Source: Patiria pectinifera (taxonomy: Eukaryota > Echinodermata > Asteroidea > Valvatida > Asterinidae). Taken from it: 64,000 nucleotides of DNA. The notes beneath the pieces are model-generated. The model saw only the letters and a program-made list of their open reading frames with translations. It did not search any database and was not told where the DNA came from. Shown piece by piece: positions 1 through 64,000 of the stretch. Location: positions 28,261,366 to 28,325,365 of the forward strand of contig CM057135.1 in the NCBI GenBank assembly GCA_029964075.1. Reading direction: 5' to 3'. The position numbers and the translations under genes are program-made. Position 1 is the stretch's first letter; each line of letters starts with the position of its first letter.

Positions 1-1653
1 GCTCCCAGTCCAGGATCGAAAATGAATCTCGGAGAAAAGCACCTCCCCTCAACCAGTCCAGAGACAAGGGGTAACACTCCGTCAAAGTTGACACGGGGAT
101 CACCAACAGTTAACCCTCCAAATGTGTGGTGGTCTTCAGGAGGAAGGCCCTTCGCTCTGGTGCCGGTCCACATACTCGATACTACTCCCCACCAGTCACC
201 AAACAAGCAAACTTTACCCAGATCATCCGACCCAAATATGAACCCAACACTGTGTTCGATGATGAAACACTTCAACCACACCATGACAAGTGTGGAGCGA
301 TTGATCGATAACCGTTTTCTCCAGAAAATTTTATCGAGCGATCTGTACGGTGTCGATGACTTGTTTGATGAGATGGAGATGGGTGAGGGAATGCAGCAGC
401 ATCCGGTGCCAGACTGGCTGTTAGACTTCATCCTTGAAAGTGACGCTCGGAAGAGGAAGACTGATCGACTGACGCAAAGGCTGCCATCAGCTGATGTACG
501 ACGCAAGAGCAATGTTCCTGTTTGCTCACAGACGAAAGAAAAAGAGGCTGGCAAAGTGATGCAGGGCACCGATGAAAACAGACATTTTCCTGTTGCTCAA
601 GGAGGAGCAGGTAATGCAACTGTTTTACATGAGCATGCCGAGGATGTAGGAAACGTGGATGTCAAGGATTCTGGTAACTCTCCAAATCAAAACAGAAATG
701 CTTGTTGTGACACCGACAAAACTGAAAGGAACTCCAACAGCGAAGATCATTGCAGCACATCCGGAATGACTGGGTTAAATTCTCCCCAGAAGACACCATT
801 CTTGGGAAATCATCCTCACCCGATACCTCATCCAAGACAGAGAAACATCCCAGTTTCGGGGAACATTGTTCATCTGGGATTCCTAGACTTAATCCCAGAC
901 TGGGCACTATGGAATCTCCTTTGTCGTCTGTTTCCTCCGTGGAAAACAACCCACTTGGGGCTTGACAGGGAAGATGTCGATGGATTCTTCAAAAAAATTG
1001 TCCAGAAAAAGCAAAGAGGAAAATCAAGGAGCGGAAACCACACTGTAAAGGCGTGTCTGAAGGCGGAGTTTGTTTCAAACGAGTTGGATGGCAGCGAGCC
1101 AGGCAGTTTTCAGGAATTGACAAATGTGACGAGAAGAAAGAAAAGTAAAAGACGCAAGGAAAAGAACAGGAGGCAAGGAGATGGAAAGTGCGACAATTCA
1201 TGTGACACTGGCACACAGACCGAAAGGAAATCTAAATCGGTGGACAAAAGAAAAAGATCATCAAAAGAGAAACGTCTCCTTGATGACTCGCACGGCAAGA
1301 GAAAAAGACACTCAGGAGAAAAGAAGAGAAAGAAACACCACAAAAAGGAAATGGATGGAAACTGTTCAAGACAAGGTTTTGAGCAGATAGTGCATTCGTC
1401 TGACCAACGGCCGAGTGATAATGAAGCATCCCTTGAAAGGGTGGTATCTCATAGACAGTCAGATGATGTGAATGAAGGACGAGACAAGTTGGCGGGAACA
1501 CTCTTGAACAAGTGTCAACCTGTGGCAGGTGAAAATGAATCTCCAAAACAAAAGACCGAAGTTACTCCTCCAAAATGGCAATTAAAACTTGTTATGAAGG
1601 CGCCGAGATCAAAAGCAAAAAGGGGCAAGACAAAACGTAACGAAATAAAATAA
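1..1653 (+). CDS. 3' terminal exon of an unrecognised lysine-rich protein (5' cut by window edge)
   Basis: The frame is open from base 1 to a TAA at 1651-1653, giving about 550 residues; the first ATG is at 22, but no in-frame stop precedes it, so the true start is probably to the left. I do not recognise the family. The N-terminal third is mixed and contains short hydrophobic/acidic patches (around residues 90-145, including VPDWLLDFILES). A second globular-looking patch near residues 285-330 contains LDLIPDWALWNLLCRLFPPW. The last 180 residues are dominated by Lys/Arg clusters such as RRKKSKRRKEKNRR and KKRKKHHKKE, typical of nuclear or nucleolar localisation signals. No membrane segment or catalytic motif is visible. 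A role in the nucleus is inference from the basic tail only. The uninterrupted 1.6-kb frame and the abrupt change to AT-rich, stop-filled sequence after 1653 support a real terminal exon. Confidence 0.7.
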   Translation, partial: APSPGSKMNLGEKHLPSTSPETRGNTPSKLTRGSPTVNPPNVWWSSGGRPFALVPVHILDTTPHQSPNKQTLPRSSDPNMNPTLCSMMKHFNHTMTSVERLIDNRFLQKILSSDLYGVDDLFDEMEMGEGMQQHPVPDWLLDFILESDARKRKTDRLTQRLPSADVRRKSNVPVCSQTKEKEAGKVMQGTDENRHFPVAQGGAGNATVLHEHAEDVGNVDVKDSGNSPNQNRNACCDTDKTERNSNSEDHCSTSGMTGLNSPQKTPFLGNHPHPIPHPRQRNIPVSGNIVHLGFLDLIPDWALWNLLCRLFPPWKTTHLGLDREDVDGFFKKIVQKKQRGKSRSGNHTVKACLKAEFVSNELDGSEPGSFQELTNVTRRKKSKRRKEKNRRQGDGKCDNSCDTGTQTERKSKSVDKRKRSSKEKRLLDDSHGKRKRHSGEKKRKKHHKKEMDGNCSRQGFEQIVHSSDQRPSDNEASLERVVSHRQSDDVNEGRDKLAGTLLNKCQPVAGENESPKQKTEVTPPKWQLKLVMKAPRSKAKRGKTKRNEIK

Positions 1654-2124
1654 ACCAAAAGTTTTATATCACCGTTGCTTCAAGAAAAGCACAGACAAGT
1701 GAAATTAATTTAAAGAGGAAAATATAACTTTGTAATTATTAACATTGAAGGTCCAACGTACAGAGGCAGACATAGCCTGCCATGGGAGTACTGATATGGA
1801 GTATGACAAAATGTTTCTCGTCTTATTTGCTTGATTAAAATAATACATATTGCTTTGCAATTCACACGCAATTTTGGACGCTGTTCCTCTGCGTCAAAAT
1901 TCGATTCGTAGTCAACAGAGGGCAGTACCACATTGGGAGATTATGCAAATCGACAGATTGGATGTATGCATGGGGTGCCAGGTTTATTTAAATATTTTTT
2001 TTAATGTAAGTAAAATTATTGTGAATTTTAATCCTGAGTGATGATCACAAGTAAAAAAGGCTTCTAAATCTAGAGAATCATTCTACTGTATTTGACTCTA
2101 CCTAGTGTATTGTTCTGAATTTTA

Positions 2125-2130
2125 AATAAA
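2125..2130 (+). terminator. Candidate poly(A) signal of the plus-strand gene
   Basis: An AATAAA hexamer lies about 470 bp after the stop codon of the plus-strand gene. A second AATAAA overlaps the stop codon itself near 1643 but would leave no 3' UTR. The choice is by position only. Confidence 0.3.
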
Positions 2131-4138
2131 ATTGGATATATAATTATCTCCTAATCAAAGAAAAGGTTTCAATGTTACTGTGATATTAACATATTTCATA
2201 TTTATAAAGGAATCGTTATAAGAAAGCAATTTTAAAAATAGTTCCTTAGAATTCGTTATGCGAAAGGTTTAACTCAGAGTGCTCCAAGGACCCCCAAAAG
2301 AGTGGGGCGCCCTCATAAAGGTTACGAGGTTTTGGATTATGGGGGAATTTCAAAAATGTTGCGGCCTTTTTACAAGGGTGGCAAAGAAGTGTGTATATAC
2401 AAGCTCTGTGCAATTATGCTCCGTACCCGGTGCATGCACTATAAATTTGAGTGCAAGTTCCAAAAATGAAGGTAGGGCTAAAACTTAAGACAGATTTAGA
2501 TTTTATAAGCAAAACTGACGGTTTGCCGTGTAGAACTGTTATATTCATTTTTCAAACAGCGTGTGAACTCTACAGAAAAGAACGTAATACATATAATTAT
2601 CTTATAAATAAAGCATGCTTTAAATGTTTGAAAATCGTCACTGACAACTTCGGAACTCCCAAAATGTTTTGCCTTGCAGTTGTGTCTAAAATTCTTCCGT
2701 TTAAACATAGGTCCCATCAATACTTTGCCCAAAACTGGTCATTCGAGCTTTCATTTAAAATTGTATTCCCAAATTTAAGTTAAAAATAATAAGAACAACT
2801 CACCCTTACAGGCGTTGAGAAGTCATAGCCGGTATTCCGAGAAATATTAAGGCAAAATCTTATTCCAACGTTTTCTTCACTTGCCATGTTGTACACGCTA
2901 ATTTCGTTCACTACATCCAATTGGGCTTTTTTTTGCGATAATGGCCGTTCTCATTTTGCGTGCCGCTCAAAGAAATTACATGCATGGATGGGCAAAACCA
3001 AAAACAGGCAAGGGGGGGGGGGGGGAGACGATCGACATTTTGTGTAAATGGATTTTTTGTTCGGCAATCTTTCCAAACTAATTCAAATCTTCAAATGCGA
3101 ACAATAGAATAACATCACATTATCAAATCTCATCTGTTCTATAGCTCAGAATTACTGGAATTTCAACAGTCATTATTATCTCCCCGTCAAACAAAAACAC
3201 CACACCTCCCCGAAATTCAGCGCCCCAAGAAAGTTTTGCTGGCGAGAAAATTTGCATAACAATGAACGCAGAATTTAACAGGTGTTATTTAACAAGCAGT
3301 CAAAAAAAGCAGACGGAAAGTTCAAAGCTAATACCATTACGGTGATTTTTTTTTGTCAAATTCTTTTTAGTAATGAGGATTTCACAGAAGCGTACGTACC
3401 AGAGTCTTGCGGAAGTAAACTGCCCTTCGGTACATTGTTCTTTTATTTTACAAAAACAACAAAATCAACACCGAAACTTGTGGATCGTTGTGCGGTTTTG
3501 TGTGTTAATTTATTAAAAAGCTCGACTTGCATCTGATTAAATTATTATCAACGAATTATTTTAATGCATCCTAAACATCGTCAGAGATTGCATTAGTATG
3601 ACATGAGGAAAATAAAGAGTTAATAATCAGAGACTATCCGCACATTTTAGGTTTTGTATTGGAAAAAAAAGAGACGATTTAATAACCAAAAATATCAACA
3701 GAGCCTCATCAAAATTCAGTATGAATTGTATTTTTTTTTATATTACACAATTATTAAAATTGCAAAAGAAAACGTACTAAGCCTAAGCAAGCAAGTCAAG
3801 GCAGCCTTAAAAAGTGCAACTGTCCCTCGGGTTGTGGTTTTGATATTACAATTATTGCTTCCATAAGGCACGACTTAAAGATGTCTTCTCTTTGACAGAG
3901 CAAAATTAAAATGTCTTTTGTATAAACAAAGTGAACCATTCAACGACCGAAACCAGTCTGATTTACACTGTTAATCCCTGTAAAAGATTTATTTAAAAAA
4001 ACCTCTGGACCATAAAAGCACATCCCGAACATCAAAAAGTCAATAGAAAGTACGACCTTGAGATCCTGGTACTATTGACATTAAAACCACAATTTAGAGA
4101 ATTACTGACGTGAATACTCTAATTACGAGATATGGAGG

Positions 4139-4345
4139 AAGGGTGGGGGGGTGGGGGGTGGGGTGGGGTGGGGGTGGGAATGGGAAGGTTTTAGGACGGT
4201 GAAGAGATCAGCTTGGGGAGGGAAAGGAATAGGCTGTGGTAAGGGAAAGGGGAAGGTTTTCTTTTAGGGAACACATGGGGGGTGTTAGGTATGGGGGGGT
4301 GTTAGGTATGGGGGGGGGGTGTTAGGTATAGGGAGTAGGTTCCGG
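4139..4345. repeat. G-rich minisatellite
   Basis: The first part is nearly pure G/T (GGGGTGGGG-type). From 4277 to about 4331 a roughly 17-bp unit containing GGGGGGTGTTAGGTAT is repeated three to four times with small length differences. Several runs of at least four G on the plus strand could form G-quadruplexes. Confidence 0.75.
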
Positions 4346-5674
4346 ATGGGAAAGATTGGATTACTACAGTTTATCAGGGATTACAATTTAAATAAGCTAC
4401 ATTCATAGTTTGGAAAGACTTCTTTTCAGATCAGCTGTAATTAAAATAAAATAACATAAATCCATTACAAAAAGTGATGCTGTATTTTTTTTGGTATAAA
4501 AATATAGTGCTAGTACTGTTTTATTTGCTAGATACATGTAATGTTAAACTATACTTTGCTAAACGATATACAATTGATGTTGTGCCTAAAAAACTGAGAG
4601 TACATCTAAGAGAATGCAGAATTACATTCTGGGCATAGTGAGGTATGAGTTCTGTAGACAATAATTTCTGTGTTAGGTTAGTTTGATTTAAATAAAAAAA
4701 CAATTGATTTCTAAGTAAAACGGATCACATGCATCAGATTACTTTAGATGAATACGCCAACTAAGTTTTACAACAACCAAAAAAGACAAAAAGTTAACTG
4801 CAATAACACATTAATTTTCTTTGTGAGAAACGGCCCGTGTGTGGGTGAAATGACAGTATTTTAACCATAGAACCAAGAGGTTGGCTCAAAAGAATATAAC
4901 TTATCAATAGTGTCTTTGCTCAAACAAAGACAAATGATCACTTTAATGTTACAGTATTAGGAACTAAAGTCCGAATCGATTCGCAAAGAAATCAATTCTT
5001 GTATGTAATAGATTGTTTTAATTACAACAATGGCATTACTATCGCTGTCAGTTTTTAGTGTTAAATATTAACGTTGTGCATAGAATAATTTCATGCATAA
5101 ATACAATAATCTAACGCTTGGTACCATAAACTGTTTATAAAAAAAACCAAAATATAAAAAAAGCTTGTCTTGAATGACTGCAATGTGAAAACTCATCAAT
5201 TTCTGAGTCCAACATCAAGACCTGAGATTTTATGGTCTCAACTTTAACCAACATGTCTCAGTTGAAAACAAAGACTGATATCCTGCAATTTCTGCTTAAA
5301 TACAAAACAAAGCCAGACTTAAAAGCATTTCCTAAGTTGAATTCACTAAAAAACAAAAAGGGAACACAAGAATAAACATCTCAAACAAGTTTTTCTTAAA
5401 GTTCTGAAATATTATTATTTAAAAGCATTTGATGAATTTAAAAAGGACAAAATCTAAAAAGTACTTTTGCCGCATTAGAAAATTGCAAAACTTAAAAATT
5501 GCTTCCGCTCGAACTAGGCAGGACTAAATTATGCGGTATTAAATATGAACCTAATTAAAAAAAAGCTTTACATTTCGTGCAAAAGTTAAAAGAAAAGACA
5601 CTAATTTGAAATAAGTGTAACTTGAAAGTAACAATCCTATAAAAAGTCTAAAGATAAAAAAGTTGTGCAGAGAC

Positions 5675-6109
5675 TTAGATTTTATCTTTCTTCTTTTTCT
5701 TCTTCCAAAACCTAATTTTTTGACTTTTCTCTTTCTTGACACCTGCAACGCTACCGTGCTCGGATGATGGTAAACTACCTCCATCATCCTCTAATCTTAG
5801 TACGTAAGCTTCTTTTTGTTGCTCTTGCGGGTGCTTCTCCCCCGCCCTGGCCAAGTCCAATCCCTCCGTTCTCTCGCTGCCCGTGCGTCGATGCTCCTTC
5901 GGTTTACGCCATTTCAGGAAACTCTTGCTCTTCTTGACCTTTGACTTGTGTTCGGTGTCTGGTGTATTGGAGCCAACAGGAGTGAGGTGATGTTCAGGGC
6001 GGCTCTGACTTGCACCCACCTGTTGATTGGATGGTCCTCTTGTCGCAACAGGTGGATTAGAGCTGTGTGCTGGCACTTTGGACAAGGAACCTGAAAACGG
6101 TGTTACCCC
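5675..6109 (-). CDS. INF2: INF2 terminal exon 16: polybasic C-terminus
   Basis: Residues 1524-1667 and TAA. I place the acceptor at the pyrimidine-rich CTTTCTTCCATTCAG because it keeps phase 0 with exon 15; an upstream in-frame ATG at 6157 is then intronic. The exon is Ser/Pro-rich, carries the basic-aromatic motif [13 protein letters not shown] and ends [12 protein letters not shown]. There is no CaaX box. Linkage to exon 15 rests on phase, strand and splice sites, not on homology, because tails diverge quickly. Confidence 0.75.
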   Translation of the reverse strand, partial: GVTPFSGSLSKVPAHSSNPPVATRGPSNQQVGASQSRPEHHLTPVGSNTPDTEHKSKVKKSKSFLKWRKPKEHRRTGSERTEGLDLARAGEKHPQEQQKEAYVLRLEDDGGSLPSSEHGSVAGVKKEKSQKIRFWKKKKKKDKI

Positions 6110-9100
6110 CTGAATGGAAGAAAGATTACTATAGATGGCTCGACGGCTTTTGAGCATTTCTTGTCACGATTTGCTTTCTTTCTTTTATTGGCACACATTT
6201 GCTAATGTTTAGTGCGTTAATATTTTATAGAAAATGCTTGTGACTTGTGCAATATCTAATTTTCTAGTTTTCTTAGTAAAGGCTCAAGTGTATGTGTAAT
6301 AACTTGCATAGGGCTCGCTCAATGGCAGCCATCTCTGTAGGAGAACCGCAACTGCGTATTTTACGCAATCAAGCACGCATTGCGCAGTGTTGAAAATGTT
6401 CCAAACACATGCGCTTGTTGCTCGAAATGTGTTCAAAATATGACGCAGCCGTAGCGCATTATGCAAGTTGATGCTCAAAATGCCGATGCACGTGGATGGT
6501 CCGTAGGAAATGACGGCATTTGAATGAGACCTATTAACGCTTAAGGATTCCACACTTTGCTAGATGCTAAATAAATCAGGCATGTACGAGGATTAGGAAG
6601 AAAAAAATATCACAGCACGACCAGATTGCTGCCAGTTTGTGATTGTGTTAATAAGAAATTGTTACATTTACACTTACAAAAATAGGCCAGACTAAAATAG
6701 AGCATTCATTTCTACAAGCTTCAGGTGCTGAAAATAAAAACTCCAGAACTCAAACAAAAACGCACAAGTTAACGTGCACTCAATGAACAGCGATGCACTT
6801 CAAACTCAAAAAGTAATAGCACATAAAAGTAAAATAGCACATAAAACAAAGCTTGATACAAATACTCGGCCAACAAAAAGACAAAAAAGAGGCTTTGTTC
6901 AAAACAAAAATGCAATGTATACATGTGGAAATAAAAAAATATAAACACCAACTAAAATCATGAAAAAAACAATGCCATATTTATCAAGAAATATGAAATG
7001 TGAATTGATTATAAAATACAAACCATTTGTTATATTCATCTCTGTATGGTAGTGAGTTGCAATGGGTCAACCCAAAAATAGCACCACAGGATATCAACAA
7101 ACTTGTCATAAAATTATCGCGTAAAATTAGTACGTTACTTGGCAAGCTTCTATTCTTTGTTAGAGGGAAGACATCCATTGGTCTTTCAAATTAAAAAAGC
7201 AAAAACCATAACACTAAAAGGGTGGTGCTATTTTAGGGTTTAAAATTAAATATGAGACGAAATTAAAGATAGCATAGGTTAAATGTAAATGTTGAAATAA
7301 TGTAAATGCCGAAATCACTTAAACGTGACAAAGAGACATGAAAAGGATGAACCATGATCACATGATGAGTTAAAAAAAAAAATTGTAAATGAAAGATGTA
7401 TTCTACAGTGTTAAATTAATCACTACATTTTCTTTCTACAGATTTTTCCCTTGAAATGTAATTTCTCAAATATCATAAGCCACTCAAAACTTTCTACCCA
7501 AAACTAGTTTTGCCAACAATTTTTATGCTTCCACTCAAAAAAGATACTACAGTGGAACTCAAACCATTCTCTTAAGAAATCTAATAAAAACAACACGCAA
7601 TTTGTGAAATAACAAACCTACTGTTTTTGTACTGGTTAATGCTATTCAAACTATATCTCACTCTAGCCAGAGGATTCTTGAGCGCTAACTCTAGGAGTAA
7701 AGAACTACACTTCTGTCTAAAAAAAGAATGAAGTTAATGACCAATTAGACCATTTAGTTAAATATCTTTAGCAATCTACATGGATCAATCACACAAATAT
7801 ACACTGAGTAAAATGTTTTTGGAAAAGTTAAGAACATGCCTCTCGTAAGAAAATCTAAAATGTATCTAGTCAAAAGCCTACTTAATAATTTTTCTAAACT
7901 TTGTCTGAATGAAGTCTGCACACAAACAAGTGCTTTGGAATAGTTTCTGCATGATTTGGGGAAGTTGAACATGACGATGACATTCTACAGTAGACTTGCA
8001 ATCATTTTAGCGTGTCACCTTAGGTCCAATGATGGTACCGCCTCCCTCATCAAAAATCCTAAACAAATACATGAACACAACGAAAGCAGGTATTAAATAC
8101 TACTATCTTCATAAAAATGATCTTTGAACCAAGCAGCTTTAGTAAAATCAGTTTCCCCCTCCACATCCCAAATCGACACAGCGATGAAGTTGGACCAAAA
8201 CACTGCAAGAAACAGCAACAGCGTTTAAAGCCCGAGTCCATCATTTGCAGCTATCCCAAAAAGTAACCGGCGTAATTATTGTTGAAAAACATACTGGTTG
8301 AAAGATAGCAAGGGGACTAAACTCCCTGTGAAATTATCCTTTCTGGCAAGCTCTCATTTTGAAGAAATCAACGAAAGAAGGCATTTCCAACGGTGCTTCT
8401 TAAGAAGCACCGTAGGAAAATTTAAATTAGTTGTTCGTTTTGTTATTCGGCGCAGCGCGCATTGGAACGACGCACAGGCACACGCGGTTGCTATAATTCG
8501 TTGGATCAGTGCGCAACATCGCGTAAAGCTGCAATTCAAAACAATTCGAAACATGATTTTTAAATTTTTGCTTTAGAATTTAGTTTTTTTCTTGGTTTTA
8601 TAGACTGAATGTGAGCTGACTGACACATCAAGTAAGTTGTTCAGTATCCTTCATTAGATTTTGAACACTTTTTTTTGCTTCAAACGAACAAAATGCACTA
8701 ATTACAAATGATGGACTACAGCTTTAACAATGTTGTTAGTAGCATTTCCTGGTTACATGCATCCTTGATCACAAACCTGACCTACAAATATTACATCCTG
8801 GATGATCAATTAAGCGCTTTGTACAGGTGCGTAAATCAAGTGCTATGTACGGGGCCCAATTTCATAGCGCTGCTAAGTAAATGATTTTCTGCTAACAGAG
8901 CCTTCGTCTATTTCATGGAGACTAAGCAGTAAATACACAAAAGGCACGCTTACCTCAGAGGAAAAAAGTTGCTTAAATCAGTGATATAATAGAAATGTCC
9001 ATGCGCACACAACCGCTAGTGCATCCACACATGAATAGTGCTTAAAGATAGCACAATCCTCTGCTAAAGTTAGCCCAATTTTCTGCTTAATGCTTAAGTA

Positions 9101-12100
9101 GCACCATGAAATTGGGCACAGGTGCATAACCTTCCTAAAGTGATTTGCATTACTGTAGTAGAAACAGGAATACATACATAGTTTCCCCGAAAGAGTCAAC
9201 AAAAAATGCAGTATACAGCAAATTGTCTCAGCAATCACTGTTATGACAAAGTGGTTTGCTGCCTCACTCCACATAGTGTCTAAATATTAGCACTCCTATT
9301 AGCCAACACAAATTCCTGTGCATATAAGTATACTCTCTCCCATACATGAATGATAAAAGTTTAGAAACTAATGAATAAAATGGTAAAAAAAGTTTAATAA
9401 TCTGTCACCACAAAATGAGTTTAGCATTTCAGTATAAAAATTTGCATATGATTTCGTAAAAAAATCACAATGTGAAGTTGTGCCAGAAAAAATTGTGCTG
9501 TTTTTGGTGGGAGAAATGCTTGTATTAACATTTGAAAAATATTATTGGCACATTAGCACAATATTTACATTTGAAAAACATTAGCTATTAGCAGTGTTGT
9601 AGTCGAGAACATCACAAGACCTGACACAAGACCAGTCACAAGACCAGTCACAAGTAACATTGGATGAACAATAACAAAGGAATGCCTTTGTCAAATCTCA
9701 TTTAAATAGCTTGTGACTTGAATTGAGACTGGAGATCTTGTGTTGGTCTTGTGATGGTTTTGCAGGGTCTCGGCTACAACGCTAGCTACTAGCCTTTTTT
9801 TCTGTACATGAAAAAGCTTATTTTAAAAAAGCAAACTTTACACATGTAAACCACATTTAAAATGGTATAAACATTTGAAAAAAGGTGTTACAGTTTATCT
9901 TAGTGGACCCTAATGGTTGCAAATTAGTTGCTTGATGAGATTATTTACTGCCCTTCTCCGATGAAAAGCCTCTTTCTTCGTAACCGAACTGATAAAGAAG
10001 ATACATGGATCCTTTATGACTTACAAAAAAAAAAGAAACTTAATAACAAAATGTATGTCACAACCATTTGTGCCCGTAATGATCAGTGTATGACAACATA
10101 AAATATGGTGAACAAAAGTTAATATGAAAATGAGATGAATAAAATAATGTTAATGAATTTCAATAACAAATAAAAATGTGTACATGTACACAAAGACATA
10201 AATGGCAACTGAAGTCAAAGCAAGCAAACTCAAGGTGCACATAATTTCAAACAAGGGTTGTTAAGGTCTACACAAGAAAGCACACAGCAATGGTAAAATC
10301 AGCACAAGTATGGACAAGCAAGCTAGCGGAAAAAGGAGAGCAGCCTCTGCGTAAGAGTTACCTTAGCCGGGAGGGAGGGTTTAACAGTTTCTGCCGGAGT
10401 CTCTCTTTGATCCTCGACTGGGGAAACTTCTTCAACCTCAACGTGGGTGAAGGCTTCTCCTTCACCACCATTTTCCTGATTCTTTCCAGACTCATCCGAT
10501 TTGTTGTGCACTGATGCCATGCTTACTGGTGCACCCTTCCCACTGCCATCAGGAACGGTGTCAGAAGTGGGATTGGGTGTCACTCTGTGAGCTTCCTTGG
10601 CTTGGGAAGGCATGACTTCCCACACATCCACATCAGCAGCTACTTTCTTCAACGGAGAGCCCGGAGTTCCAGACTTGGTCAGCAGCTTAGCGTTGGAGTG
10701 TTTAGGACTTATTTTGACTTCAGGCTCGTAGGTCAGCACTTTTTCTTGCATGGCTGGAGGACTCAAAGATGGTGATTCCTTGACTTGCACGATGCTCTCC
10801 GCGGCCGCAAACTCTATGGGGACAGCCTGGGAGAAATCCCCTTGGAGGCCCTCGGTCTTGGTGTATTTTGGACCAGAGGTCATAGTGGCCTGCCATGGCG
10901 ACAACCGGAACAGTCCACTTTTAGGCCTCTCCTTTGCATCCTCGTCGACTGGACTCAACTCTGCCATCAGCTGTGGTTCCTTTGGCTGTTCTTCTAAGGA
11001 ACAAACTTGTGCATTGACATGGCGCAGTTCTGGGCTTTTGACTGCTTTCTGGACAGGTACCTCATCGGCCTTGAAACCATTCTGATGGATTTTCAAGTGA
11101 AAGGGCCGAGAAGGTTTACTTTCAGCAGTTGGTTCTGGAGAAGAAATGACATGTTGCATAGGCGGGATTTCTTGCATAGTGATTGCTACTTCTTCAGGAC
11201 TGACTTCCTCAAACTGCACAGTTTCTGCAGTAACTTTGGGGTGAATGTTTGGTTCAGCACTGTGTTGTTCCTTCATTTCCAGTGCAAGAGGAACAGCTTC
11301 TTCCAAAGGTTTTACGTCTTGCAGAAGTGGCTGTTGTATGGCTTCCTGCCGAACAGTTTCAACTTTAGGACCTTTTGAGGCATCTTTAGGCAAATTTAGA
11401 CCTATTGAGGCATCTTCAATATCAACACCACCAGCCTTAACCTCCGCTTTCACGTTCATGTTGCCATTCAACACAGCCTTGGCCGTGCCGTTGTTCAACC
11501 TGTTCATCTCTTCCACTTGCTTCTCGGTGGAAGTTTTCCGTGCCAGTTCTTCAGCGCTGGACCCGCTGTCTTTGCAGAAGACATCCTCGCTCCCGGAACT
11601 CGAGATGCTCTGAGTCTTGCGTAGAAGGCCGTCCACGTCTTTCCCGTTGCTTACAGCGACTACTACCTCTCCTGGGTCCACTGGCTTGGGCTCTTCCTTA
11701 ACTACCACTGGTGTTGGTTCCTCTTTGACTACCGCAGGTGGTGATGATACACTCCCAGAAGCTGAACCTCTAGTCGATTGGCGGCTCCGACGAGTCGATA
11801 GTCTGGATCGTCTCATGCTAGGACTACCAGGCTCACTGGTCTCTGACAGTCGGGTCTTCTTGAGAGCAAATCCCTAAGGCACAAAAGAAAAAGTGTACAA
11901 GTCCAGTGTTTAAATTCTAACTTATGGTTACTCCATTCGACTACTGAAACACACAATCTCAACAAAATTAATTTTAGGGTTTTCTTTTCTATAAAAAAAC
12001 CCCAAATAACTGATCTAGCTGAGGCGTTTCCAGATTTTCTTGGTAGAAATAGTGACTTATACTGACATTATTTCATCAGATTCGTTTGACTGCAATGAGT

Positions 12101-15100
12101 TTTTTATTATTCTCTTGAGTTGTAACTCATTTAGGGGCTTAAAAACTATTGTCGATAAAACTGCAAGGGACATGGAGATGGATGGCCAAAAAAAAAAAGT
12201 AGGAACAGGAATGTAAAATAGGAATGGGACACAAAATTGGACAGAAAGCCTGACAAGTCAGTGGAGTCAAGACTACAAGCCCTACCTTCCTGATATCTTT
12301 AAGCAGGTCGTCTACGATATTTCCATCCTCCTCAATTGGGGGTGGGGCTCCAATCTTCCTCCCCTTGCCATCGCCGGAACCTTTCTTCTTCTCCATCTCC
12401 TCCTTCTGTTTGCGTCTCGCCTCCGCTTTCTTCTCCTGGATGCAGCGCTTTTCGTTCTCCTGGGAAAAAAGTAACATTCCACACATTAAATTGCCAAAGC
12501 GATATATATAAAGGGTTAATGAAAACCAGACTCATCTCCAGCTTTGCCTCTATTATCTGCCTCAGAGTTATTGAGGTGTCTTGAGTGTCCAAACCAAATG
12601 GAAATATTTTAAACTTTGGCAAAATCTTTAGTACGGTACGTTGTTCATTATAGTCATGTGATGAGATGTTCCTGCAGTAAATAAATTTTATATAACACCT
12701 GAATAAATCCCATCATCTGATTGGTGGATCGTTGATCACATGTCAATTCATTATTCGTCCCAAACCATGACCCAGCTGCACTGCAAAAATAGAACTTCCA
12801 GGCCACTGTCAATATTGGTGGCACAGCGTTGTATAAAACAAATAATGAATGTTTCACATTCATTCAACAGAAAAAATGATGCGGTGACATATGGAATGGC
12901 TTTGGCTCGTGGAATGGAAAATTCCATCTGTCACCTCATGAAAGTATTCTTACCATTGTACTCAATAACATAATCTTATAACTGTCAAGGGCTTAAACCT
13001 GCTAAAAGGATAGAAACAATGAACAGCCGTCAACAAAAAAAAGTGGCACCTGACCATAAAGCACCCAAACTTACAATAAAATACATCACAGTCGTATGTG
13101 TACGTGCTAATTGTTTTGTTTTTGAATTTCAAACCAGCAAAAAGCTATTCAAATATTTGGTTGATGAACGAAAATTCGAATATTCCGGACAGAACTATTG
13201 ATTTGTATCATGACTAGTTCTTATCTGATTTATGCTTAGTACATAAATTTGGTTAAGCAGAAAATTTAGAAACTATTTTCTTCTCAGTAGCTCCGTAAAA
13301 AAATATTAAGTTGGATCATTATGACGCTATCTCAAAGAAACTGATTGTCACCTCTTTGCAAGTTTTGATGCGCTCAGCAAACGTCTTGAAGATCTGGAAG
13401 AACTCCTCCAGCTTGAACTTGCTGGTGTCCTCCACAAAGTAGATGGCCAGCTCCTCAGACAGCTTGTTGATGGTCTGTAGTTCCTCTTTCAGGTCTTCTA
13501 CTTGGCTTAGGGCATCCTAAAAGAACATATAACATCACAAGTCAAGTCACAAGTACAAGGGTACTCTCAAGTGAAAAACGGCCTTATTTGAGAAAAAAAT
13601 GGTTACTAGCACTGCTGGGGGGGGGGGGTGGTGAGCACTTCTTCTATGTTCCTCTTTGAAATCTCAACTGCCATTTGTTTACTGACCTTGATGAAGCTCT
13701 GGAGTTGTTCCTGGACGTCTTTGGCTGCATTCTCCTGTTGTTTTTCCAATTTCTCCAGACTTCTTCCCAAAATATTGATCTCTCCTGTCAGATGGTCCAA
13801 CGATAATCTAGGCGAGTATTGGGAAAAAAAACACCCCAAAAACAGGCATCCCAAAAAATTGGTCAGTTCATGTTCAACTTGTCATGGAGTTGTGGTACGT
13901 TCCTTCAGTGCCAATTTTACTGACAAAGGAAATATGGCTACACAGTTGTAAAATTATAGCAATGATGTAGTTCATAAATGAAAAGCATTGCTAGTTGGCA
14001 AACATTCTCTACAATTACCCTTGCGTCATTCTATAAATCTGGGGTCCATTTTTTTTCCTGTCCCTGTTACACATAACATCTATGATTTAAAGAGGTTGTG
14101 GAATGCTCGAAGACATTTCCGTCATTTTTTGGGTATATGTAGCCTAAGGTGTGATGAAATAAAAACGACTATTGTTTCCGTCATGAAATGAGTACAAAGG
14201 GTACTTTTGAGAGCTATTTTTCAGGTCCTGTTTCGACCCGAACGTGCAATTGTGTAAAAGTCGTCGTTGCGGGCAGCAAACAAAACACAGTAAATCGTGA
14301 CGTAATAAAGAGGACTCCCGATGGCAGGCATGACAGGACTTGAAAAACAGCTCTCAAAAGTACCTTTTGTACTCATTTTATGACAGAAACAATTGTCGTT
14401 TTTATTTCACCACACCTTAGGCTACGTATACCCGAAAAATGACAGAAATGTCTTCGAGCATTCCACAACCTCTTTAATAATTCTGATGCACTCCTTAAGA
14501 GCGATAATGAATAGCAAACTACCTACCCAACACATAAAAATATTGTTTGAAGTCATTCTTAATGATACATGAATGGCAAATTAAGGTAAAAGTATCAAGG
14601 TAACGGGGACAGGAAAATCGCAAACTTTGGACCCTAAATTTATAGACTGAATCTCTTACTAGTAAAATTTGGAAATTTTTGTTCACACAAATACAGAGGT
14701 TTGATCTTTGTTTTGTGAGATATAAAAGCAACACAGTTTTACAAATCCGGTTCAGACCAAATAATCAGACAAATTGTCACCATGAATGAGAACCATCACA
14801 TGAAGAAATGGTTTTTCCCCGGAGAACTATAAAGGCCCCCCAGCAATGGACTTTATCTCACCTTGCGGCTTCATTGAGGCTCTTCATCTCATCAGGAAAG
14901 GACAGCATGTTCTTGTCCTTCTGCTCGGCCATCTCCACGATGTAGTGCATCAGGTTCATGCGCGGCTTGTTGGCCTTGGTGTCGATCAGCTTCATCAGGG
15001 AGGATATCTTGAAAGCCATGGCGTTCCCTGCGAAACCTCCCTGTCAACCAAGAGGAGAGAGAAACATCTCTTGAAGTTGTTGGTACGAGTGGAGTTCCGA

Positions 15101-18100
15101 GCAGATTTCTGCTATGCAACAGTCATCACCACCGTGCTTATTTTAGGTATCCATGGTTGCTCTTTAAAATAAACAAGGACTGTCACTGTTGTAGATTTAT
15201 AATCTCTTGTAGTTTTTGTCTCGGAAATTGAAGGAACCCATTCTTTGAAGGGAATATACAGCATTTGCTTTCGCTGTTATTTTCAGGAATAGACAAATAT
15301 TTGATAGCAAATATTGTTACACTGACCTGTTTAAAGTTTTGTATTCATAGATGCTGGAGAAAACCAAGAAAACAATGTTTTTCTTGTAGTGTGGTTCCCT
15401 GACCCAACTTCAGACGAAACGGAGCAATTTATAGACGTCAGGGAATTGTCAGGTCAGGAAACTAGACTACCGGTAGCTGGCTTGCACTCGTTCATGGATG
15501 TATAACCGATTGTAAACGAAATGTGGATTAACTAAAAAATTGGGGGCAGTATTTGTAAAAAGTCTTTTTTTTTCCTAACTGATACAAAAAAAGTTCCACT
15601 TTTCATGAAAATGAGAGCACACCAGGTGCTGTGATTTTCACAGGATACCTGAGACTATTATTCAATATTCATTTACAGTCAAGAAAGGTATTTCATAATA
15701 ATTTGGTAGTTTTGTTCTTCATGTTTGCAAATATTGTATATTACTGTTAAGGAACTCTTTAACAATTGTCATTTACCAACAATTCATTGGTTTAATGCTA
15801 ACTGCTCAGTGAGAGGCAAAAATACCAATTTTGCTTTGCTGTAATTCTTGCAGTGTGGGCCTATCACCTATCTCTCATAGAGGGTAAACCCTTGCACTCA
15901 ATGATCAATTAGGCCTGATATACAAGTCATGTAATAAGTGAGCAGCACTAGTTTCATGGCTAAAGCTAGAGTTTATTGAAATAATCAATCAATGTGTAGC
16001 TTACAGAGTTCATGAAGTTTCCAGTCAACAGAATCAGCGTCAGGAATTCCTCCAGGGTCTTGCTGTTGAGGATATCTAGTAAAACAACAGATCAGATTAT
16101 GCTCGTTATCGAAACAAATTCAAGGCCGCTGAAGCAAAACTACCACGTATCAACTCGTCAGCTAAAATATCCCCGTCCTATACAGATACCGACAGGTTGA
16201 CATTTTTGCAGACGCAATTTAAAAATAAAAAGTTATTCATTTGTTGTTCCTGAAAAAATGTTGTCATACCCACCTTTACAAGCTTTCTGTAAAGTGGCGA
16301 GTGAGGGTTTGAGGTACGCCAAGTTGGCCGTGAACTCTTCCTTCATCAGCATGCCTTCAACGCGAAGCTTATAGCTGCATGGACAGAGGGAGAAAATAGC
16401 AATTGCAATAATTATTAAGAAACAGGGTAACTTTGAATAAATGTTGTTTCATTGGAGAGAAAAACACTTGCAGCAGTGAAGCTAGGTTTTAGGGAATGGT
16501 TTGTTTGCTGAGAATGGACAAAATTTCATTAAAAAAAAAAGTTGTGGTCTTGATACTTTGAGAGCTTCAAAAACAACATACTCACCTTGTAACACCTGTA
16601 AGCATCAGATAGAACTTTTCTGCAGATCCCAACTTTGTCTTATCTCCATCAAAGCCTTTGATCATATCAATCTATAAAGCAAACCAAAACAATCCAATTG
16701 TACTTCTCAAACACCCGTTAGCCTAAATTGTATGGCTAGTATCACATTACACCCACCGTAAAATGATTAATTTGAAGCACCATTAAAACCTGTCATTATT
16801 TCTTAAGACTTGTTTATCGAGCCTCCATTTTTTGTATTTTGTATGTACTAGACTTATCACAAGTCATCCAACATCAAGACATTTTTTGTCACTCAATTGT
16901 GAATTGACTTGTGACAGACTACAGCTCTGATACGTGATAATGTACAATATTTAATTGGTCAACAGTTTCAGGTGTAAACCCTTCTTCTCTTGATTTCATT
17001 TCAATGCCAGTGACATCATCACTCTTTTTCGGTTTGAAGCTGCAAAACGGGATTCCAATCCGAGACAATAACTTGAAAACGTCAACAATTGAGGATCACT
17101 CTTTTGTGTCTACACACCTCATCCTTTTCGGGGAAGACCCTTAGGAGTCCCTTCAATCTCTCGGCTCCACCGAATGCTTCCGCGTCTCCTCCAACAATCA
17201 GCTCGATGATCTTCTCATTGGGCAGTCGGAACTGCTTCAAGAAGATGTTGACATTCAAGCTTCTCTTTCCGTCTAAGAGGTTGATCTGGAAACCAAAACA
17301 AAAATTGGATTCTATAACTTGACATTAAAAATTTACATTCTTTGTCTATAAACTGTAGAACACACTGTTCCAAACATCCGAGTTATAACTGGTTCTTCTC
17401 GGAACCATATACAACTTACAGAAAGACTGATCAGGGCCAAATTTCATGACGCTACTTAACAATTACCAGAAACGTTGTGCAAACTATAGCGGAAAATCGT
17501 GCTAACTTTAAGCACTACTTCACAGCATGGATGTGTTTATGATTGTGCGTGCATGGAGATTTATATTGTTTTGTGTCAATGATTTAAGAAGTTTTTTCCT
17601 CTGGGGTAAGCATGCCTTTTGCTGTACTTACTTCTTACAGTCTCCATGAAATAGATGGAGATAAAAAGACTGAGATAAAAAGCCTTATGTGGGCAGAGCA
17701 TATCGCCCACAATTTGAGACACAGACCTAGTGTCCCTATACCCTATACACACTCTAGACTATTATTATCTAACCCAACCCCCTAGATATATCAAAAGAAT
17801 TCCTGAGATTCTAGGAACACAACGACCAACACAAAAGATGTCACGTATCTTGCTTCAGACGGCAGAGCATAGGGTCCAAAACGTTGAGTTTACTCTGCTT
17901 TGTCACTAAATCACACAAACTCACAAAAGAGATTCCTTGTCACACAATTTCAATTAAACTTTTCTCTGAATCACCTATTCCCTTTCGAGCCTCTAAAACT
18001 GCCCAAAATCCCACAATAGTTTTTTTGAATGAGGATTCATAGAACATATAATTGAATGATGAAGTTTTACAGGAAATATTTTTTTTCATTGTTGAGGTTC

Positions 18101-21100
18101 CCTTTTTTCTTTGCTAGGCTGGCCAAAATCTGTTTTCAAAAATATTCCTCAGTGGAACAGATTACAGCTCCATGTTACAGCACCATAAAGACACATTGTG
18201 ATTTTTCACTCACTTGTGAAAAACATGGCTATTGATCTAAATCTAAAGGAAGTGAGCCTATGCAAGGTGCAATCAAATTGCTGGAGATTGGAGCTGGCAA
18301 AATTTACCAGAAGATGAAACAAAACCCCAACAGCTCACATTGTGGTAAGGCCTTAAAATAGGTCCTTAGTGTCATTTGTGAATAATAGGGGTACAGAATA
18401 AGTGTAGCACATGGAGCCATTAAGGCTCAATTCAATTACGGCGGTGCACACTGAACTACATAAGATATTGCCATAGCTTTTTTGCATAATGTGCAATTTT
18501 CTTTCCTTTCACATTAAAGATTCATACCTGTGCTCTTTAAACAATTTTTTTTCTAACGACTTTTCAATTCGTATTGTTTGTTTTAACAAAGAGCAACATT
18601 TCCCCCGATTTTTTGGTGTCTGCAACCCTCTAAAAAGGGGCTTTCATGTTGCACATGAATGAACCCGTTCTGTGAAAGCTGCATAATCTGTCTGGCCGCA
18701 AATAATTCAATCTTGGTGAAGAAATAATTTGATAACTAAACGTTGGTAGATTTTTTCATTCTATGTCTTGTTCATATTTCTAGGAAACTAGCAATGGGTT
18801 AAAAAACCCTCTTTCTTTTTGGATGAAACTCGAAATAGCATGGGGAGTGCAGCTCTAGATTCTCGTTATTTTATGAATAGGACTGAAAATGTGAACCCAA
18901 TGTGTTGGGTGTCCTTGACTCTAATGCCATATGAGGAGTTAACAAATAAAGTGCGATCCATTCAGCTATTTCACACAATGACATAATGAACTCATTCAGG
19001 TGAGCCGCTCTGTGGTGTGATCCATTTAACCATCCAACACTCCCCAGAATAGATTCATCAAACCTACAGCTGAATTCATACGATACTGTATCACTACCGA
19101 GGTCAAAATACACTTTGGGATTTTTTTGGTGATGAGAAAAAATATAAATGGATTGTCTGCTTGTTATCGATATAGTTTGGAAGTGATTTTAAATAATTCA
19201 TGGTAAACATGAGATTCTCCTGAGTAAATACGCTACTCTCTTCAATGATCAGATTTTATGGAGATTTGTCTTAATTTTAGAAGATGCGCCCCAAGATCTG
19301 TATCACCTATCAAAACAGGTTTCATTTTTTTTCTGCATTTCTATACGGCACATCTGGAATGAAGGTTCATATTAAACTGCCATTTTCAAGTTTATTAACC
19401 CAAACAAGCGTATCAGCACCCCAATGTGATAACCATCTTTCTGGAAATGTAATTAGACAAGTCAGTTCAACCATGTCTGTCGTGCTGTCACAGAGTCTGT
19501 GTGCAGTTTTCACAAGTCCGCTAAAAAACTCTACATTATACAATATACAGTCGAATAATACACAAATACAAAATTTATAACAAAAAGCTCAACTTATAGT
19601 CCCAACTGTGCATAATGAATGGGAATGAATTCTCTTAATACAAAATTCTGATGTAACAAACAATTTGGCTAGGTTCGAACGAGTTTGTATTAACGAGACT
19701 CGATTGTAAATTAACACATAAACTTATAGACATGTAGATTTTTAACTGATTACTTATTGCATCATTTTTTTTGCATCTATAGATCATTTTTCTATTAATT
19801 CTCTGTTATATATATTATTATAATATAATTTCTCTATTATTTCCCCAAAATAAACATGTACATGTACCATCAGTCTTACCACTAACATACAATATTGACA
19901 ATATAAATAGACCACAAATTCATTAAAAACAAGTTGAACTTATCACATTTTTACATTACTAATTTGCCACACATGTGCTCGATATTTCCTGCATATCTTA
20001 TTTCTCTACGGACAGCCTGTGCCGAAAACCTGATTTGTACTGCAATAATCATCCCAATTTGTCTCAGATGAGCGGAGAGCAGTAGACTGAATCCTCCGCA
20101 ACTCGAAGGTCAGGGTTTACGGCAATAAAGAGACAAAGTTTAATGAATACCAGGAGAAATAGTACATCTCACACAAGACTGTGAATAAAACTTTAATGCC
20201 CAACAATACTGCAATATTGGAATTTCCCAAGGACAAAGCTGCATAAAATCAATATGTGAAATTGAACAAAAAAGTTTTTATATGTTATTTTTTACACACA
20301 GATAAAAAAAATCCAGCACTTTAGAAGTTCGACACACGCAAGCTTCTGTAGCTCAGTTAAATATTGTCTTGAAAAATTGTCATTAACCAGTTTGCGCCGG
20401 GATTATTTTGACATTGACCGGACCCAGGCGCGGGATTGTTTTTCACGAACCTCGATGTCAGACAGGTTTAAGCCGTCACTTGTGGGTAGCATTACCTGAT
20501 ATTTTATCATTCATGGTGAACTGGTTAGTGAGACATATTAATTTATAACTATATATTAACACTTTTTCAAGATGCAGCAACCATACATACTTTTCACCTG
20601 GTGGCAGCTACTAGTGAGAATGAAGGATCGATGTCATGCAACTTACCTGGGAATTACCTGGTAACTTGCGTCTCACTACAGGAAGAAGTGGTTCATTTTG
20701 TGGCCGTGGTTGTCAAGTAGCATTTTGTATCTCTTGTATCATATTAATGTGTTGCTGTTACTGAAGTTACAGGAAATTTCATGGAATTTGAACAATTCTT
20801 GGCTTCTTTTTGTGGAGGGGGTGGTTTGAATTACACATAGCCTTGGACTAAGTCCTTTCTGCATTTTTAGATTTGGGTTTTGCCTTTCACCAACATAATA
20901 CTTAAAGAGCTTTTTCCCCGGAACTTGAATAAAACCTTCCGCATGTGAGCACAGACATACATGTATTAGGTCTCAACCTCGGAGCTTGTCAGGGTCGATA
21001 GACCGTTCCTGCCAATCCAAAAATGGGCAATGACCACCGCAGCTCTGTCAAACTTGGTCACAATCAATATGGAAAATGTACACAAACCAATGGGTCGGGC

Positions 21101-24100
21101 TAATGGACAAATTTACCTTTAACCCCAACCACCCCAACTCCATCAAAATCCATCCCCCCATTTTGATGGAATTTGGGGGACTTGTTCCAGAAGGCCTGGC
21201 GTGACTAAATGTTGATGTACATGATGGATTGGGCCTAATGGCCTGAAGCAGTGCTAGGGATATCCGATTGATTTTGCCTAGCTTCCTGTACTGCTAGGGA
21301 GTTAGGGTTAACAGGTTTGAATGTAATTTAAGATGGGCACCTCATTCAACGAGTTTAGATTTTTGCCGTTTGAAATGTTTCTGGGGGATATTGAACAAAA
21401 GTTAAGGCGTATTTTCACCTCTGTGGGTTGCTTCTTCTTGACTTTCTGCTCATCTTCACCAGGTTTCTTGGCCTGCTTCTGGCTGAACAGGTCTTCCAGG
21501 CCTTGGTACTCCGGGGACAGGTTGGTCTGCTGCTGAGGGTTCTCACTAATGCATCGCCAGATGTTCTTCTTGGCTGTGCATGTGTTAAAGTAATCATAGT
21601 ATTTGTCATGACTTAATAAACAAATCAATGGCTGATTCAGTACGTGACAAAATATTTACATATTTTATCATTCCATAAATTTGGGGTCCATGTTTTTCCC
21701 ATCCCTGTTACATCTGTCATCTAAGATTTAAAACTTCTGGATGTACTCCTTAATTCCAGCATCCTCCAAGAGTGGGTATAAATAGCAAACTACCTACCCA
21801 ACACATTAAAACCTGTTTGAAGTCCTCTTAAAAGAAACTTGAATGGCAAATGACCCACCTCAGCGGTAAACAGTGACAGAGAAAAGGTCACACTTTGGAC
21901 CCTAAGATTACCAAATAACCCATGAATGAAATGTCCCAAGCTATACAAATGTTAAAAATCTGTACTATTTAAAACAAAACTTGCATCTGTGTGAGGAAAC
22001 TAAAACAAACAAAAGGAAACAACAAGAGAAAACATAATACATTATGATCTGCCTAGCATCAGCCAGAACTGTGCATCCCATCGTCAGCTTAGCCTTGTGT
22101 GATGCTATATTGGGCTTTTGGCTTCACATATTTGTATTTTGGCCTACTCTCAGTTTCAGAGTCACTGAGTTTCAGCTGTGTACTTTTGATAGGATTTAAG
22201 TCAATTGTGCCCAACCTCATTTAGTCATATCATGGCTGTATATTCTTGTAGTTTGTGGCGAGATATATTTGAAGATAAATTTGAAGTGTTCCATGTTGAT
22301 ACCTGTTTGCACTAACATTTCAATGAGTTTTGTGGAAGATGTATAGTATTCTGTAGTGGATTGTTTAATGTTTTAATTTTTTAATTCTACCCACTGAGAG
22401 AAATAACTCAAATTGCACTAAAAAAATTGTTGAAGGCATATAGGATCATTTGCATTTATCCCAAAAGTAACCTACCACATTATTTTCAAAAGGCTTACTT
22501 AGATTAAAGATCATACTGGTACTAAACACCCGTGAAATTATTCTGTCTGGCTTGCTGTCATTTCGAAGAAATCAAGAAATGTAGGTGATTTCCAACGATC
22601 AGTCAATTGACAGATTTTTGGAGATAAAGCCTGCCATTGACAAAATCGAGTTTCATGATCAAAAGGTTGCGCCTGGTTTGCACTGTTTTCTCAAAAAGCA
22701 CAATATCCACTGAGCTGAAACCTCAACAGGTTAGGTTTTGAACACTTTTCTTTGGATCGAGAGTGGTGTTGTTATTGGAAACGAACTAAATGCATGAAAA
22801 GCAAATGATCCTATAATGCCTTTAAACAAAGGTAATTTGAAATGCCACACAGTCCATAAGGCTATCAGCACAAGTGCTGTCAACCACATCAGCATGAGAG
22901 CATCTTACATTACAGATGACTTGTGGGTGATAAGATATAAAGGTCATTATGTTCTTGAACATGAAGATGCCAACATTGCCGAAATGTGATACACTGAGGA
23001 GAATGCTGTTATCATCTCCTTTGAATGTGGAGAAGAATCTAAAAATATCTTGCCTTGCAACGCACTTTGTAACGCAATAGCTGAAGGCTATAACTCTGAC
23101 TGCTTCAAATCTGCCTAAATCCAACAGCTGGTTTTAAAAGTATTTTGATAGATCTAGACTTTACAACACAGCAAAGTACACAGAGTTTGACTCACTGCAT
23201 GTGGTTGGGATTGAGAGGTTTAAAGAAACCCTCTGGTAAAACATCAGGGATTTAGGATAACAATTTAAATAAATCAATTTAACTGAACGATTTACATAAT
23301 GATATGGAGACTAAATTAGTTATAGGACTCACCAGTTGAAGTAGGTGGTGTCATTACTTTGTTGGGTGGGATTTTAGACCAATTCAGGATCTTGAGCTTC
23401 TTCGTTGGCTTGGGTGCAACTGTAGGAGGAGCTGAGTACTGAGCAGGTGCCGTTGCAGGCCTTATGAAGCCTCCTGGGGGAGGAGGCGGTGGAGGGCCTC
23501 CCATGCCTGGTAGGGGTGGGGGAGGAGGGGCACCGCCCATGCCCGGAAGTGGGGGAGGCGGTGGGGCACCACCCATGCCTGGTAGGGGTGGAGGAGGAGG
23601 AGGGGCACCACCCATTCCTGGCGGGGGAGGTGGTGGTGGGACCCCACCCATTCCTGGCAGGGGAGGTGGCGGTGGGACCCCACCCATTCCTGGTGGGGGA
23701 GGTGGCGGTGGGACCCCGCCCATTCCTGGCAGGGGAGGTGGCGGTGGGACCCCGCCCATTCCTGGTGGGGGAGGTGGCGGTGGGACCCCACCCATTCCTG
23801 GCAGGGGAGGTGGTGGTGGGACCCCACCCATTCCTGGCGGGGGAGGTGGCGGTGGGACCCCGCCCATTCCTGGCGGAGGAGGAGCTGGAGGAATGTTTAC
23901 TTGTGGAGTTGTTCCTTCCATGCCAGGTAATGGTGGGGGTGGAGGTGCAGCTGGAGGTGCTGCCTGAGAGTCCAATGACGTATCTCTCTGTATGACGACT
24001 GCTTCTCTCACCACGCTGCCCCCATGCTGCCCAGGTTTCACCATGACAATCTCCTCTTCAGTTTGAACTCCGGCATCCACCGTGTCCACTTTCTTCTCTG

Positions 24101-27100
24101 CCTTTGTTGGCAATGCGGTCCGATACATATCCTTCATCTTCACCAGTTTCACCGCCTCCGAGAGTCCGCATTTCAAAATCTCCTTGACCTCCTCGGGATG
24201 GTCCAGCACCATGAGTTGACCAATCAGACGGTCCGAGATATCAAAGAGAATATCCGAGACTGGGTCGTCCGGCTCAAACTGAAGAAGTGATTGGAGGAGG
24301 GATAAAAGTGGCGCGGCATTTGGAGAGTTAGACACCTACATGTACAACATAAAAAAAGAAAGAAAAAAATTACAGCAAGTGTAGTTTAAATTTTCATCTA
24401 AGGGTTTTCAATATTGGTAACTGCCCCTTACTGACATCAATCTGGGAGCACTGCATGTTGGCTACTTTCTGAGAGCTTGTAATAAAAAAAACCCACAATC
24501 TTACCCAGGTTGGACTTGAACCCAGTACCTCTTGTGTACTAATGCAGACATCTTACACAATTCTCAAAGCTTGTCAGGGTCAAAGGGCAAGCTCTAGGTT
24601 AAGGGCTTAAGGCAATAGTTCAAACCTTTTCAGCCACCGTTTGGCAAAATTCAACCCAAAGTCATTGTCTGGGACCTACCTTTAAACAGACAACATGTTA
24701 GACCTTCTTAGTGAAAATGCCCAATGGCGATTGGCGAATGAATGTTGCAAAACTGCAGCATGCAACACTCTCAGGCCTTACCTGAGAAATTCTATGTTCA
24801 TGAGGTCTGACATGCTATGACGGACTGGTACATTAACAACCAAGTTTTGTCCCCCGAGGAAACATGCATTTTCTATGGGAACCATTTCTTTGAGGATTAA
24901 TGCTGGCAGAAGTAGGTCTTCAGCTTGGAAATGGGTTGAAAGGGCCAATGCTCCAGCTTTCTATTATTCATCGCCTTTTCAGGAATCGTGGCACTGCAAA
25001 GATTGGATCGATTCGAACAAGTCCTACTGATGCCTTATTTGTATTGCTATTTACATGGCGCATATGTTGCATATCATGCTTTTTGCGCCACCTGAAAGCT
25101 GAGACTGGGTTCTTTCAAGACCCGGTTTTACTTTTTTTTGCAAACAATCTGCACATCATAGGTTGCCAGCTGAAAAAGATTAGACTTTGGAATAACAAAT
25201 GAAAAGGTAATTTCCAAATTGCTATAAATCCATTGTTGCACGGTAATGATGTGCATCGGGTCGGGTCGACCAGGCCAAACCGACCCGAAACATTAGAGAT
25301 ATAAACCAAATCCGAACCGAAACCAATCTTAACTCCCTCAAACCGACCCGACCTGACCCGACAAAAAATAAGGTAAAACAAACCCAAACCGACCCGGAAA
25401 AAAAACCCGAAAAAACTGAATACCTGGCTTGACAAAGTGATCACTTTTTTTGTGCGTGCCCTTACCCACGTGGCATGAATTCTTTTGCAAAATCATCGTC
25501 TCTCTCCCTGTCATATACTCAGTGGGTTGATCGAGAGTAACTCCGCTTATTGAACAAACGCATGGTCACCATGCGGCATCATGAAAACTATACGGTTTAA
25601 TGCATTTATTTCACTGCCAGTCCCGATTCGACTGGAGAAATTAATACCGTGGGAACTTGATAGTGCGCTCATTGGCCACACCACACTGGGCTGCGGTCAC
25701 AATGACTGTCAATTATATTGCATCACCAGAATTTCTCAACTGTTTCGGTTTATTTCGGTTATTTTGGTTTATTTTGGTTTTTCAAAAGATGGCTAAACCG
25801 ACCCGACCTGACCCAAAAATGTAAATACAAAACCGAAACCGCCCCGACCCAACTGAAAAGATGAACAAACTGACCCGACCCGACCCGAAGGCGGTTTCGG
25901 GTCAGGTCGGTTTCGGTTTGGGGTCGGGTTTGCACATCATTATTGCACGGTTGTGAAAATATATAGAATGTACACAGAGTATCAGCTGTTTCTAAACTGC
26001 ATTTGTCACTTGATTGTACACTTAAATTGCGTTTAACCATATGACAGCCGTCGAAACTGACTTCGGGTGACCAGGAGAGGGCGGGATTCCAAATGGTCAC
26101 AGTGACGAAATAGCATCTTGAAAACAAACAAAATTTGGTTTCTCTTTTATGTCTGAAAAACAGCATGTATTCAGGGAGTTTTGAACCTTTTTAAAGATTG
26201 CATCAAAGACGTCCATGGGGCTGTTGAGGTCCACCCCGTCGTCAGGGAAACAGGACAAGAGTTCCTCATCGTCTTCCATCTTCTTCTCGTCGAAGACGTC
26301 CAGCTGGATGCAGAGATCGCCGTCATCCTTGTCATCTTGTCTGAGAGAGAAAGAGCGGATAAAGGAATTCATGTTGAAAAAGTGGGAAACAAAAATATCA
26401 GCTTAGCAGGTTAATTGGCGCAAAATTTGTCGCAGCAGTGTGACCTTGGGTGTGCTTTCAGTACTTGGTGCATAAGGCTACTTGGCAGAATCAGCATAGA
26501 GTTAAATTTTAAAAACTGGAAAGTGCACTCGCTACATGCAGACATGCCGACAAACAGCAGCCATATTAGGTAGGCAAAATGCAGAGTATTACAATTAGAA
26601 ATAAATACAACAACTTTGAAATACCGGAATGTGCCCACTTTCAGCACGTAAATTCTTGTCGTGTAGCATAGCAAGTACGCTCTCTAGTTTTTCTTAAAAA
26701 TATAACTCTATGAGAATCAGTGATAAAACGTGACACCTAGAAGCATCTAGAGTTAGTGTAGACAGTCGTGGAAAATTCTCATGTTCCTAAAAAAAAGGAA
26801 GATTTTTGGGCTACTCATCAAAGCTTTTTCCTTCTTAGACGTGAAGCTTCAAAGGAAAGCAGAACATCACATCATCTCTTCACTGTGAGATTTTGATAAC
26901 ACGGTGCACCAATTCATGGGGGAAAAAACAGGACGGTGCCAGCAAAAATATCAGACAGGTGCAATAAAAAGTTAACAATAACAAAGGTTTGCATAGAAAT
27001 CACCCCATCATGTTTGCTTTTTGTCTCCATAAAATAATGTCAGGGAGTATGCAAAAGGCAGCCTTAGGCCTATGTGTAAGAAGAATGGTTTTTAGCCATA

Positions 27101-30100
27101 CAAAGAGAAACACGTTTCTTCACTACGAATTTAACAACTTTGTAGCAAGGGAATGTTTGGCAAAGTCCTTCGCATTTTAGGTGGCGGGGAAGTGCTAGCA
27201 AGCAAGACCCAAGAACCGATGCAATTACATACTGCCAGAACACCAGTCAAGGATTGAAACTGATGCTTTTGCATGTATTTGGGCATTACAGACTGTTCAA
27301 TAATGATTTTGACAGTGACTTAGCCATCATCATTGACGGTCACTCAGTGGTCAATGACAGTTGACAAGGGTCATGGTCATGATGGTTGACAATGACAATG
27401 TCAGCACAAAAGCAGCGAATTACACAGAAAAAACCCAACAGTACTCTTTCTGTGCAATAGAAAGTAAGTGGTGGATCCCCGCTCAAAAGACACAAAGCTT
27501 AATCTACTTTTAATTTGTTGGAAACGAGAACTGCAAATGGTACAAATAATAAACAGGCCATGTCAACCCATGCCAAAGAACTGTTTCTATGTTTTTTTTT
27601 TAAAAACTATACCACTTCCTACATCAAACTTTTCAATATTTCCATTTTTTGAAAGTGCAAGTTCATCTTGCGAGCAAAGACGTGAGCCCTCACTTTATAA
27701 AGGCAGAAATGTATTAAGACAAGAATTACAGAAACACCAAATATACACTAACAATCATGACTGTAGAACTTGAAATGATCCATGCAACAAATTTGTTAAC
27801 TGGTCACAGACTCAGCCGACTTGTTTTCAATTTACACGCTTTGAAGTTTTGGAAATCTTTTACCCGTGAAAAAAATGTGGAATGTAGTCGGTTTAAGGTT
27901 GCATTACATGTCTTGTTCTACAGCAATATACCACACCACACAATAACGAAAAATCCCATACATTAAATTCAAACAACAGAACTCAACACAAATAAAAAAA
28001 CTAATCAAAAACTAACTACAGAAAGCACAACCCACCACCTCAACACAGAAACGCAACACAGAGGCTTCCCAAACTCTTCTTAGGAAAGAATAGACTAACA
28101 ACAATTTTTTTTGGGTGCTTTGCAGAACATATAAAGTTTAGCTGTCCTGCTAAACATGAATGTACATTACCTTGTTAACTCGATTCTGGCAATTGAACAA
28201 AATGGATGAAAATTATGAAAATTGTTAGAAAATGTGGACCTGGTGACAAACAATGACATGAAAGAAGACAAAACTGTGATAGTTTGAGTTTGCATGATAC
28301 ATGTTGATACTAAAGGTTTTAAAATTTTGAAGTCACTTTTTTAACCTCCCTTACCCCCTAGTACTTCCTCAGGACTACCCTGCTAAATCCAACAGAGTCC
28401 ATCCGGACTTTCCTGTTCAATCCACTGTGCCTCATTTTCAGTTGTCTGCTGAATCCAACAGTTCAATGCGTTATAATGCGGTTCAGTTGCCTGCTGAATC
28501 CAACATTTTGCATGAGGAATGTACACAAGGGGTTAACTGCTCAATCCAACAGGCTCCATCGGGTATGTGACATAGTTGGATCCTGTTGGATTCAGCAGGG
28601 TTAGGGTTAATTTATAAATACCTAAGACAGTTTACCCATTCCTATTGGTCGAGAGCCCGTCACGTGGGTGGTTTTAAACCGCTGTTAAAACACAGGCTGC
28701 ATTTAAACACTTTATTCCTGCACCAATACGTTTTTGCTACATCACGCGCGCAGTATGCACTGCGCACGTCAACCTCTATAAAAGGAGAGTTTTTTAGCAC
28801 TACACTCGCAAGGCACATAACATAGACATGGCCAGAGGGGTGTTTCACAAACAATGAGGTAAAATTATTGAACGAAATCGTTGAAAAATGGTGAAATTTT
28901 GACTTGTTTCGACTTTTTGACAGAAGGGTATTTATGAAAGGGAGTAAATATGTGCTTGGCCGGTATGAAACAAGTACGTTTAAAACTGGCTAGGACCCTG
29001 GTCGTGGATAATGGCCCGTGCCTTTTGCTCAGGCTTTATCGACGTTCAGGCCCCTAACCGGCTTTAAACATACTTGCTGAAAACTGGACAAAAATATATT
29101 TATTCCCTTAATGAATTAATGAATATATAATATGATGAATTTGCAAATAGTCTGCCATATGATCAGCATGAGTTGGATTTTTATGCATTGGCATAAAACT
29201 TTGAAATATGTTAATGCATGTATGCAGAAACTAGGAAAGTCGCCTACATACATACGTGTACACATAAGCAAGGTCAGAAGCAGAATAAATTAAAACAAGA
29301 GTATTGTGGAAAAAGCAAAATAACTAAATAATTAAGCAGTAGGCAGCAAGTGAGCAAACACGTATGGAAAATAACCATGCCAAACTACATGTAAGAGCTA
29401 TGTGTACTTTTTTTTTCAAATTGAAAAAAAAAAAATTGTCAGTTTTATTTTGCCAGCTCATGCTGCTGCATAATTGTTCATTTCTCAGTAACACTTACAT
29501 GTAAACTTCACTTGAGTCGTAATGTTAGATAGATTTATGGACATTTTTGCAATATAATATCAGGGTAAGATGATCTGATCCACTAATTGAGTAATAAATT
29601 CCAAGGATTTTGGACTGGATACATATGTTGCAGTTTATATGGAGGGCCATAAATTAAACTGTAGCTGCATTAATTTACATATTCGAAGTGTCACTCAGTG
29701 ACGAGGAAGTATTTGATTAAACGAACCAATTCATGATAATTACAGCAAAAGCTGATCACTGTTCCACAGTTCTACTTTGATCCATGTTTGTGGCCAATGC
29801 ACACGAAGTGCCAGCAGTGCATCAGAATAGCATCAAAATTGTGGCGGTCATGTAGTATAGGACCCCTCTTCAGTTTTGATCAAATTAGAGTCAAGGGTGT
29901 TTTTTATCAAAAAAAATTACCTTTCAACCTAAAGCAGACTTCTCTCAATTCAAATGACACCTTTTTATGTAATTATGAACAGTTTCTTGGGTTGGTGTCG
30001 TGTGATTCAGCGTGGTATTGCGCATTCATAGTACACTGCGGTGATCGCCATCTTTATTTTCGTGTTCTGTTTTGTCATCCTCATCATCATTTTTACCCCC

Positions 30101-33100
30101 AAATTTCCCTCAAAAATTCAAAATGACATACCTGTTTTTTCTTAATGTCGCCAACTAGTTTGGTAAGTCAAATAAATTAAAAATGGATTTTGTTGTCTTA
30201 TAGGGAATGGGGCCCTACACTATGCGATCGCCAAAATGTTCACAAGAAATACTTCTTTGAAGCAAAATGTAATGTTGTCCAAATATTCCGTTGTGACCAA
30301 TGCTTCAGAAATCTTAATGTCAACTGAAAAAAAAATAATGGTGTTATGACGTGATGGAACACGGATGTGAGCCACATGAAATTAAGGCTACTGCTCATTA
30401 TCTCTAATACAGTTGAACACAAGCACAGGTTAATTTATTACAAACACGCATCCTCTGTAAGTTCTTATCGCACACTGATTACAATCATTGATGGTTTTTT
30501 TTAATGGGAAATTGTCTTGTATATCATTATGGAAATACTCCTCGTGCAAAATAGTAAATTAAACGAGAGCCTGAAATATCATAAAATAAGTGTTTCCAGT
30601 AATGAACTACCATGCTCTTGTCATAACTAATACGCTCGCTGTGGTGAACATCATAATTTTAGTTGGAGCAAATTTAGCTTGAAAGTTGAATGTCCCTAAT
30701 TAAGGGTATTTAGCGATTGTCACTTCAGTTGTCAGTGATTTCCTTCAAACAACCTTTTCCAGAGTGTACCAAGACATGTTTTTGTTGATCTATGGAGGAT
30801 TTTTAGATTTAATCATATAATTGTATTTTAGATAGTTGCCTTGCAAGCAAAGCTTCTCAAATCCACTGACTGTATCAAAAAAAAAAAAAAATCAGCAAAA
30901 ATGAAAACCAGCTACAGTTTGAACACCAACTGATTGCTTTACTGGTAACTTTTTCCCATCTGAAAACCAAAACTCTTTTGAGCTCAGCGATACTGTAAGC
31001 ATGCCTGAGACATTTGCCAAATGCAAAAATGTACAAGAACATTTCTGAATGTGATGAGAATGAGAAATGCATTTCGAAAGCATCAGGGTAGAGCCCTAAG
31101 ATCTCCGAGGAAGATCTAAAAACAATATCAAGTAAAATGCAGTTTCAGCGACAGATTTCCCTTCCATATGTTGAGGTATCAGCACAGCACAGCAAGAACA
31201 CTTAGGTTGAATTTAAATGATCAATACCTGTATTAACTTGAAAGTACTACAGACTCAATGCTAATACTACTGTGCAATATAATATCAAAAAGAGCAAAAG
31301 CTACCATTTGGGAAAAAATGTTGCAACCTGACGCCACTTCCGCGATTGTGTACAAAGTCTATGGAGAGTCATGAAAATTTTCTAAGTATTTCCTAACAAA
31401 ATTGGAAATGTTTCTCAGTCCCAGATTCATGTCTTGTCATCGTATTTGCAATGAATGACCTTCATTGAGATGATATTTGAAGAAAAAAGTGGCGTCAGGT
31501 TGCAACCCTTTTTACACCATTTGATTTACATCATGAAATTATTTTAGTTCTGTGGTCCATACTTACCTAAAATTGGAGAGGATATCCAGCAGTTGTAGGC
31601 CAATAAACTCATTTCGTAGACGCACTCTTGTCTCAAAGTCGACCGTGCTCATCAAGATGCAGTTAATGAAGGACAGCAGGCATATCTTGTATGGGATGAT
31701 CTCGGCATTACGCAGCTCGTTGATGATCAGACTGAAACGATAGCGTTGGTTCTTGGAAACCTAAACGACAGGTACGGACAGTAAATCTACTTAAATATGC
31801 ACATTTTATGTGTTTATCCTATCGGTTCAACAGAAACAGGGGTAGCAAATTGCAAAATGTCACCTGTTTTCTTCGAATTTTGTAAATGATTGGAAAGTAA
31901 GAAAACTGAACCTGAAATCATGAATGTCTTCTCTTCAATAGAAACATCCAAAAAAACTACAATCACAATATTAATTGAAGATTTATGGAAAATAACAATG
32001 TTGTTGAGGGCATAGGTTTGCCAAGCACACACAAACATAGGTTTGCCAAGAATTATAAGGCATAGACATAGGTTTGCCATAGGTTTGCCAACGACTGGCG
32101 ACTTCATTTAGAAAAACTCACTTTGTTCCCAAGAACATACACAAGCACAAGTAACTTACAAGTATTGTAATTTTAAGTTGGGGGATACATGAAACTGTTC
32201 CAAATCACGACAACCCATAGTTTGTCACCTGTTGATTCCTGTTTCATAGTTAATTGCACCATGAATGAAGGAAGGTCGATACACAGAGAAGATGAATTTC
32301 TGTGGGGAATCCATAAACCAATTTTTCACTCCATTAAATGAATTCACTGACCTCATTTTTATATTCACTGGTCAAATGTATTCTGTTTGTACATGGCCAG
32401 GGTAGAAACTGATCTACTGACCGAAGGTTTTCAAAATCTACTTTCAATTTCAAATTGCCCAAAAACGGCATACGATTACAAGAGCAACCAATTCAAAAAC
32501 AAATTGCCAGTGGATTTGCACATCAACGGTACAGCCCCGAGATTTGTGTGAAAAGCTGCCGTGTTGCCATGGCAACTACTTATTCGATACGGTGACACAA
32601 ATTGCGTGCGATGCTTCCAGGTGTCCCGCTTCCCCCATAGGTAATCCGATTTTCTTGGGAATGACCAAACAGGAAAATGCATGGATCTCGTTCAGATGCG
32701 CGGGGAAACACTGCCTAGGGCGGGACATCTTGAGAAGAGGAGGCAGGGAAATTGTAGATTGGCTTGTGGGGTAATTGTCCTTTCTCAAATGCACTGTAAT
32801 GCACCTGTAAATAGAAGCTAGAAACTTGAAAGACTCCTTTGGATGACCATATACCGGTCAATTTCACATGATTATGCCTGAAATTGGCATTTTTACAAAG
32901 ATGAAGCGCAACTTCACATGGGAGTTGTTAAATGAGGGAAACTGTCCACCTTCCCAGGAACACTTTCTCTCATTAATCAGCAGGATTTCTTGCTAAGAAA
33001 TTAATTGGAATGACAATCATTTATGGTTGAACATTAAAGAAAAATGTCTTCTTTCAATCCTTCTCACTGAAGCAAGATTTAACATAGCTTCTTTGAATCC

Positions 33101-36100
33101 AGCAGCCATCTTTAGTGGTATCTTATGTTACTTAAGTAACAATGAAGGCCCCAGAAGTCTGCTCCTGCGTATCCATGATGGAACAAAAGCACACACCTTA
33201 AAGATGGCTCCAGTGCAAAGGGCCTATAGCAATTAACACTCTTAAGAGTCTTAAAAAATATTCACCAGATCAGATGCTTTAGACAGAGAACTATCGCAGG
33301 GTTGTGGGGAGGGGGTAAGGCAAGGGTGGTGGTGGGGGAGGGTGATGTTGTGTTACAAGGGGGTTACGGGGTGGTGGGGGAGTACAGGGGTGGTGGGGGA
33401 GTGCAGGGGTGGTGAGAAGAGGGGGGTGTGCAGGGGTCGTGAAGGAGGGGGGAGTGGGGGTGGTGCGGATTGGGGGAAGGGGTGGTATGCAGGGGGTGGG
33501 GGAGGGTGGTATGCGGGGGGATGGGGGAGGTGTGAGTGCGGGTCGTGGGAGGGGGGTTGAAGGCAAATATGGGTGAGAAAAATGGGGTTGGGTGGGGGGA
33601 GGGGAGTGTTGAGGGATAATCTCTTACCTTGTAGTTTTCCAGGGCATCGATTGCCAACGTGTATCCCAAATCATTGTACAGACAGAGTGCAGAGAGAAGT
33701 TCAAACACTGCCTTCTTGACCAGAGTGTTGTTGGTGTCGAGGGCTATATGAAAAAAAAAAGAACATCTAATTCAAATATTTGAACTGGTAAAAGTTGGAG
33801 CCAGAGTACCTTTTAATGTAGTCCACTTTGACTGCAGTGTATGGCAGTATATGTGCCTGTCTTCTCAGCAATGCGCCTTTTGGAATTTAATTTTAAACGA
33901 TTAAACTATCAACCAAAGGGTTTCAAACAACAGGTTATGTTTGACACAACTTCACTTTTTTTACAAGCCATAGCTTATGTTAAATCACGGAGGAAGGAAC
34001 GTTGTAAAAGTTTTCCACTTGAGACTTTAGTTCTTGACTTAAAGAAACACAACGTTTACTTTGCCAATAACCTGTGCAACATGTTCAAATATTTGTGTCC
34101 ACACAGCTAAGCCAATTAGCATACAGAAACACTCAGCCAACCGCAATCCCTATCATAATCATATAACTGTCACTTCTCCCGGCTCTGGCCTATTTATTGT
34201 CTGGCAGGCAAGCTGTCCCTAAAACAGCCTGATTATCCTGTTAACTTCTAGCCGCTGACTGATTTACAAGATCCATGTCCAATGACATAGGTGTGATCGG
34301 GCGGTAATCCAATCATGTGAGGTGAGATGTGATCCAGGTAGAAGTCTGCATGACAACTCACCCAAACAATGCAAGCTGCTCTAGTATAACGGTTGCAAAA
34401 TTGTAAAAGTAATGTGAAAAAGGATGTGTGGGCTATATTTATCGTGCATTCAACCCATATGAGTAATATGTAGGCCATCATGTGTAGCATAACAGAATCA
34501 AGGAAATCAATCACACTGACATAAAACACTGTCTGGGAAAAAATAAAATTGGAAAGATGCAATAGGCCGAGTTGCTTAAAAATTGATAACAGATGACTAA
34601 TTTGATGTTTTATTTGACGGGAGTCTTTCTATTTTTAATTCAGGGAGGGTGGATAAAAATGAGATATTATGACTCCTTGATCAAAGCAGAAAAAAATAAA
34701 ATGAATTGCAACAAAAATGTTGGTTTGATGTACCGTTCTCAGAATAAAATTACAACAGAGTATCAGAAATATTGTACACTCAAACTAAGTAATTTGTTTA
34801 ATACATATATTCATACTTGTCAACCCAACGAATAAAGGCAGAAAGCTTTCAGTTTTCCAAAGAAAAAACCCAACGAATAAAGGCAGAAAGCTTTCAGTTT
34901 TCCAAAGAATAATGAACTGTGTCCCCCACCCCACAGCAAACCTATACTGTTTTTATTGGCAAAAGTTTGCGGTTATGTATATACTGGTAGGGCATTTGAA
35001 CAAATTTTATCAACAGCTACAGGCCAATGAATACATGTATGCCGGCTGCAACTGCATACCTGCCATATGGTAACAATGAGGTACAATGAATTTCATGTTC
35101 TCAACTAACCCAGAGAGACAGACTTGAACCCAAGAAAAGGTCGACTAAAAGTCCTAGGGAACAGCAGACATGAAACCGGTTTGGATGATTTATGACTGTG
35201 ATGTCAAATGAAACTAGGGCATGCAGGGCGGGCGGCCACAATATTATCTGTGTGGGTTGAAGGGGGGGGGGGGGGGGAGGGCTTAAGTTGCTTTATTGTT
35301 TACCGTCACTGTTGCCCCCAATCACCTCTGATGAACTAAGGCCACCCCAGACAAGGGAAATAACATGTGCACATTTTCCCGAATATATACATTCATAAGG
35401 CCTATAAAAAAAATATTGCTATATATATGTACTATATATATTAGTCCATTTTCGAATAATTTAGTATTTGATTACTCAAAACTGTGTTTGACCAAATATT
35501 CGGATATTCCAAACTGCCAGCTGCAACTTCGTGCTACGCCAGTCAAAAGTTGCATGCAGAGCGCGCCAGTTAAAATTTGCACGCAGGATCGATATGGAGA
35601 GTTTTGCAATAAGTATTTTATATATGTCATGGGTTTTAACCTGGAAAAATGAACAGTTGTCCACAGAAAAGTTACCGTCGACAAACTAAGTGGCACCTGA
35701 CAATGAAACACCGCCATCACAGTCGTGTGTGTATAAGCGTTGGTTTTTTGTTTCCGAATATTCAAAGCGGCATAAAGCTATTTGAATATTCAGTTATGAT
35801 CAAATATTCAAATATTCAAATATTCAGTATATTTGGGACATCCCTAAGAACAGGTATGCAACTGGAAAGTAACAAAAAAAAGTGGAATTTCCAAGCTTTA
35901 CAAGAATTTATACTGTGTTTTTCAATTTTTAATGGCATATGTGTGAAGAGAAAAACGAGGGAATCAGCTGATCTCGGGAAAAGTTGCATGCCTGCTAAAA
36001 AACCCCAAAAGGTTTTCTTTTACTCGCCCGGTGGAATTTTTGTCCTGCATTTCTAAACGATAGAAACTGGGAATTTCTTCTATATACTCCAAAAGTGATT

Positions 36101-39100
36101 CTTCTTATTAATTGTCGCAACCCCTACCCTTTGTATTTATCACAACGCATACTACACTAACAACAAATTGTGGTTTACCTATATGTACAAAATAAATAAT
36201 TAAATTAATTAATGATGTTTTCGTTATTTGAAGGTTTACCTTCAAGAGAAAACAAATGCAGTCACGGTTAAAAGCTAATAAAAAAATAAATGAACCCTGA
36301 CCAAAAATGGAAGGTTGCGTTTGCTGGTTTTCACAAATGTAAAAAAAAAAAATGGTCAAGGCTGAAAAGAAATAAAAACAAGTCTGAAAACAAAAATGGA
36401 ATAACAGTTTAAAAAAAAAAGATATTGTCACGGCACCAAGTGGGCTAAATCCTTCAGTGTATTAGTATTTCCTTGCGGGGGAGGGGGGATTTTACTCTGC
36501 ATTTCGTATTATTAAACTATTAAATATTCATATGTTACAATATTCAAATTTTCTAAAATTCATGTTTTAACATATTTTTTTTCTGGGGGGGGGAACTGTT
36601 TTTTACTCTACATTCAGTATTCTCAACCTATTAACTATTCATATTTTACAATATTCATATTTTACAACCTACGCTCAATAATAACAGACCATTTACATAC
36701 TGTTATTAGTCTGGAAAGCGCTGTGCAATAAAAAATAGTAAAATATACTGGTATCTTTAAAATGTGGACATTTCAGGTAAGCTTTTACAAAGCAGAGTGG
36801 TAAAAATGTTAAGAGCTCAGCCGTTTTGTAATTGACAAAATATTGAACTATTTTCGGCAACTTAAGAGCAATACTTGCATGCATATGATCACAAATGTAA
36901 CTGAACTTGAATAAATAAATGAAAGAACTTGAACTCTTTCATTTTGAAAGCAGAAAATGTCCGTCAAAATTTGTTTTTTTGGCATCAATCACTCCTTCAA
37001 TGAATAACATTTTGTCTGAAGAAACTTTCCAGTTTATTTCCGTGTGACGACTGGTGTCTAAAATGGGCAGGTTGCCACAACTGTTTATGGCCACGCAAAC
37101 TGTAGGCTACATAATTGAATGTATACAGGGACTTGAATTTTTTTGGGAAAAAACTAGATCCCTCTATCAGCTCCTAACAACCTACTCAATAAGGAACTGT
37201 ACATTCAATTCAAATTATTTTTGTACGGGCTTAGGTTCTCCTTTCTTGCCAACCATTTTTTGTTGTGGGGGGGGGGGGGTTGAACCTTTGTCCCCCCCCC
37301 CCCCCAAAAAACCCACTAAGGCCAAAAAAAAAAAGTCTCTGGTTTCTGGTATGCGCGCACGCGTCGCCGTAGCCATGCGCGTCGGCAAAATGAAAAAGTT
37401 TTTTTTTCAATAAAAGATGATGTCTCAAAACCGCCAAACTCACTGGTTTGACTGGAATCCTGCTGCTGCACAATTTCAACGTGTTTTTAGATGGGGTTAT
37501 GATCGAGAATAAGCTTTATGTGGCCTCTCCGCACTCCCATATATTTGCACTAAGTTTAGTCGGGCACCATTTGCAGTCATCAGCCGACATTTGAAGCAAA
37601 AAAGACAGGTAAAAAAAAAAAAAAGCCGCGTCGCCGCACCACTTTTTGGGGAAGCTCCATACCAGAAACCGGAGACTTTTTTTTTTTGGCCTAAGCCGCT
37701 GGCAATTTAATGGTCAACGTCCTGATAACAGCTTGCAACATTGAAACCTTCATTCAGTCCCTTATTTACACATCGCTGAATACCTGAAAAGATTCTGAGA
37801 ATGACGAATGCAAATTTATTTGCAAGGCTTTTGGAGCTATTGTGTATGTACTCTCATTGTTGTCCAGCACTCCCTAAAACTTTTCAATCGCAGTCCTGCA
37901 CCACACGGCATTGTTCATGCATAAAGTCTAGCGCGAGGTCTTTTTTCTCTCAACTTCCCCTCATCCGCTGGTATGTTTATAGGCAGACATGCTCTGGTTG
38001 TGTTGTGCTTTAACCCTACCCCTTGCCGTGTAGACCAAAATCCAATGAAATCAAATAAGGAGTTATATGGTATGTGTGGAAAAGCTGTTCTGCTATATCA
38101 TAGGCATACATGTAAGTCCGTACTGCCGCTGGAATTAGCCTACATTGGATTCAGCCAGATACTAGAGAAAAACCACAAGGTGGTACCCAATTTTTATCTC
38201 AATAAACACAAAACTATGATCTTTGATTTGACATAAGAAATACCACATGTAACAAAGGACAAATGTAGATCAAGTGATGGCATGTTCATACCCACATCAA
38301 GGGCGTCAATCGCTTCTCAAAAGTGGGGGAATACCAGTACCTTGATCAGAACTAATGCAAGCACAAAGTGCGAAGCCCTAACAGCGTGGAGTTCAGGGCC
38401 TGCTTAAGGGCCCTGAAAAATGTTTGATTCATTTTCGAGTTTGGAGTCATTGAAGCAGTCATTCTGAGCTATATATTATAAAATGTAGAATACACTTTTT
38501 ATTCAGGGATGAAAAAAATGGGGCGGGACACAAACAATATATCCCCCAATTTAAAAAGTGCGGAGGGAAAGACATGTCCCATGTCCCCTCCCCCTCCATC
38601 GACGCCCATGAACCACAAGCACTTTGGAAGCCTGATGCTTAATGTATTTACAATGTCAATAACTTTGACTGAGATAACATGATTATTGTCATGGATATGA
38701 CAGGCAGGAATTTCAACCAAACAGGTGATAACCTTTTGTTGCAAATCGAAAACATCCGTGCATCAGAATAGATGCATTGTCAATAAGGTAGTGAATATAT
38801 TTTTCAGAGTTAGGGAACCCTAACCTGTACTTTGAGTGTGAAAACAATTTTTCAACGTATTTATCAGAAAATTGTTGAACAAATATACTGTGGCAATGCT
38901 GCCTCACAGTGATGCCTTTATAAAAACAAACTTGTTTTTGGATGATTACATATCTTCCAACTCTTTCAATTTGCGTGTTTCTCTGTCATGCACCATTTGC
39001 ACTATTTGTAATATATATATCCAGACGTTTGTTGAAAACGGTCGGAGCTTTAGTTACATATTTACTGAAAAATAATCAAATAGGCAATTGAATACCAGTA

Positions 39101-42100
39101 TATAATAATACATTCAATGAAAAAGACAGGCTACTGCTCATCTGACTGATTAATGTTTACTTGGACATTTCCGATACTTCATGAATGAGCAGATATGATA
39201 TCAACAACTTGTTTCATTTAAGAGTAATTCGTCCAAGACACGCAACTTATTTTGTAAATTAATATCGCATAATGATACACCATATCCGTAAAATGTAAAA
39301 TTGTGAAGAAGAAAACTGCGATACCATTTTGCCATACAGTGACATACGTTTTAAGAGTAACAAGAGCACGAAAAAACTATGATATACTATACATGAACTC
39401 ATAAGTTAACTTCTCTCATTTAATAATCAGGCATGCAACTGTAAATTCGCCAAAAAAGAGGAAATTCCTAAAGTCAGAAGACTTTGTACAGTGATTTTTA
39501 ATTTTTAATGGCAGAAATGAGAATAAAAAAAAAGGAAATCAGCAGATCCGAGGAAAAGTTGCATGCCTGAATAATACATCGAGCCTAGATGTACACAAAA
39601 TACACAAAACCATAAAATAAACACAGAATTACAGTGGACCCTTACAATGTTTGTCTTTCATAGCGTCAATATCAATAGATTGATATATTACTGTTGACTG
39701 TAATTATTCCTACAGCATGGGCTGAAGACATCGAGCTCCAGCTTTCACAGTAAAGCTGTCGGTTTAATGATCTGGAAATTGCCGCAGTCTCTTCTTTGGA
39801 CCACGGTTGACCGAATTATAAATGCTGATGCGACAGATTTCTGAATCTATAGCCTAGGTTGAGACAGGGGCTTGTATTCTGTCAGCCTTATTAGAGTGGC
39901 ATAAAAAAAAGGTCAAGCTAATTCAAACACGACAGACACAACATACAAAATAAAACTGAGCTTTCTGCTTTCAAAAGACCTGAAGTTTTGAATCAAGGGT
40001 GGCAGGAATATTTTAACAAACTATTTACATCGTCACAATTATAACATAGACATTCTCAACATATCCAGTGTAGACCTTAGGAAGTGCATGCAGATGTACA
40101 TGGATCATTTATTTATTATTTATTTATTTCTTATTTTAACTGGGTAGCCCATTCAGTGGAATCCACTGATCTCCCATGGGTCCCAGTAAAGAGAAGACAA
40201 TGCGAAGAAATTACAGTTTTAGATGTGGGAGGAAAAGCCCAGAAGAGTATTCTGAGGAAAACCCACGGAATCAGGTAGGGACTGAAAACCCAATCCACAT
40301 ATTGGCCCAGGCAGGAATCGAACCCGGGTCACAGCGGTGGAAGGCAAGGAGAGAACCGCTACGCCAACCTGACTCCCCATCATCATTCTATAAATCCGGG
40401 GTCCACTTTTTCCCGTGTCCAAATTACATCTGACATTTTCTGATGCACTCCCTAATGCAGCCGTCCTCCACGAATGATTATGAATATCAAACTACATGTA
40501 CACTACACACCTACCTATCCAACAAATAAAAAAAAAACACATTTGAAGTCATTCTTAATGACACAAGGTAACATGGACAGGAAACATGTCACACTTTGGA
40601 CCCCAACTTTTATGAATGATCCACATGCAAATGTAATGTAGCCTAATTTCAAATGTATACTTTAACCTAATCTACATACATATACTTATCAAACCACCAG
40701 CCTCACCGAATACCAGCTCATTTCCTTAATTGCCTTTTCATTTCTGTCTCAAATCAATGAAATTGCTAGTCAGGTCAAGGGAAATGGAGTGTGGCAGGCT
40801 CCATTAAACCCAAGGTTGCTTCTCGGTGTTTGCCGTCATCGTAAAATTCACTTTAAATTACAGAAGTAATTGGCAGCACACTTTGATGATGAAGATGGGA
40901 AAATTAATTCAAGGAAATTTGAACGATCAATGGAAAAAAAAACCATCAGTCTAGTGTGATCACAACATATCTGTCCAATCAATTATTTCAATAGGTACTT
41001 GAATATGATTTTGTTTTACAGTTGGGCAATTCCACTTATATGTAATGTCCGTGACAGAGCTTTTAAGAGCTCAGTGAATAAACCTGAAAATATTTTTTTC
41101 AAATCTTATACATCGATGATCTGGTAATCAAGGAGATGGCGGACATAGGAGTTTTGGATTATTTCTCTGAATAATTAATTAGATATCATGGTAAACAGGC
41201 GTTGCCATGGACATTGCACTTCCTGTCATAATGCTAAAATTGCCTGTTTGCCCAGTTGTTGTTTGAACAATTTTGTAAATACCGGTAAAACAAAAACCAT
41301 CACAAGCTTAAAGTGATTTAAGCATGTGACACAAAAATTATTTTTGATTAAGCAGTTGACCTATACAAGGGCGGATCCAGAACACAATTTTGGGGGGCCA
41401 AATTTTGGGACCCTTAAAAAAAAAAAAAAAATAAAAAAAGGACGGCGTGGGGTCCCAGAGCCCAAAATTTTTGATTTTAATTCTAGATGCTCTGTGGTGT
41501 GAGGCAATCTCTGACCACTTTAACCACCTTTTTGTTTTTTTGAGTGAAAAAGTGTGGTACTCATATTCCTGCCTGATGTTTATTGTGAAAAAAAAAAAAA
41601 AAAAAAATTGGTTTTGGGGGCCATGGCCCTTTAGCCCCCTGGATCCGCCCTTGGACCTATAAGACCAGGCAGTAAAATGTAGGCCTACATGAATTGTCTC
41701 TTAGCCTTCCAAAGCTAAAGTTCAGGGGTATGGTGATGCTTTGCGTGATAGAAAGTACTGCAAATACACCAGGGCCCAATTTTATGGCTCTCCTAACCAC
41801 AGAAGTCTGCACTTACGATCAGTGAAAAATTTATGTTCTAACAACGTAAGCATTCAATCCTTTAATTACGGGATGTATGCATGCGCATAAGCCAAAATTC
41901 CTCACTAACCAATGAAATATGCTAACCGTAAGCAGGTATTTTCTGCCACAGTAAGCAGGTATTTTCCGCTTATGGTAAGCAGAGCCATGCAATTGGGCCC
42001 TCGAGGTGAAATAGCAACTTCTACAACAGCACTGTGTCTCAGAAGAAGAAGATACGTTAACTCTCTGGAGATCCGGAACTTTTTCTGTAGCAAACTGCAT

Positions 42101-45100
42101 TTTTGCCAACTTTTGGAAACTTTGCAAAACAAATTTTCCAGTTGATTTTGCTCACTTTAGCGACCAGCACATGAAGGTTTAAACAAACGAGATCATTGAT
42201 GTAATAGCGAAGATCAAACAACGTTTGTCGACAGACTGAACATGACTTCTGAACTTCACGTTCTCATGAGAATCAAGGCCGTGGCCTTATAGAGGGTGAC
42301 AAACCGGTATGTTGCCGCGTGATTAATGTACCACATTTGTTCACCATGTCAAGTCAGCCGAGTGGTCGACATTCCCAGACGGTATCTCATTATATCTCCT
42401 GCACTTTAAGTTTCCATCGACACATCATATCTGTTTTTTTTTTATTTGAAGAACTTGTTAATGATTGTGGATTTTGAGTGACAGCAAGCGGAGTAAAATG
42501 ACTAATTTTATTCAATAACTCGACACGAAATCAATAATCTGACGGTGTTTTGACTAACAAGGACAGTGACACTTCAAGTATTATCGACTCTGTATATTTG
42601 TATAACATCACCTCACAATCAATCGTGTAAAAAAGTCCAGGAAACGCAAACGAGAAATTTTAATAGGCTTGAAAAAGGCACAGAGCAACTTGTACGTGCC
42701 ATTTCAGTAATATGCCTGAATGGTAATTTGTGTATTGTAACAAATCAATCGTGACAAAACACACAGTTTACGACTGTAATCCAAAAACAGGTATTTTTGT
42801 CAGTGGAACAGATAATTACTGTTGCATGTCAATTCCAACCATCAATGTACATGCAGTAGCCCGAAACAACTGATTCAGATGCGGCACAAATCTAACCAAT
42901 ATTAAACTTTGAAATGCATTTTTTTTCAGAAACTAAGTTTACATACTGAATTTAGATACATTCAGTGTGTTGTGCATGTATGGATGATAATATCTATTTG
43001 CTAAGACGTGTATATTATTTGAAGTAAGTCACAATAGACAAGTTTGACCCCTTTCAACTTGTGAAGGATACCATTCGTACAATTTTTGCTACCGATTTGT
43101 CATTCTGACCTCACCACAAAGAGGATGGCACTCCCCCTCAGCTTAGAAAGACCACAGAAAGACTGACAACAATGCTGTGCCCTGACAAACGTGACCCTGA
43201 CATTATCGTGCTCTAGAGTATCCCTGTCAGTCTAGACGGAGGTGTCTGTGTGGTGACCCTCAATTCTCTGACGTACATCCACCTGTTCAGCTGGCAAGTG
43301 GTTTCTTGAGGAAAACATCAACAACTTACCTCCCCCCCCATCAAAACAAAAGTCTTTGATATTTGAGTACATGTCATTGGTTTTTTCTTTTACTTGTGAT
43401 GGCCATCGGTCGTCTTGATCATGTTTTTAGAAAAATGTGGTGTATAGGCTGTTTTGATAACAAAACTAACAATTTTTACCAGTGACAAAAGCAGCCTACT
43501 CTTCATATGAGTTCAAATAATAGTTTGGGTTTTATTTTAAAGAAAAAGGATTAAGGAAAAAGGAACATATATGTGTACAACAGGTTGTAAGTCAGACATG
43601 CCTGCACTACAGGGACGATAATAGCCCTTCAAATGATCAACTTGACATTGACACAAATAAACTGCGGATGTGGTATTTACATGAATTCCTTAATGGTTCA
43701 CTAGGCCTTTAAGGTGAATGGTGAACATGTCGTAAACGTGGAATGAACCCACATCCCACGCCCACGGCTTCCATGTTAACTTCCCAGCTACGTTTTACCA
43801 ATTGCAGACAAGTTTATTAGCTCATCATCAAATAAACCACAAACCGGATCTATTTCAACGACATCACACTATAAAGATACGTGCAATTAAATTTTCTTTT
43901 TGGCAAACTTGAATTATACATGTTCACGTAACGGAAGACTCCATATCAAAAATGCCCAGTTTAAGATTTTGGGGGTGCCTATTCAGTTAGTGTTTAGTCA
44001 GGTTATTTAGATACAAGTTAACTCTCTGTGTACAATTGTTGGATGTATTGGCTTAGAACAGTGTTTCTGTGGAAATAAAGAGCAAGACATCAATGATGCA
44101 TCGTTATAATTCTGTCTCATTAAGCCAATTAATTCAACCACCAAAGATTTTAAAGCAGTACGACAATATAACAGCCATACATGTTAATTAGGGACTGTTA
44201 AAAATGATGGGTACATGACACATACAGTGAACTCTTGATAAGTCAAACCTCAAGGGAACAGGTTCAAAATTGGACTTACGCAGATTTTTGAGTTAAGCAA
44301 GGTTGTAAATCATTGTTATACAAACTGAAGGCAATGGATTCTTTGTTTGACTTAACAGTTGTTTTGAGTTATCAGAGTTTGACTTATTGAGATTTCACTG
44401 AACACAAACATGTGCCGCTCGGTAAAAGTTGCTTGTTAAATTACCAATTTTGTGGTTATTTTATCCAGCACAATTTAAGCAATATGTGCAGTTCATATTA
44501 AAATTTGTGATGTAGATACATGTACAAGGGCTTAATGAGGTACCCACACATCGATATAATCGGCATGTTTCTGAGCCAAATACGTGTACAATGCATCATT
44601 TTTAAAGGCCCCTCCATGTATTATGTTACAGACACATATCATAGATATGTAACCTTGAATGTTATTTCAAACCAAGGAAGAAAATAGAACAAGCTTCCTG
44701 ACGTTTCATATTCAACTACTGGTTTGCCAAGGCAATGGGCTTAACAAATTGTGTTCCTGATATTGACCTTGTTATTATTCAAAGGAAATTCACAGTGGTA
44801 TACTGTGACATTGATACTGGTTAGGCCACAGGATGGTTGGGGAAACTTCTCCTTGGAACACCCCTGGAGTTAGTGATAAAATATCACCTTTGGCCAAACA
44901 CAGAAAGTGATCATCATGTAGAACAGTAGGCTTCAAGGCACAAAACCAAGGCCACCCAGGGGGTGAGGATCAAGTTTTGTTGTCACTAAAACAAGGCCAT
45001 CAGCCAAGCCCAAGTACAGAAAGTCATAAAAGGAACAAGGCCGCGCCAAAGTCTTGTAAAATGTAGGTGGTATGAAAAGTAGATTTTGGTATAATCTTTT

Positions 45101-48036
45101 AAGTTTGGAGGGCATCATGACTAAGACTTGAAGAATATACAAACGAAGACTATTTCAGGCACGGAAATCTTAAAAGATATAACAGGAAAATCCTTTCCCT
45201 CTTTTTGTGGCGGTATCTTGATTTATTTGGTTAATTTTGAAACAATCACTTTTCTTTACAATTCATTAGTGAAATAACAAAAATGAAGACAAAATGCTGA
45301 CTCATGCACCACCATCTGTATGAATACAGCATCAGTACCATATTCAAAGTCTTGTCAAAGAGCAAACAGAGCCTAGACAAGCTAATGGTGACAGCAAGTC
45401 AATCAGTCACCACATCTCCCCCTAGACTAAACTACAGCACTGGAACCCAATTAATTGGTGACTGATGATATAAGGCCAAATATACAACTTGATTCTAAGA
45501 CTAATTAGTTAAACTAAAATGTGCCATCAGCAGACATAAAATAAACAGGAATAACACGCCTGGCATAAATAGCAACTAAGCGGTTTTTATAATCATCCTT
45601 GTTGGACATTTCTCAGTGAACAAAAAGTCGGAAATATAAGTTTTGTCACGGAACTTTTCGGTTCAATTTGATAGGCCTGTATACCTCACTTGGGAACACT
45701 GTAAGAAATAACGAGAGCGCAAGCACTGAAACTCCTGAAACCCCAAAAATAAAAGTTGCACTTCGCCAGATTTTCAACGGGCATTGCAACACACAACTGA
45801 ATGCAATGATGCAGGCCCCACATTCAATTGTGTGCTTCAGCGCTTGCGCTCTCATTATTTCTCACACAGTCTTCCCAAGTGAGGCATCAAATTGAACCAG
45901 AAAGTTTCTGTGACACAACGTATATTTCAGACTTTTGTTTGTTCACCGAGAAATATCCAAACAAGGATGATTTATATAAACCACTCAGTTTGTTGCTGTG
46001 TTGCAGGTGTATATAAGTGTCCGACCACCTGTAAATATAGACACCTACATTTAAACCGAGTCATGTGTACATATTTAATGAAAGCTACACTGAAACGATC
46101 CATGGCCTAACACCCCAACAAAAATCTGAGGCCATTTACTTTAAAAAAACAAACTTGAGTTTCATTTCAAACGATAACTTTTAGCTTCACAACTTCGGAA
46201 CTGGTAACCGGGAAGCAAAATTGCCTGCACATTTAACAGCCCCCTAATTTACCGCTTTATCAGCCCATCAAGTAAAAATCAAACATTGACTGGGTTGTTC
46301 GCCAAACTATGCTGATTGTGGGGCCCAGTCGTGGTTATCTTGAAAACTTTTAGTTGGCCAGCAACCGGTAAAGGGTTAGGTCTCCACTCATTTGGTGGCT
46401 TTTTGGCCAAACATAATTAAGTAATAAACTGAACTCTGTACCATTCTATTTGAAGAGTTCTTGGTGGTCTGTGCAAAGTTAACTTTGGGGAACATTTGTA
46501 AGGTATACTGCTCACTGGACTTTAGTTACATCAAACGGCAACTCAGCATTTTGCTACGAACATTTTGTTTTTGCTTAGGAGATTTTTTTTATTGTAGAGT
46601 GACTCTTGTAGATACAAACACTGTTCATACAAATTCTGGTTATAGCAAAAAGCCTTGGTCCCAACTGTGTATTTATGTGCACAATGAATGGGACCAGCAC
46701 TCCACTTAATACAAACTTAATACCAACTGATATAACAAAACATGTTGGCTAGGTCCGGTTGAGTTTGTATTAAGGAAAGTCGACTATTATTAAATATTAC
46801 TTCTGGACTATCTGCGGTACTGCAGAAGTCAAATATGTACATCTGAATTGTACACCTAATAACAAAATGATAAGGATATTATCTCTCAAAGTTGTGATAG
46901 GTGCCTATGCAAGGTCAAAGTTAGACGGAAATTGTTGACAAAAAATGAAAAACTCTGACATAAAGGTTAAAAATACAGATGACTTTAAAATGATCTCAAA
47001 ACCTGTAGCAAACAAAAGAAAAGCAGTAGTAATAGAATAATCACAGGGTTTTTTTTAATGGTAGGGCCACTGGCCGGTTAGCAGACAGTAGAGTTCTGTG
47101 AATTATTGTTGTATTATTTCCAGTTGAATTGTCTTTAAAATAGCCAAGGCTCCTGTAACAACGCAAGTTACAGACAGACGATAGAAACCAAAGCTGCACT
47201 GTTATGGATGTGCCTTATTAGAGAACACACACTAGGAAAAGATGGTCATGACTGTACAGTAAACGGGAAGTGCAGTTCAAGTAAAATACCACATGAAATT
47301 GAACTTTTAAAGTTCAACAACCCCATTTCTTTTAACCCAATGCATTAGTTCCTGCTAATCTCAAAAACCTCCTCCCTTACCAACATGTATTACAGCAGTA
47401 GATTTGAGGTCTCCCAGAAGGTCGGGTTTTAATAAATACAAAGTTTTAACACCCATGCAAGGGGATGAAATTAGACACAACAATTGCCCCAAACAAAATA
47501 AACTGCCACAATCAATTTTCAGAAATATACGCCATGTGTAAAATTTCTCACTATGTTTTACATAAATTTCGAGTACACAATTTGATTATTGAGGACAAAT
47601 GTTTTTTAAGTGGTTAGAAAATGTCTGATGTCGGACCGTACTTTCACTGTGTGCAATTGAACTTACCTTCAGCCAGCTTGCGAGTATACTCCTCATTCTC
47701 ACAGATGTATTCCAGCCCAGCCTTGGAGTTCATGACCGCCTTGATGCAATTCACCACCTCGATCTGCAGGTAAGCCTGGGCCATGTTCATCCCGCGGCTG
47801 GACAGTCGCACCACCGACTCCAGCAGCACATCCAACCCATCCAGCTCCAAGAACCGCTGCAGCCATTCCTTGTCGCTGTTGGCGATGCGCTTCTTCAGAC
47901 CCGTGTAGTTGTTGAGCGTGGGCAGTTGGAGCAGCCGGATGCACAGTTCGGGCTCCGCATTCTCCAGGTTGGCCCCGAAGTCCACCAGGTCCTCGCGGTT
48001 GGCCTGGCTGACCTTCTTGGCAAACTTCTTGAACAT
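5675..48036 (-). CDS. INF2: INF2-type inverted formin (complete, 16 coding exons)
   Basis: Formin that nucleates and elongates actin filaments; vertebrate INF2 also severs and depolymerises them and acts at the ER, in mitochondrial fission and in vesicle traffic. Exons joined on the minus strand: 48036-47667, 33743-33628, 31760-31567, 26340-26187, 24335-23333, 21573-21419, 17285-17118, 16671-16586, 16374-16274, 16075-16005, 15040-14862, 13807-13687, 13516-13352, 12459-12286, 11873-10362, 6109-5675. Every junction is GT-AG and frame-compatible, giving 5,004 nt (1,667 residues plus stop). Domains by residue: DID/armadillo about 15-280, FH1 403-568, FH2 about 590-980, WH2/DAD-like 1009-1031, disordered tail 1032-1523, polybasic end 1524-1667. 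INF2 rather than DIAPH is indicated by the N-terminal sequence around [13 protein letters not shown], the DID signature [11 protein letters not shown], and the [14 protein letters not shown], all close to human INF2 as I remember it. It is longer than human INF2 (about 1,250 residues) because of the tail. The start ATG has a good context (CACCACCATG). The 5' UTR was not delimited. Confidence 0.93.
8240..8712. mobile_element. Repeat G copy 1 (TIR element)
   Basis: It aligns by eye with 22434-22824 at both ends (around ACTCCCTGTGAAATTATCC and TTTGAACACTTTT). Ends carry CATCATTTGC and its complement. A perfect 22-bp palindrome sits at 8391-8412. No coding capacity. Confidence 0.6.
8852..9117. 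mobile_element. MITE family P copy 1
   Basis: The left end GGGCCCAATTTCATAG and the right end CCATGAAATTGGGCA are inverted repeats. Internal sequence (CTATTTCATGGAGACTAAG) recurs inverted at 17434-17665. Non-coding. Confidence 0.75.
9592..9784. mobile_element. hAT-like MITE with 8-bp duplication
   Basis: A 193-bp element with inverted ends CAGTGTTGTAGTCGAG / CTCGGCTACAACGCTA and internal repeats of CACAAGACC. It is flanked by GCTATTAG (9584-9591) and GCTACTAG (9785-9792), an 8-bp target duplication with one mismatch, the size made by hAT transposases. Confidence 0.75.
10362..11873 (-). CDS. INF2: INF2 exon 15: rest of DAD and long disordered tail
   Basis: Residues 1020-1523. It opens with [12 protein letters not shown], completing the DAD, then a Ser/Arg patch ([18 protein letters not shown]) and about 460 acidic, Pro/Ser/Glu-rich residues without recognisable domain. 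The donor AAG|GTAACT is followed by 12 more in-frame residues ([12 protein letters not shown]) and a stop at 10323, so failure to use the donor would give a slightly different complete C-terminus. Confidence 0.88.
12286..12459 (-). CDS. INF2: INF2 exon 14 (basic helix and first half of WH2/DAD)
   Basis: Residues 962-1019. A charged single helix ([20 protein letters not shown]) is followed by [11 protein letters not shown] at 1009-1019, the leucine-rich half of the WH2-like DAD that binds actin monomers and the DID. The exon breaks exactly between K and G of the DAD, phase 0. Confidence 0.92.
12687..12960. mobile_element. Repeat I copy 1 (uninterrupted)
   Basis: It matches 59125-60005 in segments (TCATCTGAT..GGTGG.TCGTT, CCGCAAAAATAGAA-type, AACAAATAATGAATGTT), except that the 59-kb copy is split by another element. 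It lies in INF2 intron 14. Non-coding. Confidence 0.65.
13019..13200. repeat. Repeat L copy 1
   Basis: It matches about 35650-35850 (AGTGGCACCTGAC, ATCACAGTCGT.TGTGTA, AAGCTATT.AATATT). It is AT-rich and non-coding, in INF2 intron 14. Confidence 0.55.
13352..13516 (-). CDS. INF2: INF2 exon 13 (FH2 end)
   Basis: Residues 907-961, [20 protein letters not shown] through [20 protein letters not shown]. The YFVEDTSK block corresponds to YLCEDAQQ of human INF2 at the end of FH2. Phase 0 both sides. Confidence 0.92.
13687..13807 (-). CDS. INF2: INF2 exon 12 (FH2 coiled coil)
   Basis: Residues 866-906, [20 protein letters not shown] to QEQLQSFIK, a heptad-like amphipathic helix that would belong to the FH2 coiled coil/post region. 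Acceptor GCCTAG, donor AAG|GTCAGT. Confidence 0.9.
14026..14650. mobile_element. MITE family A copy 1, split by a younger element
   Basis: The left end TCATTCTATAAATCTGGGGT and right end ACCCTAAATTTATAGACTGA are inverted repeats. Without the insertion at 14091-14473 it would be about 240 bp, like the copies at 21668-21929 and 40383-40619. It lies in INF2 intron 11. Confidence 0.8.
14091..14473. mobile_element. TTAA-flanked MITE with 140-bp arms
   Basis: A 383-bp near-palindrome: arms 14091-14233 and 14331-14473 are inverted copies starting AGAGGTTGTGGAATGCTCG. It is flanked by TTAA at 14087-14090 and 14474-14477, the target duplication of piggyBac elements. The uninterrupted family-A copy at 21668 shows what the empty site looks like. 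No transposase. Confidence 0.85.
14862..15040 (-). CDS. INF2: INF2 exon 11 (FH2)
   Basis: Residues 807-866, [20 protein letters not shown] and the helix [19 protein letters not shown]. It continues the conserved FH2 block that follows GNxMN. Acceptor GTTGACAG, donor CAAG|GTGAGA. Confidence 0.92.
15290..15752. repeat. Repeat J copy 1
   Basis: About 460 bp that matches 50890-51362 along its length (TTGTTACACTGACCTGTTT, CACCAGGTGC, TTTGCAAATATTGTAT). Same orientation, no coding capacity; lies in INF2 intron 10. Confidence 0.65.
16005..16075 (-). CDS. INF2: INF2 exon 10 (FH2, GNFMN)
   Basis: Residues 783-806, [20 protein letters not shown] and FMNS. The GNFMN motif at 801-805 is the FH2 signature helix (GNxMN). 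Donor TCT|GTAAGC. Confidence 0.92.
16274..16374 (-). CDS. INF2: INF2 exon 9 (FH2)
   Basis: Residues 749-783, [20 protein letters not shown] to LQKACK, equivalent to YQLRIECMLL of human INF2. Acceptor CATGCAG, donor AAAG|GTGGGT. Confidence 0.9.
16586..16671 (-). CDS. INF2: INF2 exon 8 (FH2)
   Basis: Residues 721-749, [20 protein letters not shown] to YLMLTGV, matching the human stretch on AxRAKLASADHFYLLLL. Acceptor TTTATAG, donor GTGAGT. Confidence 0.9.
17118..17285 (-). CDS. INF2: INF2 exon 7 (FH2 knob)
   Basis: Residues 665-720, [19 protein letters not shown] onward to LRVFPEKDE. The NIFLKQF motif contains the Ile (residue 678) that is invariant in formin FH2 domains and whose mutation blocks actin assembly in other formins. 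Phase 0 on both sides. Confidence 0.92.
17434..17665. mobile_element. MITE family P copy 2
   Basis: It begins GGGCCAAATTTCATGACGCT and ends at AGTCTCCATGAAATAGATGG, the latter matching an internal part of copy 1 in reverse. Lies in INF2 intron 6. Confidence 0.6.
17666..19547 (-). other. INF2: INF2 intron 6, central part, nothing specific seen
   Basis: AT-rich intron sequence with no open frame of coding character, no clear repeat boundary and no RNA gene that I can support. Confidence 0.5.
19548..19706. mobile_element. Pogo/Tigger-like MITE in a TA site
   Basis: A 159-bp element with ends CAGTCGAATAATACACAAAT and GTATTAACGAGACTCGATTG, flanked by TA on both sides. The CAGTCGA... termini and TA duplication are typical of pogo-type Tc1/mariner elements. 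It shares internal sequence (GTCCCAACTGTG, AATGAATGGGA) with 46597-46785. Confidence 0.75.
19750..21307 (-). other. INF2: INF2 intron 6, left of exon 6
   Basis: Non-coding. A short inverted pair, AACCAGTTTGCGCC near 20393 and GTGAACTGGTTAG near 20515, may mark a small element of about 135 bp; the boundaries are uncertain. I see nothing else. Confidence 0.4.
21419..21573 (-). CDS. INF2: INF2 exon 6 (FH2 lasso/linker)
   Basis: Residues 613-664, [16 protein letters not shown] through [20 protein letters not shown], corresponding to the FH2 lasso/linker region. The acceptor is TGCACAG; the donor CCACAGAG|GTGAAA leaves phase 0. Confidence 0.9.
21668..21929. mobile_element. MITE family A copy 2 (uninterrupted)
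   Basis: The left end TCATTCCATAAATTTGGGGT and the right end GGACCCTAAGATT...GAATGA are inverted. The interior matches copy 1 on both sides of the younger insertion (CTACCTACCCAACACAT..AAA, TGAATGGCAAAT). Confidence 0.8.
22434..22824. mobile_element. Repeat G copy 2 with 22-bp TIRs
   Basis: It starts AAGGCATATAGGATCATTTG and ends CAAATGATCCTATAATGCCT, nearly perfect inverted ends. About 390 bp, no open frame. Lies in INF2 intron 5. Confidence 0.75.
23333..24335 (-). CDS. INF2: INF2 exon 5: linker, FH1 and first residues of FH2
   Basis: Residues 279-612. After a helical linker ([20 protein letters not shown]...) and an acidic spacer, residues 403-568 form FH1: proline runs of 5-7 separated by GMGG, with eleven GMGG and one GMEG spacers. 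FH1 binds profilin-actin and feeds FH2. The exon ends with [15 protein letters not shown], the start of FH2 whose Trp (about residue 597) belongs to the lasso that links FH2 dimers. The donor is ACTG|GTGAGT. Confidence 0.92.
23467..23890 (-). repeat. INF2: Coding minisatellite that builds FH1 (36-bp unit, 72-bp higher order)
   Basis: In frame, units [12 protein letters not shown] and [12 protein letters not shown] alternate at least three times, so a 72-bp dimer is the real repeat unit; three variant units follow toward the C-terminal side. Third-position identity between dimers is high, suggesting recent expansion. The plus strand is G-rich. Confidence 0.85.
24490..24575 (-). mobile_element. 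SINE A fragment (tRNA-derived)
   Basis: On the minus strand GTAAGATGTCTGCATTAGTA leads to a B-box-like GGGTTCAAGTCC, the same arrangement as the SINE A copies at 54 and 60 kb. It is degenerate and truncated. Confidence 0.5.
25244..25942. mobile_element. hAT-like non-autonomous element, GGGTCGGGT-rich ends
   Basis: A 699-bp element. Terminal inverted repeats TAATGATGTGCA...TGCACATCATTA are followed inward by arrays of CGACCCGACC-type repeats. Perfect 8-bp target duplications TTGCACGG flank it at 25236-25243 and 25943-25950. The interior has no transposase. It lies in INF2 intron 4. Confidence 0.88.
26187..26340 (-). CDS. INF2: INF2 exon 4 (end of DID)
   Basis: Residues 227-278: a very acidic helix-rich segment, [20 protein letters not shown], ending in [10 protein letters not shown]. 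The acceptor is CTCTCAG. The donor AAAAAG|GTTCAA has a poor match to the consensus after GT, so this splice site may be weak. Confidence 0.9.
27200..28340 (-). other. INF2: INF2 intron 3, unassigned part
   Basis: Mostly AT-rich. At about 27305-27410 there is a tract of imperfect TTGACAATGACAGT-like repeats. I see no exon. Confidence 0.4.
28341..28610. mobile_element. TTAA-flanked MITE (piggyBac-like)
   Basis: It lies between TTAA at 28341-28344 and 28607-28610. Ends are CCTCCCTTACCCC and, inverted, CCCTAACCCTGCTGAATCC. The interior repeats CTGCTGAATCCAACA four times with variation. A related arrangement is at 55929-56238. Confidence 0.65.
28640..28850 (+). promoter_or_regulatory. Promoter-like CpG-rich island inside an INF2 intron
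   Basis: On the plus strand an inverted CCAAT (CCTATTGG, 28650), an E-box context GTCACGTGGG (28660), a CACCAATA (28721), a nearly perfect palindrome ACGCGCGCAGTATGCACTGC continuing to GCACGT (28743-28770), then CTATAAAAGGAG (28777) and, 55 bp later, ATGGCC. The composition is much richer in CpG than the neighbours. It could be a core promoter of an antisense or intronic transcript or of a lost mobile element; no gene body is recognised downstream. Confidence 0.35.
28971..29076. mobile_element. Small foldback/MITE
   Basis: 106 bp with inverted arms CAAGTACGTTTAAAACTGGC and GCCGGTTAGG-complement (GGCTTTAAACATACTTG). The centre is GC-rich. It lies just downstream of the promoter-like island. 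Confidence 0.6.
29100..31308 (-). other. INF2: INF2 intron 3, right part
   Basis: AT-rich intron with poly-A/T tracts; I see no exon, RNA gene or bounded repeat here. Confidence 0.4.
31309..31513. mobile_element. MITE family C copy 1
   Basis: Inverted ends GGAAAAAATGTTGCAACCTG and CAGGTTGCAACCCTTTTT. The interior (TGTACAAAGTCTATGGAGAG, GAAATGTTTCTCAGTCCCAG) recurs in reverse at 49675-49883 and 49299-49512. It ends about 50 bp before INF2 exon 3. Confidence 0.82.
31567..31760 (-). CDS. INF2: INF2 exon 3 (DID core, [11 protein letters not shown])
   Basis: Residues 163-227, from [18 protein letters not shown] to [10 protein letters not shown]. It corresponds to the part of human INF2 in which most kidney-disease (FSGS) substitutions lie. 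The exon ends with two bases of an Arg codon completed by exon 4. The donor is GTAAGT. Confidence 0.93.
32011..32092. repeat. Short tandem repeat ATAGGTTTGCCA
   Basis: Four copies of ATAGGTTTGCCA separated by short spacers; two are directly adjacent. Confidence 0.7.
33296..33610. repeat. G-rich minisatellite next to INF2 exon 2
   Basis: Imperfect units of GTGGTGGGGGAGTGCAGGGG-type on the plus strand. It starts 18 bp inside intron 2, immediately after the exon 2 donor. In the INF2 transcript it is C-rich; the other strand is strongly G-quadruplex-prone. Confidence 0.8.
33628..33743 (-). CDS. INF2: INF2 exon 2 (armadillo region)
   Basis: Residues 124-162, [20 protein letters not shown] and onward to ALENYK. 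The acceptor is ATATAG; the donor AAG|GTAAGAG is followed within 20 bases by a C-rich (minus strand) minisatellite. It matches the human segment ALDTSN...VFELLAALC. Confidence 0.93.
34822..34911. repeat. 45-bp tandem duplication
   Basis: Two adjacent, almost identical 45-bp units beginning AACCCAACGAATAAAGGC. The near identity suggests a recent slippage or duplication. Confidence 0.85.
35440..35850. repeat. Repeat L copy 2 with ATTCAAAT tract
   Basis: The right part matches 13019-13200. The left part (TCGAATA..TTAGTATTTGATTA, GACCAAATATTCG) is roughly inverted to the right end, which closes in a run of CAAATATT repeats. Confidence 0.5.
36480..36670. repeat. 111-bp imperfect tandem duplication
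   Basis: TTTTACTCTGCATTTCGTAT at 36490 and TTTTACTCTACATTCAGTAT at 36601 begin matching units, each preceded by a poly-G run and followed by TATTCATAT..TACAATATTCA. Confidence 0.7.
37265..37310. repeat. Poly-G / poly-C inverted pair
   Basis: A run of 12-13 G is followed 14 bp later by about 14 C. It could form a long hairpin and sits directly against the Harbinger-like element. Length may be affected by sequencing of homopolymers. Confidence 0.6.
37320..37691. mobile_element. PIF/Harbinger-like MITE copy 1
   Basis: A 372-bp element with inverted ends GGCCAAAAAAAAAAAGTCTC and GAGACTTTTTTTTTTTTGGC, then TGGTTTCTGGTAT / ATACCAGAAACC inside. TAA flanks both ends (37317-37319, 37692-37694), the 3-bp TWA duplication of PIF/Harbinger transposases. 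No open frame. Confidence 0.85.
38301..38607. mobile_element. MITE with GGGCGTCRAT ends
   Basis: GGGCGTCAATCGC at the left is inverted relative to CCATCGACGCCC at the right, 307 bp apart. No target duplication was clear. Confidence 0.55.
40110..40378 (-). mobile_element. SINE B copy 1 (tRNA-derived)
   Basis: On the minus strand the element begins at 40378 with GGGGAGTCAGGTTGGCGTAG (A-box-like TTGGCGTAGCGG), then a B-box-like GGGTTCGATTCC. A body shared with 55284-55480 follows (GATTGGGTTTTCAGTCCCTA, ATTCCGTGGGTTTTC, AAACTGTAATTTCTTC), and it ends in an AAATAAATAATAAATAAA-type tail at 40110-40135. Confidence 0.82.
40383..40619. mobile_element. MITE family A copy 3
   Basis: TCATTCTATAAATCCGGGGT at the left pairs with ACCCCAACTTTTATGAATGA at the right. 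The interior matches the other copies. It abuts the 5' end of SINE B copy 1. Confidence 0.8.
41031..41256. mobile_element. Repeat K copy 1 (uninterrupted)
   Basis: It matches 57297-57845 on both sides of an insertion in that copy (GAGCTTTTAAGAGCTCAGTG, TAATTAGATATCATGGT). Ends TTGGGCAATTCC / inverted TGGGCAAACAGGCAAT. Confidence 0.75.
41366..41653. mobile_element. hAT-like MITE with CAAGGGCGGATCCAG ends
   Basis: 288 bp. Inverted ends CAAGGGCGGATCCAG / CTGGATCCGCCCTTG with A-rich and T-rich interior. Perfect 8-bp duplications GACCTATA at 41358-41365 and 41654-41661. Non-coding. Confidence 0.9.
41773..42000. mobile_element. MITE family P copy 3
   Basis: Full-length with near-perfect inverted ends GGGCCCAATTTTATGGCTCT and AGAGCCATGCAATTGGGCCC. 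Direct repeats of GTAAGCAGGTATTTTC lie near the right end. Confidence 0.85.
42140..44220 (-). other. INF2: INF2 intron 1, unassigned part
   Basis: Non-coding AT-rich sequence. I see no exon and no bounded repeat here. Intron 1 is 13.9 kb in all, a usual place for regulatory sequence, but I cannot point to any. Confidence 0.4.
44225..44400. mobile_element. Pogo/Tigger-like MITE
   Basis: 176 bp with inverted ends CAGTGAACTCTTGATAAGTC and GACTTATTGAGATTTCACTG. TA precedes the left end; the right flank is AA, one base from TA. Confidence 0.75.
45553..46012. mobile_element. Foldback element with arms of about 175 bp
   Basis: A long imperfect palindrome. The left arm (45553-45735) contains GGTTCAATTTGATAGGCCTG and CGAGAGCGCAAGCACTGAA; the right arm (45830-46012) contains their complements in reverse order. 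The loop is about 95 bp. Arm identity is visibly high near the centre and lower outward. Confidence 0.8.
46597..46785. mobile_element. Pogo-like MITE, relative of 19548-19706
   Basis: Ends GAGTGACTCTTGTAGATACA and GTATTAAGGAAAGTCGAC with TA nearby. It shares GGTCCCAACTGTG and AATGAATGGGACC with the 19.5-kb element. Confidence 0.65.
47667..48036 (-). CDS. INF2: INF2 exon 1: start codon and N-terminal armadillo region
   Basis: It encodes residues 1-123 plus one base of the next codon. It begins [16 protein letters not shown] and runs through [15 protein letters not shown], a conserved INF2 N-terminal stretch. The donor is GAAG|GTAAGT. The basic N-terminus is shorter than that of the human protein. 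It is followed by the longest intron of the gene, 13.9 kb. Confidence 0.93.
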
Positions 48037-48194
48037 GGTGGTGGTGTTGTGAGATGGAACTTGTCGTTCCGATTTAACTCCCTTGTGTTACAACAGCCAC
48101 ATGGCTCTTAAAAAAACTAAGAGCTGCAATGACAACAAACAGGAATTTCATTAAGTTTCCTGAAAACTCTGAGGTTACTCCGTATTTTGTCGCA

Positions 48195-48362
48195 CAATTG
48201 GCAAGCACATCTCAACATTTTCACACAGATAAGGACATAGTGAGAGTTTGCAGTAACAACATGAGGAAGAATCTCTTTATGAGATGTGTTGTTCTGAAAA
48301 GAACTGGTTGGTTGTGAAACTCGACGTTCCGATCAGTATGCTCGGATGGTCTTCAGGAGAAA
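48195..48362 (-). mobile_element. Dispersed repeat with hammerhead-like core and histone-like stem-loop, copy 1
   Basis: On the minus strand it reads CTCCTGAAGACC (48359 down), a stem CCGA...TCGG, GAACGTCGAG, then AGTTCTTTTCAGAAC and about 90 bp ending near CTGCAAACTCTCAC. CUGAAGA plus GAA followed by CGUC has the order of a hammerhead ribozyme core (CUGANGA - stem II - GAA). The same sequence from ACGTCGAG onward recurs at the window end. It lies 160-330 bp upstream of the INF2 start codon. Confidence 0.6.
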
Positions 48363-49030
48363 GCTGGAAAAAGATTATTCCACATGGGGTAACTGCAAAC
48401 CCTCACTATTTACACTTCAAGTACCACCATGCAAAGTTTCAAATCTTATTTTAAGGACTTAATTGAAAAATGCAAGTGCTTTTGTATAGACAAACAACAG
48501 CATCCTATTTCTTGCCCTTAACTTCGTAAAATCTCCAATTTATTGCACTATACATATCTACAAACAAAATACAAATTTAACCTTGTAAATTAAAGCATGT
48601 AAAATGCCAACATGACAAACTGTAAATTGAAAAGGGAAAATGCTGCTCTATTGAAAGTTGCTGTGTCTACACGGCTCCATTGATACATTAAGAGGCAAAC
48701 TCATCATGAATGGAGTTAATCCTCTTAAACATCACTTTCACTGGATTCAATTAAATATGGTGATGCACACAGACACAATTGATACATTATACCTAACCAT
48801 CAGCCCCTGACTTGGATACCAAAAAAGCACTTGTTTAAGTTATCTAAGAGACTTGTTAACTAGGTTGTTGAACTCTATGTAATCAAGAGGGTTACATCCA
48901 ATTAAAGCTACTGCCCCATACAAAACTGAAAGTGAGATGCTGGGGATGGATTGCAAACTTCACACTTTATTGTACTAGAAAGACAGTCAAAGATTCCACT
49001 CTGATTTTGCCTCCGAAGCGTCCTTGCTAA

Positions 49031-49238
49031 GGCCAAAAAAAGTTCCCCGTTTCTAGTATGGAGCTTGCCCTTAAAGTGGTGCGTCGACGCGGCTTTTTTT
49101 TGGTTTTTTACTTTTGTTTCTTTCAAATGTCGGCTGATGACTGCAAATGGTGCCCAACTAAATTTAGTGCAAAATGTAATGGAGCCCAGAGAGGCCACAT
49201 AAAGCTTATACCAGAAACCAGAGACTTTTTTTTTGGCC
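49031..49238. mobile_element. PIF/Harbinger-like MITE copy 2
   Basis: 208 bp, inverted orientation relative to copy 1. Ends GGCCAAAAAAAGTTCCCCGT / ACCAGAGACTTTTTTTTTGG then CC. TAA precedes it and CAA follows it. Shares GACTGCAAATGGTGCCCAAC with copy 1. Confidence 0.8.
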
Positions 49239-49298
49239 CAAGGATAAGACAGGCCACTCTATTTTTTTTGATGTAAAGATTACACTCCCAAGATAAAT

Positions 49299-49512
49299 CG
49301 GAAAGAATGTTGCATCCTGAAGCCACTTTTTTCATCACATATCATATCAACAAAGGTTGACAGTCGTTGAATTTGTTGAAAAGACATGAATTTGGGACTG
49401 AGAAACATTTCCAATTCTGTAAGGAAATACTTTGAAAATGTTCTTGACTCTCCATAGACTCCGTACACAACCACTGAAGTGGTGTCTTGATACTACCAGT
49501 ATATTCTTTCCG
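49299..49512. mobile_element. MITE family C copy 3
   Basis: A diverged copy: GGAAAGAATGTTGCATCCTG at the left and TATTCTTTCCG at the right. The interior GACATGAATTTGGGACTGAG and TTCTTGACTCTCCATAGACT matches copy 2 in the same orientation. Confidence 0.78.
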
Positions 49513-49674
49513 ATTTTTTGTTTGTGCAAATGATAGGCCTGCAAATCAAAGACAAAAATAATGTAATTGGAGATATAGGTGCATGTATTAATGTACATTT
49601 AATCTTGTTACACAACAATCATTTGCATGTCTGCAACTTAGTTCTACCAGTTCCATAACTACAACTGGTACAAA

Positions 49675-49883
49675 GGGAAAAAAATGTTGCAACCTGACGC
49701 CACTTTTTTTTTCTTCATATCTCATCTCAATGTGGTCTCACATTGCCAAAATGATTGATAGACATGAATCTGGGACTGAGAAACATTTCCAATTTTGTAG
49801 GAAATACTAGAAAATGTTCTTGACTCTCCATAGACTTTGTACACAATCGCGGAAGTGGCATCAGGTTGCAACATTTTTTCCCA
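49675..49883. mobile_element. MITE family C copy 2
   Basis: Inverted ends GGGAAAAAAATGTTGCAACC / GGTTGCAACATTTTTTCCC. About 210 bp, opposite orientation to copy 1 at 31309-31513. Confidence 0.82.
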
Positions 49884-50889
49884 GATGGAAAACATGTTCT
49901 CTCAACTATAACTCCTGTAAATGAAAGTGTAGACAGTGAAAAATCAATAAAAAGGTTGTTGTCCACCAAGATATTAACACAACTCAATTGTCCAGTCAAT
50001 ACTTGTTCCCTGTTTGGACGAGTAATTTTTTCAAGGACATGTTTACAAAGCCTGTTCTTGGGGGGCAGTACTGTCATAAGCCCACTTTGGACCTACCTCC
50101 ATGGCCCGACGATATGTAGTACCTACACTTTTAGCTTATTCTGAAGATTTCCATTACAAAACTTCCACAATGTTGTATCCACCAAAGCCTTAACTCTGAC
50201 TTATTTAACCCCACATTTATTAAAAGTTTCCACTACATTATATATCATACCTGGAAAAACTCAGCCAACTTCAGGACCATGAAATGAATTCCTCGACACG
50301 GTATCTGTAGAGTTCCCCTACACACGGACTTACGTTCATAGCGCGCACAGGTGTTTACAATGCACGGATTATGAGCATGCACACCGAGTGCAAAATAAGT
50401 GCAAAATAAGGCCTGTGGAACTGTCCATTGACTAACAGGGGTGGCAAGCTCTCTTTGACATTAACAGAATGAGGGCGCGCGTTCATTAAATGCCTCAATC
50501 TACTTTTTATCTTGCTTTTAAACGTTCACAACTAGGTTTTTATATATCAAATGGTCAAATAAGTGCAAGATTTTGTTTCTGATTCAAAAACAAACTGAAG
50601 GTGTGCTCCACTGTTTTGTTAGCGATGTTCTGTAAAGTGGCACACACGAACTTGACCATCCCTTTCAACAAAAGAAAGTGGTCTCTTCATGATTTTTGAG
50701 CCGAACTGTTGACCAATCAAAACGAAGCACACAAAAACGGAATGGAAAGCAAGTAAAGAACAAGAAATGCAATTTTCAGAAATTAAGAGTTTGATTAAAC
50801 CGTTTTAAAACGTGGGTGACAAATGTACACACAAAAACAAATTCCAAGACATTTTACAACAAATTGTTCATGTTTAAAATGACTTTTTA

Positions 50890-51362
50890 GGGTTAGTTAT
50901 ATAAGTTAGTATAATTTGTTACACTGACATGTTTGAAGTTTTGTTTTAAAAAATGGAAAAAAAACCAAAAACAACAAAACACTGTAGTCTGGTTCCTCCA
51001 CTGACTCCACTGATGGATCAATGGATCAATTTACAGAAATTATGAAGCTAGGGCGGAACCAGTCTACTGTGCTGCACCATTTTCATGAACATAAAACCAA
51101 TTAAAAAAACAAATTGGACAAAAAAAAATGGAAAATTTGGAAGTAGTAAAAATAGTAAGTTTTTCCCTACGGTGGTCGGCCGACCACGTTCCAAATAAAA
51201 AAAAATGTAAAAAAAAACAAAAATGAAAAACACCTTCACACCAGGTGCCATAATTTTACAGGATGCTTTAGACTGTCATTTACCAACATCCTGTAAGGTA
51301 TTTCGTAAAAACTTGGTCATTTTATTTTTCGATGTTTGCAAATGTTGTATTTTCCCTTTAAC
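50890..51362. repeat. Repeat J copy 2
   Basis: It matches 15290-15752 (TTACACTGACATGTTTGAAG, CACACCAGGTGCCATAATTT, GATGTTTGCAAATGTTGTAT). Non-coding. Confidence 0.65.
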
Positions 51363-51399
51363 ACAAATAACATGAACTTGAATCATCAAAACCGACAAG

Positions 51400-52780
51400 T
51401 AAAGACAAATTACGAAGCTGTAAACAAAATATTGGAAGCTGTAAACATAAACAAAATCAAACCAAGATCTGTAAAAACAAAAAAACAAAAAACAAAACAA
51501 ACAAAAAACCTGGAAAATGTGTTAATATATTCGTATAATATATAAGCGGGACACTGACACAATTTTCTTCAATATTACTGTGTTTTTGTCTTTAATACCT
51601 GTCAGACTTTGTAAAATTTGGGGTACATTGAATAAATACAAATACATGTCTCTAAGTGAGGCATAAAAAAACACAAGTAAATTCCATCTTCTTCAACAAT
51701 CGTTCAAAATCGGTAAACGCAGCAGATTCTTCTCCAAAGAATTCCTCCCGAATTCAACAAAAAAATACTGACTTCCAAGCTCTGAACAATCCTGCAAGCA
51801 TTTGGTAAATTACAAATATGCAATAACATTTTTTTTTCAGCAATCATTCTCACACAATGTGCTCGTGTATTTACACTAAAAGAAAAACCCATCTTCCAAC
51901 CTCTTCCAAAAATCCCCACCCTTTTTAAAAAGCAGTATGCTAGTCCAAATATCAATTTAATTTTGTAACCTTGTTAGAGAAAGGTTTGAAATAAAAAAAA
52001 ACATAAAAAGGAGAAAAATGACCTGAATATAACATTTCATAAACAGTAAATGATACGCAATAATGCAGCATAGCGATAATTTTTTAAAAATTTACATCAA
52101 TAGATCTTACAATAAAGAAATGGGTAACTGAGTTTTATCTGTTCAAACAAAAAACTGATAACAATTACCATATTTCTTTTGCCAAACAATAAAATATTGG
52201 ATATTTTACAACCTTTTAAAGGTTTTGTCAATTTTTACTGATCCAGGGAAACCGATGACCCCAAAACAGTTCATTCATAAGATTAAGCAAAACAAACTAA
52301 CAGTAAAGTATAAATGTCAGTGCATAATCTACTCTCTACAAAGATAATCATGCCGAGATTTTTCCTCTGAACGCTTGAGATCAAAAGGTGCCTCACATCA
52401 TGTAAAGATATTTTTATGAGACAGAATTTCTTTTCCAAAGTTATACCCGTCTTTTGCTCATAATAAGTATGATGTGTTGCTATTTATTTGTACACATTCA
52501 ATTCTTGGATTAGGCAGAATCAATCGCTGTAAGCATTCCTTGATCGACAGCAACCAGAAACTGAAAATTATTGACTGTTTTGTTTTGTTATAACAGCTTT
52601 CCTGATGGACTAATTCCACAGGCTGTTTAGTATCATTACCTTAAGAACAAATCGGTTTTGTAATTAACCTCGCTTAGTTTTTGGACGAGTGCATATGTTA
52701 TCATTGGCCTTTAGCTTAATCATCCAGGGCAGGTACACACGCAATATGCAAGGTGCCCAAAAGGTGCCTTTCTTATTGAA
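51400..52780. other. Intergenic AT-rich stretch, nothing specific seen
   Basis: Between INF2 and PGM2; AT-rich with short A/T homopolymers. No gene, RNA or repeat boundary that I can support. Confidence 0.4.
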
Positions 52781-52792
52781 ATACGAGGGGAA

Positions 52793-52861
52793 GGCGGCTT
52801 CGCCGCCTGTCGCCTGCTTCGTGGGCAAGAGGCGGCTTCGCCACCTGTCGCCCGCTTCGCC
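52793..52861. repeat. GC-rich hairpin repeated twice
   Basis: GGCGGCTTCGCCGCCTGTCG and, 39 bp later, GGCGGCTTCGCCACCTGTCG, each followed by CC(T/C)GCTTCG. Each first half folds as GGCGGC-TTC-GCCGCC. It is a sharp GC island in AT-rich DNA. Confidence 0.75.
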
Positions 52862-53797
52862 ATAATAGCGGTGATGCATGAAGTATGCTTTAAATGTGTA
52901 GGAGGAATCGCAAGGAAATAACAGATATGAAATCTAACATTCCTAAATATGGATTTAGAAATTAGTATAGCGAATTTCTACACTTCCTTTTTTGAACAAG
53001 AAATTATGAAAAAAAAAACAGTATATAAAAGCACACATTTGCTGTTTGTTCTTTTAAAGCAACGACCAAAATTATCAAACTGTAAAAAATTCATACGAAA
53101 ATCAACAGAAAACATACTAATTTTAAATTTGCCAGCTAGCATATAATTGACACTATTAAAAAAAAATTACCAAAAGAAAATAAGCTTGAAACCCAAAATT
53201 CCAAATAAACTGAATTAGGTGTAGCTTCAACTAAATATGGATTACGACTCCCTCGGTATATAAAATATGTTTCTCATTCAACTTATCCATCAACAATATG
53301 GCACTCACTGGTTTCACATTATCCCTGCATAAATATTTTTTCTGAAAACAGTGCAACACTCAAAAGAAATTAGGGTGTGATTGGATACACTTTTAATTTT
53401 TTTTTCTTTCTTGGTATAATTTTCTTTGCTTTAAGCTATGCCAAAAGCCTTTTTTTTAAAGACACTTTTAATTTGTATATCACATAAATGCTTCATGGTA
53501 CATTTAATTATAATCTATAAAATGTTGACCAACATTACATGCTGTTAGTCCAACGCAATGGTTTTTACTGTTAGAATTTAAGGCAAATTCTTGCAATTTT
53601 TGGTGTCATGCGATTAAAAAGCAGAGAATCACTTCAACTGTAATAAATATTGACATGAATTAAAAAAGCACAAACACAAATCACAAGAAAGTAGCCTTTC
53701 AAGAAAATTAAGAAATGGTACAAGAGTTATAAAAACTGGAAAATGTAAAAGAGGAAATACAATTTTGTCAGCCCATTTTATAAAGGTATTGATATTG

Positions 53798-54208
53798 TTA
53801 TAAGGTGGAATTTTGCGGCGGGGTGTTTTGCCCTTCAAGGACGTTTAAACACTGTATTCTCAGCATGTTACATCCCGAGTGAAAGTTGGAAAAATTCACT
53901 CAGGTGGGACTCGAACCCACGACCCCCTGCTTTGTAGTGCAGATGTCTTGCCACTTGACCACCGAGCTAACGGGATCAGTTGGCTGGTTCGAATCTGATG
54001 TACATAGCAGCAGGTACTGCATGAACTATTATAAGGTGGAATTTTGCGTCGGGGTGATATAAATCAAATTAGGTTTTGCCCTTCACCGACGTTTAAACAC
54101 TGTATACTCAGTGTGTTACCTCCCGAGTGAAAGTTGGAAAAATTCACTCAGGTGGGACTCGAACCCACGACCTCCTGCTTTCTAGTGCAGACGTCTTACC
54201 ACTTTCAG
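53798..54208 (-). mobile_element. SINE A dimer with 13-bp target duplication
   Basis: Two head-to-tail SINE A units of 231-bp period on the minus strand, the 5' (right) unit truncated within its tRNA part. Each has an A-box-like TGGTCAAGTGG (lost in the truncated one) and B-box GGGTTCGAGTCC, then GTGAATTTTTCCAACTTTCA. GGTATTGATATTG flanks the whole array at 53785-53797 and 54209-54221, so the dimer was inserted as one retrotransposed unit. Confidence 0.85.
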
Positions 54209-54564
54209 GGTATTGATATTGACTTCAATGAGTAATTCCCAAAGTCACATCATTTTATTTCGCAGTTTTTTCTTTCACTTGAAATATAACCCAAAAATTA
54301 GATATCCCTTGTTGTGCGGACAGTGGCTTGTTGCATGATGATACTCTGCTACTGTGAGTGATTTCTTGAGAACTGCACAGCTTTGGCTCAAGTCAAGTGA
54401 CGAATATGTCACAATATGTTTACCATATTGTTTAGAGGTTTGTTAGTACTGTGTCAATGTTATTTTTTTTTACACAGTATGTAATGCTTAACAAATAAAA
54501 TGGAGAACTTCAAATCTATTTAGAGACATATAATGGAGTTGGCCAAAAAATCCCTATTTCTATT

Positions 54565-54570
54565 TTTATT
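54565..54570 (-). terminator. PGM2: Candidate poly(A) signal of PGM2
   Basis: The complement is AATAAA, 370 bp after the PGM2 stop codon. It sits in an A/T-rich stretch, so it could be chance. Confidence 0.3.
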
Positions 54571-54939
54571 TTTTTTAAATTTTTTTTTAGGGGTATCAGT
54601 AGTGAAAGAAACCATGTTTTTGGAATTTGAGCCCTAGGTTTTCTTCTGGACAGGTTCCCTATCCCATCATCCTCCACGTCAGATATACCACTTACAAACA
54701 CACCAGCTACAGTATTTAGGTTTGCAGGTACCAGACTGATTCCCAACAAACCCAAACTACTGAAGAATCAGTGTCTGAATTTGCAATCTTGTTGTAATGA
54801 AAAGTTCAGATTACATCAATACAAAATTCAAAATGGTAATACCATTTAAAAAACAAAGACAAAAAAAATGAGGTGTTACCTCATAGATACTTTGCAAATT
54901 TATGTACACGTGTGTTATGTACATAAGGAGTTCTGAGGT

Positions 54940-55039
54940 TCATTCTTTGGGTACCAGTTGGTTGATTTCTGGTTGAAGCCAGAGGTCCACGATGTTGTCA
55001 AGGAGGTTTTGTAGTTCAGCTTTGGCTTTCTCTGGATCA
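54940..55039 (-). CDS. PGM2: PGM2 terminal exon i
   Basis: [20 protein letters not shown] through INQLVPKE and TGA, matching the C-terminal helix of PGM2 (DPEQLKKELNELV). Confidence 0.92.
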
Positions 55040-58000
55040 CTGGAAACAAAAATAAAAACAAAGGCAATTCACTCATTAACTCTAACTGCGTAAGAGTATA
55101 GACATAAGACATAATGACATCATGCTTTCCTATGAGAGCACGCGTCTCACCTGGCTCTCATAGGAAAACGCACACATAAACAAAGCGTGATGTCATAATG
55201 TCTTAGGTCTATTCACTAGGAGCCTTCCTGAATCTTCCAAAATCAACCAAAGCACAGGAACCCAATGGTTCCTGGTCCCTTTTGGCAGTCAGAATGGCTT
55301 AGTGGTTTCTTTTCTTGCCTTCCACCTATATGGCCCAGGTTCGATTCCTGTCCTGGTCCACATGTGGATTGGGTTTTCAGTCCCTACAAGATTCCGTGGG
55401 TTTTCTCCGGAATATTCTTCTGGGGTTCTCCTCCCACCTCTAAAACTGTAATTTCTTCTCACTGTCTCTTCTTTACAGGTTTCTTCAGGCTTGCGAGCTA
55501 CAGTGCCTAGGGCGCTTTTGAGAAATCCTTGCTGATCATCTTTTGACCTCGTGTATAACACTTACCCTGATGGTTCAGTGCAGATCTCGGTGTAATATTT
55601 GATCTTTGGTTCTGTGCCGCTGGCTCTGAGGGTGGCTACACAGCCGTTGGCAAAGTTAAACGTTATCATTTGACTGGAGGAACTTACTGGCAAGATCTAC
55701 GGAAAAAGGGACCAGACATTAATGGCATTCAGCACTACTATCAAAGGAACATTGAGAACTGGGTTCATTTTCATGGCTCTGTTAACTAGAAACTTCTGCA
55801 GTTATGATTACCATTCTTCGCCCAAGACAATTAGGATGGGAATTATACACAAATCCTGTAAGCAAAAAAAATCTTGTTAAGGACTTGCTAACCCATGAAA
55901 TATGTTAACTGTTGGCGAAAATTTCTGATTAACCCTAACCCTCCAGGGTATTTTGGCTAGAAACCCTGCCAAACGCAACAACATGCAACACTTGTCTCAG
56001 TGACAAGCCTGCCCAGTGTAGCAAGATCCATCAGGCAAAAAGTCTCAAGGCCAAACTGCCTCATAGTCAGTGGTCACCGAATGCAGCAGGATACAACTGC
56101 AGCATTGTTCTATGGGACTAGCTCTCATTGTCTCAAAAGCAGCCGTTGATGCACTGGTGTAGGTAGCTGAATGCATCAAATTGCACAAGGCTTTTCCACC
56201 TGATGCACTGTGTTACCTCTGGCAGGGTTAGGGTTTAAACAAGGGCCACTTAGACATTTTAGAAACGTCATTAAAACTTAAATAAATATCATAATTATAT
56301 TGCATATTCCTACACTACGGAATTCCTACTGATACTTTCCACTTCACTAAATGCTTTAAAACTAAGGAATCAATGAATTTGGACTTACAGCTTTGTTATC
56401 GGGTTGATTGTTGTCATATCCCGTTGTGAGATCTCTGATACCGGTGATCTTGTAGGGACCACAGGAGCTTGGGTACTGTAATATAATCACATCCAGACAA
56501 ATCATTATCATGTTGAGAACAAACTCAGGGGGGAGATTGGGAGAAAATGAAAACGCCATGAAAAAACCGGCAGAGGGTCGCCAGAGGCTCCAAAGCATCG
56601 TAGGGTCTATGGTAAATGCCGCCTGCAGGATTTTGGAGGATTGAGGAAGGTTATGATTAATTTAATCAACGTTGTGAGTGAAACATTGTGTCTGTTACTC
56701 TGAATAACAAAACTTATTGCAAAAATTTAGAGATTACTAATTAGTAAGGTTCCAAAAAGTTGACGCCCTTCAGTGATACAGTGGGAATCTGGGTGCAGAG
56801 TTATTCAAGTCAGACACCAGTGTGACTCGACCGGTAGCATACCTCTCCGTCATCAAGTGTCCGTATTCTCTCAAAGATATTCTTCATGGTGGCGGGTTTA
56901 AAGCACAAGTAGTAGGAGTTATTGGAACAGTGGAACCCATATCTGGAGAAGAAGAATGGAAAGGGATAAGGATGAGGAAGTGGAACTGGGGGAGTATCAA
57001 CCAGGATTTGGGGACAGGGTGCATCATTTTTGTTGGGGTTAAAACAGGATGTGCAGTGTTTCTCTTGGGGTAAACGCTTTTATGATTAAATTAGTGTATT
57101 ATATTACTGGTGTATTATATGGTGGTCATAATGATATGTGTAAACCAAATTAGATTCAAAGACCATATATAATGAGGATATGATATGTATATTGATACCT
57201 TATCTAGCCCCCATTTCACTTAAAAAAATTATGGTAATCCCATCGAAAGTTAAAACTTGAGCAACGGAATGATCCATCTCCCAAAAATTAAAGTACGGTA
57301 ATTCCAGCATTACGTAATGTCCGTGGTGGAGCTTTTAAGAGCTCAGTGAATAAACCTGAAATGTTTTTTTCAAATCTTATACATCCACCATCTAGTAATG
57401 GTCAAGGAGATTACAGACTAGGAGTTTTGAATCATTTCTCTGAATTTGGGTGATTGTGTTCAAGGTTTGAGAGCTCAGAGCTCATTTTTTTTTGTCCAGT
57501 GAATTGTGGGAGACAAAAGTCCAGGACACATTTTGATTTTTTGTTTTTTTGCGGTCAGAGGTTTAAATGGCGTATTGGGTATATTATATGTCCTGTTCTG
57601 TTCTTTATCTTTTATCAATTTTTGTAAGGCGGGCGGCAGTTATTTTATAATGGCATCTAAACATAAAGCTCAACACTCATTTCAATGGGCCACGTTTTGT
57701 TTTGACGTAAAAACGAAAAAAAGTTGCTTCTCCATGGCAAACTCTTGGTGGCGCACTACATTGTGAATCACCCGAATTATTAATTAGATATCATGGTTAA
57801 TTAGCTCCGTCACGGACACTTCCTTTCATAACGCTGGAATCACCCGCACAGCCAGGGAACTAGTGGTTTCGCCAATCCCTCCAAATGAAAAACTGGTTAA
57901 AAACCCATCCTGGTTTACTCTGACTGGGTGGAAGCAATCGTGTGCGAGTTGTTGCATTCTTACGTTTGGTAGATTTCCTGCAGTTTCTCCGTGAAGGTTG

Positions 58001-61000
58001 TGCTTGTGGATGCCAGGTAAGCGGCCAGCTGGCCTGCCATTGCCACAGCACTCACACCATCCTTGTCAATCACTTCTGTGCCACACATGAAACCTTCCAC
58101 GAAACAATGCAAATGTTGGGAATTTAGTAAAACCAAGTTTTCTCTATTATTCAGAGCACACCACTGATAAAAAAAAGCCCAAGTGATTCAGGTGGGGTAA
58201 AGTTAATTTCAAAGTGTATTGGTTGTTCTTTAAATGTAGCCCTCTGAACCAAGTCTCTCTCCGGTTGGAGTGGTAATCAATTGCGTGATAAAATCTGACA
58301 AATTCAGTAACCAAGGGGATATTGAGATAAATAATGAACAATTAGCAATGCTATTGAATACTTATGCCAAATTTCAACTTTTTTTTTTTGATTTCAAGAA
58401 TTGTGGACCTTTCACATGCAATGAAGCTGAAACAAAAATCCCCATCTAAAAATGAAAAAATGAAGAAAAAAAAAACCAAAACAATTTTTGGACTGTATTT
58501 TAAGGGTCAAACAGCCAAAATTTGATTAATAGAAAAAAAACTGATGAGGAGATATTAACGACAGGGATAACATTAGTTTTGAAATATTTCAACAACAAAG
58601 GCAAAGGAAAAATCTGCAAAATTTAGCATCATTTTTCCCCAACGTATCATTCGCCATCAAAAACAGGAAAAGGTATTCATTACAAAATTTAAACCAAATT
58701 AGTAATTCTATTAATAGTCCAAACTCTGATTAAAAAAGAAATGAGATAATAAAACGTTTGTGAAACATTTACCAATAGCCTCTTCAAATGCAAAGAGCAC
58801 TGTCTTTCCCTGCTTGACCAGCTCATCAGCCTTGTTGCCCATCCACTTGAATCCTGTCAACGTTTCCTGCCAAGTCAAACCATAATGGCCGTTGACATCA
58901 CAAATGCCACTTCACAATCTGCTGGCTAACACAAGTGTGGACTCGAAAATGGAATACTGCAAAGCCACAAATATTGATTTTAAAACGTATAAAAGAACCT
59001 TTAGTGTAAACTTTATTTATGGAAGTTGAAGAATTACTAACCAAGAATTTAGGAAAAGCTCACTTGTTTTTTTTTCTTCCCAAAAAAAGATAGGGTTTGA
59101 ATCAACAGTCATCAAACAGCCCAGGTTTTTTTATACAATGTCTGAATAAATTCCCGTCATCTGATATGGTGGGTCGTTAATCACGTGTCATTGAATTATG
59201 CATCTCAAACCATGGCCTAGCCTTGGTCAAGGTGTCCGACGATAGTGTCTGATGATCGATGGTCCGCTAAAATAAACAGCAGTAGCCGCACGCTTCACAC
59301 TCACACCTACTGCACGATGTGCTAACAGCGACCTCACGTGGCTTGGCTAAAGTATTCAAATCAGTTGGTGATGATCGGACGCCTTGCAACAACTGTGCAC
59401 CTTGGCTTATGTTTCTCTTTATTTTGTCAATGGATTTCCAGCGACGTTCTCGTATCCGAATAAAGATGAGAATATTATTCAGTACTTGGTCGTGGAGGCT
59501 CATATTTTACATGGATAGAGAGCTGGTTACATTCTCCAACAAGTTTGGAGTCCGCAGACTAAATATAACTTGATAGAAATCTAGCAACAAAATAACAAAA
59601 ATTGCACGAAAATTATAGGCCATCGCGACAGATGTTCCAAGGCGTTCGACCAGCACCAACTGATTTGCATAGTGTAACCTAACCGCGTGAGGTCACTGTT
59701 CATGCTTTGTACAGTACGTGTGAGTGCGCATATCGCGTGGCTATTGTTTATTTTAGCGGCCGATCATCAGGCACTATCATTGAAAGCCTAAACCAAGGCT
59801 ACACATGGCCTGGCCTCACCGCAAAAATAGAAATTCCATTCCAAGGTCACACTACTGGTGTTCAGGTGGTTTTTATATAACAAATAATGAATGTTCTACA
59901 TTGTGACATGGAAAGAATAATTTCATTCGGTGACAAATAGAATGTTCCACTCCACTTGACTCTGTCTCACGAAATCGAACATTCCATCTGCCATTTCATG
60001 AAATTATTCATAAACATTCATTATTCATAAACATTCGTTATTCATTAACATTTGTTATTCATAAACATTCACTATTTGTACAATTTTGGCCCTTCACCGA
60101 CTTGTTTGTGTGGGTCTGCAGTCCTGAATTCATCGACATCAAACAGATATTGGATTTTGGAGGATTTTGGAGGATTTAGAAGGTTAACGCAGGTCAAAGT
60201 TATAGCATACCATAAACTGGAATCCCTCCTTGTTACCAATAGACCTCAGAATCTTGGATGAGACTGTACTGGCAAGCATGAAGACATCCGAGTCTGGGGA
60301 ATGAAATGAAATGTCTCTACTTGTTTGAGGGCCATATTGTTAACGAAAAGATTACTGCGTCTTTACCACTGATCATTTATAAAGAAAAACTTTGATAAAT
60401 CTTCAGTGTATTTACACAACTCTGGCTAGCGTTATCATGAAGGTACTTGCACTTTTTCGTAGTTGAAGCTTAGTAAATCACTGTCTGATAATTTTATATT
60501 GGGTTTTGCTCTTTGCTGTTTATGTATAAGGCTGTATTCTCAGCGTTTTCCGCGGGCTTGCAAGAAAAAATTCACAAGCTGACTGAGGAGGGACTCGAAC
60601 CCACGACCTCCTGCTTACTAGTGCAGACGTCTTACCACTCGACCACCGAGCTTGCCGGGGTCCGCTGGCCAGTTCGAGTCTCATATAACAGCCGGTACCG
60701 CAACCAATCTTTTTATCATTATAATATTTCCATCTGATAAAATTTCCATCTCCGCGACGCAAATTCCATCTTATGAAACACGGCCTGTAAGTTATCGTAT
60801 AAGTTCTTGGAGTGACTCATCACACTTCTTGATAAATTGTTCTCCTTGAAATTATTGTTGACACAATTCCACTTGAATACACGCTGAAACTTAAAGGAAA
60901 TGTTTTGAACTGAAAAGGAAGACTACGTACATATTCCATCATTCTGAGTGTCCGGATTTGCCTTCTGGTAGCAGACCCACGTCCACCAGCCCAGCAATGC

Positions 61001-62075
61001 CCCCACCTCGTTGCCGGTGAATATCTTCCAGTTCCCCCCCGGTTGTTTCTCTGCCAGGGCAAACCGGTCCGCGTCCGGGTCGTTGGCGAAGATGATGCTG
61101 CTGTCGTTCTCGTTGGCCGTCTGGATGGACAGGTCGAGGGCGCTCTTGCCTTCCTCTGGGTTCGGGTACTTGACCGTCGGGAAGTCCGGGTCGGGAGTGT
61201 TCTGTATTGGAAATGGCAGAATGACGGACAGTAACAGATGATGGTTTTTTGATTTACTGTAGTTTCTTTGGAATCATTAGCGACCAACTATGATTGTGGT
61301 GGGAAAATATGGCCGAGCTCTGAATTGATGCTTGTTTACAGTCAAAATGAAGCTAGCTTTCTTTTAATGCTCAAGAAAATAAAGGATTATTCTGGATTGG
61401 AAATGTCAGACTGACAGACAGTAACAGCTGATTTTGTTTTCGATTTATCACAGTTTCTCAGCAATGATATGACCAACTGTGGTTGAAGAGGTAAAACATA
61501 GGCGAGCAAGCACTGTCTAAATTTGAGATAGATTAAAAGTACAAAGCTACTTATTTCTGGATACAGATTTATCCTCAATATCTTAGCAGCGGCGCATCCA
61601 GCTTTTGAAGTCGGGGGGGGGGGGGGGGCAACCGCACTCGCACAACCGCGCCAAAATGTAGATATGTTTTTTTCTCCGGACACTTGGCCTCCGTAAAATA
61701 AAAAACCGCTGGTACCCATCTTCCAAATGGGGGCACGCTTCAAAACTTACCATTATTACACATACTGGAAAATATATGCCAATTTTCATGGTGCATTGTA
61801 ACGGTTTTGGAGCTTGGTTAACTTTTTTTGGCTGTCAGAACTCTTTAACCATTTATGGAAATAGTTACTAAAAAAAAAAATCTTTCACAAAAATCCGCCG
61901 GGGGGGTGGGGGGGGGGGGGGGTTAAGATTCAAGGACCAATTTGTGTCTACCTGTTCCACCACGTCGATGATTGGGGGCAGACCGATAGCCTCGACTGCC
62001 CTCTTGACATACTCAGTGCCCACTCCATGCATGGCTGTGTAGGTGATTCGCACAGGACAATTCACATTCAGCTCT
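54940..62075 (-). CDS. PGM2: PGM2/PGM2L1-type phosphohexomutase, last nine coding exons
   Basis: Alpha-D-phosphohexomutase family. Vertebrate PGM2 interconverts ribose 1- and 5-phosphate (and glucose phosphates less well); PGM2L1 makes glucose 1,6-bisphosphate. Exons on the minus strand: 62075-61952, 61201-60931, 60293-60211, 58866-58773, 58093-57964, 56942-56843, 56475-56389, 55696-55566, 55039-54940. All are GT-AG and in frame, giving 372 residues and TGA, about the C-terminal 60% of a 610-residue enzyme. Visible sites: AMHGVG near the start, the Mg-binding loop [17 protein letters not shown], the sugar-binding FEEAIG, and the phosphate-binding [22 protein letters not shown] and [13 protein letters not shown] closely resemble human PGM2 as I remember it. 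The N-terminal part with the catalytic phosphoserine lies beyond the right edge. Which of the two activities it has cannot be told. Confidence 0.93.
55099..55211. mobile_element. Small MITE in the last PGM2 intron
   Basis: 113 bp with inverted ends TAGACATAAGACATAATGAC and GTCATAATGTCTTAGGTCTA; an inner CCTATGAGAGC is also inverted. Confidence 0.8.
55284..55556 (+). mobile_element. SINE B copy 2 (tRNA-derived)
   Basis: Plus strand: GGCAGTCAGAATGGCTTAGT (A-box), CAGGTTCGATTCCTG (B-box), then GATTGGGTTTTCAGTCCCTA and AAACTGTAATTTCTTCTCAC shared with 40110-40378. It is opposite in strand to copy 1. The 3' limit is approximate. Confidence 0.8.
55566..55696 (-). CDS. PGM2: PGM2 exon h (phosphate-binding RASGTEPK)
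   Basis: [20 protein letters not shown], then [20 protein letters not shown]. RxSGTEPK binds the substrate phosphate in domain 4. The donor GTAAGTG lies next to the end of SINE B copy 2. Confidence 0.95.
55761..55928. mobile_element. MITE family P fragment (copy 4)
   Basis: TTCATTTTCATGGCTCTGTTAA at the left and internal CATGAAATATGTTAACTGTTG match copy 3. It is interrupted or truncated at the right by the TTAA-bounded element. Confidence 0.55.
55929..56238. mobile_element. TTAA-flanked MITE with CCCTAACCCT ends
   Basis: TTAA at both ends; left CCCTAACCCTCCAGGGT, right (inverted) ACCCTAACCCTGCC. About 300 bp, non-coding. The CCCTAA ends resemble telomere repeats but are only two units long. 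Confidence 0.68.
56389..56475 (-). CDS. PGM2: PGM2 exon g
   Basis: [20 protein letters not shown] and DNNQPDNKA, a block almost identical in vertebrate PGM2. Phase 0 both sides. Confidence 0.95.
56843..56942 (-). CDS. PGM2: PGM2 exon f
   Basis: [20 protein letters not shown] through RIRTLDDGE, equal to YGYHITKASYFIC of human PGM2. Acceptor CTCCAG, donor GTATGC. Confidence 0.9.
57297..57845. mobile_element. Repeat K copy 2, split by an insertion
   Basis: Ends GGTAATTCCAGCATTACG / CATAACGCTGGAATCACC. The segment 57447-57775 is absent from copy 1 at 41031-41256. Confidence 0.75.
57447..57775. mobile_element. Element nested in repeat K
   Basis: About 329 bp with inverted ends TTTGGGTGATTGTG and CATTGTGAATCACCCGAA. 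It interrupts TCTCTGAAT/AATTAATTAG of repeat K; the duplication appears to be 3-4 bp (AAT/AATT). Confidence 0.7.
57964..58093 (-). CDS. PGM2: PGM2 exon e
   Basis: [20 protein letters not shown] through [15 protein letters not shown] is the conserved block after the sugar loop. Donor CAAAC|GTAAGA. Confidence 0.93.
58773..58866 (-). CDS. PGM2: PGM2 exon d (sugar-binding FEEAIG)
   Basis: [20 protein letters not shown] and [18 protein letters not shown] and FEEAIG are the substrate-binding loop motifs of PGM2. Donor falls inside the Gly codon. Confidence 0.95.
59125..60075. mobile_element. Repeat I copy 2, split by a foldback element
   Basis: The two halves (59125-59218 and 59804-60005) match 12687-12960. 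The right end runs into four tandem ATTCATAAACATT-like units at 60000-60070. Confidence 0.7.
59219..59800. mobile_element. Foldback element nested in repeat I
   Basis: 582 bp. Arms of about 175 bp: AGCCTTGGTCAAGGTGTCCG... and its inverted partner ending AGCCTAAACCAAGGCT, sharing CGCTAAAATAAACA and the palindromic GATGATCG region. CATGGCCT occurs at 59211-59218 and 59804-59811, a possible 8-bp target duplication offset by ACA at the right. Confidence 0.75.
60211..60293 (-). CDS. PGM2: PGM2 exon c
   Basis: Encodes [20 protein letters not shown] to EGFQFM, the family's TVSSKIL helix. Acceptor CCCCAG, donor GTATGC. Confidence 0.93.
60500..60785 (-). mobile_element. SINE A copy (monomer)
   Basis: Minus strand: AGCTCGGTGGTCGAGTGGTA (A-box), CGTGGGTTCGAGTCCC (B-box), GTGAATTTTTTCTTGC. 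Sequence 5' of the tRNA part (CGGTACCGGCTGTTATATGA) is also shared with the 54-kb units, so the tRNA unit is internal. Confidence 0.82.
60931..61201 (-). CDS. PGM2: PGM2 exon b (metal-binding DPDADR)
   Basis: Starts [20 protein letters not shown] and contains [13 protein letters not shown], whose three Asp coordinate Mg2+, then [13 protein letters not shown]. Phase 0 start, ends with one base of a Tyr codon. Donor GTACGT. Confidence 0.95.
61205..61545. repeat. 189-bp tandem duplication at a PGM2 splice acceptor
   Basis: ATTGGAAATGGCAGAATGAC at about 61205 and ATTGGAAATGTCAGACTGAC at about 61394 begin matching stretches of some 150 bp. The first copy abuts the acceptor of exon b. Confidence 0.72.
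61605..61625. repeat. Poly-G run
   Basis: About 17 G after CTTTTGAAGTCG; another of similar length is at 61899-61922, 25 bases left of exon a. Both are in the intron between exons a and b. Confidence 0.7.
61952..62075 (-). CDS. PGM2: PGM2 exon a (AMHGVG)
   Basis: Encodes [20 protein letters not shown] and [21 protein letters not shown]. Begins with the last base of a codon. An alternative acceptor two bases further in would break the frame relation to the family. Donor CAG|GTAGAC. Confidence 0.9.
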
Positions 62076-62144
62076 CTGTGTCAGAAAAAGAAAATCAGGA
62101 CAGAAATATCAATCAGTCCATTTTCAGTGCACTCAATTTGAGTT

Positions 62145-62250
62145 CCCGTGTTAGGTTAAACAAAGAACTTGACCGCGTGGGATTTGAACCTCAAACCTCG
62201 GATATAGTGTCCTGTTGCTCTACCAACTGAGCTATCAAGCCCTACACTGG
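62145..62250 (-). mobile_element. tRNA-like sequence, probably a SINE head
   Basis: Minus strand: TAGCTCAGTTGGTAGAGC is an excellent A-box region and GAGGTTCAAATCCC a B-box. The acceptor arms (GGGCTTG versus the end) do not pair well, so I do not call a functional tRNA. It is a family different from SINE A and B. Confidence 0.55.
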
Positions 62251-62254
62251 GGTT

Positions 62255-63345
62255 CTCTCAAATTGCAAATGCCTCGTTTGGGGGGTAACTAACTGCCTGA
62301 AACAGATGGCCAAATAGCATTTTTAAAGTTTGCCTTTAAACTCTTGCCACATTTTCTCTGCATTTTTTGTTTTTTTGTTTGTTTGTTTTTGTAGAGTAAA
62401 CTGAACCAAAAGCTAACCTTGTTTGGTTTGATTGAAATTTGATTTGCAATGCAATCAAATTGGTTTAATGTGCCATGTTGAGTTTTGTCACACTGTAAAT
62501 ACAGCTAACCAACTAGGGTCCCTAGGGCGCATCATTAGAATGCCTATTGACACTGTCCTCAAACGTACGGGATCCAAATGAAAAATTACATACCACATAT
62601 GTAATTTTTATTTAAAAAAAACCAACTTTCGCATTATCATAAATAAGTCACAACTGCATCTGGTATGAAGATGACATTTTTGAATGACCAAGTAAAGTAC
62701 AGCCTGTAGGAAGTGCTTTTGCATTCAAGAATGCAATTATCTTTAATAATTGATTTCCTGGGATAAATTCATTTATTTTTTCCTTCACAAGAGTGTGGAT
62801 ACTATGGCTTCAATTAATAACAAGCCGGACGTGCTCAAATTGAAGTCACGATCTCGGCATTCCTGGGAGACTTGAGAAGACTAGTAATTACAAGGATTCG
62901 TGATCAAAGCACTCTCGAGAGTACAGATGAAAGACAGACCTTGGCGCAGTCTACATGTCAATTGTCATATCTCACTCCTTTTGTATAGCAGTCGCAAAGA
63001 CAACAAAAGCACGGAACACACGTCAGTGCTCTATTGTGCTAAAAAAAGAATTCCAGTTGGAAGGTGCCGGTTGTCATGGCAACATCCAAATGACCTTTGC
63101 TGGAAATCACAAAGAGGTCTGGTCCAGCATTGGAATAATAAATGACCGTGATTTTGTTGGAGTATCAATAAAAGATGTACTGACTGATTTAAAGAAAAAC
63201 CCTGTCCAGTGATGGAAATGGTCGGAGTGAAGCTTCAATAGGACTGTAGGGTGATAAGGGTAGATCAAGTCTTATAAAGATCACTTGCTAGATTTGAATG
63301 CTAAAATGTGAATAAGATTAGCTTGTCTCTACTGTTAAAATCAGT
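62255..63345 (-). other. PGM2: PGM2 intron (5' side), unassigned
   Basis: No PGM2 exon is visible. A plus-strand open frame at 62955-63212 has a less AT-rich core (63050-63212, encoding QLEGAGCHGNIQMTFAGNHK and onward), but I do not recognise it and see no splice or promoter context. Confidence 0.35.
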
Positions 63346-63349
63346 ACAG

Positions 63350-63635
63350 GCTTTTGCTAACAGAGCTTCTAAGCAGAAGATACTGCTTAGATGATTGAAG
63401 TGCTAAGCGAAGAAACAGCACTTGGGCATTTTGTGACATTTAGGCAGATAACCTGTTTTTTACTTTGGAGCAAATATTCCCTGATTAGCAGTTTACTGAA
63501 GGCAGCTCTGCCACGTGCTGTGCAGTTAGGGAAACGTAAAGGTAAAGGAAAAGCCTTCTGGTATCTTGGCCCATTTTCATGGCTCTACTATGCATGGAAA
63601 ACTGCACTCATGATCACAAGCCACTAAGCATCAAC
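63350..63635. mobile_element. MITE family P relative (copy 5)
   Basis: TTTTGCTAACAGAGCTTCTAAGCAGAAGATACTGCT at the left and TGGCCCATTTTCATGGCTCT to GCCACTAAGCATC at the right resemble other P copies. Boundaries are uncertain. Confidence 0.45.
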
Positions 63636-63918
63636 ATACTGTGTTACAACTGCAAGCAGTTAGCACAGAAACCATAGATATGGGGTATTTAACCTGCCAA
63701 ATATGCTTATTGAACCAACATAATTTTTTTCTTAAGTAACTTCGCTTAAGGCCTATTTATACACACGTGACTTTGTCACGGTTTTTATAAATATATATAA
63801 ATAAGTAAGCGTGTTCACATTAACGCGACAACGTTGTGCCACTTATTGTGCAATTAAACAAAAAAATCAAATTTGAAGTAAGATTTGAGGCTTTGCATGG
63901 TGGAGATACTAAATAATG

Positions 63919-64000
63919 AAAGGTTTGCGGAAACACCATGTGCGAATAATCTCAACTAAGAGAATGGTTCTGAAAAGAACCAGAGGTATAAACTCGACGT
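63919..64000 (-). mobile_element. Hammerhead/stem-loop repeat, copy 2 (cut by window end)
   Basis: Minus strand from the edge: ACGTCGAGTTTATACCTC, then GGTTCTTTTCAGAACC (63965-63980), a perfect fit to the histone 3' stem-loop consensus, then a segment like copy 1 ending GCGGTTTCC-type sequence (CACATGGTGTTTCCGCAAAC). The hammerhead-like part would lie just outside. Confidence 0.6.

Follow-up and report, generated by a model that had tools for sequence, protein, structure and literature searches.

The window, the whole 64,000-nt stretch of Patiria pectinifera DNA that was analysed, carries on its minus strand exons of a diaphanous-type formin at 47644-48084 and 23316-24332 (Drf_GBD, 8.1e-11; Drf_FH1, 2.4e-10), an exon of a phosphoglucomutase-like gene at 60923-61270 (PGM_PMM_II, 1e-14), and two tRNA matches above the Rfam cut-off at 53896-53968 and 60580-60652, possibly tRNA-derived repeats. 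About 200-415 nt ahead of the first likely coding ATG of the formin lies a palindromic insertion, which may fall within that gene's promoter or 5' UTR, or close to either. The parts of this insertion, and a second, related unit at the edge of the window, are given in Table 1.

Table 1. Repeat-derived features of the window
Feature	Position	Strand	Basis or remark
Whole palindromic insertion, two inverted unequal leader-unit arms	48237..48451	.	Inverted arms; unit matches on both strands; fold
Tail-less arm, unit positions 47-179, carrying both motifs	48238..48368	-	90.2% to the 216-nt unit
Tailed inverted arm, unit positions 139-216	48368..48450	+	84.5% to the unit
Hammerhead-like core, CTGAAGA - stem II - GAAC GTC	48323..48356	-	Stem II decayed in the window copy
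Histone-type hairpin	48291..48305	-	Histone3 19.3 bits, under cut-off; outer G-C pair gone in the window copy
Flanking repeat TAAGGACATA, likely target duplication	48230..48239	+	
Flanking repeat TAAGGACTTA, likely target duplication	48452..48461	+	
Second unit, a young sister-subfamily member that runs past the right edge of the window	63879..64000	-	Continues in L119

A preliminary description of this DNA had placed at 48195..48362 a repeat that joins a hammerhead-like core to a histone-type stem-loop, and all the motifs that it named are present as described: by direct reading of the minus strand, CTGAAGA is followed by CCATCCGAGCATACTGATCG, GAAC and GTC, and then by the hairpin AGTTCTTTTCAGAAC, at a distance of 17 nt rather than the roughly 30 given there. 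Those bounds cover both motifs but are slightly off, with 48195 to about 48236 being flanking DNA and the insertion extending to about 48451, because the inverted second arm had gone unnoticed. The two arms are 83% complementary over 42 nt (48237-48278 with 48368-48409), TA is present at both outer ends, and near-identical repeats of 10 nt each flank the insertion. When both arms are included (48225-48415), the predicted fold is much stronger than that of shuffled sequences (z -5.84); that of the 168 nt first described does not go beyond shuffles (z -0.13).

Taken alone, the hammerhead-like core of the window copy does not rise above chance: the 64-kb window contains 15 matches to a loose CTGANGA...GAA[A/C] pattern, and the Rfam hammerhead models gave no match to this copy even at E<=10. 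The hairpin stays under the Histone3 cut-off of 34 bits, with an E value of 0.019 in a search of 801 bases. Both motifs are weak when viewed in this copy alone; their significance comes from the family to which it belongs, with its dispersed copies and its better-kept hairpins of up to 40.0 bits.

That the stretch is a repeat was confirmed in its own genome (613.5 Mb, 1020 contigs), where 40 copies of the window-copy family, here family A, were scored among 545 candidates. The loci analysed were the 30 best-scoring of these 545; a majority consensus was built from 36 units, and motifs were counted over 34 aligned units. The unit at the edge of the window is 77% like family A and represents a young sister subfamily, family B, in which 40 copies were scored of 1635 candidates, nearly all of them 96-98% identical to the window-edge unit, and 20 of the 40 were analysed as loci. 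The two subfamilies differ by about 23% overall. Because the family B query included the tail, the main arms of that sample were selected for the tail, and their partner arms were not so selected.

Compared with the 216-nt unit, the 30 family A loci gave 49 matches, 28 of which begin at unit positions 52-62, about 30 nt after a TATAAA that is kept in six of the seven family A copies reaching that far. At the other side, 23/49 matches end at 176-192 and 19/49 at 205-216 (7/49 elsewhere), so that there are two alternative positions for the 3' end. The nearer one lies about 114 nt after the start of stem II, and the tail that separates it from the other measures about 36 nt. The copies at the 20 young loci have a common 3' end and nested 5' truncation. 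Exact hairpin patterns were found in none of the viral contigs or genome contigs searched, and the 34 stretches of viral contigs that contain CTGAAGACSATCCGAG were rejected as candidates, none of them continuing into the motif. At one locus (L120, C12:8790200-8797700), a duplicated block has in each of its two copies several tandem repeats of about 72 nt just upstream of the TATA box; these might be an enhancer-like array.

Both subfamilies form head-to-head dimers in which a single arm carries the tail. In family A, all 10 resolved dimers, the window copy among them, have one arm ending near 180 and the other near 216, a count that omits 5 of the 15 inverted-arm loci (L037, L050, L055, L057 and L064) on the grounds that the outer end falls at neither site or that the locus is composite. 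L047, which was counted, and L057, which was omitted, are duplicates of one locus, and a 43-nt opposite-strand piece about 570 nt away at L042 was not counted as an arm. Half of the 20 family B loci are dimers, with arms ending at 164-171 and 126-135 in 10/10. Nine of these ten young dimers lie between direct repeats that are 9-15 nt long and contain no more than one mismatch, in a comparison whose stretches could include up to 6 and 10 letters of the element; at the remaining dimer, L133, such a repeat is not clear. In a control with mismatched loci, 0/90 pairs reached a flanking repeat of 8 nt. For family A, a flanking repeat of at least 6 nt was reported in five of the ten resolved dimers, a figure that comes without a control. 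These flanking repeats are likely target duplications.

A tail on one inverted arm, target duplications, a TATA box, and a fixed 3' end with 5' truncation make up the anatomy of a Penelope pseudo-LTR (pLTR), and it is by this anatomy that the retroelement proposed in the preliminary description can be assigned to the Penelope-like kind. According to PMC3846280, published Penelope elements include TATA-bearing and inverted pLTRs, with a 31-bp tail optional on one inverted pLTR and duplications of 8-10 bp in several copies. The Anolis element PAc has a frame that begins at the hammerhead stem II, reverse transcription that starts 111-118 nt into the frame, and a tail of 30-40 nt; each of the two target strands is cut and extended (PMC11167929). 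Like PAc and the Pen families of Adineta vaga, the unit combines a TATA-bearing pseudo-LTR and a hammerhead-type motif in the leader with an optional 30-40-nt tail, an inverted pLTR with one tail and 8-10-nt duplications (PMC11167929; PMC3846280), and the distance from the start of stem II to its first end, about 114 nt, lies within the 111-118 nt of PAc (PMC11167929). Unlike them, it has a histone-type hairpin (with a downstream element in the older subfamily), a GAACGUC core and many leader-only insertions, and no coding region was found attached to it.

A Penelope-type reverse transcriptase and GIY-YIG, suggested earlier as neighbours of intact copies, do exist in the genome, among them a Penelope family (RVT_1, 8.1e-8; GIY-YIG, 3.5e-5) whose open frames are long, reaching 905 aa (63 scored out of 1587 candidates), but none was found joined to the unit where examined. 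The 3' flanks of GIY-YIG were without the unit at the 20 of 29 listed genome places that were examined, 10-kb stretches beside or upstream of unit copies held nothing like a Penelope protein, and no reverse transcriptase or GIY-YIG frame was present in the roughly 2.4 kb that precede one young copy. In the part of the copies and GIY-YIG places covered, then, the two domains do not stand beside or between pseudo-LTRs; membership thus rests on anatomy, no autonomous member emerged, and the unit copies may have moved in trans. Two candidates were rejected: the intact Penelope family of P0001 as autonomous partner, since its ends do not match the unit, and a C12 locus with two direct units as full element, which proved to be a duplicated block with no reverse-transcriptase frame. 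Rfam scans of 20 loci from other Penelope or GIY-YIG places found neither Histone3 nor hammerhead matches.

We consider it likely that the stretch described, a short and palindromic insertion now decayed, comes from the 5' leader (pseudo-LTR region) of a Penelope-like retroelement family and was produced by the following mechanism. Transcription would start about 30 nt after the TATA box, just ahead of the CUGAAGA core, and Penelope enzymes would presumably serve as the engine. The reverse transcriptase, primed on nicked target DNA, would begin inside the RNA at either of two sites separated by about 36 nt, the first of which lies about 114 nt past the beginning of stem II, and would proceed back towards the RNA 5' end, so that mostly leader is copied. 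Each target strand would prime one copy from a different start site, and the predicted outcome is a head-to-head dimer that has a single tail and is bounded by target duplications. The leader so copied bears a variant minimal Penelope-type hammerhead, with stem II kept, no stem III and a core one A short, which probably does not cleave itself, together with a histone-type hairpin that is accompanied in the older subfamily by host-like flanks and a U7-type downstream element.

The dimeric structure itself admits other origins. If the arms were terminal inverted repeats, the insertion would be a DNA transposon of the MITE or fold-back type, mobilised by a transposase through cut-and-paste, and the window copy does have 42-nt complementary arms with TA at both outer ends. 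This reading, taken from the inverted arms, was dropped once the copies were aligned, and we regard it as very improbable: nested 5' truncation contradicts it, many 5' truncation points being set against a fixed 3' end; the arms are unequal and often absent, with single-arm copies common; the tail is on one arm only; and the flanking repeats vary between 9 and 15 nt, as opposed to a duplication of fixed length. Dimers could also come from self-priming of one cDNA instead of separate priming on both target strands, which is how PMC3846280 reads the inverted structures of Adineta Penelope elements with palindromic junctions. A copied-back cDNA should, however, have equal ends, whereas the resolved dimers are one-tailed in 10/10 and 10/10 cases, and their arms also differ in 5' extent; we judge self-priming to be unlikely. 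One tail per dimer would fit two separate starts, and the large set of leader-only insertions, with one tail in every resolved dimer, favours two reverse-transcription starts, one per target strand, over self-priming. This set bears on two unsettled matters: the way in which Penelope-like elements produce and terminate their RNA, and the reason why their insertions have inverted halves with a single tail.

The association of a hammerhead-like motif with a histone-type hairpin in one conserved unit was upheld at the family level. The consensus of family A reads CTGAAGA, then directly a 7-bp stem, CGATCAG/CTGATCG, closed by the loop AGCATA, then directly GAACGTC, and later GGTTCTTTTCAGAACC. The stem II that had been read in the window copy as CCGA/TCGG does exist, but as a decayed form of this family stem. 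Over the 34 aligned units, CTGANGA is exact in 16, and GAAC is present in 30, compared with a single unit that has GAAA; a consensus without conserved GAAA is among the outcomes that the preliminary description had listed as refuting its reading. Since GAACGTC is also kept in the consensus of the sister subfamily, GAAC is the norm across the family and not, as had been thought, decay of the window copy. Covariation of stem II above shuffles was absent within family A; the one paired exchange is between the subfamilies, where CGATCAG/CTGATCG becomes CGGTCAG/CTGACCG in a single event, the exchanged pair being A-U in 12 rows and G-C in 10 distinct rows and paired in 22/22. Apparent paired changes from G-C to A-U within family A were not counted because separate CpG decay on the two sides would fit them as well. 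Altogether, the earlier reading is partly supported, being largely right in kind and wrong on GAAC.

As with the window copy, the Rfam hammerhead models proposed for this check gave no match to the family A loci or the young-subfamily units scanned. Only one Hammerhead_1 match above the cut-off was reported in the genome (C21:8717334-8717379, 37.8 bits; 73 of 76780 candidates scored), and its place is none of the unit places listed. Penelope hammerheads are described in two reviews as minimal and devoid of helix III (PMC6155905, PMC7761336), and the unit resembles the minimal type I form given there in having CUGANGA, stem II, GAA and no real stem III. It departs from the minimal core CUGANGA - stem II - GAAA in having GAAC for GAAA and in giving no Rfam match. 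With the core one A short, no or weak self-cleavage is to be expected, and it is doubtful that the hammerhead-like core of the unit cleaves itself. In the Anolis element, hammerhead mutants were without effect on insertion in vitro (PMC11167929), so that loss of ribozyme activity would not necessarily halt an element of this kind.

The hairpin is better preserved in other copies. The Rfam Histone3 (RF00032) cut-off of 34 bits was passed by 5/10 family A loci, with the best at 40.0 bits (E 1.3e-8); a further three matched below the cut-off, and two gave no match at E<=1. The strict histone hairpin consensus is present in 18 of the 34 aligned units. Unit positions 97-145 align with an H4-like gene of the host (L113) at its 3' end, over 49 columns, 43 of them identical (88%), and the alignment takes in the AC-rich flanks and a purine-rich AAAAGAGA downstream; its score of 66 compares with at most 27 in 500 shuffles, and each flank alone beats 2000 shuffles. 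The names H4-like and H1-like were given by eye from the last codons. The unit is like RF00032 in its GGYYYUUYUNARRRCC hairpin (the consensus as quoted in the preliminary description), its AC-rich flanks and its downstream purine-rich element, and unlike it in that the hairpin is located in the leader of a mobile element, not behind a histone reading frame. It also differs from the host histone genes fetched, whose stem reads GGCTC...GAGCC in 19 histone-type loci, by a paired change to GGTTC...GAACC, the unit having U-A where the hosts have C-G. The young subfamily keeps the 16-nt hairpin without change, but its flanks and downstream element have diverged, and its Histone3 score of 26.1 bits is below the cut-off. 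A search for the U7 family returned zero matches anywhere, control genomes included, and is uninformative. The new point is the histone-type signal in a Penelope-type leader; among the matches listed, judged by title and the opening of the abstract, we found no report in the open-licence literature of a histone-type stem-loop in a Penelope-like element.

The two motifs raise the question of whether either has a role. A short, non-coding, dispersed unit with a hammerhead-type motif recalls the animal retrozymes of about 170-400 nt (PMC7229834), non-autonomous retroelements, and the family could in principle have spread by way of hammerhead-processed circular RNA. This is quite improbable given a core without GAAA, no Rfam hammerhead match, copies that begin near the TATA-driven site and not after GUC, and an inverted instead of tandem arrangement; in short, the unit differs from metazoan retrozymes in being non-tandem, in its TATA box and one-tailed inverted dimers, and in having no intact ribozyme core. 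Somewhat more plausible, though still improbable, is that the resemblance to a hammerhead arose by chance, since any leader hairpin between CTGAAGA and GAAC would give the same appearance, and that the Penelope anatomy is the one meaningful feature. The 15 loose cores in the window, the missing GAAA, the absence of an Rfam match and of covariation within family A all point in that direction, whereas CTGAAGA, stem II and GAACGTC are adjacent and conserved in two subfamilies about 23% apart, with one paired exchange, at the position that the hammerhead has in PAc (PMC11167929). For the histone-type signal, the chances are nearly even that it was captured from the end of a histone gene and is inert, playing no part in the element. 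The 49-nt similarity to an H4-like gene end, the capture of histone pieces elsewhere in the genome (the H1-like repeat described below), and the loss of the flanks and downstream element in the young subfamily speak for capture; against it, the 16-nt hairpin is unchanged between subfamilies despite the diverged flanks, and a paired change sets its stem apart from that of the host genes.

In histone pre-mRNA, cleavage falls between the hairpin and the downstream element and involves SLBP and the U7 snRNP (PMC5636114), and we infer from the sequence that the element might use this processing. Cleavage at the histone signal would detach the leader from the remaining RNA, which counts against an easy functional story, and since the inserted copies extend past the predicted cut point, their templates were not cut. 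We offer, as a speculation that we consider unlikely, that the Penelope-like leader has a working host-type histone signal, which would be bound by SLBP, with the U7 snRNP in addition in the older subfamily, and would tie an RNA without poly(A) to S phase, when nicked DNA could serve target-primed insertion, the hammerhead-like motif being either retired or a protein-assisted ribozyme. The close likeness of the hairpin to that of histone messages hints that the host's histone RNA machinery may be borrowed by the element, and the family, as a mobile RNA with a histone-type hairpin, is directly testable for SLBP and U7 use.

Two other repeats of this genome touch on these motifs. Dispersed Histone3 matches of 42.3 bits (75 of 129999 candidates scored) were considered as young copies of the unit and rejected, those fetched being copies of an H1-like gene end. 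They form a dispersed repeat on many chromosomes (L098-L110, L116) with a captured H1-like gene 3' end, including stem-loop and downstream element; most fetched copies are alike over more than 1 kb and, by eye, they have no stop codon of the kind present in the tandem-cluster copies L114 and L115. Separately, L077 and L117 belong to a Penelope-like family of near-identical copies with open frames up to 903-905 aa, and at L117 a CTGAAGA-stem-GCAACATC motif about 380 nt after the stop may be a variant hammerhead of that family's own.
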